Below, piece after piece: positions 1-64,000 of a DNA stretch of 64,000 nt. Location: NCBI GenBank assembly GCA_034509735.1, contig JACGWO010000001.1:16074854-16138853 (forward strand), given 5' to 3'. The stretch comes from Sesamum alatum (taxonomy: Eukaryota > Streptophyta > Magnoliopsida > Lamiales > Pedaliaceae). A program made the position numbers and the translations under genes. The notes below the pieces were generated by a model that was not told where the DNA came from, made no database searches, and saw only the letters and a program-made list of their open reading frames with translations. The first letter of the stretch is position 1; each line of letters begins with the position of its first letter.

Positions 1-89
1 CTTTAAATCTGGCTTCAAATTCTGTTACAGTAGTAGCCCTGACAGCTTTCCATAAAGCCTTCTTATATGCCAACCCCCTGAATCCCACC

Positions 90-1244
90 CTATTCATAGC
101 CATGCAAATGCCTCACACAAAATCTATTATCTGAGGCAGGAAATACAGTTACAAAGGCGGGTATGAGTCCCTTTTGCTTTTCAGACATAAAGGTCCACTC
201 ATTGTCCCTCTGTATACTAAGATCATGCCTTAAAAGAGTAAGGAACCATTTCCATGTCTCTCTAGTTTCCCCACCCACCACAACATAAGCAATTGAGAAA
301 GAATCAATGTTTGGGTCAATCCCCACCGCAGTCAACATTACCACCCCAAGTGGACCCTTTAGGTGACACCCATCAACACCTATTATCTTTCTACAACCAG
401 CAAGGAACCCCATTTTCACCCCCTTGAAGCATACATACTGTTTCTCAAACATTGAACCCCCACTACCATCACTGACTGACCTGCCTAAAATAAATGTAGA
501 CCTATGATTTGACCTCCTCAATTCCTCAACATAGTCCCATAGCATCCCATATTGATCTACAGACACTACCTCAATTTTTTTCAAAGCATTCCACTTTGCC
601 CTGTAAGCCTGACTTCTAGAAATATGGCATCTTACATCTTTAATTACATCACACCTAAACCCCTTAACATTTCTTTTAGGATCAGTCCTAAATATTTCTT
701 CATATCTCTTCCCAAGCCATGCTGAATTATATTTTTTCACATGATAGTTTGCCCCACACTCATGTTTATTATTGAAATCTCTAATTTGGAATGTTGACTG
801 GTCACCTGTAACCAAAGCATGCAACTTCCAGCCACACCCCTCCTCCTGACACTTAGCATATAGCCTCCTCTTATCATTTCTTGTTATTTTGATGTTCCTC
901 CTAGTTTTTACAGGATGTGAGTGTATGGCAACTCTAAGCTCATTCTTTGAACTGAATAACATTCCAATGGCAATCTTTGGATCAAGGTCCCTACAACACT
1001 AAAATCATGATACTTTGCCCCACCTCTTCATCAGAATCCTTATCAGTATTAAAATCCTCTGAATTAGACAAATCACCCTCCCCCTTACTTCCAGAACCAA
1101 TTTAAGCATTTCACCCCTGTTTGGAAGTAATACAAACCTAGTATCCAACTTATAATACCTCTTTTCCCCCTTATAACCTATCTTTTCAGTTAATTTTTCA
1201 AGATAAGCTAGACCTATTAGATTTAGATCTACGTAATCAAACAC
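90..1244 (-). pseudogene. MULE (MuDR-type) transposase remnant, copy 1
   Basis: Two open stretches on the minus strand (1244-1005 and 962-90) give the N-terminal region and the MuDR/MULE core. Recognisable are the Cys/His-rich MuDR DNA-binding region (LYAKCQEEGCGWKLHA, then HECGANYHV) and the catalytic core with IIGVDGCHLKGP, which holds the first catalytic Asp. The usual SDxQKG motif reads MSEKQKGL, so the expected second Asp is Glu. The protein is split by a frame change near 970-1005 and stops at HLHGYE, so this copy is not intact. It acts, or once acted, on the MULE's own terminal repeats. Confidence 0.85.
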
Positions 1245-1714
1245 AGCTATCCCCCCCCCCCCCCCCCGAAATGTAAACTGTTGTGAGTAAACCTAACCCC
1301 ATGGTGCAGTATTATAGTCACAACAGGCTGAAGTTCATCTAAAAATAATAAATTAAAAAACTAATTAAAATCTAACAGTATACAAGCAAATATATAGAGA
1401 ATACAAGAAACTGTACATAACATAGCAATCATACAAAGAATACAGAGAATATACCCAGTTTTCATACCAAACAAAAAACTATACATAGCAAATACACCCA
1501 ATTTTCAACTAAAATTTCCAAACATATCAATCATATAGAGAATAAAAAAAATGTGTAGATAGAAAATATACAAAAAACTATACAAAAGCATAAAAGACCA
1601 TACAAACAAAATATATTAAACAATAAATATGGCAAACATTTCTGGGACCACAAATAAATAAAAGGCTCCCTTGTTCGTCTTTCTCCCAACAAGAAACAAC
1701 AAACAAGACATCAA

Positions 1715-1862
1715 AAAAACCCTAATTTGGGACCACAAATCTACGGATAATAATTTAAAATCCTAATTTGTGACCACAAATCTAAGGATAATAATTTAAA
1801 ACCCTAATTTGGGACCACAAATCTACGGATAATAATTTAAAACCCTACTCTGGGACCACGAC
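1715..1862. repeat. Minisatellite inside MULE-1 (about 41-bp unit)
   Basis: About three and a half copies of a unit like 'aaccctaatttgggaccaca' plus 'aatctacggataataattta'. The same array lies at matching position in MULE-2 (about 20470-20615), with small differences. It lies between the transposase and the right terminal repeat and has no coding potential. Confidence 0.8.
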
Positions 1863-2329
1863 GACCAGAAAAATCATTTTTATTCCCCAAATACCCTATT
1901 AAATTTACTTACTGTAAAGTGGGGGGAGGGGGGGATTTCCATTGAACTTGGGGTCGCGCAAGCTCATTGCTTCAACAATAGGTGTTGTTTCTTCCACTCC
2001 AATGCTGGAATCTCGCCTCTCTTCACGTTCTTGGTTTTGGATTTAAGTGGAACCTGGGGGTGATTTTGAGTTTGGATTTAAGAGGATTTGGGGCTGCGTA
2101 TGATTTAGGGCAAATAGAGTAACCTAACCGAATTTACCCCAGGCCAAAAACGATTTAACAGCCACGTGCTCCATGCGTGGCTAGCTCCGTTAAATAATAG
2201 ACGGAATTATAGACTTGGACCAAAAATGTTAATTTTTGCAACTTACGGGACTAAAAGTGCTACTCCCGTAATGAATGGTACCAAAAGTTAAACAGGCTTA
2301 ACTTATGGGATCAAAAGTGCTATTTTTCC

Positions 2330-2359
2330 TACAACTGTACATAGCACAGGTCAACGCTA

Positions 2360-2424
<65 letters not shown>
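2330..2424. repeat. Helitron 3' terminus followed by (TA)n(GA)n microsatellite
   Basis: 2330-2360 is the last 31 bp of a Helitron: a weak hairpin (ctgt...acag) and then gctag at the end. Its body lies at the end of the preceding unit and is split by the MULE. It is followed by (TA)n and (GA)n runs at 2361-2424. Equivalent termini lie at 21111 and 39153. Confidence 0.6.
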
Positions 2425-2826
2425 ATTAAAATGACCTCCCCTGATGTTTGGATATTACGGATACCCCTTCATTGAGTTCAAAAGTTATAAATACCCCCAT
2501 TAGGTTTGTAACCATCTAACAAATCCAATATCCATCCATTTTTTTGGGTGAATTGACCAAAAGCCCTTGTCCAAATTGAATTAATTTTTAAAATTTTCTA
2601 AATTTTTTTGGACAAATATTCTTACATTTTTTACATAGAGTAACAATAATGTAATTTACCTCGGCTGATTTTTTTATAACTTTAAAGAAAAAAATTAAGG
2701 GCAAAATGGACCATTTCAGGCCCTTGGCTAAAATTACAAACCTCAGGAGAATATTTGTAATTTTTCAAACAACTAGGAGGTATCAAGAATTATGCCAAAT
2801 ATCAATAGAGGTCATTATAATTCACT
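2425..2826. mobile_element. MITE-A, U1 copy
   Basis: The ends are inverted repeats: left 'aattaaaatgacctcccct', right the complement of an 'aattataatgacctctatt' type. It is about 400 bp with no coding capacity and is flanked by (TA)n runs, so the target duplication cannot be read. Copies at the same place in U2 (21674-22088) and U3 (39172-39590) show that it predates the tandem duplication. The 2847-2970 stretch after it is the far 3' flank of the nsLTP-CEP gene. Confidence 0.65.
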
Positions 2827-2828
2827 CA

Positions 2829-2859
<31 letters not shown>

Positions 2860-2970
2860 GGACATTGGTGCTTGTTCATGAGTTAATTAATTTTTACGAG
2901 GTGATTGAATCCTGAAGGATTAAACCAGCCGTGGATCAGAAGTACATGGAAAAATTGTTGTAAGGCAGTT

Positions 2971-3744
2971 TGTTAGGAATACAGCACCAGGATTCAGACC
3001 TCTAAAAATTTTAAACCTAATCAACTATTACAGAGAATAGGTGGGTAGGAGAACCCTTAATACAAAACAGAAATCCAAACTAGGAGATTACAAAGTTAAA
3101 AGAACAGAACAAGAATATATATATATATATATATATATCATAAGCCCTGAGAACAAAAATTAGGATCTCAGAGAACCAAAGGCTCAGGTAGCTTGTTCCA
3201 GATTCGCACAGCCCAAGACCCACAGGGGCCAAAGGCCAGCAACCCAGTCTCACGGTTGCAAGGCTGAAAAACTAAGAGCTACAAAGGCAAGGCCACACAA
3301 GCTATATTCTCAAGACCACAAAGGTCAGGCCACAAAGGGAAGAATCCACAAAGCATTTAGGGTTTACCACAAAGGTAGGATTCACGAAGAACTTTCAGAA
3401 GAAGAGAGAAGAAGAAGAGATGTTTCAAACTTATGCTCTGAAGTTGAGAAGATGGAGCATATATATATAGTAGACAACCATTAATGGAGGCGAGGGAAAA
3501 CGATGAGACTTTTCAGGCGAAGGGGTGAGAACCAAGACCAGAGTGAAGAGGCGTCAGTGGAGATATGAAGGGTCACCAGATAAAATAGGGGTAGAGTCGG
3601 GTTAGGGTTAGACAGAAACGGGTTTGGGATAGGTGGATTGGGTCAACAGAATGGGCCAACCTATATAGTGTGCTCGGAATGTTGGCCTGCCATCCAGTGA
3701 GACATGCGCATGGGCCGAATGGATTTGGGCCACACATTTTTATA
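2971..3744 (-). repeat. Copia 3' LTR, U1
   Basis: 774 bp, matching 7584-8346. It begins tgttaggaatac and contains a short (TA)n run. It ends ttttata, where the other three LTRs in this window end in ttaca. Just inside (3745-3760) the minus strand reads ggtccaaggtggaaaa, a purine-rich tract fitting the plus-strand primer. Confidence 0.9.
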
Positions 3745-3864
3745 TTTTCCACCTTGGACCGAATCCAAGAGGCCGGAAACAGGGTGTCATCATCGCCATA
3801 CCGCTAGGGCCCTTTAGAGTGCCTGTAAGAATAAAGATCATAGCAAAGTTTGGAAAGACAGTAA

Positions 3865-6540
3865 TTAAATTAAGTTCAAGATGCTGAGACCGTTTTTAAA
3901 TTTTTCTAAGGAAAGACTTTTTGTGCCCATATCTGCAGGATTATCTTCTGAAGAAACTTTATCAAGGTTGATGATCTCTTTTCCGACAATATCTCTAATA
4001 AAATGGTATCTTGCATCAATATGTTTTGTTTGATCATGAAATACTGGGTTTCGCACAACTGAATACTAGATTGACTATCAGAAAATACAGTTGCCTTTTT
4101 GTTTAAGAAACCAATTTCAGTTAATAGTCCCTTAAGCCAAATGGCTTCTTTAAGAGCTTCTGTGATGGCAATATATTCTGCCTAAGTAGTAGACAATGTA
4201 AGAATATTTTGAAGTTGCGAGTTCCAGCTAATGCATGCACCACATAGTGTAAAGATATAAGAAGTAGAAGACTACTAATGTCCCTATCATTAGCATAGTT
4301 TGAATCTACATAGCCAACTAGGTTCACTCCAACAGGACACTTAGAAAATTTTATGCCAGCATTCATAGAGTTATTCAAATATCTTAGTAACCATTTAAGT
4401 GCTTCCCAATGCGTTGAACCAGCATTTGACATATATCTACTCAGACAGCTAACAGAATAAGCAATATCAGGTCGAGTACTTACCATTAAATACATAACAT
4501 TTCCAATAGCATCTGAATAAGGAACCTTTTTTCATGCTTTCTTTTTCAGATTCAATTTTGGGACTTTGTTCCTTACTAAGTTGAAAATGAGCAGCCAAAG
4601 GAACACTAGTAGGTTTAGCATTCAACATTCAATACTTTTCCAACACAGTTTTCACATAAGATTTTTTATTCAGAATTATGGTAGAAGAATTTCTGTTTCT
4701 TTCAACAGACATCCCAAGGATTCTTTTAGCATCACCAAGATCTTTCACTTCAAAATACTTACACAGACTGTTTCGCAGTTCTTTAATTAAAGACATGTTG
4801 GGACTGGCAATTAGCATATCATCGACACAAAGAACTAGAAACACTGGATCATGGGATTCATATTTGAAATGCAAGCATGGATCATATGCACTTCTAAGAA
4901 ATTTCAAAAGTCCTCTTGCAGTCTATAACAGATCACCTTTACATTTAGGTAGGGTCCAAGTTTTGTTTTTGTTTAAAGACTCAAGTTCTTCATTCATAGC
5001 TTTTACCCATTTCTTAGAATTAGCAGATTCTAAAGCTTCTTCATAAGAGGATGGTTCAAAGCCTTCAGCATTTAGAACTAAGTGAAAGTATTTATATTTT
5101 GAAGGAATCCTAGGTTCACGTCTCTCTCTATCTCTAGTTAAATGATAGTTATTAGTACTAGAGTTATTAGAGATTTCATTAGGATGCTCATTCTCAATGT
5201 TTTGATGTTCATCTATGACTTGTTCTTCTTGAAGGTTTTCTTCCATAGGACCTTCCACCTTATTAAAGGTGCGATCTATATTAACATCAGTATCTTTCTT
5301 AGGATATGACAAACAAGGCAATTCTAATTCATTAAAGGTTACATCCCTACTAATTATAACCCTAAAAGTTGGTTGGCTTCTACGCCACAACCTATATCCT
5401 TTAACTCCTTCTGGATAACCAATGAACACACATTTTTGTATACGAGCATTAAGTTTATCAAAGTTTTGTAATGCAAATGCAGAGCGTCCAAAAATACGGA
5501 GATTAGAAAGATTTACATCATTTCCATACACATTCAGGCAGTTTTGCAGATAAAGGAACAGAAGATGAACGATTAATCAAGTAAGCAGCAGTTAATAAAG
5601 CTTCGCCCCAGAAAGATTTAGCAAGACCAGAACTGATCAAAAGACATCTAACTTTATTTAGCAGAGTCCTATTCATACATTCAGCAACACCATTTTGTTG
5701 TGGGGTGTAGGGAGTGTGGTCTTGTGTCTTTCTATTCCAAACTCTTTACACAAATCTGAGAGATTTTGTTTAAAAAATTCCAGACCATTGTCAGTTCTAA
5801 GAGTTTTTACTCTCTTACCAGTTTGGTTCTCAACTAAAGTTTTTCAGGTTTTGAATTTATCAAAAACTTCGTATTTGTGTTTCATCAAGAAAACAAAAAC
5901 TTTTCTGGAAAAGTTATCTATTATAGAAAGGAAATATCAGTTTACACCATGAGTTGGGACATTGGCAGGTCCCCACACATAAACATGAATATAATCAAGT
6001 TTGCAAGAAGATAAAGTAGGATTTGGGGAAGGTGATGATGGAAAATGCACTTAGTGGTGTTTTCCAAGAATGCAGTCATCACAAAATTCCATTTCATCAA
6101 ATTCTTCATTCAGAATGCCATGCTTATGCAATAACTCAAGTCCTTTCATGCTTATGTGTCCAAAACCTTTTATGTCGTAAGTCAGTTTTACTGTTTTTCA
6201 AGGCTGGAGCAACAAACATATCATATTTCACAGAATAAACATATAGGCTCCTTTTTCTTTCTGCCTTAAATATAGTAAGGGATCCTTTCATGACTTTCAT
6301 GATACCCTTACCCCATCTCCCCTCTAACCCTTCCTCTTCTAGGGCAGCACATGAGATCAAATTGTGGCATAGATTAGGAACATGTCTCACATTTTTTAGT
6401 GTAAGTTTGAAACCATTTTCAAAGGTTAAACACACATCACCAAAACCATGCACATCACATAATTTCTCATTTTCCATGGAAACATAACCTAATTTCTCAA
6501 ATTTATAATTTGTCAAAATCTCTCTAAAAGGAGTCATGTG
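3865..6540 (-). pseudogene. Copia pol remnants (pre-integrase, integrase, RT, RNase H), U1
   Basis: In minus-strand order: a GAG-pre-integrase-like segment (6537-6136, with KNVRHVPNLCHNLIS), degraded integrase (about 5900-5550), the integrase-to-RT linker (5531-4923), RT with CVDDMLIAS (4907-4629), and RNase H pieces (4495-4121 and 4056-3865, with RYHFIRDIVG and ADMGTK). Stops and frame changes separate every piece. About 365 bp of RT present in U2 is missing near 4908-4923. It cannot make a functional polyprotein. Confidence 0.85.
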
Positions 6541-6763
6541 AAAAGTACATCCAGAATCAATAAGCCATTAATTCATATTTAAAGAGGATTTAGCAGAATT
6601 GACATCACATATCATGTATACTTCATCACAGCTTTCTTCAGTCACATTAGCAGATTCATTTGAATTATTCTTCTTAGGTTTTTTGCAATCTTTAATGAAA
6701 TGTCCTCTACCCCCACAGTTTTAACATCTTTTATCCTTCTATTTCTCATTGTCATTTTTATCA

Positions 6764-7038
6764 TCTATACTATTTTATTATTGAAGAGAGCCTCTTTGGT
6801 GTCCAAATTAATTTGGCCTGCCATTTTTTTAAAAAAAAATTAATTAAAATTAACTATTTGTAACTTCACCATGATCTTTCATAACTACCTTTGGTGGGTT
6901 TTTTTTCCTCATGCATTTTATCTTATTTTAGGTAATTTTGAATTTTACAAAAAGTAAATAATATAATTTATAAAAATATTTTATAGTAAATTTTTTTTAA
7001 AAATTATGCACATATATAGGATGTGCCATACTTACTAG
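6764..7038. mobile_element. Short non-autonomous Helitron inside Copia gag, U1
   Basis: Starts tctatactattttattattg and ends ttactag, between host A and T as Helitrons insert. Just before the end a hairpin gcacat...atgtgc is visible. It interrupts the gag reading frame immediately before the zinc-knuckle segment. The same insertion is in U2 (26327-26597), so it came before the duplication. Confidence 0.85.
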
Positions 7039-7436
7039 TACCTATTATCATACTTATACTTCTGCTTAGACTTATTCCTACCTCTGCTTTTGCTTCTACT
7101 TTTACTATGCCTTTTGAATTTATAATCTGAGTTTCTGTTTTTGGTTCTACCTCTTACAAAATTCACTTCGTTCTGATTCTGACTGGGTTTGTTTGTTTTT
7201 AAATCCATTTCCTTACTCTTGAGACCACTTATTACTGTTTCAAGGTTTACATTATCTCTTCCATACTTAATAGCAGCTTTAACATCACCATATGAATCAG
7301 GAATAGCATTTAACAGAACTATAGGGGAATAATCATCAATGTTCTTATCACTGGTTAACTTAATGTCCTGAATTAGTTTAGTGAAATCAAAAGGGTGCTT
7401 GACTAACACCTCGAGCCAAATACCCGGCGGCCTCAA
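7035..7436 (-). pseudogene. Copia gag remnant, U1
   Basis: Encodes the C-terminal half of a UBN2-type gag: DFTKLIQDIKLTSDKNID, then a basic KSRSKSRGRNKSKQKY tail. The N-terminal half present in U2 is deleted at a short 'gaaat' homology near 7383-7388, so the first dozen or so residues come from the untranslated leader. The zinc knuckle lies beyond the Helitron (6685-6726) and has a stop in place of its tyrosine, although its His is kept. Confidence 0.8.
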
Positions 7437-7570
7437 GGGCCCGGCAAGGTGAGGATATTAGCAAGGGTTGGTCTTGGACTGATAATAGTAATAAATGAAA
7501 GAGAATAAGCAAAGTTAGGGTTTAAAGAGGATATTACTGTAGAAGCGACTGAGCCCTAGGCTTAACCCAA

Positions 7571-7583
7571 GCTCTGATACCAC
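7571..7583 (-). other. Copia primer-binding site, U1
   Basis: The minus strand next to the 5' LTR reads gtggtatcagagc, complementary to the 3' end of plant initiator tRNA-Met. This fixes the element's orientation. Confidence 0.85.
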
Positions 7584-8346
7584 TGTTAGGAATACAACAC
7601 CAGGATTCAGACCTCCAAAATTTTTAAACCTAATCAACTATTACAGAGAATAGGTGAGTAGAAGAACCCTTAATACAAAACAGGAAATCAGAATCAGGAG
7701 ATTGCAGAGTTAAAAGAATAGAACAAGAATATATATATATATATATATCATAAGCCCTAAGAACAAAAATTAGGGTGTCAGGGAACCAAACAGGTAGCCT
7801 GTTCTGGATTCGCACAGCCCAAGACCCACAGGGGCCAAAGCCAACAACCCAGTCTCACGGTTGCAAGGCTGAAAAACTCAGAGCCACAAAGGCAAGGCCA
7901 CACAAGCTGTATTCTCAAGACTACAAAGGTCAGGCCACAAAGGCAGGAATCGACAAAGGATTTAGGTTTACCACAAAGGTAGGGTTCATGAAGAACTTTC
8001 AGAAAAAGAGAGGACAATAAGAGATGTTTTAGACTTATGCTCTGAAGATGAGAGGAGGGAGCATATATATAGTAGACAGACATTAATGGAGGCGTGAGAA
8101 AATGAGGAGACTTTTCAAGCGAAGGGGTGAGAACCAAGACCAAAGTGAAAAGGGGTCAGTAGAGATGTGAAAGGTCACCAGATGAAATAGGGGTAGAGTC
8201 AGGTTAGGGTTAGATAGAAACGGGTTTGGGCCATAGTGGTTGGGTCAATAGAATGGGCCAACCTATATAGTGGGCTCAGAGAGTTGGCTTACCATCCAGC
8301 GACACATGGGCTTGGGCCGAGTGGATTCGGACCACACAATTTTACA
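7584..8346 (-). repeat. Copia 5' LTR, U1
   Basis: 763 bp, tgttagg...ttttaca, followed by target duplication cagtt (8347-8351). The paired LTR is 2971-3744. Confidence 0.9.
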
Positions 8347-8505
8347 CAGTTTACTTGGTTTCAAATTTTTAGGGTTTCATTTATGGATACTTAAAGCCGG
8401 ATATTAATTCTTCTTCACATTTTGCTCCATTTTAAATCCATCAGGGAATTAAAAGTTTCTTGAGTGGACGAACAGAGCAGTAAAAACATTTAGTTAAAGC
8501 TTCAT

Positions 8506-8511
8506 TTTATT
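8506..8511 (-). terminator. Poly(A) signal of nsLTP-CEP gene, U1
   Basis: AATAAA on the minus strand about 45 bp after the exon 2 stop. It is conserved at the same place in U2 (28536-28541) and U3 (39870-39875), which supports minus-strand transcription of the CEP array. Confidence 0.55.
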
Positions 8512-8552
8512 TATAGAATATATTCAGATGCATGTACAACAGTACAAGGCTA

Positions 8553-9138
8553 TCAAATCAGAGTTTTACTCATCACTTCTTTGTTCATGGAAGTTGTGCG
8601 ATGTGGAGGAGCGCCGGGAGGACTACCATGACCCATACCTGGGCTATGACCTTCTTTTGTCGGTCGTAAAGCCTTGCTCTCCCAATTTTTATACATGTTC
8701 AACTGTGGAGGAGCGTCGGGAGGACTACCGTGACCCATACCTGGGCTATGACCTTCTTTTGTTGGCCGTAAAGCCTTGCTCTCCAAATTCTTAAACATGT
8801 TCAACTGTGGAGGAACGCCGGGAGGATTACCGTGACCCATACCTGGGCTATGACCTTCTTTTGTCAGCCGTAAAGCCTTGCTGTCCAAATTCTTATACCT
8901 GTTCAACTGTGAAGGAGCGCCTGGAGGACTACCGTGACCCATACCTGGGCTATGACCTTCTTTTGTCGGTCGTAAAGCCTTGCTCTCCAAATTCTTATAC
9001 CTGTTCAATTGTGGAGGAGCGCCAGGAGGACTACCGTGACCCATACCTGGGCTATGACCTTCTTTTGTCGGTCGTAAAGCTTTGCTCTCCAAATTCTTAT
9101 ACCTGTTCAACTTGAAACTTACATCATTTATCGGAATC
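8553..9138 (-). CDS. nsLTP-CEP hybrid gene U1, exon 2: five CEP-like peptide repeats
   Basis: If spliced to exon 1 (ending at 9993), the joined frame is 933 nt, 310 aa plus stop. After a short linker starting A-I-P-I-N-D, five 34-residue units follow, each with a domain like ALRPTKEGHSPGMGH. The domain matches the C-terminally encoded peptide (CEP) pattern xFRPTxPGxSPGxGH, including both prolines that are hydroxylated in known CEPs (positions 4 and 11). In unit 3 Pro4 is Leu. The tail ends HRTTSMNKEVMSKTLI. The acceptor is ttggcag at 9145-9139. CEPs are secreted signals sensed by CEPR receptor kinases in Arabidopsis; that role here is inferred. The plus strand of this array is broken by a stop near 8791, the minus strand is not. 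Confidence 0.72.
8601..9110. repeat. 102-bp tandem repeat, 5 units (CEP array U1)
   Basis: Five direct copies of a 102-bp (34-codon) unit. Variation lies mostly in the spacer between CEP cores. The period is a whole number of codons, so unit gain or loss keeps the frame. Confidence 0.95.
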
Positions 9139-9186
9139 CTGCCAACATTTCAACAAGTTCAGAATTAGGTACTAACACACAGAGAC

Positions 9187-9927
9187 ATATATATATATAT
9201 AGCAAGACGATGGTTGACCGCAATTAAGTTAATTTTGACCAAATACTAGCTTCTGGTAATTTTGAATTTTTTAATTGTTAAGAAAAAATGTCAATGTTTA
9301 GAACATCCATTTTAATTTAAAAATCCAATTTTATTTATCAAAAAATTCCCATTTTTAAGATGAGTGTTTATCTATTCTAAATTCTACCTTCAAAATTATG
9401 ATTAATGTTTTGTCATATAAAATATATATTTATCTATCACTAAATATCTATTTTCATTTTAATCATATACTCATATCCTATAGCTAAAGTGATGTTCTGC
9501 ATTTATCATGATACTATTTTATTTTTTATATATTATTTTTCGTGATACTTGAAACTTATTAAAAGTAAGTTTTTATTCTCGCTTTATATTTTATGTTATT
9601 TTTCACAAATTAAGATCATTTTAAATTTATGTACTTTAATATAGATTTTGATGGAAGATGAATTATAACAAACAATACATTTAACTAATTCTTTATTTTT
9701 TATATATTCTATAGAGTTTAGTGTATGTGTACGAAAATATCATTTGCAATAATAATCAAAATAAATTAAAAATTAAAAAATGCTATGTTTTACCTATTTT
9801 AAAAATGAAAAGTTTTATTGTATGAAAAAGATTCCTTTATTAAGCAATATATTATAAAAATATATATTTAATTTTTTTTAAGAAAAGAAAAATTATATAA
9901 CCACGCGTAACATGGGTTCTACGCTAG
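9187..9927. mobile_element. Helitron in the nsLTP-CEP intron, U1
   Basis: Ends tctacgctag before host T, after a decayed 'accacgcgtaacatgggt' hairpin. The 5' part (gttgaccgcaattaagttaa, then attttgacc) resembles the 5' end of the larger Helitron at 10727, so it is the same family. The exact start is hidden in a (TA)n run at 9187-9201. It fills most of the 854-bp intron; without it the intron would be near 110 bp. It is present in all three units, hence an old insertion. Confidence 0.7.
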
Positions 9928-9988
9928 TATATATATATATATATATATATTTAGAAATAAAGAGAGAAACAAAGAAAAATAGAGATTT

Positions 9989-10339
9989 TTACGCATCACA
10001 ATTGACATTGAGCTGCACGGGAACGGGTACATCAATCTTGCAAAGTTGGGGAAGTTGTTTTGCGTTGTCTTGATTAACTTTAACCGACAATGCAGCCTGC
10101 TTGAGGCAATGACAAACAATTTTTTGGTCTGCCGACGAAACAGTGGCTTGAGCCAACGATTGAGCACCTACGCAACAATTGGTGCTAATTTCCCCCACTC
10201 CCAGGAGAAAGGACTGGCACGATATCAGAAACTCCAAAGCCTGTGTGCATGAAATGGCTTCTGCCGGGGCCGGAGGACTGAAGGTTATCAGGGCCAGAAC
10301 CACCACCGCTACCAACCACCTCGAACTGCTATAACCCAT
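9989..10339 (-). CDS. nsLTP-CEP hybrid gene U1, exon 1: type I non-specific lipid-transfer protein
   Basis: ATG at 10339 begins MGYSSSRWLVAVVVLALITF, a signal peptide probably cut after AEA. The mature part has the eight-cysteine pattern C-x9-C-x13-CC-x19-C-x-C-x21-C-x13-C of type I nsLTPs, which bind lipids in the apoplast. Read through, it stops at GCG TAA (9991-9989) after NVNCDA. The same bases form a splice donor GC/GTAAAAATC: exon 1 then ends at 9993 in phase 2 and joins exon 2 at 9138 in frame. Type I nsLTP genes commonly have one intron next to the stop, so the site is expected; a peptide-encoding exon 2 is not. An upstream in-frame ATG (10426) lies before the TATA box and is not the start. 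Confidence 0.92.
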   Translation of the reverse strand: MGYSSSRWLVAVVVLALITFSPPAPAEAISCTQALEFLISCQSFLLGVGEISTNCCVGAQSLAQATVSSADQKIVCHCLKQAALSVKVNQDNAKQLPQLCKIDVPVPVQLNVNCDA

Positions 10340-10395
10340 TTTGTATTGGAAAGTGAACGATGTTACTTGTGGTGAAGTAGAGGAGCAGTGTGCAG

Positions 10396-10404
10396 TATTT
10401 ATAG
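10396..10404 (-). promoter_or_regulatory. TATA box of nsLTP-CEP gene, U1
   Basis: CTATAAATA on the minus strand about 57 bp upstream of the ATG, which would leave a leader of roughly 30 nt. Upstream promoter sequence to about 10660 is conserved among the units. Confidence 0.75.
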
Positions 10405-11765
10405 AGCAAGAGAGACCTAAAAGCATGTGCTTCTCACATAATTTCTCCCCTTAGGGTGGGACCATAAGCTATACCTATAAGTTGGTAAGTGCAATGAATG
10501 CATATTCTGAGAAACCCACATTAAAAAAGTACTTTTTGATGAGTTCGAAGGAAGGTTTTTTGATATGCTTCCAAAAAAGTCTTTGTTGAATCTTAAATGC
10601 ACAACTTTTTTAGCAATTTCAAAGTTTTTTATTTTAAAATGATGGTACATTTTCATAATGCATTTTTAATATATAATTTTATTAAAATTAATGATATTTA
10701 TATTTTTTCAGAAATATTTATATATATCTACATATATAAAAGAACGAATTTTGACTTCGATTGAGTTAATTTTGACTCCTTACTAATTTATGGTCATTTT
10801 AAAAAAAAATTATAAAGGAAAAATCTTGGTAACTCTGGCTACAATTGAGGTAATTTTGACTCAATAATAATTTTTAATAATTTTGAATTTTTTAATTACT
10901 ATGAAAAAATAATCTCATTGGTTAGATTATCTCATTTATTTTAAATTAATAATTTAGTTTCTATTTATCTACAAAACTCTCTACACAATATTTTATTTTC
11001 AAAATTAGTACTTATCCATACAAAATTCTATCATCAAGGTCATGATGCTAATTCAATTTGTATTTATCTTAAACAAATTCAGATTTGAGAGGATTTTGTA
11101 TTATGTTCAGAAATATTATTTAGCTTATCACTGTCATTTATGTTTAATTTTAACCCTATACTTATTAATCCATCATTCATTGTTCCAAACTTACATCACT
11201 CTTAGAAATTTGAATTACTTAATTATCACGAAAAAAATCTAATTGGTTGGCTTAGTTTTAGCAGGAAATTAATTAAGAAAATCGATTAACAATCTAAATC
11301 TTTAAAATTTGGCAAGAAAAAATACATTTGGCTGATTTAATTTTATCAGGAATTTCAATTTATTTTTTTTAAAAATAAATTAGTTCACAAACTAAATTCA
11401 CAAAAATTTGGATGAAAATATAGAAACCCGAATAAGTATGTTTTAAGAACACCAAAGACAAGCAATAATTAATAAAACTGTTTAAAATTTCATAATGAGA
11501 GCAAACGCCAACCCACGGTGCAGTATTATATCGCTCATTCTTTTTGGCTTACTCAAACTTAGCCATTTTAATGCATGGATGACCGTTTTCTTTTGAGACA
11601 CAAATTACTAAGCTACATTATTAGTGATATATTCATATATTTTTGTGATATAATTACAATTGATTTTACATATAGGATATCACGTTCTTTTATTATTAGG
11701 ATTTTCATTTTTATATGTTATTTTTTCCTCTTTCTGATTTCATGTTGCTGTGTTCAAAGTTCTGC

Positions 11766-12890
11766 AGATTAAATGCAAAATTCATCATGTAACTTGAGCC
11801 CATTGGCATTTTAATCCTTTATGTATTTAGGATAACAATATGATCCTCCAACTTTTTCAAAGTCGCAATTTAAGGACCTCCGGCATCGAAAATTTTAAAA
11901 CACCTTAGGAAATGGCGCATGTGTTGCACGTGCTACTCTAAAATTGGGGTCTGGTTTATGATTGGTTGCTATGGCGCTGATGTGGTGTGGGCCACTGCTA
12001 ACTTAAAAAAAAAAAAAAAAAAGAAATATGGCAAGAAACTGCCACGTCACCTTTCCTGACTTGGTGAGTTGGTGGTGAGCCGGGCATGACTGACTTACCA
12101 ACCACCACCCCGCCGCCACAAATCAGCTCCACTTCACCATTGACTATCGACCACCACAATCATCGCCACCACAGCTCCACCGCCAAAACCTTTTTCCAGC
12201 ACGTATCCGGCCACGCGCACCACCATCGGCAGCTGGTGCCCCATCAAAGCTGTAATGTGCCCTCACTCACACCAAACAGCAGGTTTGAAAGCCCTAGATC
12301 CCCTTTCCTCCTCGTTGTTGATCCGCCGTTGTGCGACCACCTTTTTCTGCCGCACAACCACCAAAAGATTCTCCTGCTCATGGCGAACTTTTTGAGCCCA
12401 CACCCATCAATTTTGGTCACCTCTCTGGCCAGATCTCTCTCCTTCTTTGTGCGCAAATTCCCCCTCGAGTTTTTTGTCGTTTCTCTGTCCGACGGTCATT
12501 TTGCCGGCAAACAACCGCACCTGGATTTGCCTCCTCATGGTGGACCTATCCTGCCGATCCATTTCCGTCATCACACCATTTTCAGTCATGCCTGACTCAC
12601 CACCAACTCATGTACTCCTAAACCAACATCACCCTTTGTTTTTTAAGTCAACACACGATCCACCTCCCTTATCCATGTCACAATTAATCGACCAATGGAA
12701 GAAGAACCCCCAATTTTTCTGCATCACGTGCAGCCCATGTGCGATTTTTCGATGACTTAAAATTTTTCCTACAATGGAGTCCTAAAATTACGAGAAATGA
12801 AAAATTACGGGACTATTTTGCTACACTAAATATTTAAAGGACTAAAATGCCAATAGGATCAAGTTACAGGACTAATTTTACATTTAATCT
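11766..12890. mobile_element. Pack-MULE-like TIR element with GC-richer core, U1
   Basis: Ends are inverted repeats: agattaaatgcaaaattcat on the left, complement of agattaaatgtaaaattagt on the right, continuing through 'cattggcattttaatccttt'-type sequence. The flanks aagttctgc and aagtttgga could be a decayed 9-bp target duplication. The core (about 12080-12760) is clearly less AT-rich and holds Pro/His/Ser-rich open frames on both strands, none of which I recognise. A captured gene fragment is possible. The same element is in U2. Confidence 0.55.
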
Positions 12891-13354
12891 AAGTTTGGAG
12901 TAGTTTATTCTTGTGATGTATAATTATTTTAGTTAACGATTTATTGTTTAACTCACCCAAACTATTTATTTCTCAAAGTTGTTCCTCTTTGAGAATAATT
13001 TTTTTTAATTATTCAGTGATATGTTATTACGTGCTTTAATTTTCTCTTTCATACTTAGTTCGATTTTTTTTTATTACTTTCTAAAGTGTATTTTTTTTCA
13101 GTTGTTTCTCTAATTTGATTGTGCTCAATCATCTTATTGTTATATCCGTAGTTTCATGTTTCTTTTTTATTTGCATATGTTTTTTTCTTTTTCATTTTTT
13201 CCCCAATAGGAAGAAATGTATAATGAGGTTCCCATATAAATTCATTTATTTTATTTTATTCTTTCTCTTAAAGCTATCTAATTTATGTAATAATTATGTT
13301 TTTTCTTCTTCTTTTTATTTTTTTTTTAATTTCTTACAGTAGGGAGTGAAAATT

Positions 13355-14473
13355 TTATTTTAGTTTTCTTGCTTGTTGATATTGAGCATATTGCCCTTCC
13401 AATCTCTTGCGTGTACTGGGTCTTGCTGCAATAATTCTCCAGTTGTTTATCTGTTGTTTCTCCTTGTTCTGAAAGTTGGTGTTCTGGTTTGCTGTTTTCT
13501 TTTCTGAAGTTTTGCTTGACATGCATGCCGACTGAACATGTCCTATGATTCCACTATTGTAGCATAATTGAGTTTTCAGCTCATAAACTACTTTCTGATT
13601 AATATTACCTATATAGATTCCTGCAGGGAGTGGCTTGTTCGTATCCACTTCAATACATATTCTTGCATATCTTCCTCTAGCCATTATGCTAGTATGATTA
13701 TCCACTTTGATAGGTCTTCCAATTAGTTTTCCTATCTCAAATAGGACTTGGAAATCATAATATTCTAGTGGAAGCTCCGGTAATTGAATCCAGATAACCA
13801 TACGGTTGGTTTGTGCCGTTGAAGCTCTAAAATTTGGAATCCATTGTTCAACTGCAATATAGTGATTTTGATAGAACCATGGACCCCCTGATAACACCAT
13901 ATGATAATCTTCCTCATTTTTCAAGTTGATAGTATAATATCCATATCCATAGTCCGTTGGAATGATCGATTCTGTTGTTTTCCATACTCTTTGTAGATGT
14001 GTACCTATTTGTAGATTTGAACTACTCAAACCCACTATTTGAATAATAAGAGCCTTCCTCCATGGTTGTCTGATATTCCTTATAATTGACGAATCTAGGG
14101 ACAAAGATGGTAAAGGTTCCTTTGAACTGATCTCTTCTGCTAGTGTATTCACCTCCAATGATTGTTCTTCCCAGTTCTGCAGCCATGTAGGGAAATATAT
14201 GTGCTTAGAGTTGTTGATTAACTTCGTTTTATATGATGGAGTGGAAATTGGATCATCTCCATTGGCCATTCGTGATGATGAACTATCCTGCTGGTGATCT
14301 TGATTTTTAGCAGAATTCCTTCCCTCTATATCATCAGGCATACATTGGGAATTGGTTCCCTTTAGAACATCTGCTTCCGACAATAAATCTGGTGGTTTTG
14401 GAGGCTTTAATGTTGAATTTACGTGTTGTAAAGAACTTGGCTGAGGGAGATGTTGGTCGAGAAAGAATTCCAT
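13355..14473 (-). pseudogene. LINE ORF1-like fragment with DUF4283, U1 only
   Basis: An open frame of 372 codons. Residues about 130-300 match the DUF4283 pattern of plant L1-type ORF1 and related proteins: LSGGPWFYQNHYIAVEQW, IPNFRAS, WIQLPELPLEYY, ARICIEVDTNKPLPAG. A zinc-knuckle relic follows, CYNSGIIGHVQSAC, with the second Cys changed to Ser. No RT ORF follows; the frame runs into flanking sequence near 13368. U2 instead has about 330 bp of unrelated AT-rich sequence (33897-34227), so the fragment arrived after duplication, with a local deletion. Confidence 0.75.
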
Positions 14474-15498
14474 CCCTCGGTCTGTTATTTACGTATTTAT
14501 GACTGCGATTTTGTAGTATTTTGTTGAACTCAACCAAACCCTAATAGTTAATTTATTCAATTAATTCTATTTTTTCACTGTTTTGTCGACTTTAAATTTT
14601 GAGTGTGTACAAATTAAAAATTAACACAATATTTCTTAAATAAGAAAAGCAATATAGCAAAGTCTAAAAGTTCCTTAGCTTCATTAGTTCATTATCGTTT
14701 TGTTGTTTCATTTATAATGTTAATGCATATGAAGGTGAATATATAAACGAGCTTTATTAAACATGTACAATATTAAAAATTGATACAATAGCGACGAGTT
14801 TTTCGTGATATAGAGATACCATAGGGTAGATTCACTATTTGAAATTAACCCCTTATTGGAACACGAGCATTATTAAAAGCTAAAGAGAAATATGATACTT
14901 TGATTCTTTTGTGATAGCAAAAACAGATTAAAGATTCAAGAATTAAGAATTAAGAGCAAACACACAATACTATTTTTTACATGTTTGTCTCAGAAAATGT
15001 TATATTATCTGCATTACATTTTATGTCATAATAAATTTTTATTAGAATCTTAAATATAAAAGATAAATGCCATCAATTGTAAGTTAGAATTCGATACATT
15101 AATTACGTTGCCATCAATTATTTCCCAATTTATCTTCTTTAGAGTTTGTACTAAATTTTATTAACAAAAAATTAATAGTATTTTAATATATTATTTAGCT
15201 CATACTTAAATTTATTCTTAGTAACTTTCTTCAAATAACGAATCGGTTGTTTTTTAGTTTATAAAAGTAATAATTATTCAATTATTTATATTGATATATA
15301 TTTTTTTTAGTATATATTGCGATTATTATGAATTTAAAAAGGAATTGTTAATATTGATGAATTGTAATTTGAGGAACAAAAACTGTCTGCATCATTAATC
15401 TAAAAGTATTTCTTTCAATTGTCACATAATTAAAAAATTTATGAAATATAATTTTAATTAATTAAGTTGATTCGTGCATAGCGCGGGTCACACGCTAG

Positions 15499-16788
15499 TT
15501 TTTATATATAAATATAATAGAAAATATTAATATTTTAATTTACAAGGGACACTGATTTGAAATTTGAATTTCAAAGGGAACCTACCAAAAATAAAACAAA
15601 AGATGCAAACATCCATCCCCCTCGATTCAATGTTCAGCAACACAGAATCTTTTTTCCCAGTGTATGATGCTTCTACTAAGGGGGTCTTTGGCTAAGCTAG
15701 TTAGTGCAATTTGCTATTTCCAATTTATTTATTTCATTGATGGTAAGGGAAGAAATGCTCCTTATTTACAGTTTTTTAATGACTTGTACAAATATATTTA
15801 GTGATTAAGACTTTAGTAAACGGGTTGGAGTCCGTCATACCCCCACTTAGGCAAATGCAACTTTAACAAAAAAAACGGGGTTAGGCTAAGTTTATTTTAA
15901 AAATCTTATAAACTCATACATCATATAAAATATTTTTAAAACTTGTAAGATGTTAAATTTTATTTTAAATATAAGATCTTTGTAATGACAATTTTGTAAT
16001 TAACTTGCTTTAAATGGATTGATGGATTTGATTTGAGGAAATGATTTAGAGAAAGGATTTCAAATGACACAATATTAAAAGATTTGGAAATCCATCAATG
16101 TTCAATAAAATACAATTCAAATTTAGAGGTAAATGATTTAAATCCTTTGAATTTTAAGTTATCTGAATAAATTCGACAAACTTATGACTAAGAACTTGAA
16201 TTCTATAATTCATCTTTTGTTTTCACATTAATCTTTCATCTTTTAAGATTTCTTTGCACCAATGAAAGTGCTCTTTTTCTAATTTCATTGCCGGTGGCAA
16301 TGTCATTATATTTATGATTTAATTGAATTTAATCATTTTATGTTTATTTGTACTTATTTTATTTTTTCGTTCATGGTATCTTAATCTACTCCTTTCTTTT
16401 TATTCAAATGCAAAAAATGATATTGAGATTTTAAAGTTATTTTAAATTATTTCTTTTTATCCTCCATCTTTCTTTCTTTCTTTCTTCTTTTTTTTTTTTT
16501 TTTTTTTTTTGGTTACCATTTTAATTGTCTTTCTTATAACTCATTAAAAGTAAGTGTCTATTTTTGCTTTATATTTTATTTTTTTTAATAAGTAAGATCA
16601 TTTTAAATTTATGTATTTTATTGTAGTTTTTAATGGAAGATGATTTATATAATACAAATAATATATCTGACTAATTCTTTATTTTGTATAATTTTATATA
16701 GGGTTGAATATATGTACAAAGTGATTATCTATATATTTTATAGAATGTAATAATTGTTTAAAAGTAATTCTCATATAATACAAATATA
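15499..16788. other. Non-coding stretch, end of U1
   Basis: AT-rich sequence shared with U2 (36532-37769) and partly U3 (41900-42290). No open frame has support. A pyrimidine/poly-T run lies at 16465-16510. The last part (from about 16520) resembles the 3' half of the intron Helitron, so it is probably the body of the Helitron whose 3' end lies beyond the MULE at 21081-21111. Confidence 0.5.
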
Positions 16789-17418
16789 TACAACTGTAGG
16801 AAAATAGCACTTTTGGTCCTGTAAGTTAGGCCTGTTTCACTTTTGGTACCATTCATTGCGAAAGTAGCACTTTTGGTCCCGTAAGTTACAAAAGTTAACA
16901 CTTTTGGTCCACATCTATAATTCTGTCTATTATTTAACAAAGTTGACCATATTTTGTTAGATTTTTGTATTGGAGGGAATTTTGGCGCCATTTCTTTCTT
17001 AGTGACATTTTTGGAGGATAATATAACTAATTTTGGAGGGGCGGGGGCGGTGGAAATCAAAGTTTGAAGCTATGAGTGCGAATAAAGAATTTTCCCTCTC
17101 CTCACCCAAAAAAATTCAATCTCATCTCCAATTACCAGTTTTTAAGTCTTATTCATTGTTGAAATTTAGTACAAAATAGAAGAATTCTAAAGCCAAAAAA
17201 ATTAAATGGCCGAATGTAAAAAATGATGCCAATAGACAAAAGACAATTTAAAGACAAAACATTGGTACCTTCTATATTCCAGAAGTAGATTTACAATTTT
17301 GATCAAAAGACAAAATGAGTTCAAAAGATTCCCATCAGCCTGCTCAAATGTGATCAAAAGATAAAATGCGTTCAAACTAGATTAACAGTTTGATAAAAAT
17401 ACATAACCAACATAACAA

Positions 17419-17512
17419 GTCCCTTCGGGGACATCCGATAAAATTGGAACGATATAGAGAAGATTAGCATGGCCCATGCACACGGATGACACGCATAAAT
17501 CGAGAAATTGGT
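17419..17512 (+). pseudogene. U6 snRNA retropseudogene
   Basis: Begins gtcccttcggggacatccga and continues taaaattggaacgat, agattagcatggccc and ggatgacacgc; most positions match plant U6. Differences are visible in the central loop (catgcacacgg), gatat for gatac, cgcataaat, and one extra t in gaaattgg. A 12-bp direct repeat ccaacataacaa flanks it (17407-17418 and 17513-17524), as expected of LINE-mediated retroposition. There is no upstream sequence element, no TATA box at the U6 spacing and no T-run terminator, so I infer it is not expressed. Confidence 0.88.
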
Positions 17513-17589
17513 CCAACATAACAAATACTTCGCAATGTCTAAACTTTCTTCTTCCCTTCAGCTTTGCTCAATTTCTGGGCTCTTTTGTT

Positions 17590-17838
17590 CTAAACTGCAG
17601 CATTTAGTAAGTTGATAGTGACAAAGTTCTTCCCATCCTTGTGGATAACCTTGAATCTTGGTGGAGCTGGGATGTTCATTTCTTGAGATATTTTTAGTAG
17701 ACTTTGTGAATGGTCTGGTGCAAAGCGAACATGTGCAAAGGCAACACCTGGCCTAAATGCTGGAGATGGGTGTCTTGATGATGATGGAGTTTCACCTGGC
17801 ACTTGGAGGCTTGAATGCAAGTTGTTGCTGCTGCCCAA
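17590..17838 (-). pseudogene. Probable C-terminal piece of the MULE-2 transposase gene
   Basis: An 82-codon open stretch (SLQVPGETPSSSRHPSP, then FKVIHKDGKNFVTINLL) downstream of the transposase core on the same strand. Position suggests the 3' end of the element's gene, but I do not recognise the sequence itself. Confidence 0.4.
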
Positions 17839-18438
17839 CTTGGAGAAAAATTGACTGAAACGTAGAAGAACAAAATTGACTAAAACTTAGAAGAAGAATA
17901 AAATTCATAATGCAAATACCTTGGTCTGGTGCCTTGTTCTCACTCCCTGAATAATTTTTGTTGCACACTTAGCCCTTTTGTTGGCCTGTAATAAGCTTGA
18001 ATTTTAGAAATTATAAAAATGAATGATAATTTAGGTTGGAAAGCAAAACTGTATGCAACTTCCTGTGTTGTTTCTTGATTGAGTACACTAGATAGTTTTG
18101 TTGCTTCTCAATGTCCTTTTCCTGGCCTACAATCATTAAGTGATTGTAAATCAAATTCAGATAATCAACACAGAAAACTAATTTGGAAAAATTATACGTA
18201 CAGAGTCAGCTTGCTAGTTTCTGGGAGTGAGAAACTAGTCTGTGTTTGAGACACAACATTGGACTAGCTGACTCTGAAACTGATTTCAGTTTGAGACTGA
18301 GTCCATTTTGACCTTGTTCAACTTCCTCCATTGCTGAATCCCTAATCGAAACCTCTGCATCCTACCTCATTTGACAACCTTTTTTTTTGTGACTAGGCTC
18401 TCCACAAGATCTGCCTTTTAGTGCTTGTTGTTGCCTCT

Positions 18439-20085
18439 TCAACCTTGTTCCCTCGATTGGTTGTCCTTTCTTGTTTTCCTGGGCCTCTCATCAACCTCTA
18501 GTCTTCTTGCTCTTGCTGGTCTACCTACTTGTCTTCCAGGATTGGGAGGGAGAAGTGGTTGAATATTAGTTTTATCCCACTTCTCAAGGCCATTAACAGG
18601 GTAGATTTGTTTTTCCCTTGCTTTAAGTATGTTTGAGTTGAATGACTCACACAGATTATTTAAAGAGTATGTCACATTTTGGTAAGGTACTAAAATGCGA
18701 CCTACTCCATTGATGTGGGGGCTTATCATTTAATCACTCACCCACTTTAACATCAAGTCTGCAAATTTCTTTGAATCTGGCTTCAAATTCTGTTACAGTA
18801 GTAGCCCTAACAGCTTTCCATAAAGCCTTCTTATATGCCAACCCCTTGAATCCCACCCTATTCATATTGCCATGCAAATGCCTCACACAAAACCTATTAT
18901 CTGAGGCAGGAAATACAATTTCAAAGGCGGGTATGAGTCCCTTTTGCTTTTCAGACATAAAGGTCCACTCATTGTCCCTCTGTATACTAAGATCATGCCT
19001 TAAAAGAGTAAGGAACCATTCCCGTGTCTCTCTAGTTTCCCCACCCACCACAGCATAAGCAATTGAGAAAGAATCAATGTTTGGGTCAATCCCCACCGCA
19101 GTCAACATTACCACCACAAGTGGACCTTTTAGGTGAGACCCATCAACACCTATTATCTTTCTACAACCAGCAAGGAACCCCATTTTCACCCTCTTAAAGC
19201 ATACATACAGTTTCTCAAACATTAAACCCCCACTACCATCACTGACTGACCTGCCTAAAATAAATGTAGACCCATGATTTGACCTCCTCAATTCCTCAAC
19301 ATAGTCCCATAGCATCCCACATTGATCTACAGACACTTCCTCAATTTTTCTCAAAGCATTCCACTTTGCCCTGTAAGCCTGACTTCTAGAAATATGGCAT
19401 CTTACATCTTTAATTACATCATACCTAAACCCCTTAACATTTATTTTAGGATCAGTCCTAAATATTTCTTCATATCTCTTCCCAAGCCATGCGGAATTAC
19501 AATTTTTCACATGATAGTTTGCCCCACACTCATGTTTATCATTGAAATCTCTAATTTGGAATGTTGACTGGTCACCTATAACCAAAGCATGCAACTTCCA
19601 GCCACACCCCTCCTCCTGACACTTAGCATATAGCCTCCTCTTATCATTTCTTGTTATTTTGATGTTCCTTCTAGTTTTTACAGCATATGAGTGTATGGCA
19701 ACTCTAAGCTCATTCTTTGAACTGAATAACATTCCAATGGCAATCTTTGGATCAAAGGTCCCTACAACACTAAAAGCAGGATACTTTGCCCCACCCTCTT
19801 CATCGAAATCCTTATCAGTATTAAAATCCTCTGAATTAGATAAATCATCCTCCCCCTTACTTCCAGAACCAATTTAAGCATTTCAACCCCGTTTAGAAGT
19901 AATACAAACCTAGTATCCAACTTATAATACCTCTTTTCCCCGTTACAACCTATCTTTTCAGTTAATTTGTCAAGATAAGCTAGACCTATTAGATTTAGAT
20001 CTACATAATCAAACACAGCTATCCCCCCCCCCCCATTGTAACTGTTCTGAGTAAACCTACCCCCATGGTGCAGTATTATAGTCAC
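18439..20085 (-). pseudogene. MULE transposase, copy 2 (decayed)
   Basis: In order: N-terminal region (20085-19762, HHGGRF), MuDR DNA-binding and core (19732-18734, 332 codons, IIGVDGSHLKGP), then a frame change at 18730 and the C-terminal part (18729-18439) with LCESFNSNIL, the ESxN motif near the third acidic catalytic residue. SDxQKG reads MSEKQKGL, as in copy 1. The region between the core and CESFNS is much shorter than usual, so internal sequence is lost. Core identity with copy 1 is very high. Confidence 0.88.
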
Positions 20086-20469
20086 AACAGGCTCAAGTTC
20101 ATCTGAAAATAATAAATTAAAAAACTAATTAAAATCTAACAGTATACAAGCAAATATATAGAGAAACAAGAAACTGTACATAACATAGCAATCATACAAA
20201 GAATAGAGAGAATATACCTAGTTTTCATACCAAACAAAAAACTATAGATAGCAAATACACCCAATTTTCAACTAAAATTTCCAAACATAACAATCATACA
20301 GAGAATAAAAAAAATGTGTATATAGCAAATATACCAAAACATAAAAGACCATACAAAAAAAATATATCAAACAATAAATATGGCAAACATTTCTGGGACC
20401 ACAAATAAAAAAAAAGGCTCCCTTGTTCGTCTTTCTCCCAACAAGAAACAACAAACAAGACATCAAAAA

Positions 20470-20615
20470 AATCCTAATTTGGGACCACAAATCTACGGAT
20501 AATAATTTAAAACCCTAATTTGGGACCACAAATCTATGATAATAATTTAAAATCCTAATCTGGGACCACAAATCTATGGATAATAATTTAAAACCCTACT
20601 CTGGGACCACGACGA
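20470..20615. repeat. Minisatellite inside MULE-2
   Basis: Same roughly 41-bp unit as at 1715-1862, about three and a half copies. Confidence 0.75.
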
Positions 20616-21080
20616 CCAGAAAAATCATTTTTATTCCCCAAATACCCTATTAAATTTACTTACTGTAAAGTGGGGAAGGGGGGGATTTCCATTGAACTTG
20701 GGGTCGCGCAAGCTCATTGCTTCAACAATAGGTGTTGTTTCTTCCACTCCAACGCTGGTATCTCGCCTCTCTTTCACGTTCTTGGTTTTGGATTTAAGTG
20801 GAACCTGGGGGTGATTTTGAGTTTGGATTTAAGAGGATTTGGGGCTGCGTATGATTTAGGGCAAATTGAGTAACCTAAACGAATTTACCCCAGGCCAAAA
20901 ATGATTTAACAGCCACGTGCTCCGCGCGTGGCCAGCTCCGTTAAATAATAGATGGAATTATAGACGTGGACCAAAAGTGTTAATTTTTGCAACTTACGGG
21001 ACTAAAAGTGCTACTCCCGTAATGAATGGTACCAAAAGTTAAACAGGCCTAACTTACGGGACCAAAAGTGCTATTTTTCC

Positions 21081-21111
21081 TACAACTGTACATATCACAG
21101 GTCAATGCTAG
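21081..21111. repeat. Target duplication and Helitron 3' terminus left of U2
   Basis: tacaactgta (target duplication of MULE-2), then catatcacaggtcaatgctag. This is the severed 3' end of the Helitron whose body lies before 16799. Confidence 0.65.
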
Positions 21112-21127
21112 TATATATATATATATA

Positions 21128-21626
21128 GGGTTAATTACATTTAGACCCCCTCTGAAAATGTATAGTTACACTTTCCCCCAAAGAAGTTTTGAAATTACAT
21201 TTTCACCCCCTCTAAAAATTCTTTGTTTACACCTGACCTCCATTCGTTAAAGTTTGGGTGGAAAATGTTCATTTCAACAAAAATAATTACATAAATTTTC
21301 AATTTTACCTCTCATTTAACATTCTCGTGCAATAATTTTGTACTTATAAGGAAAAAACATAATAATATTGGCCTCACTCCATACATATACGTTACACTTA
21401 TCCTCTTATAAGTACAAAAATATACATGAGAATGTTAAATGATGGAAAAAAATTGAAAATTTGTGTAATTATTTTTGTTGACGTGAACATTTTTCGTCCA
21501 AACTCTAAGGGATGGGGGTCAGGTGTAAATAGAGAATTTTTGGAGCGGGTCTAAGTGTAATTTCAAAATGTTTTTGGGGGAAAGTGTAATTATACATTCT
21601 CAGGGGGGTGTAAGTGTAATTAACCC
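21128..21626. mobile_element. MITE-B, copy inserted in (TA)n of U2
   Basis: 499 bp with long inverted ends: gggttaattacatttagacc on the left, complement of gggttaattacacttacacc on the right. It interrupts the microsatellite that is continuous in U1 and U3. A second member is at 45832-46332. No coding capacity. Confidence 0.8.
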
Positions 21627-21668
<42 letters not shown>

Positions 21669-21673
21669 ATGTG

Positions 21674-22088
21674 TGAATTAAAATGACCTCCCCTAACGTT
21701 TGGCATAATACGGATACCCCTTCGCTAAGTTCAAAAGTTATAAATACCCCCATTAGGTTTGTAACCATCTAACAAATAACCAATATCCATCCATTTTTTT
21801 TGGGTGAATTGACCAAAATGCCCTTGTCCAAATTGAATTATTTTTTAAAATTTTCTAAATTTTTTTGGACAAAAATATTCTTACGTTTTTTACACAGAAT
21901 AACAATAATGTAATTTATCTCAGCTGATTTTTTTATAACTTTAAAGAAAAAAAAATCAAGAGCAAAATGGACCATTTTAGGCCCTTGGCTGAAATTACAA
22001 ACCTCAGGAGAGTATTTGTAATTTTTCAAACAACTAGGAGGTATCCAGAATTATGCCAAATATCAATAGAGGTTATTATAATTCACCC
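21674..22088. mobile_element. MITE-A, U2 copy
   Basis: Same element and position as 2425-2826, with inverted ends aattaaaatgacctcccct and complement of ggtgaattataataacctc. Confidence 0.65.
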
Positions 22089-22215
22089 AATATATATATA
22101 TATGGGACATTGGTGCTTGGTCATGAGTTAATTAATTTTTACGAGGTGATTGAATCTTGTAGGATTAAACAAGCCGTGGATCAGAAGTACATGGAAAAAT
22201 TGTTGTAAGGTAGTT

Positions 22216-22974
22216 TGTTAGGAATACGGCACCAGGATTCAGACCTCCAAAAATTTTAAACCTAATCAACTATTACAGAGAATAGGTGGGTAGGAGAACC
22301 CTTAATACAAAACAGGAAATCAGAACTAGGAGATTACAAAGTTAAAAGAACAGAACAAGAATATATATATATATATATCATAAGCCCTGTGACCAAACAT
22401 TAGGATCTCAGGGAACCAAAGGCTCAGGTAGCTTGTTCCAGATTCGCACAGCCCAAGACCCACAGGGGCCAAAGGCCAGCAACCCAGTCTCACAGTTGCA
22501 AGGCTGAAAAACTCAGAGCTACAAAGGCAGGGCCACACAAGCTATATTCTCAAGACCACAAAGGTCAGGCCACAAAGGGAGGAATCCACAAAGCATTTAG
22601 GGTTTACCACAAAGGTATGTTCACGAAAAACTTTCAGAAGAAGAAGAAGAGATGTTTCAAACTTATGCTCTGAAGTTGAGAAGTGGGAGCATATATATAG
22701 TAGACAGCCATTAATGGAGGCGAAGGAAAACGATGAGACTTTTCAGGCGAAGGAGTGAGAACCAAGACCAGAGTGAAGAGGCGTCAGTAGAGATGTGAAG
22801 GGTCACCAGATGAAATAGGGGTAGAGTCGGGTTAGGGTTAGACAGAAATGGGTTTGGGCTATGTGGGTTGGGTCAACAGAATGGGCCAACCTATATAGTG
22901 GGCTCGGAGAGTTGGCCTGACATCCAGTTAGACATGCGCATGGGCCGAATGGATTTGGGCCACACAATTTTACA
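22216..22974 (-). repeat. Copia 3' LTR, U2
   Basis: 759 bp, tgttagg...ttttaca. Partner of 27605-28375. Confidence 0.9.
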
Positions 22975-23094
22975 TTTTCCACCTTGGACCGAATCCAAGA
23001 GGCCGGAAACAGGGTGTCATCATCGCCATACCGCCAGGGCCCTTTAGAGTGCCTGTAAGAACAGAGAGCATAGCAAAGTTTGCGAAGACAGTAA

Positions 23095-26000
23095 TTAAAT
23101 TAAGTTCAAGATGTTGAGACAATTTTTAAATTTTTCTAAGGAAAGACTTTTTGTGCCCATATCTGCAGGATTATCTTCTGAAGAAACTTTATCAAGGTTG
23201 ATGATCTCTTTTCCGACAATATCTCTAATAAAACGGTATCTTACATCAATATGTTTTGTTCGATTATGAAATACTGGGTTTTGCACAACTGAATACTAGA
23301 TTGACTATCAGAAAATACAATGCCCTTTGTTTAACAAACCAATTTCAGTTAACAGTCCCTTAAGCCAAATGGCTTCTTTAAGAGCTTTTGTGATGGCAAT
23401 ATATTATCCCTCAGTAGTAGACAATGTCACAATATTTTGAAGTTGAGACTTCCAGCTAATGCATGCACCACATAGTGTAAAGATATAAGAAGTAGTAGAT
23501 CTCCTAATGTCCCTATCATTAGCATAGTTTGAATCTACATAGCCAACTAGGTTCACTCCATCAGGACACTTAGAAAACTTTATGCCAGCATTCGTAGAGT
23601 TATTCAAATATCTTAGTAACCATTTAAGTGTTTCCCAATGCGTAGAACTAGCATTACATATATCTACTCAGACAACTAACAGAATAAGCAATATCAAGTC
23701 GAGTACTTACCATTAAATACATAACATTTCCAATAGCATTTGAATAAGGAATCTTTTTTCATGCTTTCTTTTTCAGATTCAGTTTTGGGACTTTGTTCCT
23801 TACTAAGTTGAAAATGAGCAGCCAAAGGAACACTAGTAGGTTTAGCATTCAACATTGAAAACTTTTCTAACACAGTTTTCATATAAGATTTTTGATTCAG
23901 AAGTATGGTAGAAGAATTTCAATTTCATTCAACAGACATCCCAAGGATTCTTTTAGCATCACCAAGATCTTTCATTTCAAAATTCTTACACAGATTGTTT
24001 TGCAGTTCTTTAATTAAAGACATGTTGGGACTGGCAATTAGCATATCATCGACATAAAGAACTAGAAACACTGGATCATGGGATTCATATTTGAAATACA
24101 AGCATGGATCATATGCTCTTCTAAGAAATTTCAGAAACTTCATAAACAGATCAAGTTTCCTATTCCATTGTCTAGGTGATTGCTTTAGACCATATAAACA
24201 TTTGTTAAGCAAACAGACATGATCAGAAAATTTCTTGTCAACATAGCCGGTAGGTTGATTCATGTAAATTTTCTTGTCCAGTTCACCATGCAGAAAAGTG
24301 GTTTTAACATCCATTTGTTTTAGTTCCTAGTTAAAATGAGCAGTGAGTGCAAGCAGATTTCTTACAATCGTATACTTTACAACAGCAGAAAAGATTTCAG
24401 TGTAATTTATGCCTTCTTTTGAGTGACATCTTTAGCTACTAGTCTAGCTTTGTAGCGAGTTGAATCATTTTTTTGTTTTATTTTAAGAGTCCACTTGCAG
24501 TCTATAACAGATCACCTTTACATTTAGGTAGGGTCCAAGTTTTGTTTATGTTTAAAGACTCAAGTTCTTCATTCATGGCTTTTACCCATTTCTTAGAATT
24601 AGCAGATTCTAAAGCTTCTTCATAAGAGGATGGTTCAAAGCCTTCAGCATTTAGAACTAAGTGAAAGTATTTATATTTTGAAGGAATCCTAGGTTCACGT
24701 CTCTCTCTATCTCTATCTAATTGATAGTTATTAGTACTAGAGTTATTAGAGATTTCATTAGGATGCTCATTCTCAATGTTTTGATGTTCATCTATGACTT
24801 GTTCTTCTTGAAGGTTTTCTTCCATAGGACCTTCCACCTTATTAAAGGTGCTATCTATATTAACATCAGTATCTTTCTTAGGATATAACAAACAAGGCAA
24901 GTCTAATTCATTAAAAGTTTCATCCCTACTAATTATAACCCTAAAAGTTGGTTGGCTTCTAAGCCAAAACCTATATCTTTTAACTCCTTCCGAATAACCA
25001 ATGAACACTCATTTTTGTGTACGAGCATTAAGTTTATCAAAGTTTTGTAATGCAAATGCAGAGCATCCAAAAATACGAAGATTAGAAAGATTTACATCAT
25101 TTCCATACACATTCAGGCAGTTTTCCAGATAAAGGAACAGAAGATGAACGATTAATCAAGTAAGCAGCAGTTAATAAAGCTTCGCCCCAGAAAGATTTAG
25201 CAAGACCAGAACTGATCAAAAGACATCTAACTTTATTTAGCAAAGTCCTATTCATACGTTCAGCAACACCATTTTGTTGTGGGGTGTAGGGAGTGGTCTT
25301 GTGTCTTTTTATTCCAAACTCTTCACACAAATCTGAGAGATTTTGGTTAAAAAATTCCAAACCATTGTCAGTTCTAAGAGTTTTTATTCTCTTACCAGTT
25401 TGGTTCTCAACTAAAGTTTTTCAGGTTTTGAATTTATCAAAAACTTCATATTTGTGTTTCATCAAGAAAATAAAATTTTTTCTGGAAAAATCATCTATTA
25501 TAGAAAGGAAATATCGGTTTCAACCATGAGTTGGGACATTGGCAGGTCCCCACACATAAACATGAATATAATCAAGTTTGTAAGAAGATAAAGTAGGATT
25601 TGGGAAAGGTGATGATGGAAAATGCACATTATGGTGTTTTCCAAGAATGTAGTTATCAAAAAATTCCATTTTCATCAAATTCTTCATTCAGAATGCCATG
25701 CTTATGCCTTTCATGCTTATGTGTCCAAACCTTTTATGTCGTAAGTCAGTTTTACTGTTTTTCAAGACTGGAGCAACAAACATATCATATTTCACAGAAT
25801 AAACATATAGGCTCCTTTTTCTTTCTGCCTTAAACATAGTAAGGGATCCTTTCATGACTTTCATGATACCCTTACCCCATCTCCCCTCTAACCCTTCCTC
25901 TTCTAAGGCAGCACATGAGATCAAATTGTGGCATAGATCAGGAACATGTCTCACATTTTTTAGTGTAAGTTTGAAACCATTTTCAAAGGTTAAACACACA

Positions 26001-26290
26001 TCACCAAAACCATGCACATCACATAATTTCTCATTTGCCATGGAAACATAACCTAATTTCTCAGATTTATAATTTGTAAAATCTCACTGAAAGGAGTTAT
26101 GTGAAAAGTACATCCAGAATCAATAAGCCATTCATTCATATTTAAAGAGGATTTAGCAGAATTGACATCACATATCATGTATACTTCATCACAGCTTTCT
26201 TTAGTCACATTAGCAGATTCATTTGAATTATTCTTCTTAGGCTTTTTGCAATCTTTAATGAAATATCCTCTACCCCCACAGTTATAACAT
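23095..26290 (-). pseudogene. Copia pol, U2 (protease, integrase, RT, RNase H), decayed
   Basis: From high to low coordinate: zinc knuckle at 26289-26248 (CYNCGGRGYFIKDC, with the expected His changed to Tyr), protease with IDSGCTFH (about 26130), GAG-pre-integrase (26041-25688, RHVPDLCHNLIS), integrase C-half (25360-25097, TPYTPQQNGVAERMNRT), linker (25008-24502), RT (24314-23925, DVKTTFLHGELDKKIYMNQP and LYVDDMLIAS), RNase H (23607-23404 and 23286-23095). Stops and frame changes break it at many points. Confidence 0.85.
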
Positions 26291-26326
26291 CTTTTATCCT
26301 TCTGTTTCTCATTATCATTTTTATCA

Positions 26327-26597
26327 TCTATACTATTTTATTATTGAAGAGAGCCTCTTTGGTGTCCAAATTAATTTGGCCTGCCATTTTTTTAAAAAAA
26401 AATAATTAATTAACTATTTATAACTTCACCATGATCTTTCATAACTACCATTGGTGGATTTTTTTTCCTCATGCATTTTATCTTATTTTAGGTAATTTTG
26501 AACTTTACAAAAAGTAAATAATATAATTTATAAAAATATTTTTATTAAATATTTTTTAAAAATTATGCACATATATAGGATGTGCCACACTTACTAG
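26327..26597. mobile_element. Short Helitron inside Copia gag, U2
   Basis: 271 bp, tctatactatttta...ttactag between host A and T, with hairpin gcacat-atatagg-atgtgc close to the end. Orthologous to 6764-7038. Confidence 0.85.
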
Positions 26598-27268
26598 TAC
26601 CTATTATCATACTTATACTTCTGCTTAGACTTATTCCTACCTCTGCTTTTGCTTCTACTTTTACTGTGTCTTCTGAATTTATAATCTGAGTTTCTGTTTT
26701 TGGTTCTACCTCTTACAAAATTCACTTCATTCTGATTCTGACTAGGTTTGTTTGTTTTTAAATCCATTTCCTTACTCTTGAGACCACTTATTACTGTTTC
26801 AAGGTTTACATTATCTCTTTCATACTTAATAGCAGCTTTAACATCACCATATGAATCAGGAATAGCATTTAACAGAACTATAGGGGAATAATCATCAATG
26901 TTCTTATCACTGGTTAACTTAATGTCCTGAATTAATTTAGTGAAATCATCTATGTTTTCTTCAATGTTTTTAGTTGTATCAAGTTTATATCTAAAAAATT
27001 TCTCAAGTAAGAAAAGCTTGCTAGGTAAAGAAGTTTCAGTATAAAGTTCTTCAAGTTTTTCCCATAATTCTTTTGCAAAATTTTGTTTACCAACTTTTGT
27101 AATCACAGAGCCAAACAAGTTAATAATAATAGAAGAATATGCATACTCATCATTTTCAAGTCTTTTTTCTTCAGAAACAGATTCAGCATATTTTCCATCT
27201 ATTGCTTTAAACATTTTCTGTTGAATCAATATGCCTTTCATTTTTTGTTGCCATATAGTATAATCCAT
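26594..27268 (-). pseudogene. Copia gag, U2
   Basis: 224 codons beginning MDYTIWQQKMKGILIQQKMF, a UBN2-type gag, with a basic SR/KSK-rich end. The zinc knuckle that should follow is cut off by the Helitron. This is the fullest gag in the window and shows what the U1 copy lost. Confidence 0.85.
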
Positions 27269-27591
27269 TTTTCCATCAAAAGGCAGTAAACTATAACCAA
27301 CAATATTTAACAGATACTATTCAAGCAGACAGTTCAGATAGATAGACAGAATATAGAATACTCACCACAAGTTCAAGAGAATAGAAAACACAGATAATCA
27401 GCAGAAATTAAAAGGGTGCTTGACTAACACCTCGAGACAGATTCCCGGCGGCCTCAAGGGCCCGGCCAGGTGAGGATATTAGCAAGGGTTGGTCTTGGAC
27501 TGATAGTAGTAATAAATGAAAGAGAATAAGCAAAGTTAGAGTTTAAAGAGCATATTACTGTAGAAGCGACTGAGCCCTAGGCTTAACCCAA

Positions 27592-27604
27592 GCTCTGATA
27601 CCAC
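27592..27604 (-). other. Copia primer-binding site, U2
   Basis: gtggtatcagagc on the minus strand next to the 5' LTR, complementary to initiator tRNA-Met. Confidence 0.85.
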
Positions 27605-28375
27605 TGTTAGGAATACAACACCAGGATTCAGACCTCCAAAATTTTTAAACCTAATGAACTATTACAGAGAATAGGTGGGTAGAAGAACCCTTAATACAAA
27701 ATAGGAAATCAGAATCAGGAGATTGCAGAGTTAAAAAAATAGAACAAGAATATATATATATATATATATATATCATAAGCCCTGAGAACAAAAATTAGGG
27801 TGTCAGGGAACCAAACAGGTAGCCTGTTCTGGATTCGCACAGCCCAAGACCCACATGGGCCAAAGCCAACAACCCAGTCTCACGGTTGCAAGGCTGAAAA
27901 ACTCAGAGCCACAAAGGCAAGGCCACACAGGTTGTATTCTCAAAACTATAAAGGTCAGGCCACAAAGGCAGGAATCCACAAAGGATTTAGGTTTACCACA
28001 AAGGTAGGGTTCATGAAGAACTTTCAAAAAAAGAGAGGACAAGAAGAGATGTCTTAGACTTATGCCCTGAAGATGAGAGGAGGGAGCATATATATAGTAG
28101 ACAGACATTAATGGAGGCGAGAGAAAATGAGGAGACTTTTCAAGCGAAGGGGTGAGAACCAAGACCAAAGTGAAAAGGCGGCGTCAGTGGAGATGTGAAG
28201 GGTCACCAGATGAAATAGGGGTAGAGTCGGGTTAGGGTTAGACAGAACTGGGTTTGGGCCATAGTGGGTTGGGTCAATAGAATGGGCCAACCTGTATAGT
28301 GGGCTCGGAGAGTTAGCCTACCATCCAGTGACACATGGGCTTGGGCCGAGTGGATTTGGACCACACAATTTTACA
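27605..28375 (-). repeat. Copia 5' LTR, U2
   Basis: 771 bp, tgttagg...ttttaca, followed by cagtt. Confidence 0.9.
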
Positions 28376-28535
28376 CAGTTAACTTGGTTTTAAATTTTTA
28401 GGTTTTCATTGATGGATACTTAAAGCTCGATATTAATTCTTCTTCACATTTTGCTCCATTTTAAATCCATCTGGGGAATTAAAAGTTGCTTTAGTGGACG
28501 AACAGAGCAGTAAAAACATTTAGTTAAAGCTTCAT

Positions 28536-28541
28536 TTTATT
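28536..28541 (-). terminator. Poly(A) signal of nsLTP-CEP gene, U2
   Basis: AATAAA on the minus strand about 70 bp past the exon 2 stop, conserved in all three units. Confidence 0.55.
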
Positions 28542-28606
28542 TATAGAATATATTCCGATGCATGTACAACAGTACAAGGCTATCAAATCAGAGTTTTACT
28601 CATCAC

Positions 28607-29678
28607 TTATTTGTTCATGGAAGTTGTGCGATGTGGAGGAGCATCGGGAGGACTACCATGACCCATACCTGGGCTATGACCTTCTTTTGTCGGTCGTAAA
28701 GCCTTGCTCTCCAAATTCTTATTCTTGTTCAACTGTGGAGGAGCGTCAGGAGGACTACCGTGACCCATACCTGGGCTATGACCTTCTTTTGTTGGCCGTA
28801 AAGCCTTGCCCTCAAAATTTTTATACTTGTTCAATTGTGGAGGAGCGTCGGGAGGACTACCGTGACCCATACCTGGGCTATGACCTTCTTTTGTTGGCCG
28901 TAAAGCCTTGCTCCCTAAATTCTTATACCTTTTCAACTGTGGAGGAGCGCCAGGAGGACTACCATGACCCATACCTGGGCTATGACCTTCTTTTGTCAGT
29001 CGTAAAGCCTTGGTCTCCAAATTCTTATACCTGTTCAACTGTGGGGGGGCGCTGGGAGGACTACCGTGACCCATACCTAGGCTATGACCTTCTCTTGTCG
29101 GCCGTAATGCCTTGCTCTCCAAATTATTATACATGTTCAACTGTGGGGGAGCGCCAGGAGGACTACCATGACCCATACCTGGGCTATGACCTTCTTTTGT
29201 CGGTCGTAAAGCCTTGCTCTCCCAATTCTTATACATGTTCAACTGTGGAGGAGCATCGGGAGGACTACCGTGACCCATACCTGGGCTATGACCTTCTTTT
29301 GTCGGTCGTAAAGCCTTTCTCTCCAAATTCTTATACATGTTCAACTGTGGAGGAGCGCCGGGAGGATTACCATGACCCATACCTGGGCTATGACCTTCTT
29401 TTGTCATCCGTAAAGCCTTGCTCTCCAAATTCTTATACCTGTTCAACTGTGGAGGAGCGTCGGGAGGACTACCGTGACCCATACCTGGGCTATGACCTTC
29501 TTTTGTCGGCCGTAAAGCCTTGCTCTCCAAATTCTTATACCTGTTCAACTGTGGAGGAGCGCCAGGAGGACTACCGTGACCCATACCTGGGCTATGACCT
29601 TCTTTTGTCGGTCGTAAAGCCTTGCTCTCCAAATTCTTATACCTGTTCAACTTGAAACTTACATCATTTATCGGAATC
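28607..29678 (-). CDS. nsLTP-CEP hybrid gene U2, exon 2: ten CEP-like peptide repeats
   Basis: Joined to exon 1 (ending 30531) the frame is 1419 nt, 472 aa. Ten 34-residue units follow the linker. Seven carry exactly ALRPTKEGHSPGMGH; unit 3 has Met and unit 7 Leu for Pro4; unit 6 reads ALRPTREGHSLGMGH. The spacer (GSPPGAPPQLNRYKNLESK type) varies more. Common changes between units are silent on this strand but not on the other: CGA CCG versus CGG CCA (Arg-Pro), and CAC versus CAT in GMGH. The acceptor is ttggcag at 29685-29679. Two later AGs (before T-TTC and G-TAT) are in the same phase, so any of the three gives the CEP frame. A GTAAGT lies 16 nt into the exon; if used as a donor it would remove the array. 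Confidence 0.75.
28631..29650. repeat. 102-bp tandem repeat, 10 units (CEP array U2)
   Basis: Ten head-to-tail 102-bp units, the longest array in the window. Both strands happen to be open through it (365 codons plus, 347 minus). Confidence 0.97.
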
Positions 29679-29726
29679 CTGCCAACATTTCAACAAGTTC
29701 AGATTTAGGTACTAACACACACAAAC

Positions 29727-30477
29727 ATATATATATATATATATATATATAGCAAGACGATGGTTGACCACAATTAAGTTAATTTTGACCAAATACTAGC
29801 TTCTGGTAATTTTGAATTTTTTAATTGTCAAGAAAAAATGTCAATGTTTAGAACATCCATTTTAATTTAAAAATCCAATTTTTTTTATCTAAAAATTCCC
29901 ATTTTTAAGATGAGTGTTTATCTATTCTAAATTCTACCTTCAAAATTATGATTAATGTTTTATCATATAAAATATATATTTATTTTATCACTAAATATCT
30001 ATTTTCATTTTAATCATATACTCATATCCTATAGCTAAATTGATGTTCTGCATTTATCATGATTCTATTTTATTTTTATATATTATTTTTCGTGATACTT
30101 GAAACTTATTAAAAGTAAGTTTTAATTCTCGCTTTATATTTTATGTTATTTTTTACAAAGTAAGATCATTTTAAATTTATGTACTTTAATATAGATTTTG
30201 ATGGAAGATGAATTATAACAAACAATACATTTAACTAATTCTTTATTTTTTATATATTCTATAGAGTTTAGCGTATGTGTATGAAAATATCATTTTCAAC
30301 AATAATCAAAATAAATTAAAAATTAAAAAATGCTATGTTTTTTCCTATTTTTAAAATGAAAAGTTTTATTGTATGAAAAAGATTCCTTTATTAAGCAATA
30401 TATTATAAAAATATATATTTAATTTTTTTAAGAAAAGAAATATTATATAACCACGCGTAACATGGGTTCCACACTAG
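29727..30477. mobile_element. Helitron in the nsLTP-CEP intron, U2
   Basis: Runs from a (TA)n run at 29727-29751 to tccacactag before host T. Same insertion as U1 9187-9927, within the 852-bp intron (30530-29679). Confidence 0.7.
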
Positions 30478-30526
30478 TATATATATATTCAGAAATAAAG
30501 AGAGAAACAAAGAAAAATAGAGATTT

Positions 30527-30877
30527 TTACGCATCACAATTGACGTTGAGCTGCACGGGAACGGGTACATCAATCTTGCAAAGCTGGGGAAGTTGTTTTG
30601 CGTTGTCTTGATTAAGTTTAACTGACAATGCAGCCTGCTTGAGGCACTGACAAACAATTTTTCGGTCTGCCGACGAAACGGTGGCTTGAGCCAACGATTG
30701 AGCACCTACGCAACAATTGGTGCTAATTTCCCCCACTCCTAGGAGAAAGGACTGGCACGATACCAGAAACTCCAAAGCCTGTGTGCATGAAATGGCTTCT
30801 GCCGGGGCCGGAGGACTGAAGGTTATCAGGGCCAGAACCACCACCGCTACCAACCACCTCAGACTACTATAACCCAT
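30527..30877 (-). CDS. nsLTP-CEP hybrid gene U2, exon 1: type I nsLTP
   Basis: ATG at 30877, signal peptide MGYSSLRWLVAVVVLALITF, then all eight cysteines with type I spacing. Unspliced it ends NVNCDA plus stop at 30529-30527. The donor GC/GTAAAAATC puts the exon end at 30531, phase 2, matching exon 2 at 29678. It differs from the U1 protein at only a few residues (for example VSCQSF for ISCQSF, CQC for CHC), and the frame is intact. Confidence 0.92.
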   Translation of the reverse strand: MGYSSLRWLVAVVVLALITFSPPAPAEAISCTQALEFLVSCQSFLLGVGEISTNCCVGAQSLAQATVSSADRKIVCQCLKQAALSVKLNQDNAKQLPQLCKIDVPVPVQLNVNCDA

Positions 30878-30933
30878 TTTGTATTGGAAAGTGAATGATG
30901 TTACTTGTGGTGAAGTAGAGGAACAGTGCGCGG

Positions 30934-30942
30934 TATTTATAG
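30934..30942 (-). promoter_or_regulatory. TATA box of nsLTP-CEP gene, U2
   Basis: CTATAAATA on the minus strand, 57 bp before the ATG, as in U1. Confidence 0.75.
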
Positions 30943-32291
30943 AGCAAGAGGGACCTAAAAGCATGTGCTTCTCACATAATTTCTCCTCTTAGGGTGGGAC
31001 CCTAAGCTATACCTATAAGTTGGTGAGTGCAATGAATGCATATTCTGAGAAACCCACATTAAAAAAGTACTTTTTGATGAGTTCGAAGGAATGTTGTTTG
31101 ATATGCTTCCAAAAAAGTCTTGGTTGGATCTTAAATGCACAACTTTTTTAGCAATTTCAAAGTTTTTTATTTTAAAATGATGGTACATTTTCATAATGCA
31201 TTTTAAATATATAATTTTATTAAATTAATAATATTTATATTTTTTCAGAAATATTTATATATATCTACATATATAAAAGAACGAATTTTGACTTCGATTG
31301 AGTTAATTTTGACTCCTTACTAATTTATGGTCATTTTAAAAAAAAATTATAAAGGAAAAATCTTGGTAACTCTGGCTACAATTGAGGTAATTTTGACTCA
31401 ATACTAATTTTTAATAATTTTAAATTTTTTAATTACTATGAAAAAAAATCTCATTTAGAACATCTCATTTATTTTAAATTAAGAATTTAGCTTCTATTTA
31501 TCTACAAAACTCTCTACACAATATTTTATTTTCAAAATTAGTACTTATCCATACAAAATTCTATCATCTAGGTCATGAAGCTAATCAATTTGTATTTATC
31601 TTAAACAAATTCAGATTTGAGAGGATTTTGTATTATGTTCATAAATATTACTTAGCTTATCACTATCATTTATTTTTAATTTTAACCCTATACTTATTAA
31701 TCCATCATTCATTGTTCCAAACTTACATCAATCTTAGAAATTTGAATTATTTAATTATCACCAAAAAAATCTAATTGGTTGGCTTAGTTTTAGCAGGAAT
31801 TTAATTAAGAAAATCAATTAATAAGCTAAATCTTTAAAATTTGGCAAGAAAAAATACATTTGGCTGATTTAATTTTATCATTCAATTTATTTTTTTTAAA
31901 AATAAATTAGTTCACAAACTAAATTCATAAAAATTTGCATGAAAATGTAGAAACAGGATAATTATATTTTAAGAACACCAAAGACAAGCAATAATTAACA
32001 AAAACTGTTTAAAATTTCATAATGAGAGCAAACGCCAACCCACAGTGCAGCATTATACCGCTCATTCTTTTTGGTTTACTCAAACTTAGCCATTTTAATG
32101 CATGGATGACCGTTTTCTTTTGCGATGCAAATTACTAAGCTACATTATTAGTGATATATTCATATATTTTGTGATATAAATACAATTGATTTTACATATA
32201 GGATATCACATTCTTTTATTATTAGGATTTTCATTTTTATATGTTAGTTTTTCCTCTTTCTGATTTCATGTTGTTGTGTTCAAAGTTCTGC

Positions 32292-33422
32292 AGATTAAAT
32301 GCAAAATTCATCATCTAACTTGAGCCCATTGGCATTTTAATCATTTATGTATTTAGGATAGCAATATGATCCTCCAACTTTTTCAAAGTCGCAATTTAAG
32401 GACCTCCGGCATCGAAAATTTTTAAACACCCTAGAAAATGGCGCATGTGCTGCATGTGCTAATCTAAAATTGGGGTCTGGTTTATGATTGGTTGCTATGG
32501 AACTGATGTGGTGTGGGCCACTGCTGACTTAAAAAAAACAAGAAAAAAAAAAACAATGTGGCATGAAACTGCCACGTCACCTTTGTTGACTTGGTGAGTT
32601 GGTAGTGAGTCGGGCATGACTGACTTACCAACCATCACCCCGCCGCCACAAATCAGCTCCACATCACCATTGACTACCGACCACCACCATCATTGCCGCC
32701 ACGGCTCCACCGTCAAAAAACTTTTCCAGCACGTATCCGGCCATGCGCACGACCATCGGCAGTTGGTTCCCCGTCAGAGCTGTAATGTGCCCTCACTCAC
32801 ACCAAACAGCAGGTTTGAAAGCCCTAGATCCCCTTTCCTCCTCATTGTTGATTCGCCGTTGTGCGACCACCTTTTTCTGTCGCACAACCACCAAAAGATT
32901 CCCCTGCTCACAGCGAACTTTTTGAGCCCACACCCATCAATTTTGGTCACCTCTCCGGCCAGATCTCTCTCCTTCTTTGTGCGCAAATTCCCCCTCGAGT
33001 TTTTTGTCGTTTCTCTGTCCGACAGTCATTTTGCCGGCAAACAACGGCCCCTGGATTCGCCTCCTCACAGTGGACCTATCCTGCCGATCCATTTCCGTCA
33101 TCACACCATTTTCAGTCATGCCTGACTCACCACCAACTCATGTACTCCTAAACCAACATCACCCTTTCTTTTTTTAAGTCAACACACAATCCACCTCCCT
33201 TATCCATGTCACAATTAATCGACCAATGCAAGAAGAACCCCCATTTTTTCTGCATCGCGTGCAGCCCATGTGCGATTTTTTGATGACTTAAAAGTTTTCC
33301 TGCAATGGAGTCCTAAATTTACGAGAAATGAAAAACTTACGGGACTATTTTGCTACAGTAAATATTTAAAGGACTAAAATGCCAATAGGATCAAGTTACA
33401 GGACTACTTTTACATTTAATCT
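32292..33422. mobile_element. Pack-MULE-like TIR element, U2
   Basis: Counterpart of 11766-12890, with ends agattaaatgcaaaattcat and complement of agattaaatgtaaaagtagt. Pro/His-rich frames in the core persist but carry replacements. Confidence 0.55.
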
Positions 33423-34532
33423 AAGTTTGGAGTAGTTTATTCTTATGATGTATAATTATTTTAGTTAACGATTTATTGTTTAACTCACCCAAACTATTTA
33501 TTTCTCAAAGTTGTTCCTCTTTGAGAATAATTTTTTTTAATTATTCAGTGATATGTTATTACGTGCTTTAATTTTCTCTTTCATACTTAGTTCGATTATT
33601 TTTTTTATTACTTTCTAAAGTGTATTTTTTCAGTTGTTTCTCTAATTTGATTGTGCTCAATCATCTTATTGTTATATCCGTAGTTTCATGTTTCTTTTTT
33701 ATTTGCATATGTTTTTTTCTTTTTCATTTTTTCCCCAATAGGAAGACATGTATAATGAGGTTCCCATATAAATTCATTTATTTTATTTTATTCTTTCTCT
33801 TAAAGCTATCTAATTTATGTAATAATTATGTTTTTTTCTTCTTCTTTTTATTTTTTTTTAATTTCTTACAGTAGGGGTGAAATTTTTATTTTAGTTTTTG
33901 CCTAACTAAAATAAAATTTTGAGAATTACATGTCTCGTTTCAATATATGTTTACTTTCTCAAATTTTTATTTATCTAGATATTAAGGAGACTAATTAATA
34001 TGAAAAAAATAGACTTATTTTTGTTGTAAATTCATTTGTTCATTTACACATGTTTTCTATTAAAATACTTATGTTACATTAATATTTTAAAATATAGTGA
34101 AAAATAAATTTTGTTAGAATTTTGATAGGTTGATATTTTACTATTTGTTTCAATTTATTTTTTTTCCTTTTTTTATTTGGCTTCCACTTAACATGGCTTT
34201 TGGTGCTAAATAAAATTTGGAGATAGTAGTATTTTGTTGAACTCAATCGAACCCTAATAGTTAATTTATTCAATTAATTCTATTTTTTCACTGTTTTGTC
34301 GACTTTAAATTTTGAGTGTGTACAAATTAAAAATTAACATAGTATTTTTTAAATAAGAAAAGCAATATAGGCAAAGTCTAAAAGTTCCTTAGCTTCATTA
34401 GTTCATTATGGTTTTGTTGTTTCATTTATAATGTCAATGCAGATGAAGGTGAATATATAAACGAGCTTTACTAAAGACGTACAATATTAAAAATTGATAC
34501 AATAGCTACGAGTTTTTCGTGATATAGAGATA

Positions 34533-35844
34533 GGGAAAATTATTTTTTTGGTCAGCTAAGTTTACCTAATATTATATTTAGTCCTGTAACTATGCCCTTT
34601 GTTTATTTAGTTCAGTAAATTATAAATTTGATGACATTTAGTCCGATTTAGGGTTTTTAATAAATTTTCCGGCATGTATTGTCGGAATTTGCCACGTGTG
34701 CACCGAAATTTCCAACAAGCGAGGAATTGATGATGTAGTGGTGACGTGGCACACACATGAGTGATTAAAATTTTTTGTTGCTCATGGGATTTAAACTTGG
34801 GTCTCTCACAACAACAGATGCTTCTTCTACCACTTGGGCAACAACCAATATATATACTATTTGCTAAACCATCTTTTATAACCTATATATCTGGGAATAC
34901 TTTAATATAAAATTGATATTAATATTACTAAAAACTTTAGAAAAAATTAAACCTCAAAATATCGATATTTAATGATATAGTTTATTTTTTTTATTCAATA
35001 AAAATATAATTAGTATTGATATTATATATATATATATAAATTATATATTAATTTTCATATGCTAAATTATATAATTTTACATAATTATTTCTTATTTTTA
35101 AAATTTATTATAATATATTATATGTTTATCAAAGATTTATAAATTCTTATTAAATTAATAAATATGTTATGATTTATACACTTAAAATTGCTTATATATT
35201 AATTTTAATGTCATAATATTTTAAATATTATATATAAGCATTTTTATATATAAGCTAGTTTGTAAAATATATATAAATTAGCATATGAAAATAAATATGC
35301 AATTTGTTTTTAAATATATATATATATATATATTTCTTGTTAATATTCCACTATTAAGATAAATATCAATACTAATTATATTTGTTTTGAATAACAAAAT
35401 AAACTATACCATTCAATATCAGTATTTTTAGGTTTATTTTTTTTAATTTTTAGTAATATTAATATTAATTTTATATTAAAGTATTTTCAGATATCTAGGT
35501 TATACAAGATGATTGAGCAAATAGTATATGTACGTTGCTCAAGTGATAAAAGAAGCATTTGTTGTTTGAGAGACCCAAATTCAAATCCCATGAGCAACAA
35601 AAAAAATTTAATCACTCATGTGTGTGCCACGTCACCACCACATCATCAATTCCTCGCCTAGTTGGAAACTCCGGTGCACACGTGGCAAATTCCGACAATA
35701 CATGTCGGATAATTTATTGAAAACTCTAAATCGGACTAAATGTCATCAATTATGTAATTTACTGAACTAAATAAACAAAGGGCATAGTTACAAGACTAAA
35801 TCTAATATTGTGTAAACTTAACGGATCAAAAAAATAATGTTCCC
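34533..35844. mobile_element. Foldback MULE-like element, 1.3 kb, U2 only
   Basis: Starts gggaaaattatttttttggt and ends complementary, ...aataatgttccc. It is flanked by 10-bp direct repeats tatagagata (34523-34532 and 35845-35854). U1 has one copy of that site without the element (near 14810). The two arms, roughly 500 bp each, are inverted copies around an AT-rich loop near 35020-35340. No protein is encoded. Confidence 0.9.
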
Positions 35845-37778
35845 TATAGAGATACCATAAGGTAGATTCACTATTTGAAATTAACCCCTTATTGGAACAC
35901 GAGCATTATTAAAAGCTAAAGAGAAATATGATACTTTGATTCTTTTGTGATACCAAAAACAGATTAAAGATTCAAGAATTAAGAACAAACACACAATACT
36001 ATTTTTTACATGTTTATTACATCTCAGAAAATGTTATATTACCTGCATTACATTTTATGTCATAATAATTTTTATTAGAATCTTAAATATAAAAGATAAA
36101 TGCCATCAATTATAAGTTAGAATTCAATATATTAATTACGTAGTCATCAATTATTTCCCAATTTATCTTCATTAGAGTTTGTACTAAATTTTATTAACAA
36201 AAAATTGAATAGTATTTTAATATATTATTTAGCTCATACTTAAATTTATTCTTAGTAACTTTCTTCAAATAAATAACTGGTTGTTTTTTAGTTTTATAAA
36301 AGTAATAATTATTCAATTATTTATATTGATATATATTTTTTTGTATACATTGTGATTATTATGAATTTAAAAAGGGATTGTTAATATTGATGAATTGTAA
36401 TTTGAGGAACAAAAACTGTCTGCATCATTAATCTAAAAGTATTTCTTTCAATTGTCACATAATTAAAAAATTTATGAAATATAATTTTAATTAATTAAGT
36501 TAATCCATGTATAGCGCGGGTTACACGCTAGTTTTTATATATAAATGTAATAGAAAAATATTAATATTTTAATTTATAATAGGACACTGATTTGAAATTT
36601 GAATTTCAAAGGGAACCTAACGAAAATAAAACAAAAGATGCAAACATCCATCCCCCTCGATTCAGTGTTCAGCAACCAAGCATCTTTTTCCCCAGTGTAC
36701 GATGCTTCTACTAAGGGGGTGTTTGGCTAAGCTAGTTAGTGCAATTTGTTATTTCCAAATTTTTTATTTCATTGATGGTAAGGGAAGAAATGCTCCTTAT
36801 TTACAGTTTTTTAATGACTTGTACAAATATATTTAGTGATTAAGACTTTAATAAACGGGTTGGAGTCCGTCAGACCCCCACTTAGACAAATGCAACTTTA
36901 ACAAAAAAAAAAACGGGGTTAGGCTAAGTTTATTTTTAAAAAATCTTATAAACTCATAAATCATATAAAATATTTTTAAAACTTGTAAGATGTTAAATCT
37001 TATTTTAAATATAAACTTACGAAGTGTTTGGATAAAATATTGATTGTGCAACTTACTAATATCTTTGTAATGACAATTTTGTAATTAACTTGCTTTAAAT
37101 GGATTGATGGATTTGATTTGAGGAAATGATTTAGACAAAGGATTTCAAATGACATAATATTAAAAGATTTGGAAAATCATCAATGTTTAATAAAATACAG
37201 TTCAAATTTAGAGGTAAATGATTTAAATCCTTAGAATTTTAAGTTATCTAAATAAATTCGACGAACTTATGACTAAGAACTTGAATTCCATAATTCATTC
37301 TTTTGTTTTCACATTAATCTTTCATCTTTTAAGATTTCTTTGCACCAATGAAAGTGCTCTTTTTCTAATTTCATTGCCGGTGGTAATGTCGTTATATTTA
37401 TGGTTTAACTGAACTTAGTCATTTTATGTTTATTTGTACTTATTTTATTTTGTCGTTCATGGTATCTTAATTTACTCCTTTTCTTTTTATTCAAATGCAA
37501 GAAATGATATTGAGATTTTGAAATTATTTTAAATTATTTTTTCCTTTTTATCCTCCATCTTTCCTTTTTTTTTTTATTTTATTATTTCAATTGTCTCTCT
37601 TATAACTCATTAAAAGTAAGGGTGTATATTTGCTTTATATTTTTTATTTTTTTTAATAAGTAAGATCATTTTGAATTTATGTATTTTAATGTAGTTTTTG
37701 ATGGAAGATGAATTATATAATACAAACAATACATCTGACTAATTCTTTATTTTGCATATTTTTATATAGGGTTGAATA

Positions 37779-39040
37779 GGATTAAAGGCATTTTTGGTCC
37801 TGTAACTATACCTCATTCTTGTTTTAGTCCTTTATCTTTTTAGGGTTCCAAAAAGGTCCTGTAACTTTTCAATTGTCACAATTTTGGTCCGCATTTCGCC
37901 GCAAAATTTTGAAAGTTACCGAAAAAAATTTAAAGTCGCCGAAAATTTCTGAGGTGGCATTTTAAATTGGGGGAAGTGATTTTATTGGTTGATTATGCAT
38001 GACATGGCGATTACATGCGATAATTATAAAAAAAATATTGATGTGGCATTAATTATAAAAAAAATTCTTAATGTTGTTAAAAATAAAAATAATATTTTTC
38101 TTTTCCAATGATATATTATTAACTAATTTAAAATATTATTTTAATTTAAATATTAAATACAAAAATAAAAAGGAAAGGGAAGGGGTTCACGGTCGCCGCT
38201 TAGCGTCGCCCCCATCAGGGCGACATAAGTGGCAGGGAAGGGGGGCAACGGCATCGCCCATTTCTGGGCGACCTGTTGTCGCCTAAGCGTTGCCCCTTTT
38301 GTGTTGGGCGATGCATTACCCCCCTTCCGTTGCGGCGACGGTTGCCATAGCCACAGTAGCGGCAGCGACGGCAAAGTATTTATATATATATATATGTATT
38401 AAATGATATATATATATATTAATTCTGTATATATATAATTATTTATATATATTAATATTTTCATAAATATATTTTATATTTTTTAGAATCTATTATAAAG
38501 TATTTTTTAGAATATATATAGGACTTTTTTGGAATCCTAAAAAGACTAAGGACTGAAATGAGAATGTGGTATAGTTACAGGACAAAAATGGCTTTAATCC
38601 ATTAATATTCTTAATAGTATTTTTTTATATTTGATATTAAATTGATATATTTTTATCAATATATGTAAATTAAAATAATATTTTAAATTAATTAATAATA
38701 AGTAATTGGATGAGGAAAAAAGCATATTTTATTTTTTACAAATATGAAGTAAAAATAATATATTTTTTATAATTATTGCCATGTCAATTTTTTTTTTTTA
38801 TAATTAAAGCCATATAATTCCCTAGTAATCGCTATGTCATGCATAATCAACCAATAAAATCACTTCCCCCAATTTACAATACCACCTCAGAAATTTCCGG
38901 CGACTTTCAAAAATTTCCGGCGACATGTGGACCAAAATCGTGACAATTGAAAAGTTACAGGACCTTTTTGGAACCCTAGAAAGATAATAGACTAAAACGA
39001 GAATGGGGTATAGTTACAGGACCAAAAATGCCTTTAATTC
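37779..39040. mobile_element. Foldback MULE-like element with GC-rich core, U2 only
   Basis: Ends ggattaaaggcatttttggt and complement of gaattaaaggcatttttggt, with long inverted arms. It is flanked by 9-bp repeats ggttgaata (37770-37778) and ggctgaata (39041-39049). U1 has the uninterrupted site near 16701. The core at about 38170-38370 is strikingly GC-rich (cgtcgcc/gcgacg motifs in both orientations) against AT-rich arms. Confidence 0.88.
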
Positions 39041-39122
39041 GGCTGAATATATGTACAAAGTGATTATTTATATAAAGAATGTCATAATTGTTTAAAAGTA
39101 ATCCCCATATAATACAAATATA

Positions 39123-39153
39123 TACAACTGTACATAGCACAGGTCAACGCTAG
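39123..39153. other. Empty MULE site and intact Helitron 3' end
   Basis: tacaactgta occurs once (39123-39132) and continues into catagcacaggtcaacgctag. It is the unoccupied version of the site that holds MULE-1 and MULE-2. Confidence 0.85.
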
Positions 39154-39171
39154 TATATATATATATATAGT

Positions 39172-39590
39172 GATCTAAAATGACCTCCCTTGACGTTTGG
39201 CATAATTACGGATACCCCCTCGTTGAGTTCAAAAGTTATAAATACTCCCCTGAGGTTTGTAACCGTCTAACAAATAACCAATTTTCATTCATTTTTATGG
39301 GTGAACTGACCAAAATGCCCTTGTGCAAATTGAATTACTTTTTAAAATTTTCTAAATAATTTGGACAAAAATACGCAGGGAGAAATTTCGTACGTTTTTA
39401 CACAGAGTAAAAATAGTGTAATTTACCTCGTCTGATTTTTTTTTTTTTAAAAAAATTCAAGGACAAAATGGATAATTTCAAGCCCTTGGCTAAAAATTAC
39501 AAACCTCAAGAAAATATTTATAATTTTTCAAACAATTAGGAAGTATCCATAATTATGCCAAATATTAAGAGATGTCATTAGAATTCACCC
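39172..39590. mobile_element. MITE-A, U3 copy
   Basis: Same element as in U1 and U2, with ends tgatctaaaatgacctccct and complement of cgggtgaattctaatgacat. The stretch 39591-39860 after it is the host 3' flank of the U3 gene, without Copia. Confidence 0.6.
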
Positions 39591-39869
39591 GATATATATG
39601 TGGGACACTGGTGCTTGGTCATGAGTTAATTAATTTTTACGAGGTGATTGAATCTGTAGGATTAAACCAGCCGTGGATCAGAAGTACAGGGAAAACATTG
39701 TTGTAAGGCAGTTAACTTGGTTTCAAATTTTTAGGGTTTCATTTACGGATAATTAAAGCCCTATATTAATTCTTCTTCACTTTTTTCTCTATTTTAAATC
39801 CATCTGGGGAATTAAAAAGTTGCTGCAGTGGACGAACAGAGCAGTAAAAGCATTTAGGTAAAGCTTCAT

Positions 39870-39875
39870 TTTATT
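39870..39875 (-). terminator. Poly(A) signal of nsLTP-CEP gene, U3
   Basis: AATAAA on the minus strand, about 120 bp past the exon 2 stop. Confidence 0.5.
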
Positions 39876-39994
39876 TATAGAAATATTCGGATGCATGTAC
39901 AACAGTACAAGGCTATCAAATCAGAGTTTTCCTCGTCACTTCTGTGTTCATGGAAGTTCGGCGATGTGGAGGAGCATTGGAGGACTACCGTGAC

Positions 39995-40166
39995 TCATAC
40001 TTGGCCATGACCTTCTGTTTCCATGGAAGTTGTGCGATGTGGAGGAGCGTCGGGAGGACTACCGTGACCCATACCTGGGCTATGACCTTCTTTTGTCGGC
40101 CGTAAAGCCTTGTTCTCCAAATTCTTATACCTGTTCAACTTGAAACTTACCTCATTCATCGGAATC
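39995..40166 (-). CDS. nsLTP-CEP hybrid gene U3, exon 2: single CEP-like domain
   Basis: Joined to exon 1 (ending 41167) the frame is 519 nt, 172 aa. Linker IPMNEVSFKLNRYKNLENK, one exact ALRPTKEGHSPGMGH, then GSPPDAPPHRTTSMETEGHG and a stop. A broken second unit lies downstream out of frame (39960-39994), so this array shrank or never grew. The same acceptor (ttggcag, ending 40167) is kept. The GTAAGT in the exon is here preceded by GAG, a better donor match than in U1 and U2. Confidence 0.65.
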
Positions 40167-40216
40167 CTGCCAACATTTCAACAAGTTCAGATTTATAGGT
40201 ACTAACGCACAAAGAC

Positions 40217-41094
40217 ATATATATATATATATATATATTAAAATGATGGTTGATCGTCATTAATTTAATTTTGACCAAAACTAATTTTTGATAATTTTGA
40301 ATTTTTTAATTGTCAAGAAAAACTATCATTGGTTAGAACATCCATTCTAATTTAAAAATCCAATTTTATTTATCTAAAAAAGTTCCATTTTTAAGATTAG
40401 TGTTTATCTATCCAAATTCCACCTTCAAAATTATGATTAATGTTTTATCATAAAAATATATATTTGTCTTATCACTACTAATTATCTATTTTCATTTTAA
40501 TCTATACTCATATCCTATAGCTAAACTGTTATTTGTCTTTACACATATCATATAGCTAAACTGATGTTTTGCCTTTATCATGATATTATTTTTTTTATAT
40601 ATATTATTTTTCTTGATACTTGAGACTTACTAAAAGTAAGTTTCTATATTACTTTATATTTTATTTTATTTTTTATAAAGTAAGATCATTTTAGATTTAT
40701 GTACTTTAATATAGATTTTCATAGAAGATGAATTATAACAAACAATACATTTAAAATAATTCTTTTTTATATATTTTTCTATAGAGTTTGATATATTGGA
40801 AAAAAGGGTGATTTATATATTTTATAGAATCTCATAATTGTTTGAAAGTAATCCTCATAAAATACAATTTTTGGTTAGTAGAATATATTGTATGTGTAGG
40901 AATATATCATTTTTAATAATAATCAAAATAAATTAAAAATTAAAAAATGCTATGTTTTACGTATTGAAAATGAAAAGTTTTAATTTGCGGAAAAGATTCC
41001 TTTATTAAGAAATATATTATAAAAAAATTATTTAATTTTTTTTTTAAAAAAAGAAAAAATTATATAACCATGCATAACACGGGTTCTACGCTAG
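40217..41094. mobile_element. Helitron in the nsLTP-CEP intron, U3
   Basis: From a (TA)n run to ggttctacgctag. It is longer than in U1 and U2 because of small internal insertions. It fills most of the 999-bp intron (41166-40168). Confidence 0.68.
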
Positions 41095-41097
41095 TAG

Positions 41098-41128
<31 letters not shown>

Positions 41129-41162
41129 GAAATAAAGAGAGAAATGAAGAAAATAGAGATTT

Positions 41163-41513
41163 TTACGCATCACAGTTGACGTTGAGCTGCACGGGAACGG
41201 GGACATCAATCTTGCAAAGCCGGGGAAGCTGCTTTGCATTGTCTTGATTAACTTTAACCGACAATGCAACTTGCTTGAGGCACTGACAAACAGTTTTTTG
41301 GTCTGTCGATGAAATGGTGGCTCGAGCCAATGATTGAGCACCGACGCAACAAGTAGAGCTAATTTCCCCCATTCCCAGCAAAAAGGATTGGCACGGCATC
41401 AGAAACTCCAATGCCTGTGTGCATGAAATAGCTTCTACTGGGGCCAGAGGACTGAAGGATATCAGGGCCAGAACCACCACTGCTACCAACCACCTTGAAC
41501 TACTATAACCCAT
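41163..41513 (-). CDS. nsLTP-CEP hybrid gene U3, exon 1: type I nsLTP
   Basis: ATG at 41513, signal peptide MGYSSSRWLVAVVVLALISF, eight cysteines in type I spacing (here LMPCQSF, STCCVG, CQC). It is the most diverged of the three (PLAPVEA, ARATISSTDQKT) but intact, which suggests selection on the protein. The donor GC/GTAAAAATC and the alternative stop (41165-41163) are identical to the other copies. Confidence 0.92.
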   Translation of the reverse strand: MGYSSSRWLVAVVVLALISFSPLAPVEAISCTQALEFLMPCQSFLLGMGEISSTCCVGAQSLARATISSTDQKTVCQCLKQVALSVKVNQDNAKQLPRLCKIDVPVPVQLNVNCDA

Positions 41514-41569
41514 TTTGTTATGGAAAGTGAACGATGTTTCTTGTGGTGAAGTAGAGGAGCAGTGCCAGG

Positions 41570-41578
41570 TATTTATAG
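41570..41578 (-). promoter_or_regulatory. TATA box of nsLTP-CEP gene, U3
   Basis: CTATAAATA on the minus strand, 57 bp before the ATG. Confidence 0.75.
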
Positions 41579-41779
41579 AGCAAGAGAGACCTAAAAACAT
41601 GTGCTTCTCTCATGATTTCTCCCCTCAGAGTGGGACCATAAGCTATACCTAGAAGTTGGTAAGTGCAATGAGTGCATATTATCAGAAATCTGCATTAAAG
41701 AGGTGTTTTTTAATGAGTTCGAATAAAGGTTGTTGGATATGCTTCCAAAAAGGTCTTTGTTGGATCTTAAATGCATAGC

Positions 41780-42915
41780 TTTTTAAGAAATTTCAAAGTT
41801 TTTTATTTGAAAATGATGGTACATTTTCATAATGCTTGTTTTTTACTAAAACTTAATTATATTTATATTTTTTAAGAAATATTTATATATGTTATTATAT
41901 TTAAATGTAATAGAAAATATTAATATTTTAATTTACAATAGGATACTGATCTGAAATTTGAATTTCAAAGGGAACCTAACAAGAAAAAATAAAAAGAAAA
42001 AAACCAAAAGATGCAAACATCCATCCCCCTCGATCAGTGATCAACAACCACGACTCTTTTTCCCCAGTGTATGATGCTTCTACTAAGGGGATGTTTGGCT
42101 AAGCTAGTTAGTGCAATTTGTTATTTCCAAATTTTTTATTTCATTGATGGCAAGGGAGAAATGCTCCTTATTTACAGTTTTTCAATGACTTGTACAAATA
42201 TATTTTGTGATTAAGATTTTAATAAATGGGTTGGAGTCCCTCAAACCCCCACTTAGGCAAATGCAACTTTAACAACAAAAAAAAAAAAAAAAAAAACGGT
42301 GGTTAGAATAACTGTTTTCCTTCAAGTTATTTGGTATGATTGAAAAAAAAAAAAGATGGTTAGAATAATTATTTTCCTTCAAGTTCCCCTTGTTTGGTAT
42401 GAGAAAAATAGATTGAGAAGAAAAGACTATTTTTTGTAATTTTACTGTTTAACCCGTTCTCTTGAATTTGTATTAGAAAATAAACAAGTTGATATTATAC
42501 TAATATAAATTTAGTATAACAAAGATTTAAAAACCTTATTAATGAAAGTATTTATCAAACAAGAACAATAATATTGTTTATTAATAAACAATATTCATTA
42601 AAATAAATATTGTTCATTTTTTCTAAATTATTCAGTTTAAAGAAAATAAAATTACTACCGACACCCTCAGTTTGGCCTTATACTTCCACTTTTTCGTCCA
42701 ATTTCGGAAAAAAATAAAATTGGACTTTGGAGGGGTTTCATATACATATAGTTTTACTTTACCTCCATCTTTTCCTCCAAAGCAAACACGAAACTTTTTC
42801 TTATACATCCTCTTTTACTTCCACTTTCTCCCCAACCAAACATACCCTAAAGTTTATAAGCTCACCTAAACACCCTCTAAATCTCGACGGCCACTGCAAG
42901 TTTGAAATTATTTTA
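41780..42915. other. Non-coding end of U3 and unmatched sequence
   Basis: 41780-42290 matches the upstream flank of U1/U2 without the large Helitron (empty site about 41881-41900). Homology stops at a poly-A run (42278-42296). 42300-42915 is AT-rich with no recognised feature. Confidence 0.5.
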
Positions 42916-42919
42916 CCAA

Positions 42920-43757
42920 GGGTTAAATACGGTTACCATCCTAAAAGTATCCACCCATATCAATTACCCCTAAAGTATTAAAACCTTCCAAAAAAAAACC
43001 TGACCTTTAATATTTAAGTTTAAAAAGTCCATTTTACCCTTACAAAAATTATTTTCTTAAAATAAAAAGTTAATGGGATTTCTAAAATAACAAAATCATT
43101 ATTTGTCCAAGCTTTGTCTAATTCTAGTTTCATTTGTTCATCGAGCTCTTTTATTTTGATCTTCCTAAAGTACTTGGAGCTCATTTTATTTTAGTTTCAC
43201 TTGTTTGTCAAACCAAGTTAAGAATAAGTTAATACATACATATAATTATCACATTTATATAAGTACCATATATATTATAAATATATATTAATTGTATATT
43301 TTTTTATTAGTTCATCTGCCCTTTTGATTTGATTAATCCATATTTATATAATTATCATATATATATAAGTATATGTTATAAATATATATTAATTGTATAC
43401 TTTTTATATTAGTTCATCAGCCTTTTCAGTTTTTATTAATGATATATTTTTTAAGTAAATATATATATATATATATGCATATATAAATTTATTTTTAATT
43501 TGGTTTGACAAACAAGTGAAACTAGAGTAAAATAAACATCAAATACTTTAGGATTATGAAAATAAAAAGAGCTCGATGAATGAGTAAAACTAGAATTGGA
43601 CAAAGTTTCGACAAAGGGCAATTTTTATATGTTAGAAATTCCTTTAATTTTTCATTTAAGAAAGCAATTTTTGTAAGAGTAGAGTCGACTTTTCAAGCCT
43701 AAAAATTAAAGGTTACGTGATGTTTTGAAAGATTTTAATGTTTTATGGGGTAATTGA
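42920..43757. mobile_element. Inverted-repeat (foldback) element next to promoter relic
   Basis: Arms are inverted copies: left 'caattacccctaaagtatta' and 'tcgagctcttttattttgat'; right 'gttttatggggtaattgatt' and 'aaaaagagctcgatgaatga'. An AT-rich loop lies near 43230-43490. The left arm extends about 45 bp further than the right, whose end is cut where the promoter relic begins. Confidence 0.75.
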
Positions 43758-43986
43758 TTTCTCCCCTCGTAGTGGGACCGTAAGCTATACCTATAAATTG
43801 GTAAATGCAATGAGTGCATATTCTCATAAACCCACATTAAAGAGGTGATTTTCGATGAGTTCAAATGAAGGTTGTTTTATGTGCTTCCAAAAAAGTCTTG
43901 GTTGGATTCTAAATGCATAGCTTTATTAGCAATTTCAAAGTTTTTGTTTTTAAAATGATGATACGTTTTCATAATGCATTTTTAAA
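43755..43986 (-). pseudogene. Relic of a fourth nsLTP-CEP unit: upstream region only
   Basis: Matches the region 5' of the nsLTP TATA box in U1 (10439-10670) and U3 (41615-41845): gtgggaccgtaagctatacc, ggtaaatgcaatgagtgcat, cttccaaaaaagtcttggtt. No TATA box, nsLTP or CEP exon follows; the foldback element abuts instead. It points to a fourth unit that lost its gene. Confidence 0.75.
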
Positions 43987-43989
43987 GCA

Positions 43990-45280
43990 TAAACAAATAT
44001 TATTCGATATACGAATAGTTTTAAATCATATTATTAACTAAATTATTTAGAAAAATACGTGGATCTTTGGATAAAATATAATAATCATGCATGGAAAGAT
44101 AAAAGGATAGGTGGAATTCTTAATTTTGGAGTAGTAAACTTTTTTATGCAATTATTTAACGCAATATCTATCAAAGTAAATAAGGGGAGTTAGATAGATC
44201 ATTATTGATCTATATCATGTGATAAAGCAAAAACATTAGTGTAGAGAAACACGTGAAAACAGAGAATGAATTTTTTGTATCAGCGCAACATAATATTTTT
44301 CAAACTATGTGACCTTTGTAATATTACTTCTGCTATAAAATTATTCATATATATCAAAACTGAAAATACTTGGACCAAGGAATATGTCCTTTTTTCATTT
44401 GCTAATTTATGCAGCCTAGTATTTACAAATGCTACTACTTTTTCATATTTTAAATAATTTTGTATTTAAGAGGGAATAATATATAGGTTAAATTAGAATC
44501 ACTGAAAAATACTTTAAAAAACATTTACATAGTCAAATTGGAAGTGTTCAGCTGATAATCACTAAAGTAGTAAAAAGTTTATTCCAATAACTAATTATAT
44601 TGTTTGGACAAGTATTAATAATTGTGATAACCATTGAGTTATTTAATAATTTTATCTGAATAATTGATTAGGTTCTTTTAAATGAATACTTATAGTTTAT
44701 ATATTTATTTTAGAAATATATCAAATTAAAAGTAGCAAAATGGAGCACATTGAAACTATCCACGTCTGCAAAAACATGGCACTTAGGTAGAAAACTTCAA
44801 TATTTCTGTTTTATGATATATAAATTAGCCGCCCTCACATGTAGTTCCGGCTAGCATAATATTTTGAAGTGTAAATTTTAAGAACCAAAAAAAAATCTTT
44901 TAATTGTGAGCAAGATAGCACATTTTTAATTTGAGTGCACACAATTTGAATACACATCAATTCTTTAATGCTAACTCATTTGTTGAATCAATATATATAT
45001 ATATATATATATTTCAATAACTAATTAGATTATTGAGTAAGTATTAATGGCTGTAATAACCATCATGTCATCAATAAGTTTATGATTCTTTTATATAAAT
45101 ACTAACAATTTGTATATTTATTCTAGAAATATAACAAATTCCACATGGAAAAATGGATTTCATTGAAGTTGTCCATATATGCGACAACATGGCCCATAGG
45201 CGGATGACTTTCATTTATATATATATATATATAGATGGATTTATAAAATATAAATATATAAAAAATATATGCTATTTTTG
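43990..45280. other. AT-rich stretch with a degenerate direct repeat
   Basis: No gene seen. 44585-44790 and 45015-45215 are diverged copies of each other (caataactaattag/tat, gtattaat, ataacca, caacatggc). A (TA)n run lies at 44992-45012. Confidence 0.5.
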
Positions 45281-45323
45281 TTAATTCTCGATCCCCCCAT
45301 GGCTTCACGCCATGGGTTCTTAA

Positions 45324-45339
45324 TGGTATCAGAGCCATG
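45324..45339 (+). other. Pararetrovirus primer-binding site
   Basis: tggtatcagagccatg, the caulimovirid site complementary to initiator tRNA-Met, located just upstream of the first coding region. Confidence 0.85.
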
Positions 45340-45589
45340 TTATTGAAGTTGTATTGGATAATTCAACAAGACTTGTTTATTCTATTGCTTAATATGCAAT
45401 ATTTATCTATTTCATATACAAATACTGTTGAAAATTCTAAGAAAAAGAAATATGAAATTCCTAAGAATTTGCCAAGGTAAATCCTAGATTAATTCCCAAG
45501 GTAAATCCTAAATTAATTTATAAGTTTTGTCCGATTCAATTTTTTGAGAAACTAAACAAAACGTGAAGACTAGTGAAGAATTAATAGCC

Positions 45590-46990
45590 CTTGATAATGA
45601 AGAAAGAGTAATAAATCTTTTAGATGCAATGGATATAGGGCATTATCAAGATGTATATAAATTTTTACATATAAGACTAGTGCAAATTGCCTTCAAACCT
45701 TTAACATTATAAGGTTTACCGGGGATCTTTTCAGCTGCCCTAAGAGATGCTAAGAATTTATATAGACTGGAAAAAATCTTTGATTGGGATAATACAGTCC
45801 AGTTTGGCTCATGGACCAAGTTTTTTGTTATGGGTTAATTACACTTAGACCCCCTATGAAAATACATGATTACACTTTCCCCCAAAAAAGTTTTGAAATT
45901 ACACTTACACCCCCTCCAAAAATTCTCTGTTTACACTTGACCTCCATTCGTTTAAGTATGAACAAAAAATATTCACGTCGACAAAAATAATTACATAAAT
46001 TTTCAATTTTACTTTTCATTTAACATTTTCGTGTAATAATTCCGTACTTATAACGAAAAAAATGTAACAATCTTGCCATCACTCCATATATACATTACAT
46101 TTATCCTCTTATAAGTATAAAAATATACATGAGAATCTTAAATGATGGAAAAAGTTAAAAAATTTATGTAATTATTTTTGTTGACGTGAACATTTTTCGT
46201 TCAAACTCTAACGGATGGGGGTCATGTGTAAATAAAGAAATTTTGGAGGGGTGTAAGTGTACTTTCAAAACTTTTTTGGGGGGGGAAGTGTAATTATGCA
46301 TTTTCAAAGGGGGTCTAAGTGTAATTAACTCCTTTTTTTAATGTTTGTCCAAATTTGCAATTATCCTTATCTGATACAAATATACCAAATGCCTTAACAT
46401 TAAATGTTAAGACTCATGGATACAATTATACACCCAAATCTGAATTAATATGTGTATGTTATAGGATATATTATAAACTTCTTCATACCCTTAATCCTAA
46501 TTGTAGGATACAAGACAATAAGTCTTTAGAACAAATAATATTTTTTGAGATAATTTTACACAGTTCGAGAATTAATACTAGAAGACAAATAAAATGGAGC
46601 GAGATAGAGTTTCCAAAAAATTGGATAATTGGAAAGAAAGTTCCAATTTTAAGCAATATTGAAAGTAAGTATGCTAGTATCACTCAAAATCCAGAAGAAA
46701 ATATTAGAATAGAGTTTGTTAATAATCAACCAAAGTGTAAATCGTCAAGATATTCTATAGTATCATATTTTTCACCATTTGAGATAATAACTCCACCTAG
46801 AGCATCCACTTCTCAAATTAGAGAGAAAAATAACCACGAAGGCCTAAAAGGATAATAAAGTTGAAGAAATAAGGATTCAATCTAATAATATTGTTAAAGG
46901 AGTATATAGAGACTCAAGATTAAGTGAAGAATTAACTTCAAAAACAATTTTTTGTCTATAAATGAATATTTCAGATTTAATTGATTTTTA
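45590..46990 (+). pseudogene. Pararetrovirus movement-protein region
   Basis: Similar to the 30K-type movement domain of caulimovirids. It is split by MITE-B (45832-46332), after which an open stretch (46355-46855, 166 codons) holds the best-preserved part (LICVCYRIYYKLLHTLNP). Stops follow before the coat region. Upstream, the first 240 bp is also broken. Confidence 0.7.
45832..46332. mobile_element. MITE-B, copy inside the pararetrovirus
   Basis: 501 bp, gggttaattacacttagacc to its complement, closely similar to 21128-21626. The flanks ttttttgtta and ttttttta suggest an imperfect target duplication. It must be younger than the viral integration. Confidence 0.82.
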
Positions 46991-47203
46991 TACAGAGGTC
47001 CCATTTGTAGATTATTCAAATTTAATAGATTTTAGTATGGGATCTCTAGCACGAAAAGAAATTAGAAAAGAATTTTTAGAGAAAAGGTGGGAACCATTTA
47101 GGAGAAGGTTCTTTGAAAATTTTCTCTTTAAAACCTGAAAAATAATTTCTGACCAATTTTATAAAGAATTAGCTATAAGAAATAGGATTGCAGCTTTTAT
47201 TCC

Positions 47204-48660
47204 TTGGTTTATACTCAAATATTCAAACAATATTTGAATGTTTTGGAAAGAAAATATTTTCTAGATAATGGAAAAATTGTTAATAACATATTTTCACTGC
47301 AACAACCTTTTGAAATGAATACAAATGAAATCGAAATTAATTTCAAAGCATTTTCAAAATTAATTGAGGACAATAACCTAATGATCACAATGGCTCAAAT
47401 AAATGAGTTGATGAAGAAACAAAATTATACTAATTTGTACTTAAATATAATAGGAGAACATGTTATAGAATTAGATCATAAAATGGATAAAATATTTGAT
47501 CGGCACCAAGAAACTAGCTCTAAAAACCTCATGATTGATGAGACAAATAAGAAAGTCACCGCTAAACCCTCATCCAGCCACCTCCGGACATAAATACTGA
47601 CAACTACAAGAAATTTTTTTAGAGGAAGTAAATAAATTAGAAAAATATGCGAGTATGCAAACAAAATTTTATTACCCTAGTTACTACACCTCGTGACGTT
47701 CTTTATGAGGAACAAGACATATATTATCAACATAGTTATAATGGAAAAAAAAAATTAACAATGGAATATAGATGGATATACAGAAAGACAAATTTACAAT
47801 ACCATACATAAAATGATGATGTATAGCACCATCTATAAAGGAAATCATAACTCAAACAAAGCTATTGCTAAGATGATCATAACAGGTTTTACGGGTCAGT
47901 TAAAAGGTTGGTGGGATAATTATCTAAGTCACGCGGATAAGAATGAAATTCTAAATACATTAAAAATAGAAAATATGGAAGAACAGACAGTATATACACT
48001 TGCTATAAATATTGTGGAACATTTTGCAGGAAGATGGTCCGATAATAGTGAGAACATTAGGACCCTATTACAGAATTTAAAAGTGTAAAACTCTAGCATC
48101 ATTGAGATGGTATAAAGATATTTTCCTTAACAGAGTAATAGAACTCCCAAAATCTAATGATGTCCACTAGAAGTCTAAATTCACAGATAAACTTCTCCAT
48201 TTATTTGCAGAAAGAGTAAGGAATACCCTTAGGAAGGGAGAACTACATATAAATTATAATCAATATATGTATGGAAAATTAATTGGAACTTTCATCCAAG
48301 AAGGACTAAATTTATGTAATGAAATTAAATTAAATAAACAGATTAAAAAACTAAATTTAACATAAAGGGAGTCAATTAGGAGAATTTTGTGCTCAATTGG
48401 AATGGAAATGAAACCATCGCATAGACAAAAAATTCCTAAATATAGGACAACATAAGGTAGGAAAAAGACACATAAAAATAAAAGTGACTGAAAAGAAAGA
48501 AATAAAGAAAAAGATACAACTAGGAAGAATGAATGGAAAGCTAAGAATAATATAACAAAGAAAGTACGGAGATGCTATACATGTGGCGAAACAGACCACC
48601 TTGCAAATAGATGCAACAATAAAACAACTAAAAGATTAAAATAGATGATTAACAGTTTTA
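47204..48660 (+). pseudogene. Pararetrovirus coat-protein region with zinc knuckle
   Basis: Open pieces at 47204-47593 and 47813-48088 (the latter with GFTGQLKGWWDNYL, typical of caulimovirid coat cores). The C-terminal zinc knuckle CYTCGETDHLANRC lies at 48573-48614 with perfect C-x2-C-x4-H-x4-C spacing. Stops and frame changes separate them. Confidence 0.75.
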
Positions 48661-49305
48661 AATTAGAAGGTGAAGAGAAGGAAAATATAATAAATAAGAT
48701 GTTTTCTAAAGAAATAGAATCCTCTCAATATGAAGAACAAACAGAATCTGATGATCAAGATGAGCTAAAAAATATAGAAGAAAATTTTGAATATTCATAA
48801 ACCTCTTATGAGTCAGGAGAAGAGGAAGACCCCTCTTGTGTATGTAAACAAGGAACAACGAAAAAAAATTCAAATCAAGAACTTTATGAATTAATGGCAA
48901 AATTCAAAGAATTAGGAAAGATAAATGTTCGTACTGATAATCATATAGTTGAATTACTTAGGGAAATTAAGGACCCTAAGATAAGAGATATTATTTTTAG
49001 TAAATGGATAACAATGATAAGGTTGCATCATAGGAGTCAAATCAAGCTTATAAAAATATGATTAGTAAGCCATTTGAAGCTTATACAATTACTAAGATTA
49101 AAATGATGCTTAAGAAAACACATACAATTAAAAATCATCCCTCCGCTAAAGAATTAAAAGAACAAATAAAAAAATATTAAGAGATATAACTAGGATTGAA
49201 ATCTTAGAAATAGATAAGAATAATGAATTCATTGAATTAGGTAAAGAAAAGATTGAGGAAAACATCCTATCTACACTAGAGATAGTTACTAGTAAAAAAT
49301 GGAAC

Positions 49306-49608
49306 GTGAAGATTGACTTATTAATAAATAATAATTTTAGAATAATGTTTCCCGCTCTAATGGACAGTGGAGCAGATATTAATTGTATAAAAGAAGGGTT
49401 GATACCAACTAAATATTTTAAAAAAACGACCCGTTCTCTATCTTATGCTAATAGGCAAAAATTGAACATAAGTTTTAAAATTCCAAAAACCTCTATATGC
49501 AATAATAAAAGATGTATCTCTACAATTTATCTATTAATAAAAGATTTAACCAATAAGATAATTCCTGGGCACCTTTTCTTAAGAAAATTGTCCTATAAAA
49601 ACAATTAA
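49306..49608 (+). pseudogene. Pararetrovirus aspartic protease region
   Basis: A 100-codon open stretch with MDSGADINCI (active-site DSGA), between the coat zinc knuckle and RT as expected. Acidic, Lys/Glu-rich linker sequence at 48660-49300 is broken by stops. Confidence 0.75.
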
Positions 49609-49799
49609 TGAAAAAGGTATAATAGAAACTTTTGAAGATGAGACAATAAAATTTAAATTTATTACTCAACCAATTGATAGGGTTATTAATAAAATAAAAG
49701 ATTTAATAATTTCAAAAACAAAACAAATTTGTTCCATAAAAGAAGAAATTAATTCATTACAAATAAATGAAATTCTTGAGAATCCAAAATTACAAGGGA

Positions 49800-52700
49800 A
49801 GATTAAAATGGTTCAGAATAAATTTGAACTTGAGATATGTAATGAGCATCATAATGCATTTTGGCATAGAAGAAACATATAGTAAGTCTCCCTAATGAAA
49901 ATAAATTTTCAGAGAAAAATATTCCCACTAAAGCAAGACATTGCCAAATGAACTCTGAATATTTAGAGTTATGTATAAATGAGATCCAATCATTAATTGA
50001 TAAAAAACTACTTAGATCCTCCAAATCACTATGGTCATGCACTAGCTTTTATTTTAATAAGCATGCAGAACAAGAGAGAGAGAGACCTAGATTGGTCATA
50101 AATTACAACCCTCTTAATAGAGGTTTAAAATAGATTAGGTGTCCAATCCCTAACAAGAAAGACCTTTTAGATAAATTACATAATGCGATAATTTCTCAAA
50201 ATTTGATCAAAATATGGATATTGGCAGATTCAGATAAATGAATAACATAGATATAAAACTGCATTTTACAGTTCCTTTTGGGCACTACGAATGGAATATA
50301 ATAACCTTTTGTGACACCCCCTACAAAACTATACTTTATCACTACTAATCATCATACTCTTCGTAATTATAAGTTGTCTTATAAGAATTTTCATTCTAAA
50401 CTAATAAGATAAATCCTATTTTTCTCGATATAATATAATTCTATAAATATATCTTAAATCACGATAGGTATCATCAAAAGCTTATATTTACTAGGCCACA
50501 GATATACTTATGTACAAACTCCAAAAGATGAAAGTTTCAGGCTGTTACAAAATTTAAAACGCAAACCCGACAAAAGACTAGATGTTTAATAGTCATATGG
50601 CCAAACCCACGGCTTCAGATGTCACGGCTGACCCACCTATTCAGATCCATTTCCCGACTCTCAATTTGACGTAGCTAGTCACCGTGATCTATCTCCTGAA
50701 AAATATTGGCAAGGGATGAGCTGCCTACTCAATAAGTATAGCTAACCAGCCTATATACACGTCATGTCACAAACTAACGAATATCAATATAAATATATAT
50801 GTATGTAATCACAATAAAGCCATAAAGTAATCAATGCCACAATCATGCATTAATACATAATGCAATATCTGAAGTCAAAGTTTTATATTCTTAGGGCCTT
50901 GCTTACTCTAATTGGAGTACATCAGTCAATGGTTCTGCCGGCTATCATCATCTCAATCAATGTCATATCGTATACAGCACAGGATACCCGTCGAATGTGA
51001 TATCCCCACACTATCTGAGTGTGTGTAGCAATATCAGCACAGAACATCACAATGAACATGGCATCCCCACACCACCCCAGTGTGTAGCTATCAGCACAGG
51101 ATATCCCCCGCTACCCGGAATACCCCGGTACCCTACGCGCCATGGTACCTAGCTTATTCATTTTTCTCATATCACATCGTCAATCACATCATCATCAACA
51201 CATCATCACAAACCATTGACTATGTTCCCCAACTAGGTAAGTCATCTCTTTATCCCAATTGAACGATATACTCATAATTGACTTCTTCATTCAACTCCTT
51301 GCAACAATAAAATATAATATACGACAATCATCTGTCAACATTTATATTACATGAATAACTACAAATAAACACGTAACGACAATTTCACAGAATAACCACG
51401 TAATCCAAATAAGCATCTATAAATATCAATAAGGTTTACGATAAATAAGTATAATTATATATACTTATATAGATCCAATTAACTATACTTACCTCGATCC
51501 CAAAACGATTATGCTAGTAGGAGTTGATTAGTCTTCTACTTTATCCCCGTGTCCTATAATACGTTATAATATATATAATCAATATAAATATTGAAAATAT
51601 CGTAAATTACGAATGAAATTACTAAATATATGCGTATATTTTATATCAATCTTTTAATATTTTATTTATATTAATATACAAACATCCGTTAATTTTTCCT
51701 CTAAATATTAGATACTATAACCCTCCCTTGTATACATCTAATTATCAATTAACTCATAAAAGCTCATTTCCTCAAACCCCTCATAGTTTTATAAACACTA
51801 TCGTTCTCTATAACATCCCTAAACGAAATCATTACAAAAATATCATATTTCTTTTTAATAATTATAATTTTCTCAAATACAATTCCCTAATATTTCTCAA
51901 ATATAATTCCCTACTATCCCTATTAATTTCTGTCAATTCTTCACTATAATAACAATTATTTAAACACTGGTACATACAATTATGTATTTGATTAATAAAC
52001 CGATTAATTTGAATAGTCCATTATAACAACTACTAAATCTAGTAGGTTATATAATTTCATATCATTAGCTATAAATATTCTAGTCCAATTAAATATATAC
52101 TCGAACACTAATCTATATAAATACTCAAATTCAATAAATTTTCCAGTTAAATAGTAAATCAAATAGTACAAATCATATTTAATAAATGCATTAATTAAAC
52201 AATATTAATATAATAATTAATTCATAATTTAAATTAAAATTTTGCTAACCTGTTTCTCGTCTGAAAATCGCACCCTCAAGTGTGTGCAATGTGTGTTGTT
52301 TGTTTAAAAATGTGTTTTAAATTTGTGAGTATTGATTTCTTAATTTGTAAGTTAATAAAGTGTATTTTAATATATATAAGATGTGCTTTGGTAGGCGGCC
52401 ACGTGCTGCACATCAATTTTTGTATTTTTTTTTATTTTATTTTATTAAAATTGCAATTTAGTCCCCAACTTCTATATATTTATGTATTGACCATAAATAT
52501 TTAATAAAGCTCCAATTTAGTCCCCTTCAAGTTTTAATATATTTATAATTTCAACCTATACTTATAATTAAATTAAATTTTCTTAATAATTACTAATTAG
52601 TCCATCAATTATGAATAAAATTATATGGACGTTACACCTTTGGCCTGAAAAATGCATCTTCAAAATTCCAAAATATCATGAATGATATTTTTAACCAATT

Positions 52701-53570
52701 TTTGAATTTTATCGTTGTCTATATCGTAGTCTTCTCTAATAGTATCGAAGATCAGTTGAAACATTAGAAATGTTTGAAACTGTAGTCATTCAAAATGGAT
52801 GAGTGATATCAAAACAAAAAATGAGTATCTTTCAAACCAAAATAAGATTTCTAGGTCACAACATTGAAAAAGGAGAAATAATTCCTATCAATAGATGCAT
52901 AGAATTTTCAGATAAATTTCCTGATAAAGTAATTAATAGAATGCAATTACAAAGATTTTAGGAAGTTTATATATATAGCTCCATATTATAAAAGTCTTGC
53001 CCAAGATACAACCTTATTATACGACAGGCTTAAGAAAATCCCTCTGAATGGATAGATGAACACACCAAAATAGTTAGGCTAATAAATTAACAGAAAGTTA
53101 AATCACTACCATGCACGACACTTGCAAATTCTAATTGAAAAAAGATAATCGAAACATATGCTTCTGAGGTAGGATTGGAGGGATATTGAAGAAAATTGAT
53201 GAGAATAAGCAGGAATATTTAGTCAGATTTCATTCAGAAAAATAAAAAGCAGTCCAGTTAAATGATGCTATTGTGGCCAAAGAAGTTCTTTCTATTGTTA
53301 AATGTGTCTTAAAATTTCAAAATGACTTGTTAAATCAAGAATTTACTATCAGAACAAATTATTCTGCCATTAAGTTTATATTTGAAAAGAATTTTAAACA
53401 TGATGTTTCTAAACAGATGTTTGCTATATGGCAAGCACACTAGCTCCATTTAATTTTAGTGTAGAACATATTAAGGGAAAGACAAATAGTCCTCCTGATT
53501 TTCTATCAAGATATATTTTAATGGACAAGACAATGAAAATTTTGACTGGATTGGAGGTGGATTATTTACA
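49800..53570 (+). pseudogene. Pararetrovirus reverse transcriptase and RNase H, split by a solo LTR
   Basis: 49948-50133 has the RT N-terminal motif region (RPRLVINYNPLN). RT is cut at 50309 by a solo LTR and resumes at 52642; the expected catalytic YIDD-type motif is damaged there. RNase H-like sequence runs about 53230-53570. Stops are frequent. Confidence 0.75.
50310..52636. mobile_element. Solo LTR, 2.3 kb, inside the pararetrovirus RT
   Basis: Begins tgtgacaccccct and ends atggacgttaca (TG...CA), flanked by the 5-bp target duplication ccttt (50305-50309 and 52637-52641). No internal retrotransposon sequence is present, so it arose by LTR-LTR recombination. Length and the 'gatgagctgcctactcaata' type motif suggest a Ty3/Gypsy LTR, possibly a Tekay-like chromovirus. 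Confidence 0.88.
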
Positions 53571-53874
53571 GGAATAAATATCTCCTCTAAGATCCTAGAT
53601 TATTGGATTGAAAAAGAGTTGAAGTTACTTTATGGATGGATTAAAGTGGCCTATATATAACTTTGAATTTTGGGATGAGCCTGTTGAATATAGAGGAAGA
53701 CTCAAAAGAATTCAAAGAATACTAAGAAAGAGAATTTATGAAACAAAATAAATCATTTGTGAAATTCTTATTCAATTACCCGATGCAGATATTTATTACC
53801 AATATCACATGAAAAATATTTAGATAGCAAATTTATTATATCACCAAAAAATTACGGGATATTTTGCCGGTTAA

Positions 53875-55176
53875 ATGAATAGTCTTTCTATTGCAGGAAT
53901 GCTTCCTCAAAGCAGAAGAGGCAGAAACTCCTCTAATAAAAAAGGCAGTAGATTTAGACCAGGCGAAATTATACGCCAAGGTAATAGATCACTTATCAAT
54001 GAAAACATCTCTAAAATTGAAAAATATAATAAGATCTCTGAAGAAGAGAATGAGCTCTTCCAACAATTCCTTATATTTAAGAAAGAGCAAAAGAAATTCG
54101 CTACCAATGAAGTATCATCATCTTCAATATCTTATGCCAAGGTACTTGAAGAAGAAGACGAATTAGTGAATTATAAATTCAGTGAACATCCGGAAGTAAT
54201 TATGCTCCTGAAAAATGATTATTTAAGATGGGAGAAAGACCCGTGGTATCTAATGAAAAGATACTTAGACGTGACAATATTTACGGCAAGGTCTTACAAA
54301 CCACGGGCCCATTACGAGTGCATTCTTAAAGCCACACAAAGTGTTGAAATCACCCATACTTACTCCAACAATGGAAAGGAGTTTAATTACTCAAAAGTAG
54401 CAGTAAAAAAAATCATCACTACTATTGAATGGGGAATTAACCCATTAGGTGAAAAGGAATATATTCACCCAGAGTCTAAAAGCCCGATAAAATTTAATTA
54501 TTGGGACTATGTTGAAACATTCACAAAGTCTTTCTCTATGAAAATCATAAGAGAAAACATACATGATCTTTTAAAATTTGTCCATTAGTCTTCCAACAAG
54601 AAGTACCGAATTGGGTATCTTAGTGGTGGTTAAATTATGATCCTCCAATTTCTATACTCCCTGAAATTTTCAGGATTATTATACGAAATGGATCAACTAT
54701 TTGCTAAAAATTAATAAGGCAGAAAGATCAAGAAAATGGATAGAAGGAATGACCTCTTTCTTCTTCTTTGTGGAATTCCCACTTCCATGGATATGGAAAT
54801 GATTACCGGATGTGGGAATAATCCTACAAAAAGTTTCTTGTATCAAAAGAAAATCTTGTTCAAAGTTATGGAACAAATTAATGCTGATAGACCCAGAGAC
54901 AAAAAAAATATTTTTGTCAAGAAGCAATAGATGAAATGGAAGAAAAACTTCAAGAATATAGAACCCTTGTTGAAAAAAAGAAAAATCAGACTCATAGCCC
55001 CTTTGAGCATTTATCACAAAAAACCAAAAGCAAAAGAGGAATTATCTAAAGAACAAATGATTGAAGAATATCTCAATCAAGTCCAAAAAGATCTAAAAAA
55101 GAAACTAACAGGAATGGCATCCCCAATGGAAACCCCTTCCAAGGAAGAAGAAAATAAATATTCTTGTTTAGCATAA
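53875..55176 (+). pseudogene. Pararetrovirus second ORF (unknown function), broken
   Basis: An intact 237-codon stretch (53875-54588) with a Lys/Glu-rich, coiled-coil-like region near residues 45-75, followed by pieces at 54736-54930 and 54931-55176. Its place after RNase H fits the second ORF described in florendoviruses. No domain is recognised. It is the longest uninterrupted frame in the viral copy. Confidence 0.6.
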
Positions 55177-55350
55177 GAATCACATGATCCTTCGAGGAGC
55201 CCAATAAAGGAATTCTTCTTGATTAATTATTTCAAGGAATTAGAACTGCTTTAAAAGTAAAATCAAAAGTTGGAAGCTCCAAATCCTCGGAATAACAAAG
55301 AGTTGATCAGGTCTCTTCAACCCTAGGCTCGGTGTTGTGCATTGGGCAAT

Positions 55351-55976
55351 AATCAAATATATATATATGTATAATTTTATTTGGTTTTTAGTGTGTCTAT
55401 ATATATATATATATATATTAAGCCCATTTAACTTGTAAAATAATGATAAAAATGAGTGAATTTTTTTAAAGTGATAAAAAAAAAATATCATTCTAATATA
55501 GTAATAGAAATATAAATAGTTTCTGAAAAATAGTGAAATTTTGAAATGCGTCTTTACAAAATAATAAAACAAACTTAAATGGATGTTTAAAAATTGTTAA
55601 AAATTTATGTGTTTTTATACCGTCATGTAATGAATTTGAATGGGTGTTTTTAAACCATCATTTAATTTTTTCACTATTTCTAAATACCCATTCAAGTTCA
55701 TTACATGATGGTATAAAAACACATAAATTTTTAATAATTTTTAAACACCCATATAAGTTCATTTTTTTTATTTTGTAAAGTCACATTTAAAAATTTCATT
55801 ATTTTTAAGAAACTATTTAAATTTCTGTTACTATACTATAATGATATTACTTTTAAAAATTCACTCAAATTTATTTCATTATTTTACGAGTTAAGTGGGC
55901 TTAAAAAAATATATAGACACACAATATCAAAATCAAATAAAACCATAAATATATATATATATATATATATTTGATT
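55351..55976. mobile_element. Near-perfect palindromic MITE in the viral 3' region
   Basis: About 620 bp. aatcaaatatata starts the left arm and tatatatttgatt ends the right. The arms (gtgtctatata / tatatagacac, taagcccatttaactt / gagttaagtgggctta) pair almost throughout, with a small loop near 55640-55690. No coding capacity. Confidence 0.85.
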
Positions 55977-56270
55977 GATGTGCACCGGACCTAGGATCGA
56001 AGAGATCTAGTTGATCACACAAGAGATCGAAAGCAGAATATGAAGAAAACAATTTTTTCAAAATAATGAAGAAATGAAGGGTGGAATCACACAAACGGGG
56101 TAGAGGACAAACTCAGAATAATTTCACCAAATCAAGGGCATGGACCAGTGTCACATATGCAAGGCGTTAGGAGAATTAGACCAAACACCTGTCTCAAATG
56201 TTGAGACACTTGTCACTTTTGACGGACATGAAATAAAAAATTTAAGTCTGAACTTTAGGACTCTACCTCC

Positions 56271-56280
56271 TCTATAAATA
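56271..56280 (+). promoter_or_regulatory. TATA box of the pararetrovirus genomic promoter
   Basis: TCTATAAATA in the 3' non-coding region, the usual place of the 35S-type promoter. About 80 bp downstream lies the poly(A) signal, which fits a short terminally redundant RNA. Confidence 0.65.
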
Positions 56281-56357
56281 CCCCTTTTCAGCTCATTAGA
56301 GAGAGAGAGCCCCATAAACACTTGTACTTGTATATCTTCCTTTTCTCTCTCTTAGTA

Positions 56358-56363
56358 AATAAA
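56358..56363 (+). terminator. Poly(A) signal of the pararetrovirus
   Basis: AATAAA in 'cttagtaaataaagcc', after the TATA box and before the repeated leader. Confidence 0.6.
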
Positions 56364-57052
56364 GCCATAAAGCCTTTGTTTTGTACGGGCTGGTGTGCAC
56401 TTATATTTGGTAAGTTTTCTTTAAATTATAGTACTTGTTACATTTATATTCTTCTTATCTTTGTTTTTAGCCTAATGAAAGGCTAATTTTCTATTGTTGA
56501 ATTATCCATGGCAACAGAGATAGCAAGGTTATATATATATATATATATATATAAAGAAGAGTATTTTAAGTCAATGATAAATATATGGAGAAATTGAATG
56601 AATATGGAAAAAAGACCCACTTGGGTTGTTCCATTAAATTATGAGTAAGAATGAAGTCTTTGTTGTCATTGTTACTCGGATTTGCCAATTTATGGCGTTG
56701 TTTGAGCTTTTGTGTGGCATTTTAGACTGAGTTTAACGAAGTGTAAAAGGTTATCAGAATTACTCTTCTCAAATTTATTTAACTCTCACTATGTCTGACA
56801 TAATTTATGATACTCTTTTCTATTATTCGCCTTTTCCTACATGATCGGATTTACATTCTGCCTACATGATCAGATTTTATGGCGATTTTTGTATATTCCC
56901 GACCCCCATGACTCGACGCCATGGCTTCTTAAAATATATGTTACAGTATAGATAGAATTATAAAATATAAATATATAAAAATATAGGTATACAATATGTT
57001 TTTATAGGTATATTTATATTAATAACATATATGTATGATACATACTAAAATA

Positions 57053-58180
57053 GAGTAAAATTCATATTAACACTGAATTTTGTCATTGATATCATTTTGA
57101 TACTTGAGTAATTACAAATGACTCAATTTGTATCTAAATTTTTATATTAATATCATTTTGGTACACGATTAATTACCAATGACTTAATTAGTACTCGAGT
57201 TTTACCATTAATATTCTTTTGGTACCCAATTGATGTTGTTTATTTTATTTTTTATTATTTTTATACAATGACCATTTTACCCTTGGATAATAAATAAAAA
57301 AATAAGAAATATATAAAAAAATTAACTAAATTTAATCAATATATTTTTTGACTTTCATATTTTATATTTGAGTATTATACGTGATAATAATATTTTATTA
57401 ATTTATTTTTTTCTACTCATTTTATTTAAAAATATTCATAAAATAAGTCAAAATGCATTACAATCATAGAGAAGTTGAATTTTGAATTCTAAATTTTGAA
57501 AACATATAATCTAATATTGAAACTTTTGAATCTATATCTAAGTTTTGCAATCAAATTTTAATATCTCGATTAGATGAAAAAAACACCTTTAACGATGAAA
57601 ATTTTGATTCGTTAGGACTTGACTATTAACATAAGTCATTCGATAATGATTTTCCTTACATATATACATTGAGAGAAAATGATAGTAGAAAGAATTAATT
57701 AAAATTAAAATATAATAATTTTGATTACCAAATATGAGTAGTAAAAACAACATATATCGATAAAAAGTTATGCAAATTTTTCTTGTTATATAACATTTTG
57801 GTACCAATTGCCATATATAAAAATTATACAATTAAAATGTAGTCTATAATGAAATGAGTAACATTTATTTTGGTACATAAATTTTGTCGTTAATATTATT
57901 TTGGTACACGAGTCATTACAAATGACTAATATATTTTGATACCGAATTCATATTTTTTTAATTGATTTTTCTATTATATCTTTATATCTAGCAATTTTAT
58001 AAATTGGATACCACAGTAATATTAATAATAAAACTTGGTATTAATTTAATTATTTATAATTACTTGTATATCAAAATAATATTAATAATAAAATTTAAAT
58101 ACTAATTGAGTCATTTGTAATAGCACATATACTAGAAGTAATATTAACACAAACTTGAATATCAAAATAAATTTTACTCG
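57053..58180. mobile_element. TIR element with internal 'tcattttggtac' repeats
   Basis: Left end gagtaaaattcatattaaca, right end complement of cgagtaaaatttattttgat. Subterminal motifs (attacaaatgactcaatt, atcattttggtac) recur several times in both orientations. A clear target duplication is not seen, and there is no protein. Probably a non-autonomous DNA transposon. Confidence 0.55.
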
Positions 58181-58199
58181 ATTAAAATATAATAAATAA

Positions 58200-58500
58200 A
58201 AAAACTTTATTTTTATATTTACATTTCCAGTTTCCCCTGTAAATCTTCTTCCCCTTTCCCCCAGCCCGTCGCCAGTGCCCCCCTTCCCTCCCCAACACCA
58301 TCCTCCCTTCTCTGGCCTCCCCGTTCCACCGGCCAACTCCCAGATCCGCTGTCCATATCTTAGATCCGCCTCCCAGGTCCGACTCCCAATCCACTAGAAT
58401 CTGCGGCCACCTCTCCGATCCGCTAGCTACCTCCCTTTCCCGCCGCCTCGCAGATCGACGGCCGCCTTGCCCCACCTTCTTCTCCGTCTGTGTATTTTTT
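58200..58500. other. C-rich patch
   Basis: Strong pyrimidine bias on the plus strand (cccctttcccccagcccgtc and similar). Minus-strand frames here are Gly/Arg-rich and look like composition, not a gene. Confidence 0.4.
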
Positions 58501-58697
58501 ATATAATTTTATTAATCCTGTAGTGTATGTATATATTGCATAAATTTATTTATTTGTAATTTTTATAAAAATTTATTTTTGTAATTCGAATAAATTTTAA
58601 CCATTTATTTTAAGTTAAATGAATAACATCCGTTGATAAAGGAAAAGTTCATGTAATTTTCTTGATTTAACGTTAACTCCAACGGCTCTCTCCACAT

Positions 58698-59917
58698 TCT
58701 ATAAATAAAGCCAGTGTCTAATCAGTCGCTGCTTCTCCTTCTCTCAGTTTGGTGTTTCAAGCCCATTCAGTTCATGGGTGTTCTTGGCTGCTACTTCTCT
58801 TTGTTTTGTGTTTCCTTGGTGTCCCTTCTCTTCATATCTGTGTTTGTTCCTGTGTTCTCTATTCTTTCTTCTTTTTGGTTTGATCTATTGTGTACTAATC
58901 AGTTTATGTGATTATGGTTCTGTGGTTCAATTTGACTTAATTTATGGAATGTGGTTTGAATCAGTTTCTGTGGATTTTTTTTTCTTTTTGGTTGTGATTC
59001 TTGAATCTTGTCAGTGATTCAGTTGATGTTCTAATGTTGATGCTGAATGAAATTTGATTTGGATTCTTGTTCTTGCTCTTGCGGTACTCATGTTTTTCTT
59101 CCTTGAATTGGTTTATGTGGATTTTTACTTTTTGGTTGTGATTGTTGAATGTTGACAGTTAATTTGATTGAATTGATGTTCTTTTGATGGTGTTGCTGAA
59201 TGAAATTGTCAAGTTTACCTTACAAAATAGTTTCCTGAGTCATGTAAAGGGAGCAACACAAGCTTCACTGTGCGTATGATGAAAAACTTGATCGTCACCC
59301 TGAATGCCATGCTGGAGATGATTTGATCTCTTTATTTGACTGCTTATAACCGTGAACTTCATCTCCTCACTTGCAGATTGAACAACTTGACATGATGATA
59401 CAAAAGCCCTCACCTCATAGTGATTTATGTTCCTTCAATTTGATTATCTCACTTAAAATATAGATCCGTGTCTTTTCATGCGGAGCAAGCACTTAATGGT
59501 ATGAATATCCACTTCTTGTGGTATAACTGACTTTCGTGGTCCCAAGGGTATATCTGGACCCTTCAGGTAATGATTCTAACTTTCCGTGAGGCTAGACAAC
59601 TCCTATATTCTTGGAGAAGTTTTTGGCACGTTTAACTGACTCCACCATCCTACACGTCATTGAAAATGTTTCTTCATCTGATGTTCGAAATACCAACCAT
59701 TAATACAGAAAGAATTTCTGTATCTTGTTTGTAAGTTGATTGTTTTTCTTGTTTTTGCTTTGATCTATTGTGTTATCAGTTTATGTGATTATGGTTTTGT
59801 GGTGCAATTTGACTTAATTTATGGAGTTTGATTTGAATCATTTCCTATGGATTTTTTCTTTTTGGTTGTAATGTTGATGCTGAATAAAATTTGATTTGGA
59901 TTCTTGTTCTTGCTCTT
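58698..59917 (+). promoter_or_regulatory. Candidate promoter, 5' UTR and T-rich first intron
   Basis: tctataaataa at 58698-58708 is followed by a pyrimidine-rich leader-like stretch (cttctccttctctcag) and then T/G-rich sequence like a plant 5' UTR intron. Similar segments recur at 58910-59090, 59105-59215 and 59778-59935. A different, less biased block (about 59215-59710) lies between them. No convincing ORF is present, and the Gypsy element starts at 59918, so the downstream gene, if any, is displaced. Confidence 0.35.
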
Positions 59918-60452
59918 TGTAAGGTTCTTGATCAATTTTCTGGAGTTAATAAGAAGAGTAGGGAAGAAGAGAGAATAGGGGAGGAAAGAGATAGAAAGAA
60001 GAGAGAATAGAGAAGCTGAAACTTGTAATTTTTCATTGATAATAAAATGAGTGCAGCCAATACATTATAACCCTAGCTCCAGCAAATTCAAAAATACAAA
60101 AAGTTGTCTGAATTTCATTAATGAAGTCTGAAGCCTCTAAGCTCGCCATTGGTGCAGTTGCTGACAAAAGGAGTCGAACCCAGCGTTGCTTTCTGCGAAC
60201 CACAGCACGCCTTCTCCTCAATTGACGCGTGTCTTGTTGTCGGCCGCATTTTCCCTTCCCAAAACGCCATCGTTCGAGTCAATTGCTGAAATTAGGGATT
60301 CAGCCCTAATCCCTTCCAAAACGACGCCGTCCTTCGAACCCTCGCCCCCAATTTCCTTAAATTCAGCATCAAACTTGATCAGATGGCTGGTTTCTTTCTC
60401 CTCCATCGAACGGCTCATATTTAAAAGCGCATTTTCCTGTAAAAGCGTGACA
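59918..60452 (-). repeat. Gypsy 3' LTR
   Basis: On the minus strand TGTCACGC...CCTTACA, about 535 bp (TG...CA). It is preceded by the purine-rich aggaagaaaaaatgcaggag. The pol frame runs about 230 bp into it. The boundary is inferred without the partner LTR. Confidence 0.65.
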
Positions 60453-61595
60453 ACCCCTCCTGCATTTTTTCTTCCTTGTCCCCAAGGATCAAAATCTGGG
60501 AACTTTGCAGCTATGGCATGATAGTCCTCCCAAGTGGCTTGCTCAGGAGAAGCATGGGACCATTGCACCAGAACTTGAGCAACACCAACATTGTTTCTAG
60601 GCACTAACCTTCGAGCTAGGATAGCTATAGGATATACCTTGCACACCTCTTCAGCAAACTTTGGTAGCTCCTTGGAAGGAAAGTATTTGGCTCCTATTTT
60701 TTTCTTCAGTAAAGACACATGGAATACAGGGTGTATTCTAGAATCAGGGGGAAGTGCTAACCTATAAGCAACCTTCCCTATCTTCTCCAACACTTTATAA
60801 GGCCCAAAGTACTTCACGGATAGCTTCAACTGCCTTCTCAATGCAACAGAAGTTTGTTTGTAAGGTTGTAGTTTGAGGAAAACTTCATCACCCACCTCAA
60901 ACTCTCTTTCAGACCTCTTCCTGTCAGCAAAAAACTTCATTCTATGCTGGGCCTGATGCAAATTTTCCTTCAAGAGTTGAGTAATCTTGATCCTCTCTTG
61001 GATCAACTCTTCTACTTCAGAGTGGTAACTTTGTAAATAAGGCCCTATAGTCAATTGATGAGGGGGATATCCATATAAAGCTTGGAATGGAGTGACCCTT
61101 AAACCTGTATGGAAGTTTGTGTTTGAACCAGAACTCAGCACGAGTTATCCACTGTGCCCATTTTTTTGGATGTTGATGGCACATGCACCTCAAGTAGTTC
61201 TCAAGACATTGATTCACCCTTTCAGTTTGACCATCACTTTGTGGATGGTATGCTGATGACATATCCAAAGACACCCCTGCTAAGCTGAATAACTCCTTCT
61301 AGAACTTGCTGGTGAACACTTTGTCCCTGTCAGATACAATACTGACTGGCAACCAATGTAATTTATAGATGTGATCAAAGAAAACCCTTGCAAGAGAGAC
61401 AGCTGTGTAGGGGTGTTTAAGTGCCAGGAAATGAGAGTATTTAGTAAGTCTGTCAACAATCACCATGACTGAATCTTTTCCTTCTGAAGTGGGCAAACCC
61501 TCTATGAAATCCATGGATATGCATGACCATGCTTGGTCAGGAATAGGTAGAGGCTAAAGAAGTCCAAGATAAGCACTGTTGTCATGTTTAGCCCT
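60218..61595 (-). pseudogene. Gypsy integrase core, C-terminus and chromodomain
   Basis: Pieces in order: integrase core (61514-61299, MDFIEGLPTSEGKDSVMVIV with catalytic Asp), a stop, SSAYHPQSDGQTERVNQ with catalytic Glu (61274-61017), a frame change, then the C-terminal region (61141-60218). The latter has a GPYKVLEKIGKVAYRL-type segment and a chromodomain (VLVQWSHASPEQATWEDY). Chromodomains can steer integration to chromatin marks. Confidence 0.85.
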
Positions 61596-62891
61596 CTAAC
61601 AAGTTTCACACGCCTTAACCCATCTATGAACTTCTTCTCTTAGTGTAGGCCAATAGAAGAGTGGTTTAATCCTTTGATATGTTCCATTCATTCCTGAATG
61701 TCCCCCTAGAGCTGAATCATGAAAGAATTTGATGAGCCTTTCCATGATCTCCCCATGGCTACCAACACAAATCCTACCTCCTCTTCTCAGTACCCCAGAT
61801 TCAAAAGTATAGTTAGGATAAGCTTGTACATCCACTGATTTAGCTTGGATGATTGTTTGGAACAAGGTATTTCCTTCATAGCTTTTCTGCAACTCTTGCA
61901 TCCACCGTGGTATCTGTGTGGATATGGCATTAGATTGAGCTTCAACAGATCCATGCTCAATCCTGGATAGAGCATCAGCAGCTCTATTTGAATTCCCCTT
62001 TTTATACTGGACTTCATAGCTAAGTCCTAGTAGTTTGCTCACCCCTTTCTGTTGTAGGATTGAATCAATCCTCTGATCCAACAAATACTTCAGACTCTTC
62101 TGATCAGTCTTGATAATGAAATGGTTTCCTTGAAGATAGTGTCTCCATTTAGAAACAGCCAACAAAAGTGCTAGGAATTCCTTCTCATAAGTAGATAACC
62201 CCAGATTTTTTTGAGTCAGAGCCTTGCTTAGGTAAGCTATAGGTCTTCCCTCCTGCATTAAGACTGCTCCAATGCCTTTTCCACTTGCATCTGTCTCCAT
62301 TATAAAGGATTTAGAGAAATCTGGAAGGGCCAACACAGGTGCAGTTGTCATCACTTCCTTTAGCCTCTCAAAGGCTGCTTCAGCTTCTTCATTCCATATA
62401 AATCCCTCCTTCTTTAATAATGTAGTGAGGGGTTTACTGATCACTCCATAACCCTTGATGAACTTCCTGTAATACCCTATCAACCCTAGGAAACCCCTTA
62501 GTGCTTTGATAGTGGTTGGGATTGGCCAGTTTCTAATACAATCTGTCTTTTTGGGATCTGTGGCTACTCCATGGGATATGATGTGGCCAAGATATTCTAT
62601 CTGTGACTGAGCAAAAGAGCACTTGCTCTTCTTGGCATAAAGCTGATGTGTCCTGAAAACATCTAGCACAGTTTTGCTATAGATTAGAATATCATCAAAG
62701 AATACCAATACAAATTTTCTGAGAAAGGGTTCAAAAACCTGATTCATCAAGGCCTGAAATGTTGAGGGAGCATTGCAGAGCCCAAAGGGCATAACCAGGA
62801 ACTCATAGTGCCCACTATGAGTGATGAAACTGGTTTTGGATATATCTTCCTTCTTCGTCCTGATTTGGAAATAGCCAGACCTCAGGTCCAC
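61596..62891 (-). pseudogene. Gypsy RT, RNase H and integrase zinc domain
   Basis: 431 open codons: RT (VMPFGLCNAPSTFQ; catalytic VFFDDILIYS), RNase H (METDASGKGIGAVL; KTDQKSLKYLLDQRI), and the integrase HHCC domain ending VKACETC. It follows the preceding segment after one in-frame TAG. Confidence 0.88.
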
Positions 62892-63440
62892 CTAGGTGAA
62901 GTATCTGGCCCCATGAAGCTCATCAAGCAGTTCATCTATGATGGGAATGGGGAACTTATGCTTCACTGTCAACTTATTGAGGTACTTATAGTCAACACAT
63001 AATCTCCATCCACCATCTTTCTTCTTTACTAGTAGCACTGGAGAAACAAAAGAACTCTGGCTAGTTCTAATGATTCCACTCTTCAACATGTCCCTAACAA
63101 TGTTCTCAATCTCAGTCTTTTGGCCATATGCATATCTGTAGGGATGTTGTTTCCTTGGAATTGCATCAGGAACCAAATCAATGTTATGTTCAATGAATCT
63201 TTCAGGGGGGAGGCTCTTGGGTTCCTGGAAAACATCTTCATATTGCAAGAGGAGGTTTACAATTTTGAGGTCCTGAGTTCCTTGCTCCTCTGATGTGCTA
63301 GCAGTAAACAATTTTCCAAGGATCCCATAAGGTTTTCTCCCCATTAGTTTACTCAGGGATTCTACTGACATCAAGCTAAGATCAGTTTTCTGAGGCAGGG
63401 TGTTCAATACAACATTCTTACCCTTTAGGTTGACAGACAC
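62892..63440 (-). pseudogene. Gypsy protease-RT junction segment
   Basis: 182 open codons with the RT N-terminal motifs SSFVSPVLLVKKKDGGWRLC and VDYKYLNKLT. It is bounded by in-frame stops on both sides. Confidence 0.85.
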
Positions 63441-63446
63441 CGTATG

Positions 63447-63995
63447 TTAGTGAAAGTCTAACCCCACAGGGTTGTGTGCTCCTAACCAATCACACCCCAA
63501 TACAAAATCACATCCCCCTAACTTTAGCACCCTCACTGGGTAGGTGAACTGGTATCCTTGTATTGCCCAAGTGAGCCTTGGGCATGTTACTCTACTTGTC
63601 AGCTTATATCCATCAGCTACACTCACCACCGTAGGTGAAGTATACTCAGTCTGTACCCCTAAAGCCCTGACCACCTTCTCATCAATGAAGCTGTGAGTAC
63701 TACCATTGTCAATCAAGATGTGAATCTCCTTGTTGTCAATTACCCCTTTGACTCTTAAGGTGCCACTGCCAATGTTCCCACACATGGCATGCAGTGAGAT
63801 AGTGATGTCCTCCTCCTCAATGTCTTTATTTAATTCTTCTTGTTGGCCAGTATCTTCCCCATACTCTGTAAGTTCTTCCTCACTCATCAACATATAAGAG
63901 TACCTCTCTTTGCATTTATGACCAGGTACAAATATCTCATCACAGTTATAACACAAGTTCCTTTCCTTCCTGATCCTCAGTTCATCCTCATTCAA
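63447..63995 (-). pseudogene. Gypsy gag zinc knuckle and aspartic protease (partial)
   Basis: CYNCDEIFVPGHKC zinc knuckle, then protease with LIDNGSTHSFIDEKVV. The active site reads DNG where DSG or DTG is usual. The N-terminal part of gag lies beyond the window. Confidence 0.85.
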
Positions 63996-64000
63996 CAGTC

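Follow-up and report, generated by a model that had tools for sequence, protein, structure and literature searches.

A candidate hybrid precursor gene joining a type I nsLTP to an array of CEP-like peptides, present in three copies in a Sesamum alatum contig

What lies at the locus? On the minus strand of the window (the whole stretch of 64,000 nucleotides analyzed here) an exon encoding an nsLTP is followed by an exon encoding an array of CEP-like peptides. The initial annotation reported one such module; self-comparison of the window reveals three, which we call copies A, B and C.

10339-8553, minus strand: copy A module, five units, 310 residues
9993..10339, minus strand: copy A exon 1, nsLTP
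8553..9138, minus strand: copy A exon 2, five CEP-like units (four exact cores, one variant)
30935..30947, minus strand: copy B TATA-like box CTCTATAAATACC, in which TATAAAT starts 64 nt before the exon 1 ATG
30531..30877, minus strand: copy B exon 1, leader plus type I nsLTP (residues 1-115 plus 2 nt)
29679..30530, minus strand: copy B intron, 852 nt, 20.2% GC, GT...AG, phase 2
28607..29678, minus strand: copy B exon 2 coding part, head plus ten CEP-like units plus tail
41513-39995, minus strand: copy C module, one intact unit, 172 residues
41167..41513, minus strand: copy C exon 1, nsLTP, 85% identical to copy B over 115 residues
39995..40166, minus strand: copy C exon 2, a single intact CEP-like unit followed by a second one that is decayed and out of frame

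The coordinates, reading frame and phase-2 intron first given for copy B all hold. Exon 1 extends for 347 nt from the ATG at 30877 to 30531 and ends in phase 2, the 852-nt intron reads GTAAAAATCTCT...ATGTTGGCAG, and exon 2 starts at 29678, with a stop codon that ends at 28607; joined in phase 2, the two exons encode 472 residues without a stop. Exon 2 consists of a 9-residue head (IPINDVSFK), ten 34-residue units and the tail RTTSMNK, and at the DNA level the array is a 102-nt tandem repeat of 10.0 copies (28632-29652). The ten copies of the peptide originally described stand as ten units but not as ten identical peptides: seven of the ten cores are exactly ALRPTKEGHSPGMGH, while B3 carries P to M, B7 carries P to L, and B6 carries both K to R and P to L. 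The 347-nt exon 1, the exon order and the intron phase are common to copies A, B and C, and the TATA-like box lies at the same offset from the exon 1 ATG in all three. The introns are 19-20% GC versus 48-50% in the exons, and AATAAA occurs 41, 65 and 119 nt past the fused stop in the three copies.

Exon 1 has the cysteine pattern and the profile matches of a type I nsLTP, but not a basic isoelectric point. Its eight cysteines are spaced 9-13-0-19-1-21-13 in all three copies, which fits the type I pattern, described in the sections of PMC2277411 available to us as an eight-cysteine motif with 19 residues between Cys4 and Cys5. Pfam and PDB matches agree with this spacing and with the initial annotation: copy A passes the cut-offs of both LTP_2 (27.4 bits, cut-off 22) and Tryp_alpha_amyl (22.7, cut-off 21.7), and all 17 PDB sequences matching the nsLTP part at E up to 0.001 are lipid-transfer proteins, the best at 3.9e-13. 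A low-confidence structural model of copy B exon 1 (pLDDT 57.5) has four helices, and the best 17 of its 54 PDB matches, among the matches listed, are nsLTPs. The hydrophobic stretch LVAVVVLALITF (core residues 9-20, mean Kyte-Doolittle 3.2) is followed by an AEA/I site, and this putative leader is likely cut after AEA-28. The mature proteins have pI values of 5.55 (A), 6.21 (B) and 7.69 (C), which are not basic and lie outside the usual type I range of 8.5 to 12 given in PMC2277411; since the tables of the same paper, as far as they were available, also include acidic members, a basic pI is not exclusive for the type.

The residues of the array resemble CEP hormones in most positions. The commonest unit fits the CEP motif at R3, P4, T5, G8, H9, S10, P11, G12, G14 and H15, and M13 is among the three commonest residues, whereas L2 does not fit. 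In the available text of PMC4197245, CEP positions 7-15 are mostly [PS]GHSPG[VI]GH with P at position 7 in angiosperms, and in that of PMC10515272, a tomato survey, SPGXGH/N is found in all CEPs compared. Here the B6 core, in which the P is L, breaks SPGXGH and the other units fit, and position 7 is E in all 16 units of the three copies. The CEP-like identity first assigned is supported, although every core has E at position 7 in place of the P of the usual motif. Each of the 16 cores is preceded by K and followed by G; a basic residue after internal CEP domains, for which plant multi-CEPs are enriched according to the parts of PMC5103176 at hand, is absent. The array has no cysteines, and a Pfam search returned no match to it. 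Searches of prokaryotic contigs (39 pattern matches) and viral contigs (12) yielded no confirmed relative of the array; plant genes are not expected there. The canonical CEP gene is described in PMC4197245, in the portion available, as having an N-terminal secretion signal and a variable region ahead of the CEP domain, and the 162 CEP genes known there are single-exon, with one apple exception in the accessible part of PMC6387203. Unlike those genes, the array described here sits in a second exon that has neither a secretion signal nor a variable region of its own, and the putative fusion alone would supply a leader.

What is the history of the three copies? A tandem duplication of about 19 kb (1-16710 versus 18769-37778), most pieces of which are 93-96% identical, takes in modules A and B. 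Directly 3' of A and of B lies a copia-like LTR retrotransposon with a gag match (2971-8344 and 22216-28375). The two LTRs of this element are 9.8% divergent in A and 9.0% in B, and the divergence between corresponding LTRs of the two copies is 3.8-4.2%. Copy C has an empty site near 39709, where CAGTT occurs once, whereas A and B have CAGTT on both sides of the element as a target duplication. The LTR differences and the empty site place the insertion of the element later than the branching of C and earlier than the separation of A from B. The exon pair itself is, from the arrangement of these sequences, older than the copia-like insertion, the C split and the A/B duplication. Its intron ends are identical in A, B and C (first 12 of 12 and last 20 of 20 letters), and the copy C intron is 10-11% different from the others, plus indels. 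The two paralogous modules A and C strengthen the pairing of nsLTP and array that was proposed from copy B, and two more whole-module copies in the window together with selection on both exons (below) confirm that the copy B module is beyond chance. A 230-bp piece at 43757-43986, 86% similar to the nsLTP module promoter region, has no nsLTP exon behind it and is a truncated fourth copy.

Other mobile sequences share the window. MuDR/MULE transposase-like ORFs lie on the minus strand at 90-998 and 18734-19873, the second of which matched Pfam DBD_Tnp_Mut and MULE. Several plus-strand ORFs at 46325-54588, one with a retroviral-type aspartyl protease match (49150-49608), are presumably pieces of an integrated plant pararetrovirus or retroelement, which they resemble. 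A Gypsy-like retroelement occupies 60218-64000; its ORF at 61596-62891 matches reverse transcriptase, RNase H and integrase zinc-binding domains.

How is exon 2 reached? In all three copies its reading frame meets a stop five codons upstream of the acceptor, and in A and B no ATG lies ahead of the first CEP core; its translation therefore needs an upstream exon and, because the frame is closed just upstream in every copy, exon 2 would most simply be entered by splicing. Between the Cys8 codon and the nsLTP stop, the proposed donor is the only GT, and it has the needed phase; a phase match by itself is a one-in-three event. In the passages of PMC2277411 at hand, rice and Arabidopsis type I nsLTP genes have, with one exception, a single predicted intron 2 to 73 bp before the stop, so an intron near the stop is to be expected and the initial placement of the proposed joint at an ordinary nsLTP end fits. 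Given the upstream stop, the donor phase and this usual intron place, the simplest reading is a fusion that has the nsLTP intron and in which the second exon is now a CEP array.

The splice signals are less favorable to a fusion. Scored on an approximate position weight matrix, the donor TGC/GTAAAA reaches -3.5 and ranks 37 of 61, 40 of 64 and 36 of 61 among the GTs of the three copies, while donor-like 9-mers within exon 2 score up to 5.0, and 6.8 in C. Four to six AATAAA motifs lie in the intron of each of the three copies, and early transcript ends are therefore possible. The nsLTP stop TAA sits within the first intron bases, GTAA, and would end an unspliced nsLTP at NCDA. The weak donor and the AATAAA motifs suit an arrangement of two neighbours, in which the nsLTP ends with NCDA TAA and its transcript stops in the "intron," and the array would be left over, orphaned or decaying, as the end of a multi-CEP gene that has lost its leader; the decayed array of copy C points the same way. 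On the other hand, the array is constrained in the CEP frame between A and B, the acceptor and phase are kept in all three copies, and the available part of PMC2277411 indicates that type I nsLTP genes normally have an intron at exactly that place. On balance we consider two neighbours unlikely.

Several sites other than the nsLTP donor deserve consideration. In every copy a GTAAGT stands 16 nt inside exon 2 (29662 in B, 9122 in A and 40150 in C, where the context is GAG/GTAAGT) and resembles a donor far more closely than the nsLTP site does; together with CCTCCACAG acceptors at the unit ends in A and B, it could allow whole units to be skipped in frame. From codon 21 on, and leaving the terminal one aside, the phase-2 GTs of exon 1 score -1.0 to -7.9. 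Splicing from inside exon 1 may yield a leader and CEP peptides without the nsLTP, and the GT at 251 does score slightly above the terminal donor (-1.0 in B and -3.0 in A and C, versus -3.5); its use would break the nsLTP after Cys6.

Could the array instead have a leader of its own, overlapping the nsLTP end in another frame and spliced from a later donor? Starting with the ATG at 9996 in A and at 30534 in B, a leader-like ORF (MRKNLYFSLF) reads MRKNLYFSLFLSLFLNIYI... and resembles a signal peptide. Hydrophobic ORFs of 25 and 43 codons are thus present in A and B, and the ORF of B has one fair phase-2 donor, GTGGTTATA, which scores 0.44 on the same approximate matrix. In C, however, a 1-base difference shortens the ORF to 14 codons and deprives it of any phase-2 donor, the only phase-2 GT common to A and B (TTTGTTTCT, -4.56) would cut the leader at 26 nt, and translation would have to start within the nsLTP gene or re-initiate after three to six upstream ATGs. 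Moreover, the T-rich start of the intron by itself spells F, L and S. We regard such a leader as very improbable indeed. As for a separate leader exon within the intron, ATG ORFs of at least 12 codons are short and mostly not hydrophobic there (the highest mean, 1.7, is found in C only), and this candidate was rejected. The other hydrophobic ORFs from a scan of the shared blocks, which uses the first ATG per frame and thus does not list the nsLTP itself, were also set aside: they have no phase-2 donor, and two are short and far upstream.

Both exons carry the signature of selection. For exon 1, Ka/Ks is 0.25 (A-B), 0.20 (A-C) and 0.26 (B-C), the silent share between A and C is 21 of 37 (p 1.6e-5; 6e-4 with a 0.30 null), and the silent share between A and B gives p 0.044. 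None of the three pairs has an indel in exon 1, where intron rates predict 2.5, 7.0 and 6.2 events. By these comparisons, exon 1 is under purifying selection. Its A-C Ks of 0.31 is about three times the intron divergence of 0.10.

When exon 2 of A (units 1-5 with the head) is compared with the same stretch of B, the 18 changes divide into 11 silent ones on 116 sites and 7 replacements on 421 (silent share p 3e-4; 0.006 with a 0.30 null), and they fall 2, 3 and 13 at the three codon positions. In the CEP frame pN/pS is 0.175 without a stop in A, whereas the other five frames give 2.4, 1.1, 5.0, 0.18 and 2.5 and all contain stops in A, from 2 to 16 per frame. The antisense strand of the copy B array is open for 375 codons, and one antisense frame has a comparably low pN/pS (0.176) but 10 stops in A; the sense CEP frame alone of the six combines zero stops in A with a low pN/pS. 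The A-B comparison thus shows exon 2 to be under purifying selection in the CEP frame. Copy C, with a single unit and the head, has 3 silent and 5 replacement changes versus A, and 2 and 5 versus B, numbers in which no constraint is evident.

Within the units, replacement changes avoid the 15-mer core. Across the 16 units, which evolve in concert so that comparisons among them are not independent, pN/pS is 0.15 in the core versus 0.74 and 0.41 in the spacers; 4 distinct replacement variants fall in the 15 core codons versus 20 in the 19 spacer codons (Fisher p 0.002), while distinct silent variants number 4 and 9 (p 0.38). Of the 33 other circular 15-codon windows, one carries fewer replacement variants than the core and a further two equal it, and by themselves the silent shares among distinct variants have no significance (core 4 of 8, p 0.13; second share p 0.29). 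This distribution bears on a reading in which the array, though joined to the nsLTP, is no hormone: it would stay attached as a basic tail, rich in proline, that holds the nsLTP to the cell wall, and its CEP likeness would be a relic. The tail is indeed basic, with a pI of 10.2 for both A and B and of 8.4 for C, and the invariant E at position 7 and G rather than a basic residue after the core suit a relic. Because replacement changes avoid the core, a peptide that is cut out fits better than a whole tail, and we consider the anchoring tail highly unlikely.

We propose that the module is a true hybrid nsLTP-CEP precursor gene, a reading to which we give a probability of about 0.65. The two exons, their phase match, the three conserved copies and the selection on both exons are what is observed; from them we infer the splicing, secretion, proteolysis, proline hydroxylation and CEP-receptor signalling that would follow. 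First, one transcript would run from the nsLTP promoter, and the splice GC/GTAAAA...TTGGCAG/G would join a complete type I nsLTP to the leaderless CEP-like array. Second, the nsLTP leader would bring the whole chain into the secretory pathway, where the nsLTP domain would fold with its own eight cysteines. Golgi or post-Golgi proteases would then cut the array into 15-mers, up to ten from B, five from A and one from C, and the freed peptides would undergo proline hydroxylation and signal through CEP receptors. We count the hybrid reading weaker than it would otherwise be on account of the weak donor, the stronger donors in exon 2, the AATAAA motifs of the intron and the decayed array in C; because the core is not the single most constrained window and its silent variants give p 0.13; and because of the leader-like ORF in A and B, the E at CEP position 7, the lack of evident constraint in the copy C unit and an exon 1 Ks far above the intron divergence.

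A further proposal, which we advance tentatively and think possible rather than probable, concerns dual output. Since the stop TAA overlaps the donor GTAA, a transcript that keeps the intron, or is polyadenylated within it, would encode a plain nsLTP ending in NCDA, and the gene may thus make two products: the plain nsLTP if the intron is kept or polyadenylated and the hybrid precursor if it is spliced, with the hormone dose set by splicing and by unit number. In that event one promoter would release both a lipid carrier and a dose of a nitrogen-type hormone.

Why would a hybrid precursor matter? CEPs have been described as coming from dedicated, mostly single-exon precursors; capture by an nsLTP gene would show that exon capture can move a hormone array onto another secreted protein, and the promoter of that nsLTP gene would then govern CEP output. 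The three neighbouring copies, with 10, 5 and 1 units, are well suited to asking whether hormone dose follows unit number. With a linear hormone, the fusion would also parallel the sunflower albumin precursors that have peptides buried in them; the 2S albumins belong to the same Pfam family as the nsLTPs. According to the part of PMC13157962 at hand, CEP hormones signal nitrogen demand from the root to the shoot. No nsLTP-CEP fusion came up in searches of the main text of open-access papers, and the exact peptide strings had no match there. In the available portions of PMC6387203, PMC10515272 and PMC9532867, lipid transfer proteins are mentioned in one reference entry and two family tables, with no fusion.

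Finally, the gene can be compared with known systems, each as far as it is described in the accessible parts of the papers cited. Apple MdCEP4, 5 and 10 (PMC6387203), with five to seven CEP domains, likewise combine tandem CEP 15-mers, regular linkers and a leader, and the linker YKNLES or YKNLET of the present array resembles the apple linker KFTNVET by eye. In contrast to the apple multi-CEPs, a whole nsLTP here replaces the leader and variable region, an intron precedes the array, and the cores have E at position 7. Type I nsLTP genes (PMC2277411) have the same 8-cysteine pattern and a single intron near the coding end, but their exon 2 is 2 to 73 bp rather than a peptide array of 172 to 1072 nt, and the mature pI here is 5.6 to 7.7 and not basic. 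Multi-domain CEP genes with an intron also occur in Rotylenchulus reniformis (PMC5103176), although these belong to a nematode, are without an nsLTP, and have di-basic residues after all internal domains, which are absent here. By description only, we liken the gene to PawS1 and PawL1 of the Asteraceae (PMC6223261), in which SFTI-1 or orbitides lie within a seed albumin precursor, so that a second bioactive peptide is housed inside the precursor of an 8-cysteine secreted protein. PawS1 yields one cyclic peptide, located before the albumin and freed by asparaginyl endopeptidase, whereas the present gene has repeated linear CEP-like peptides after the nsLTP and in a separate exon. CEPs, nsLTPs and peptides buried in other 8-cysteine precursors are known already; what would be new, as far as the open-access papers searched go, is a multi-CEP precursor with an nsLTP carrier.
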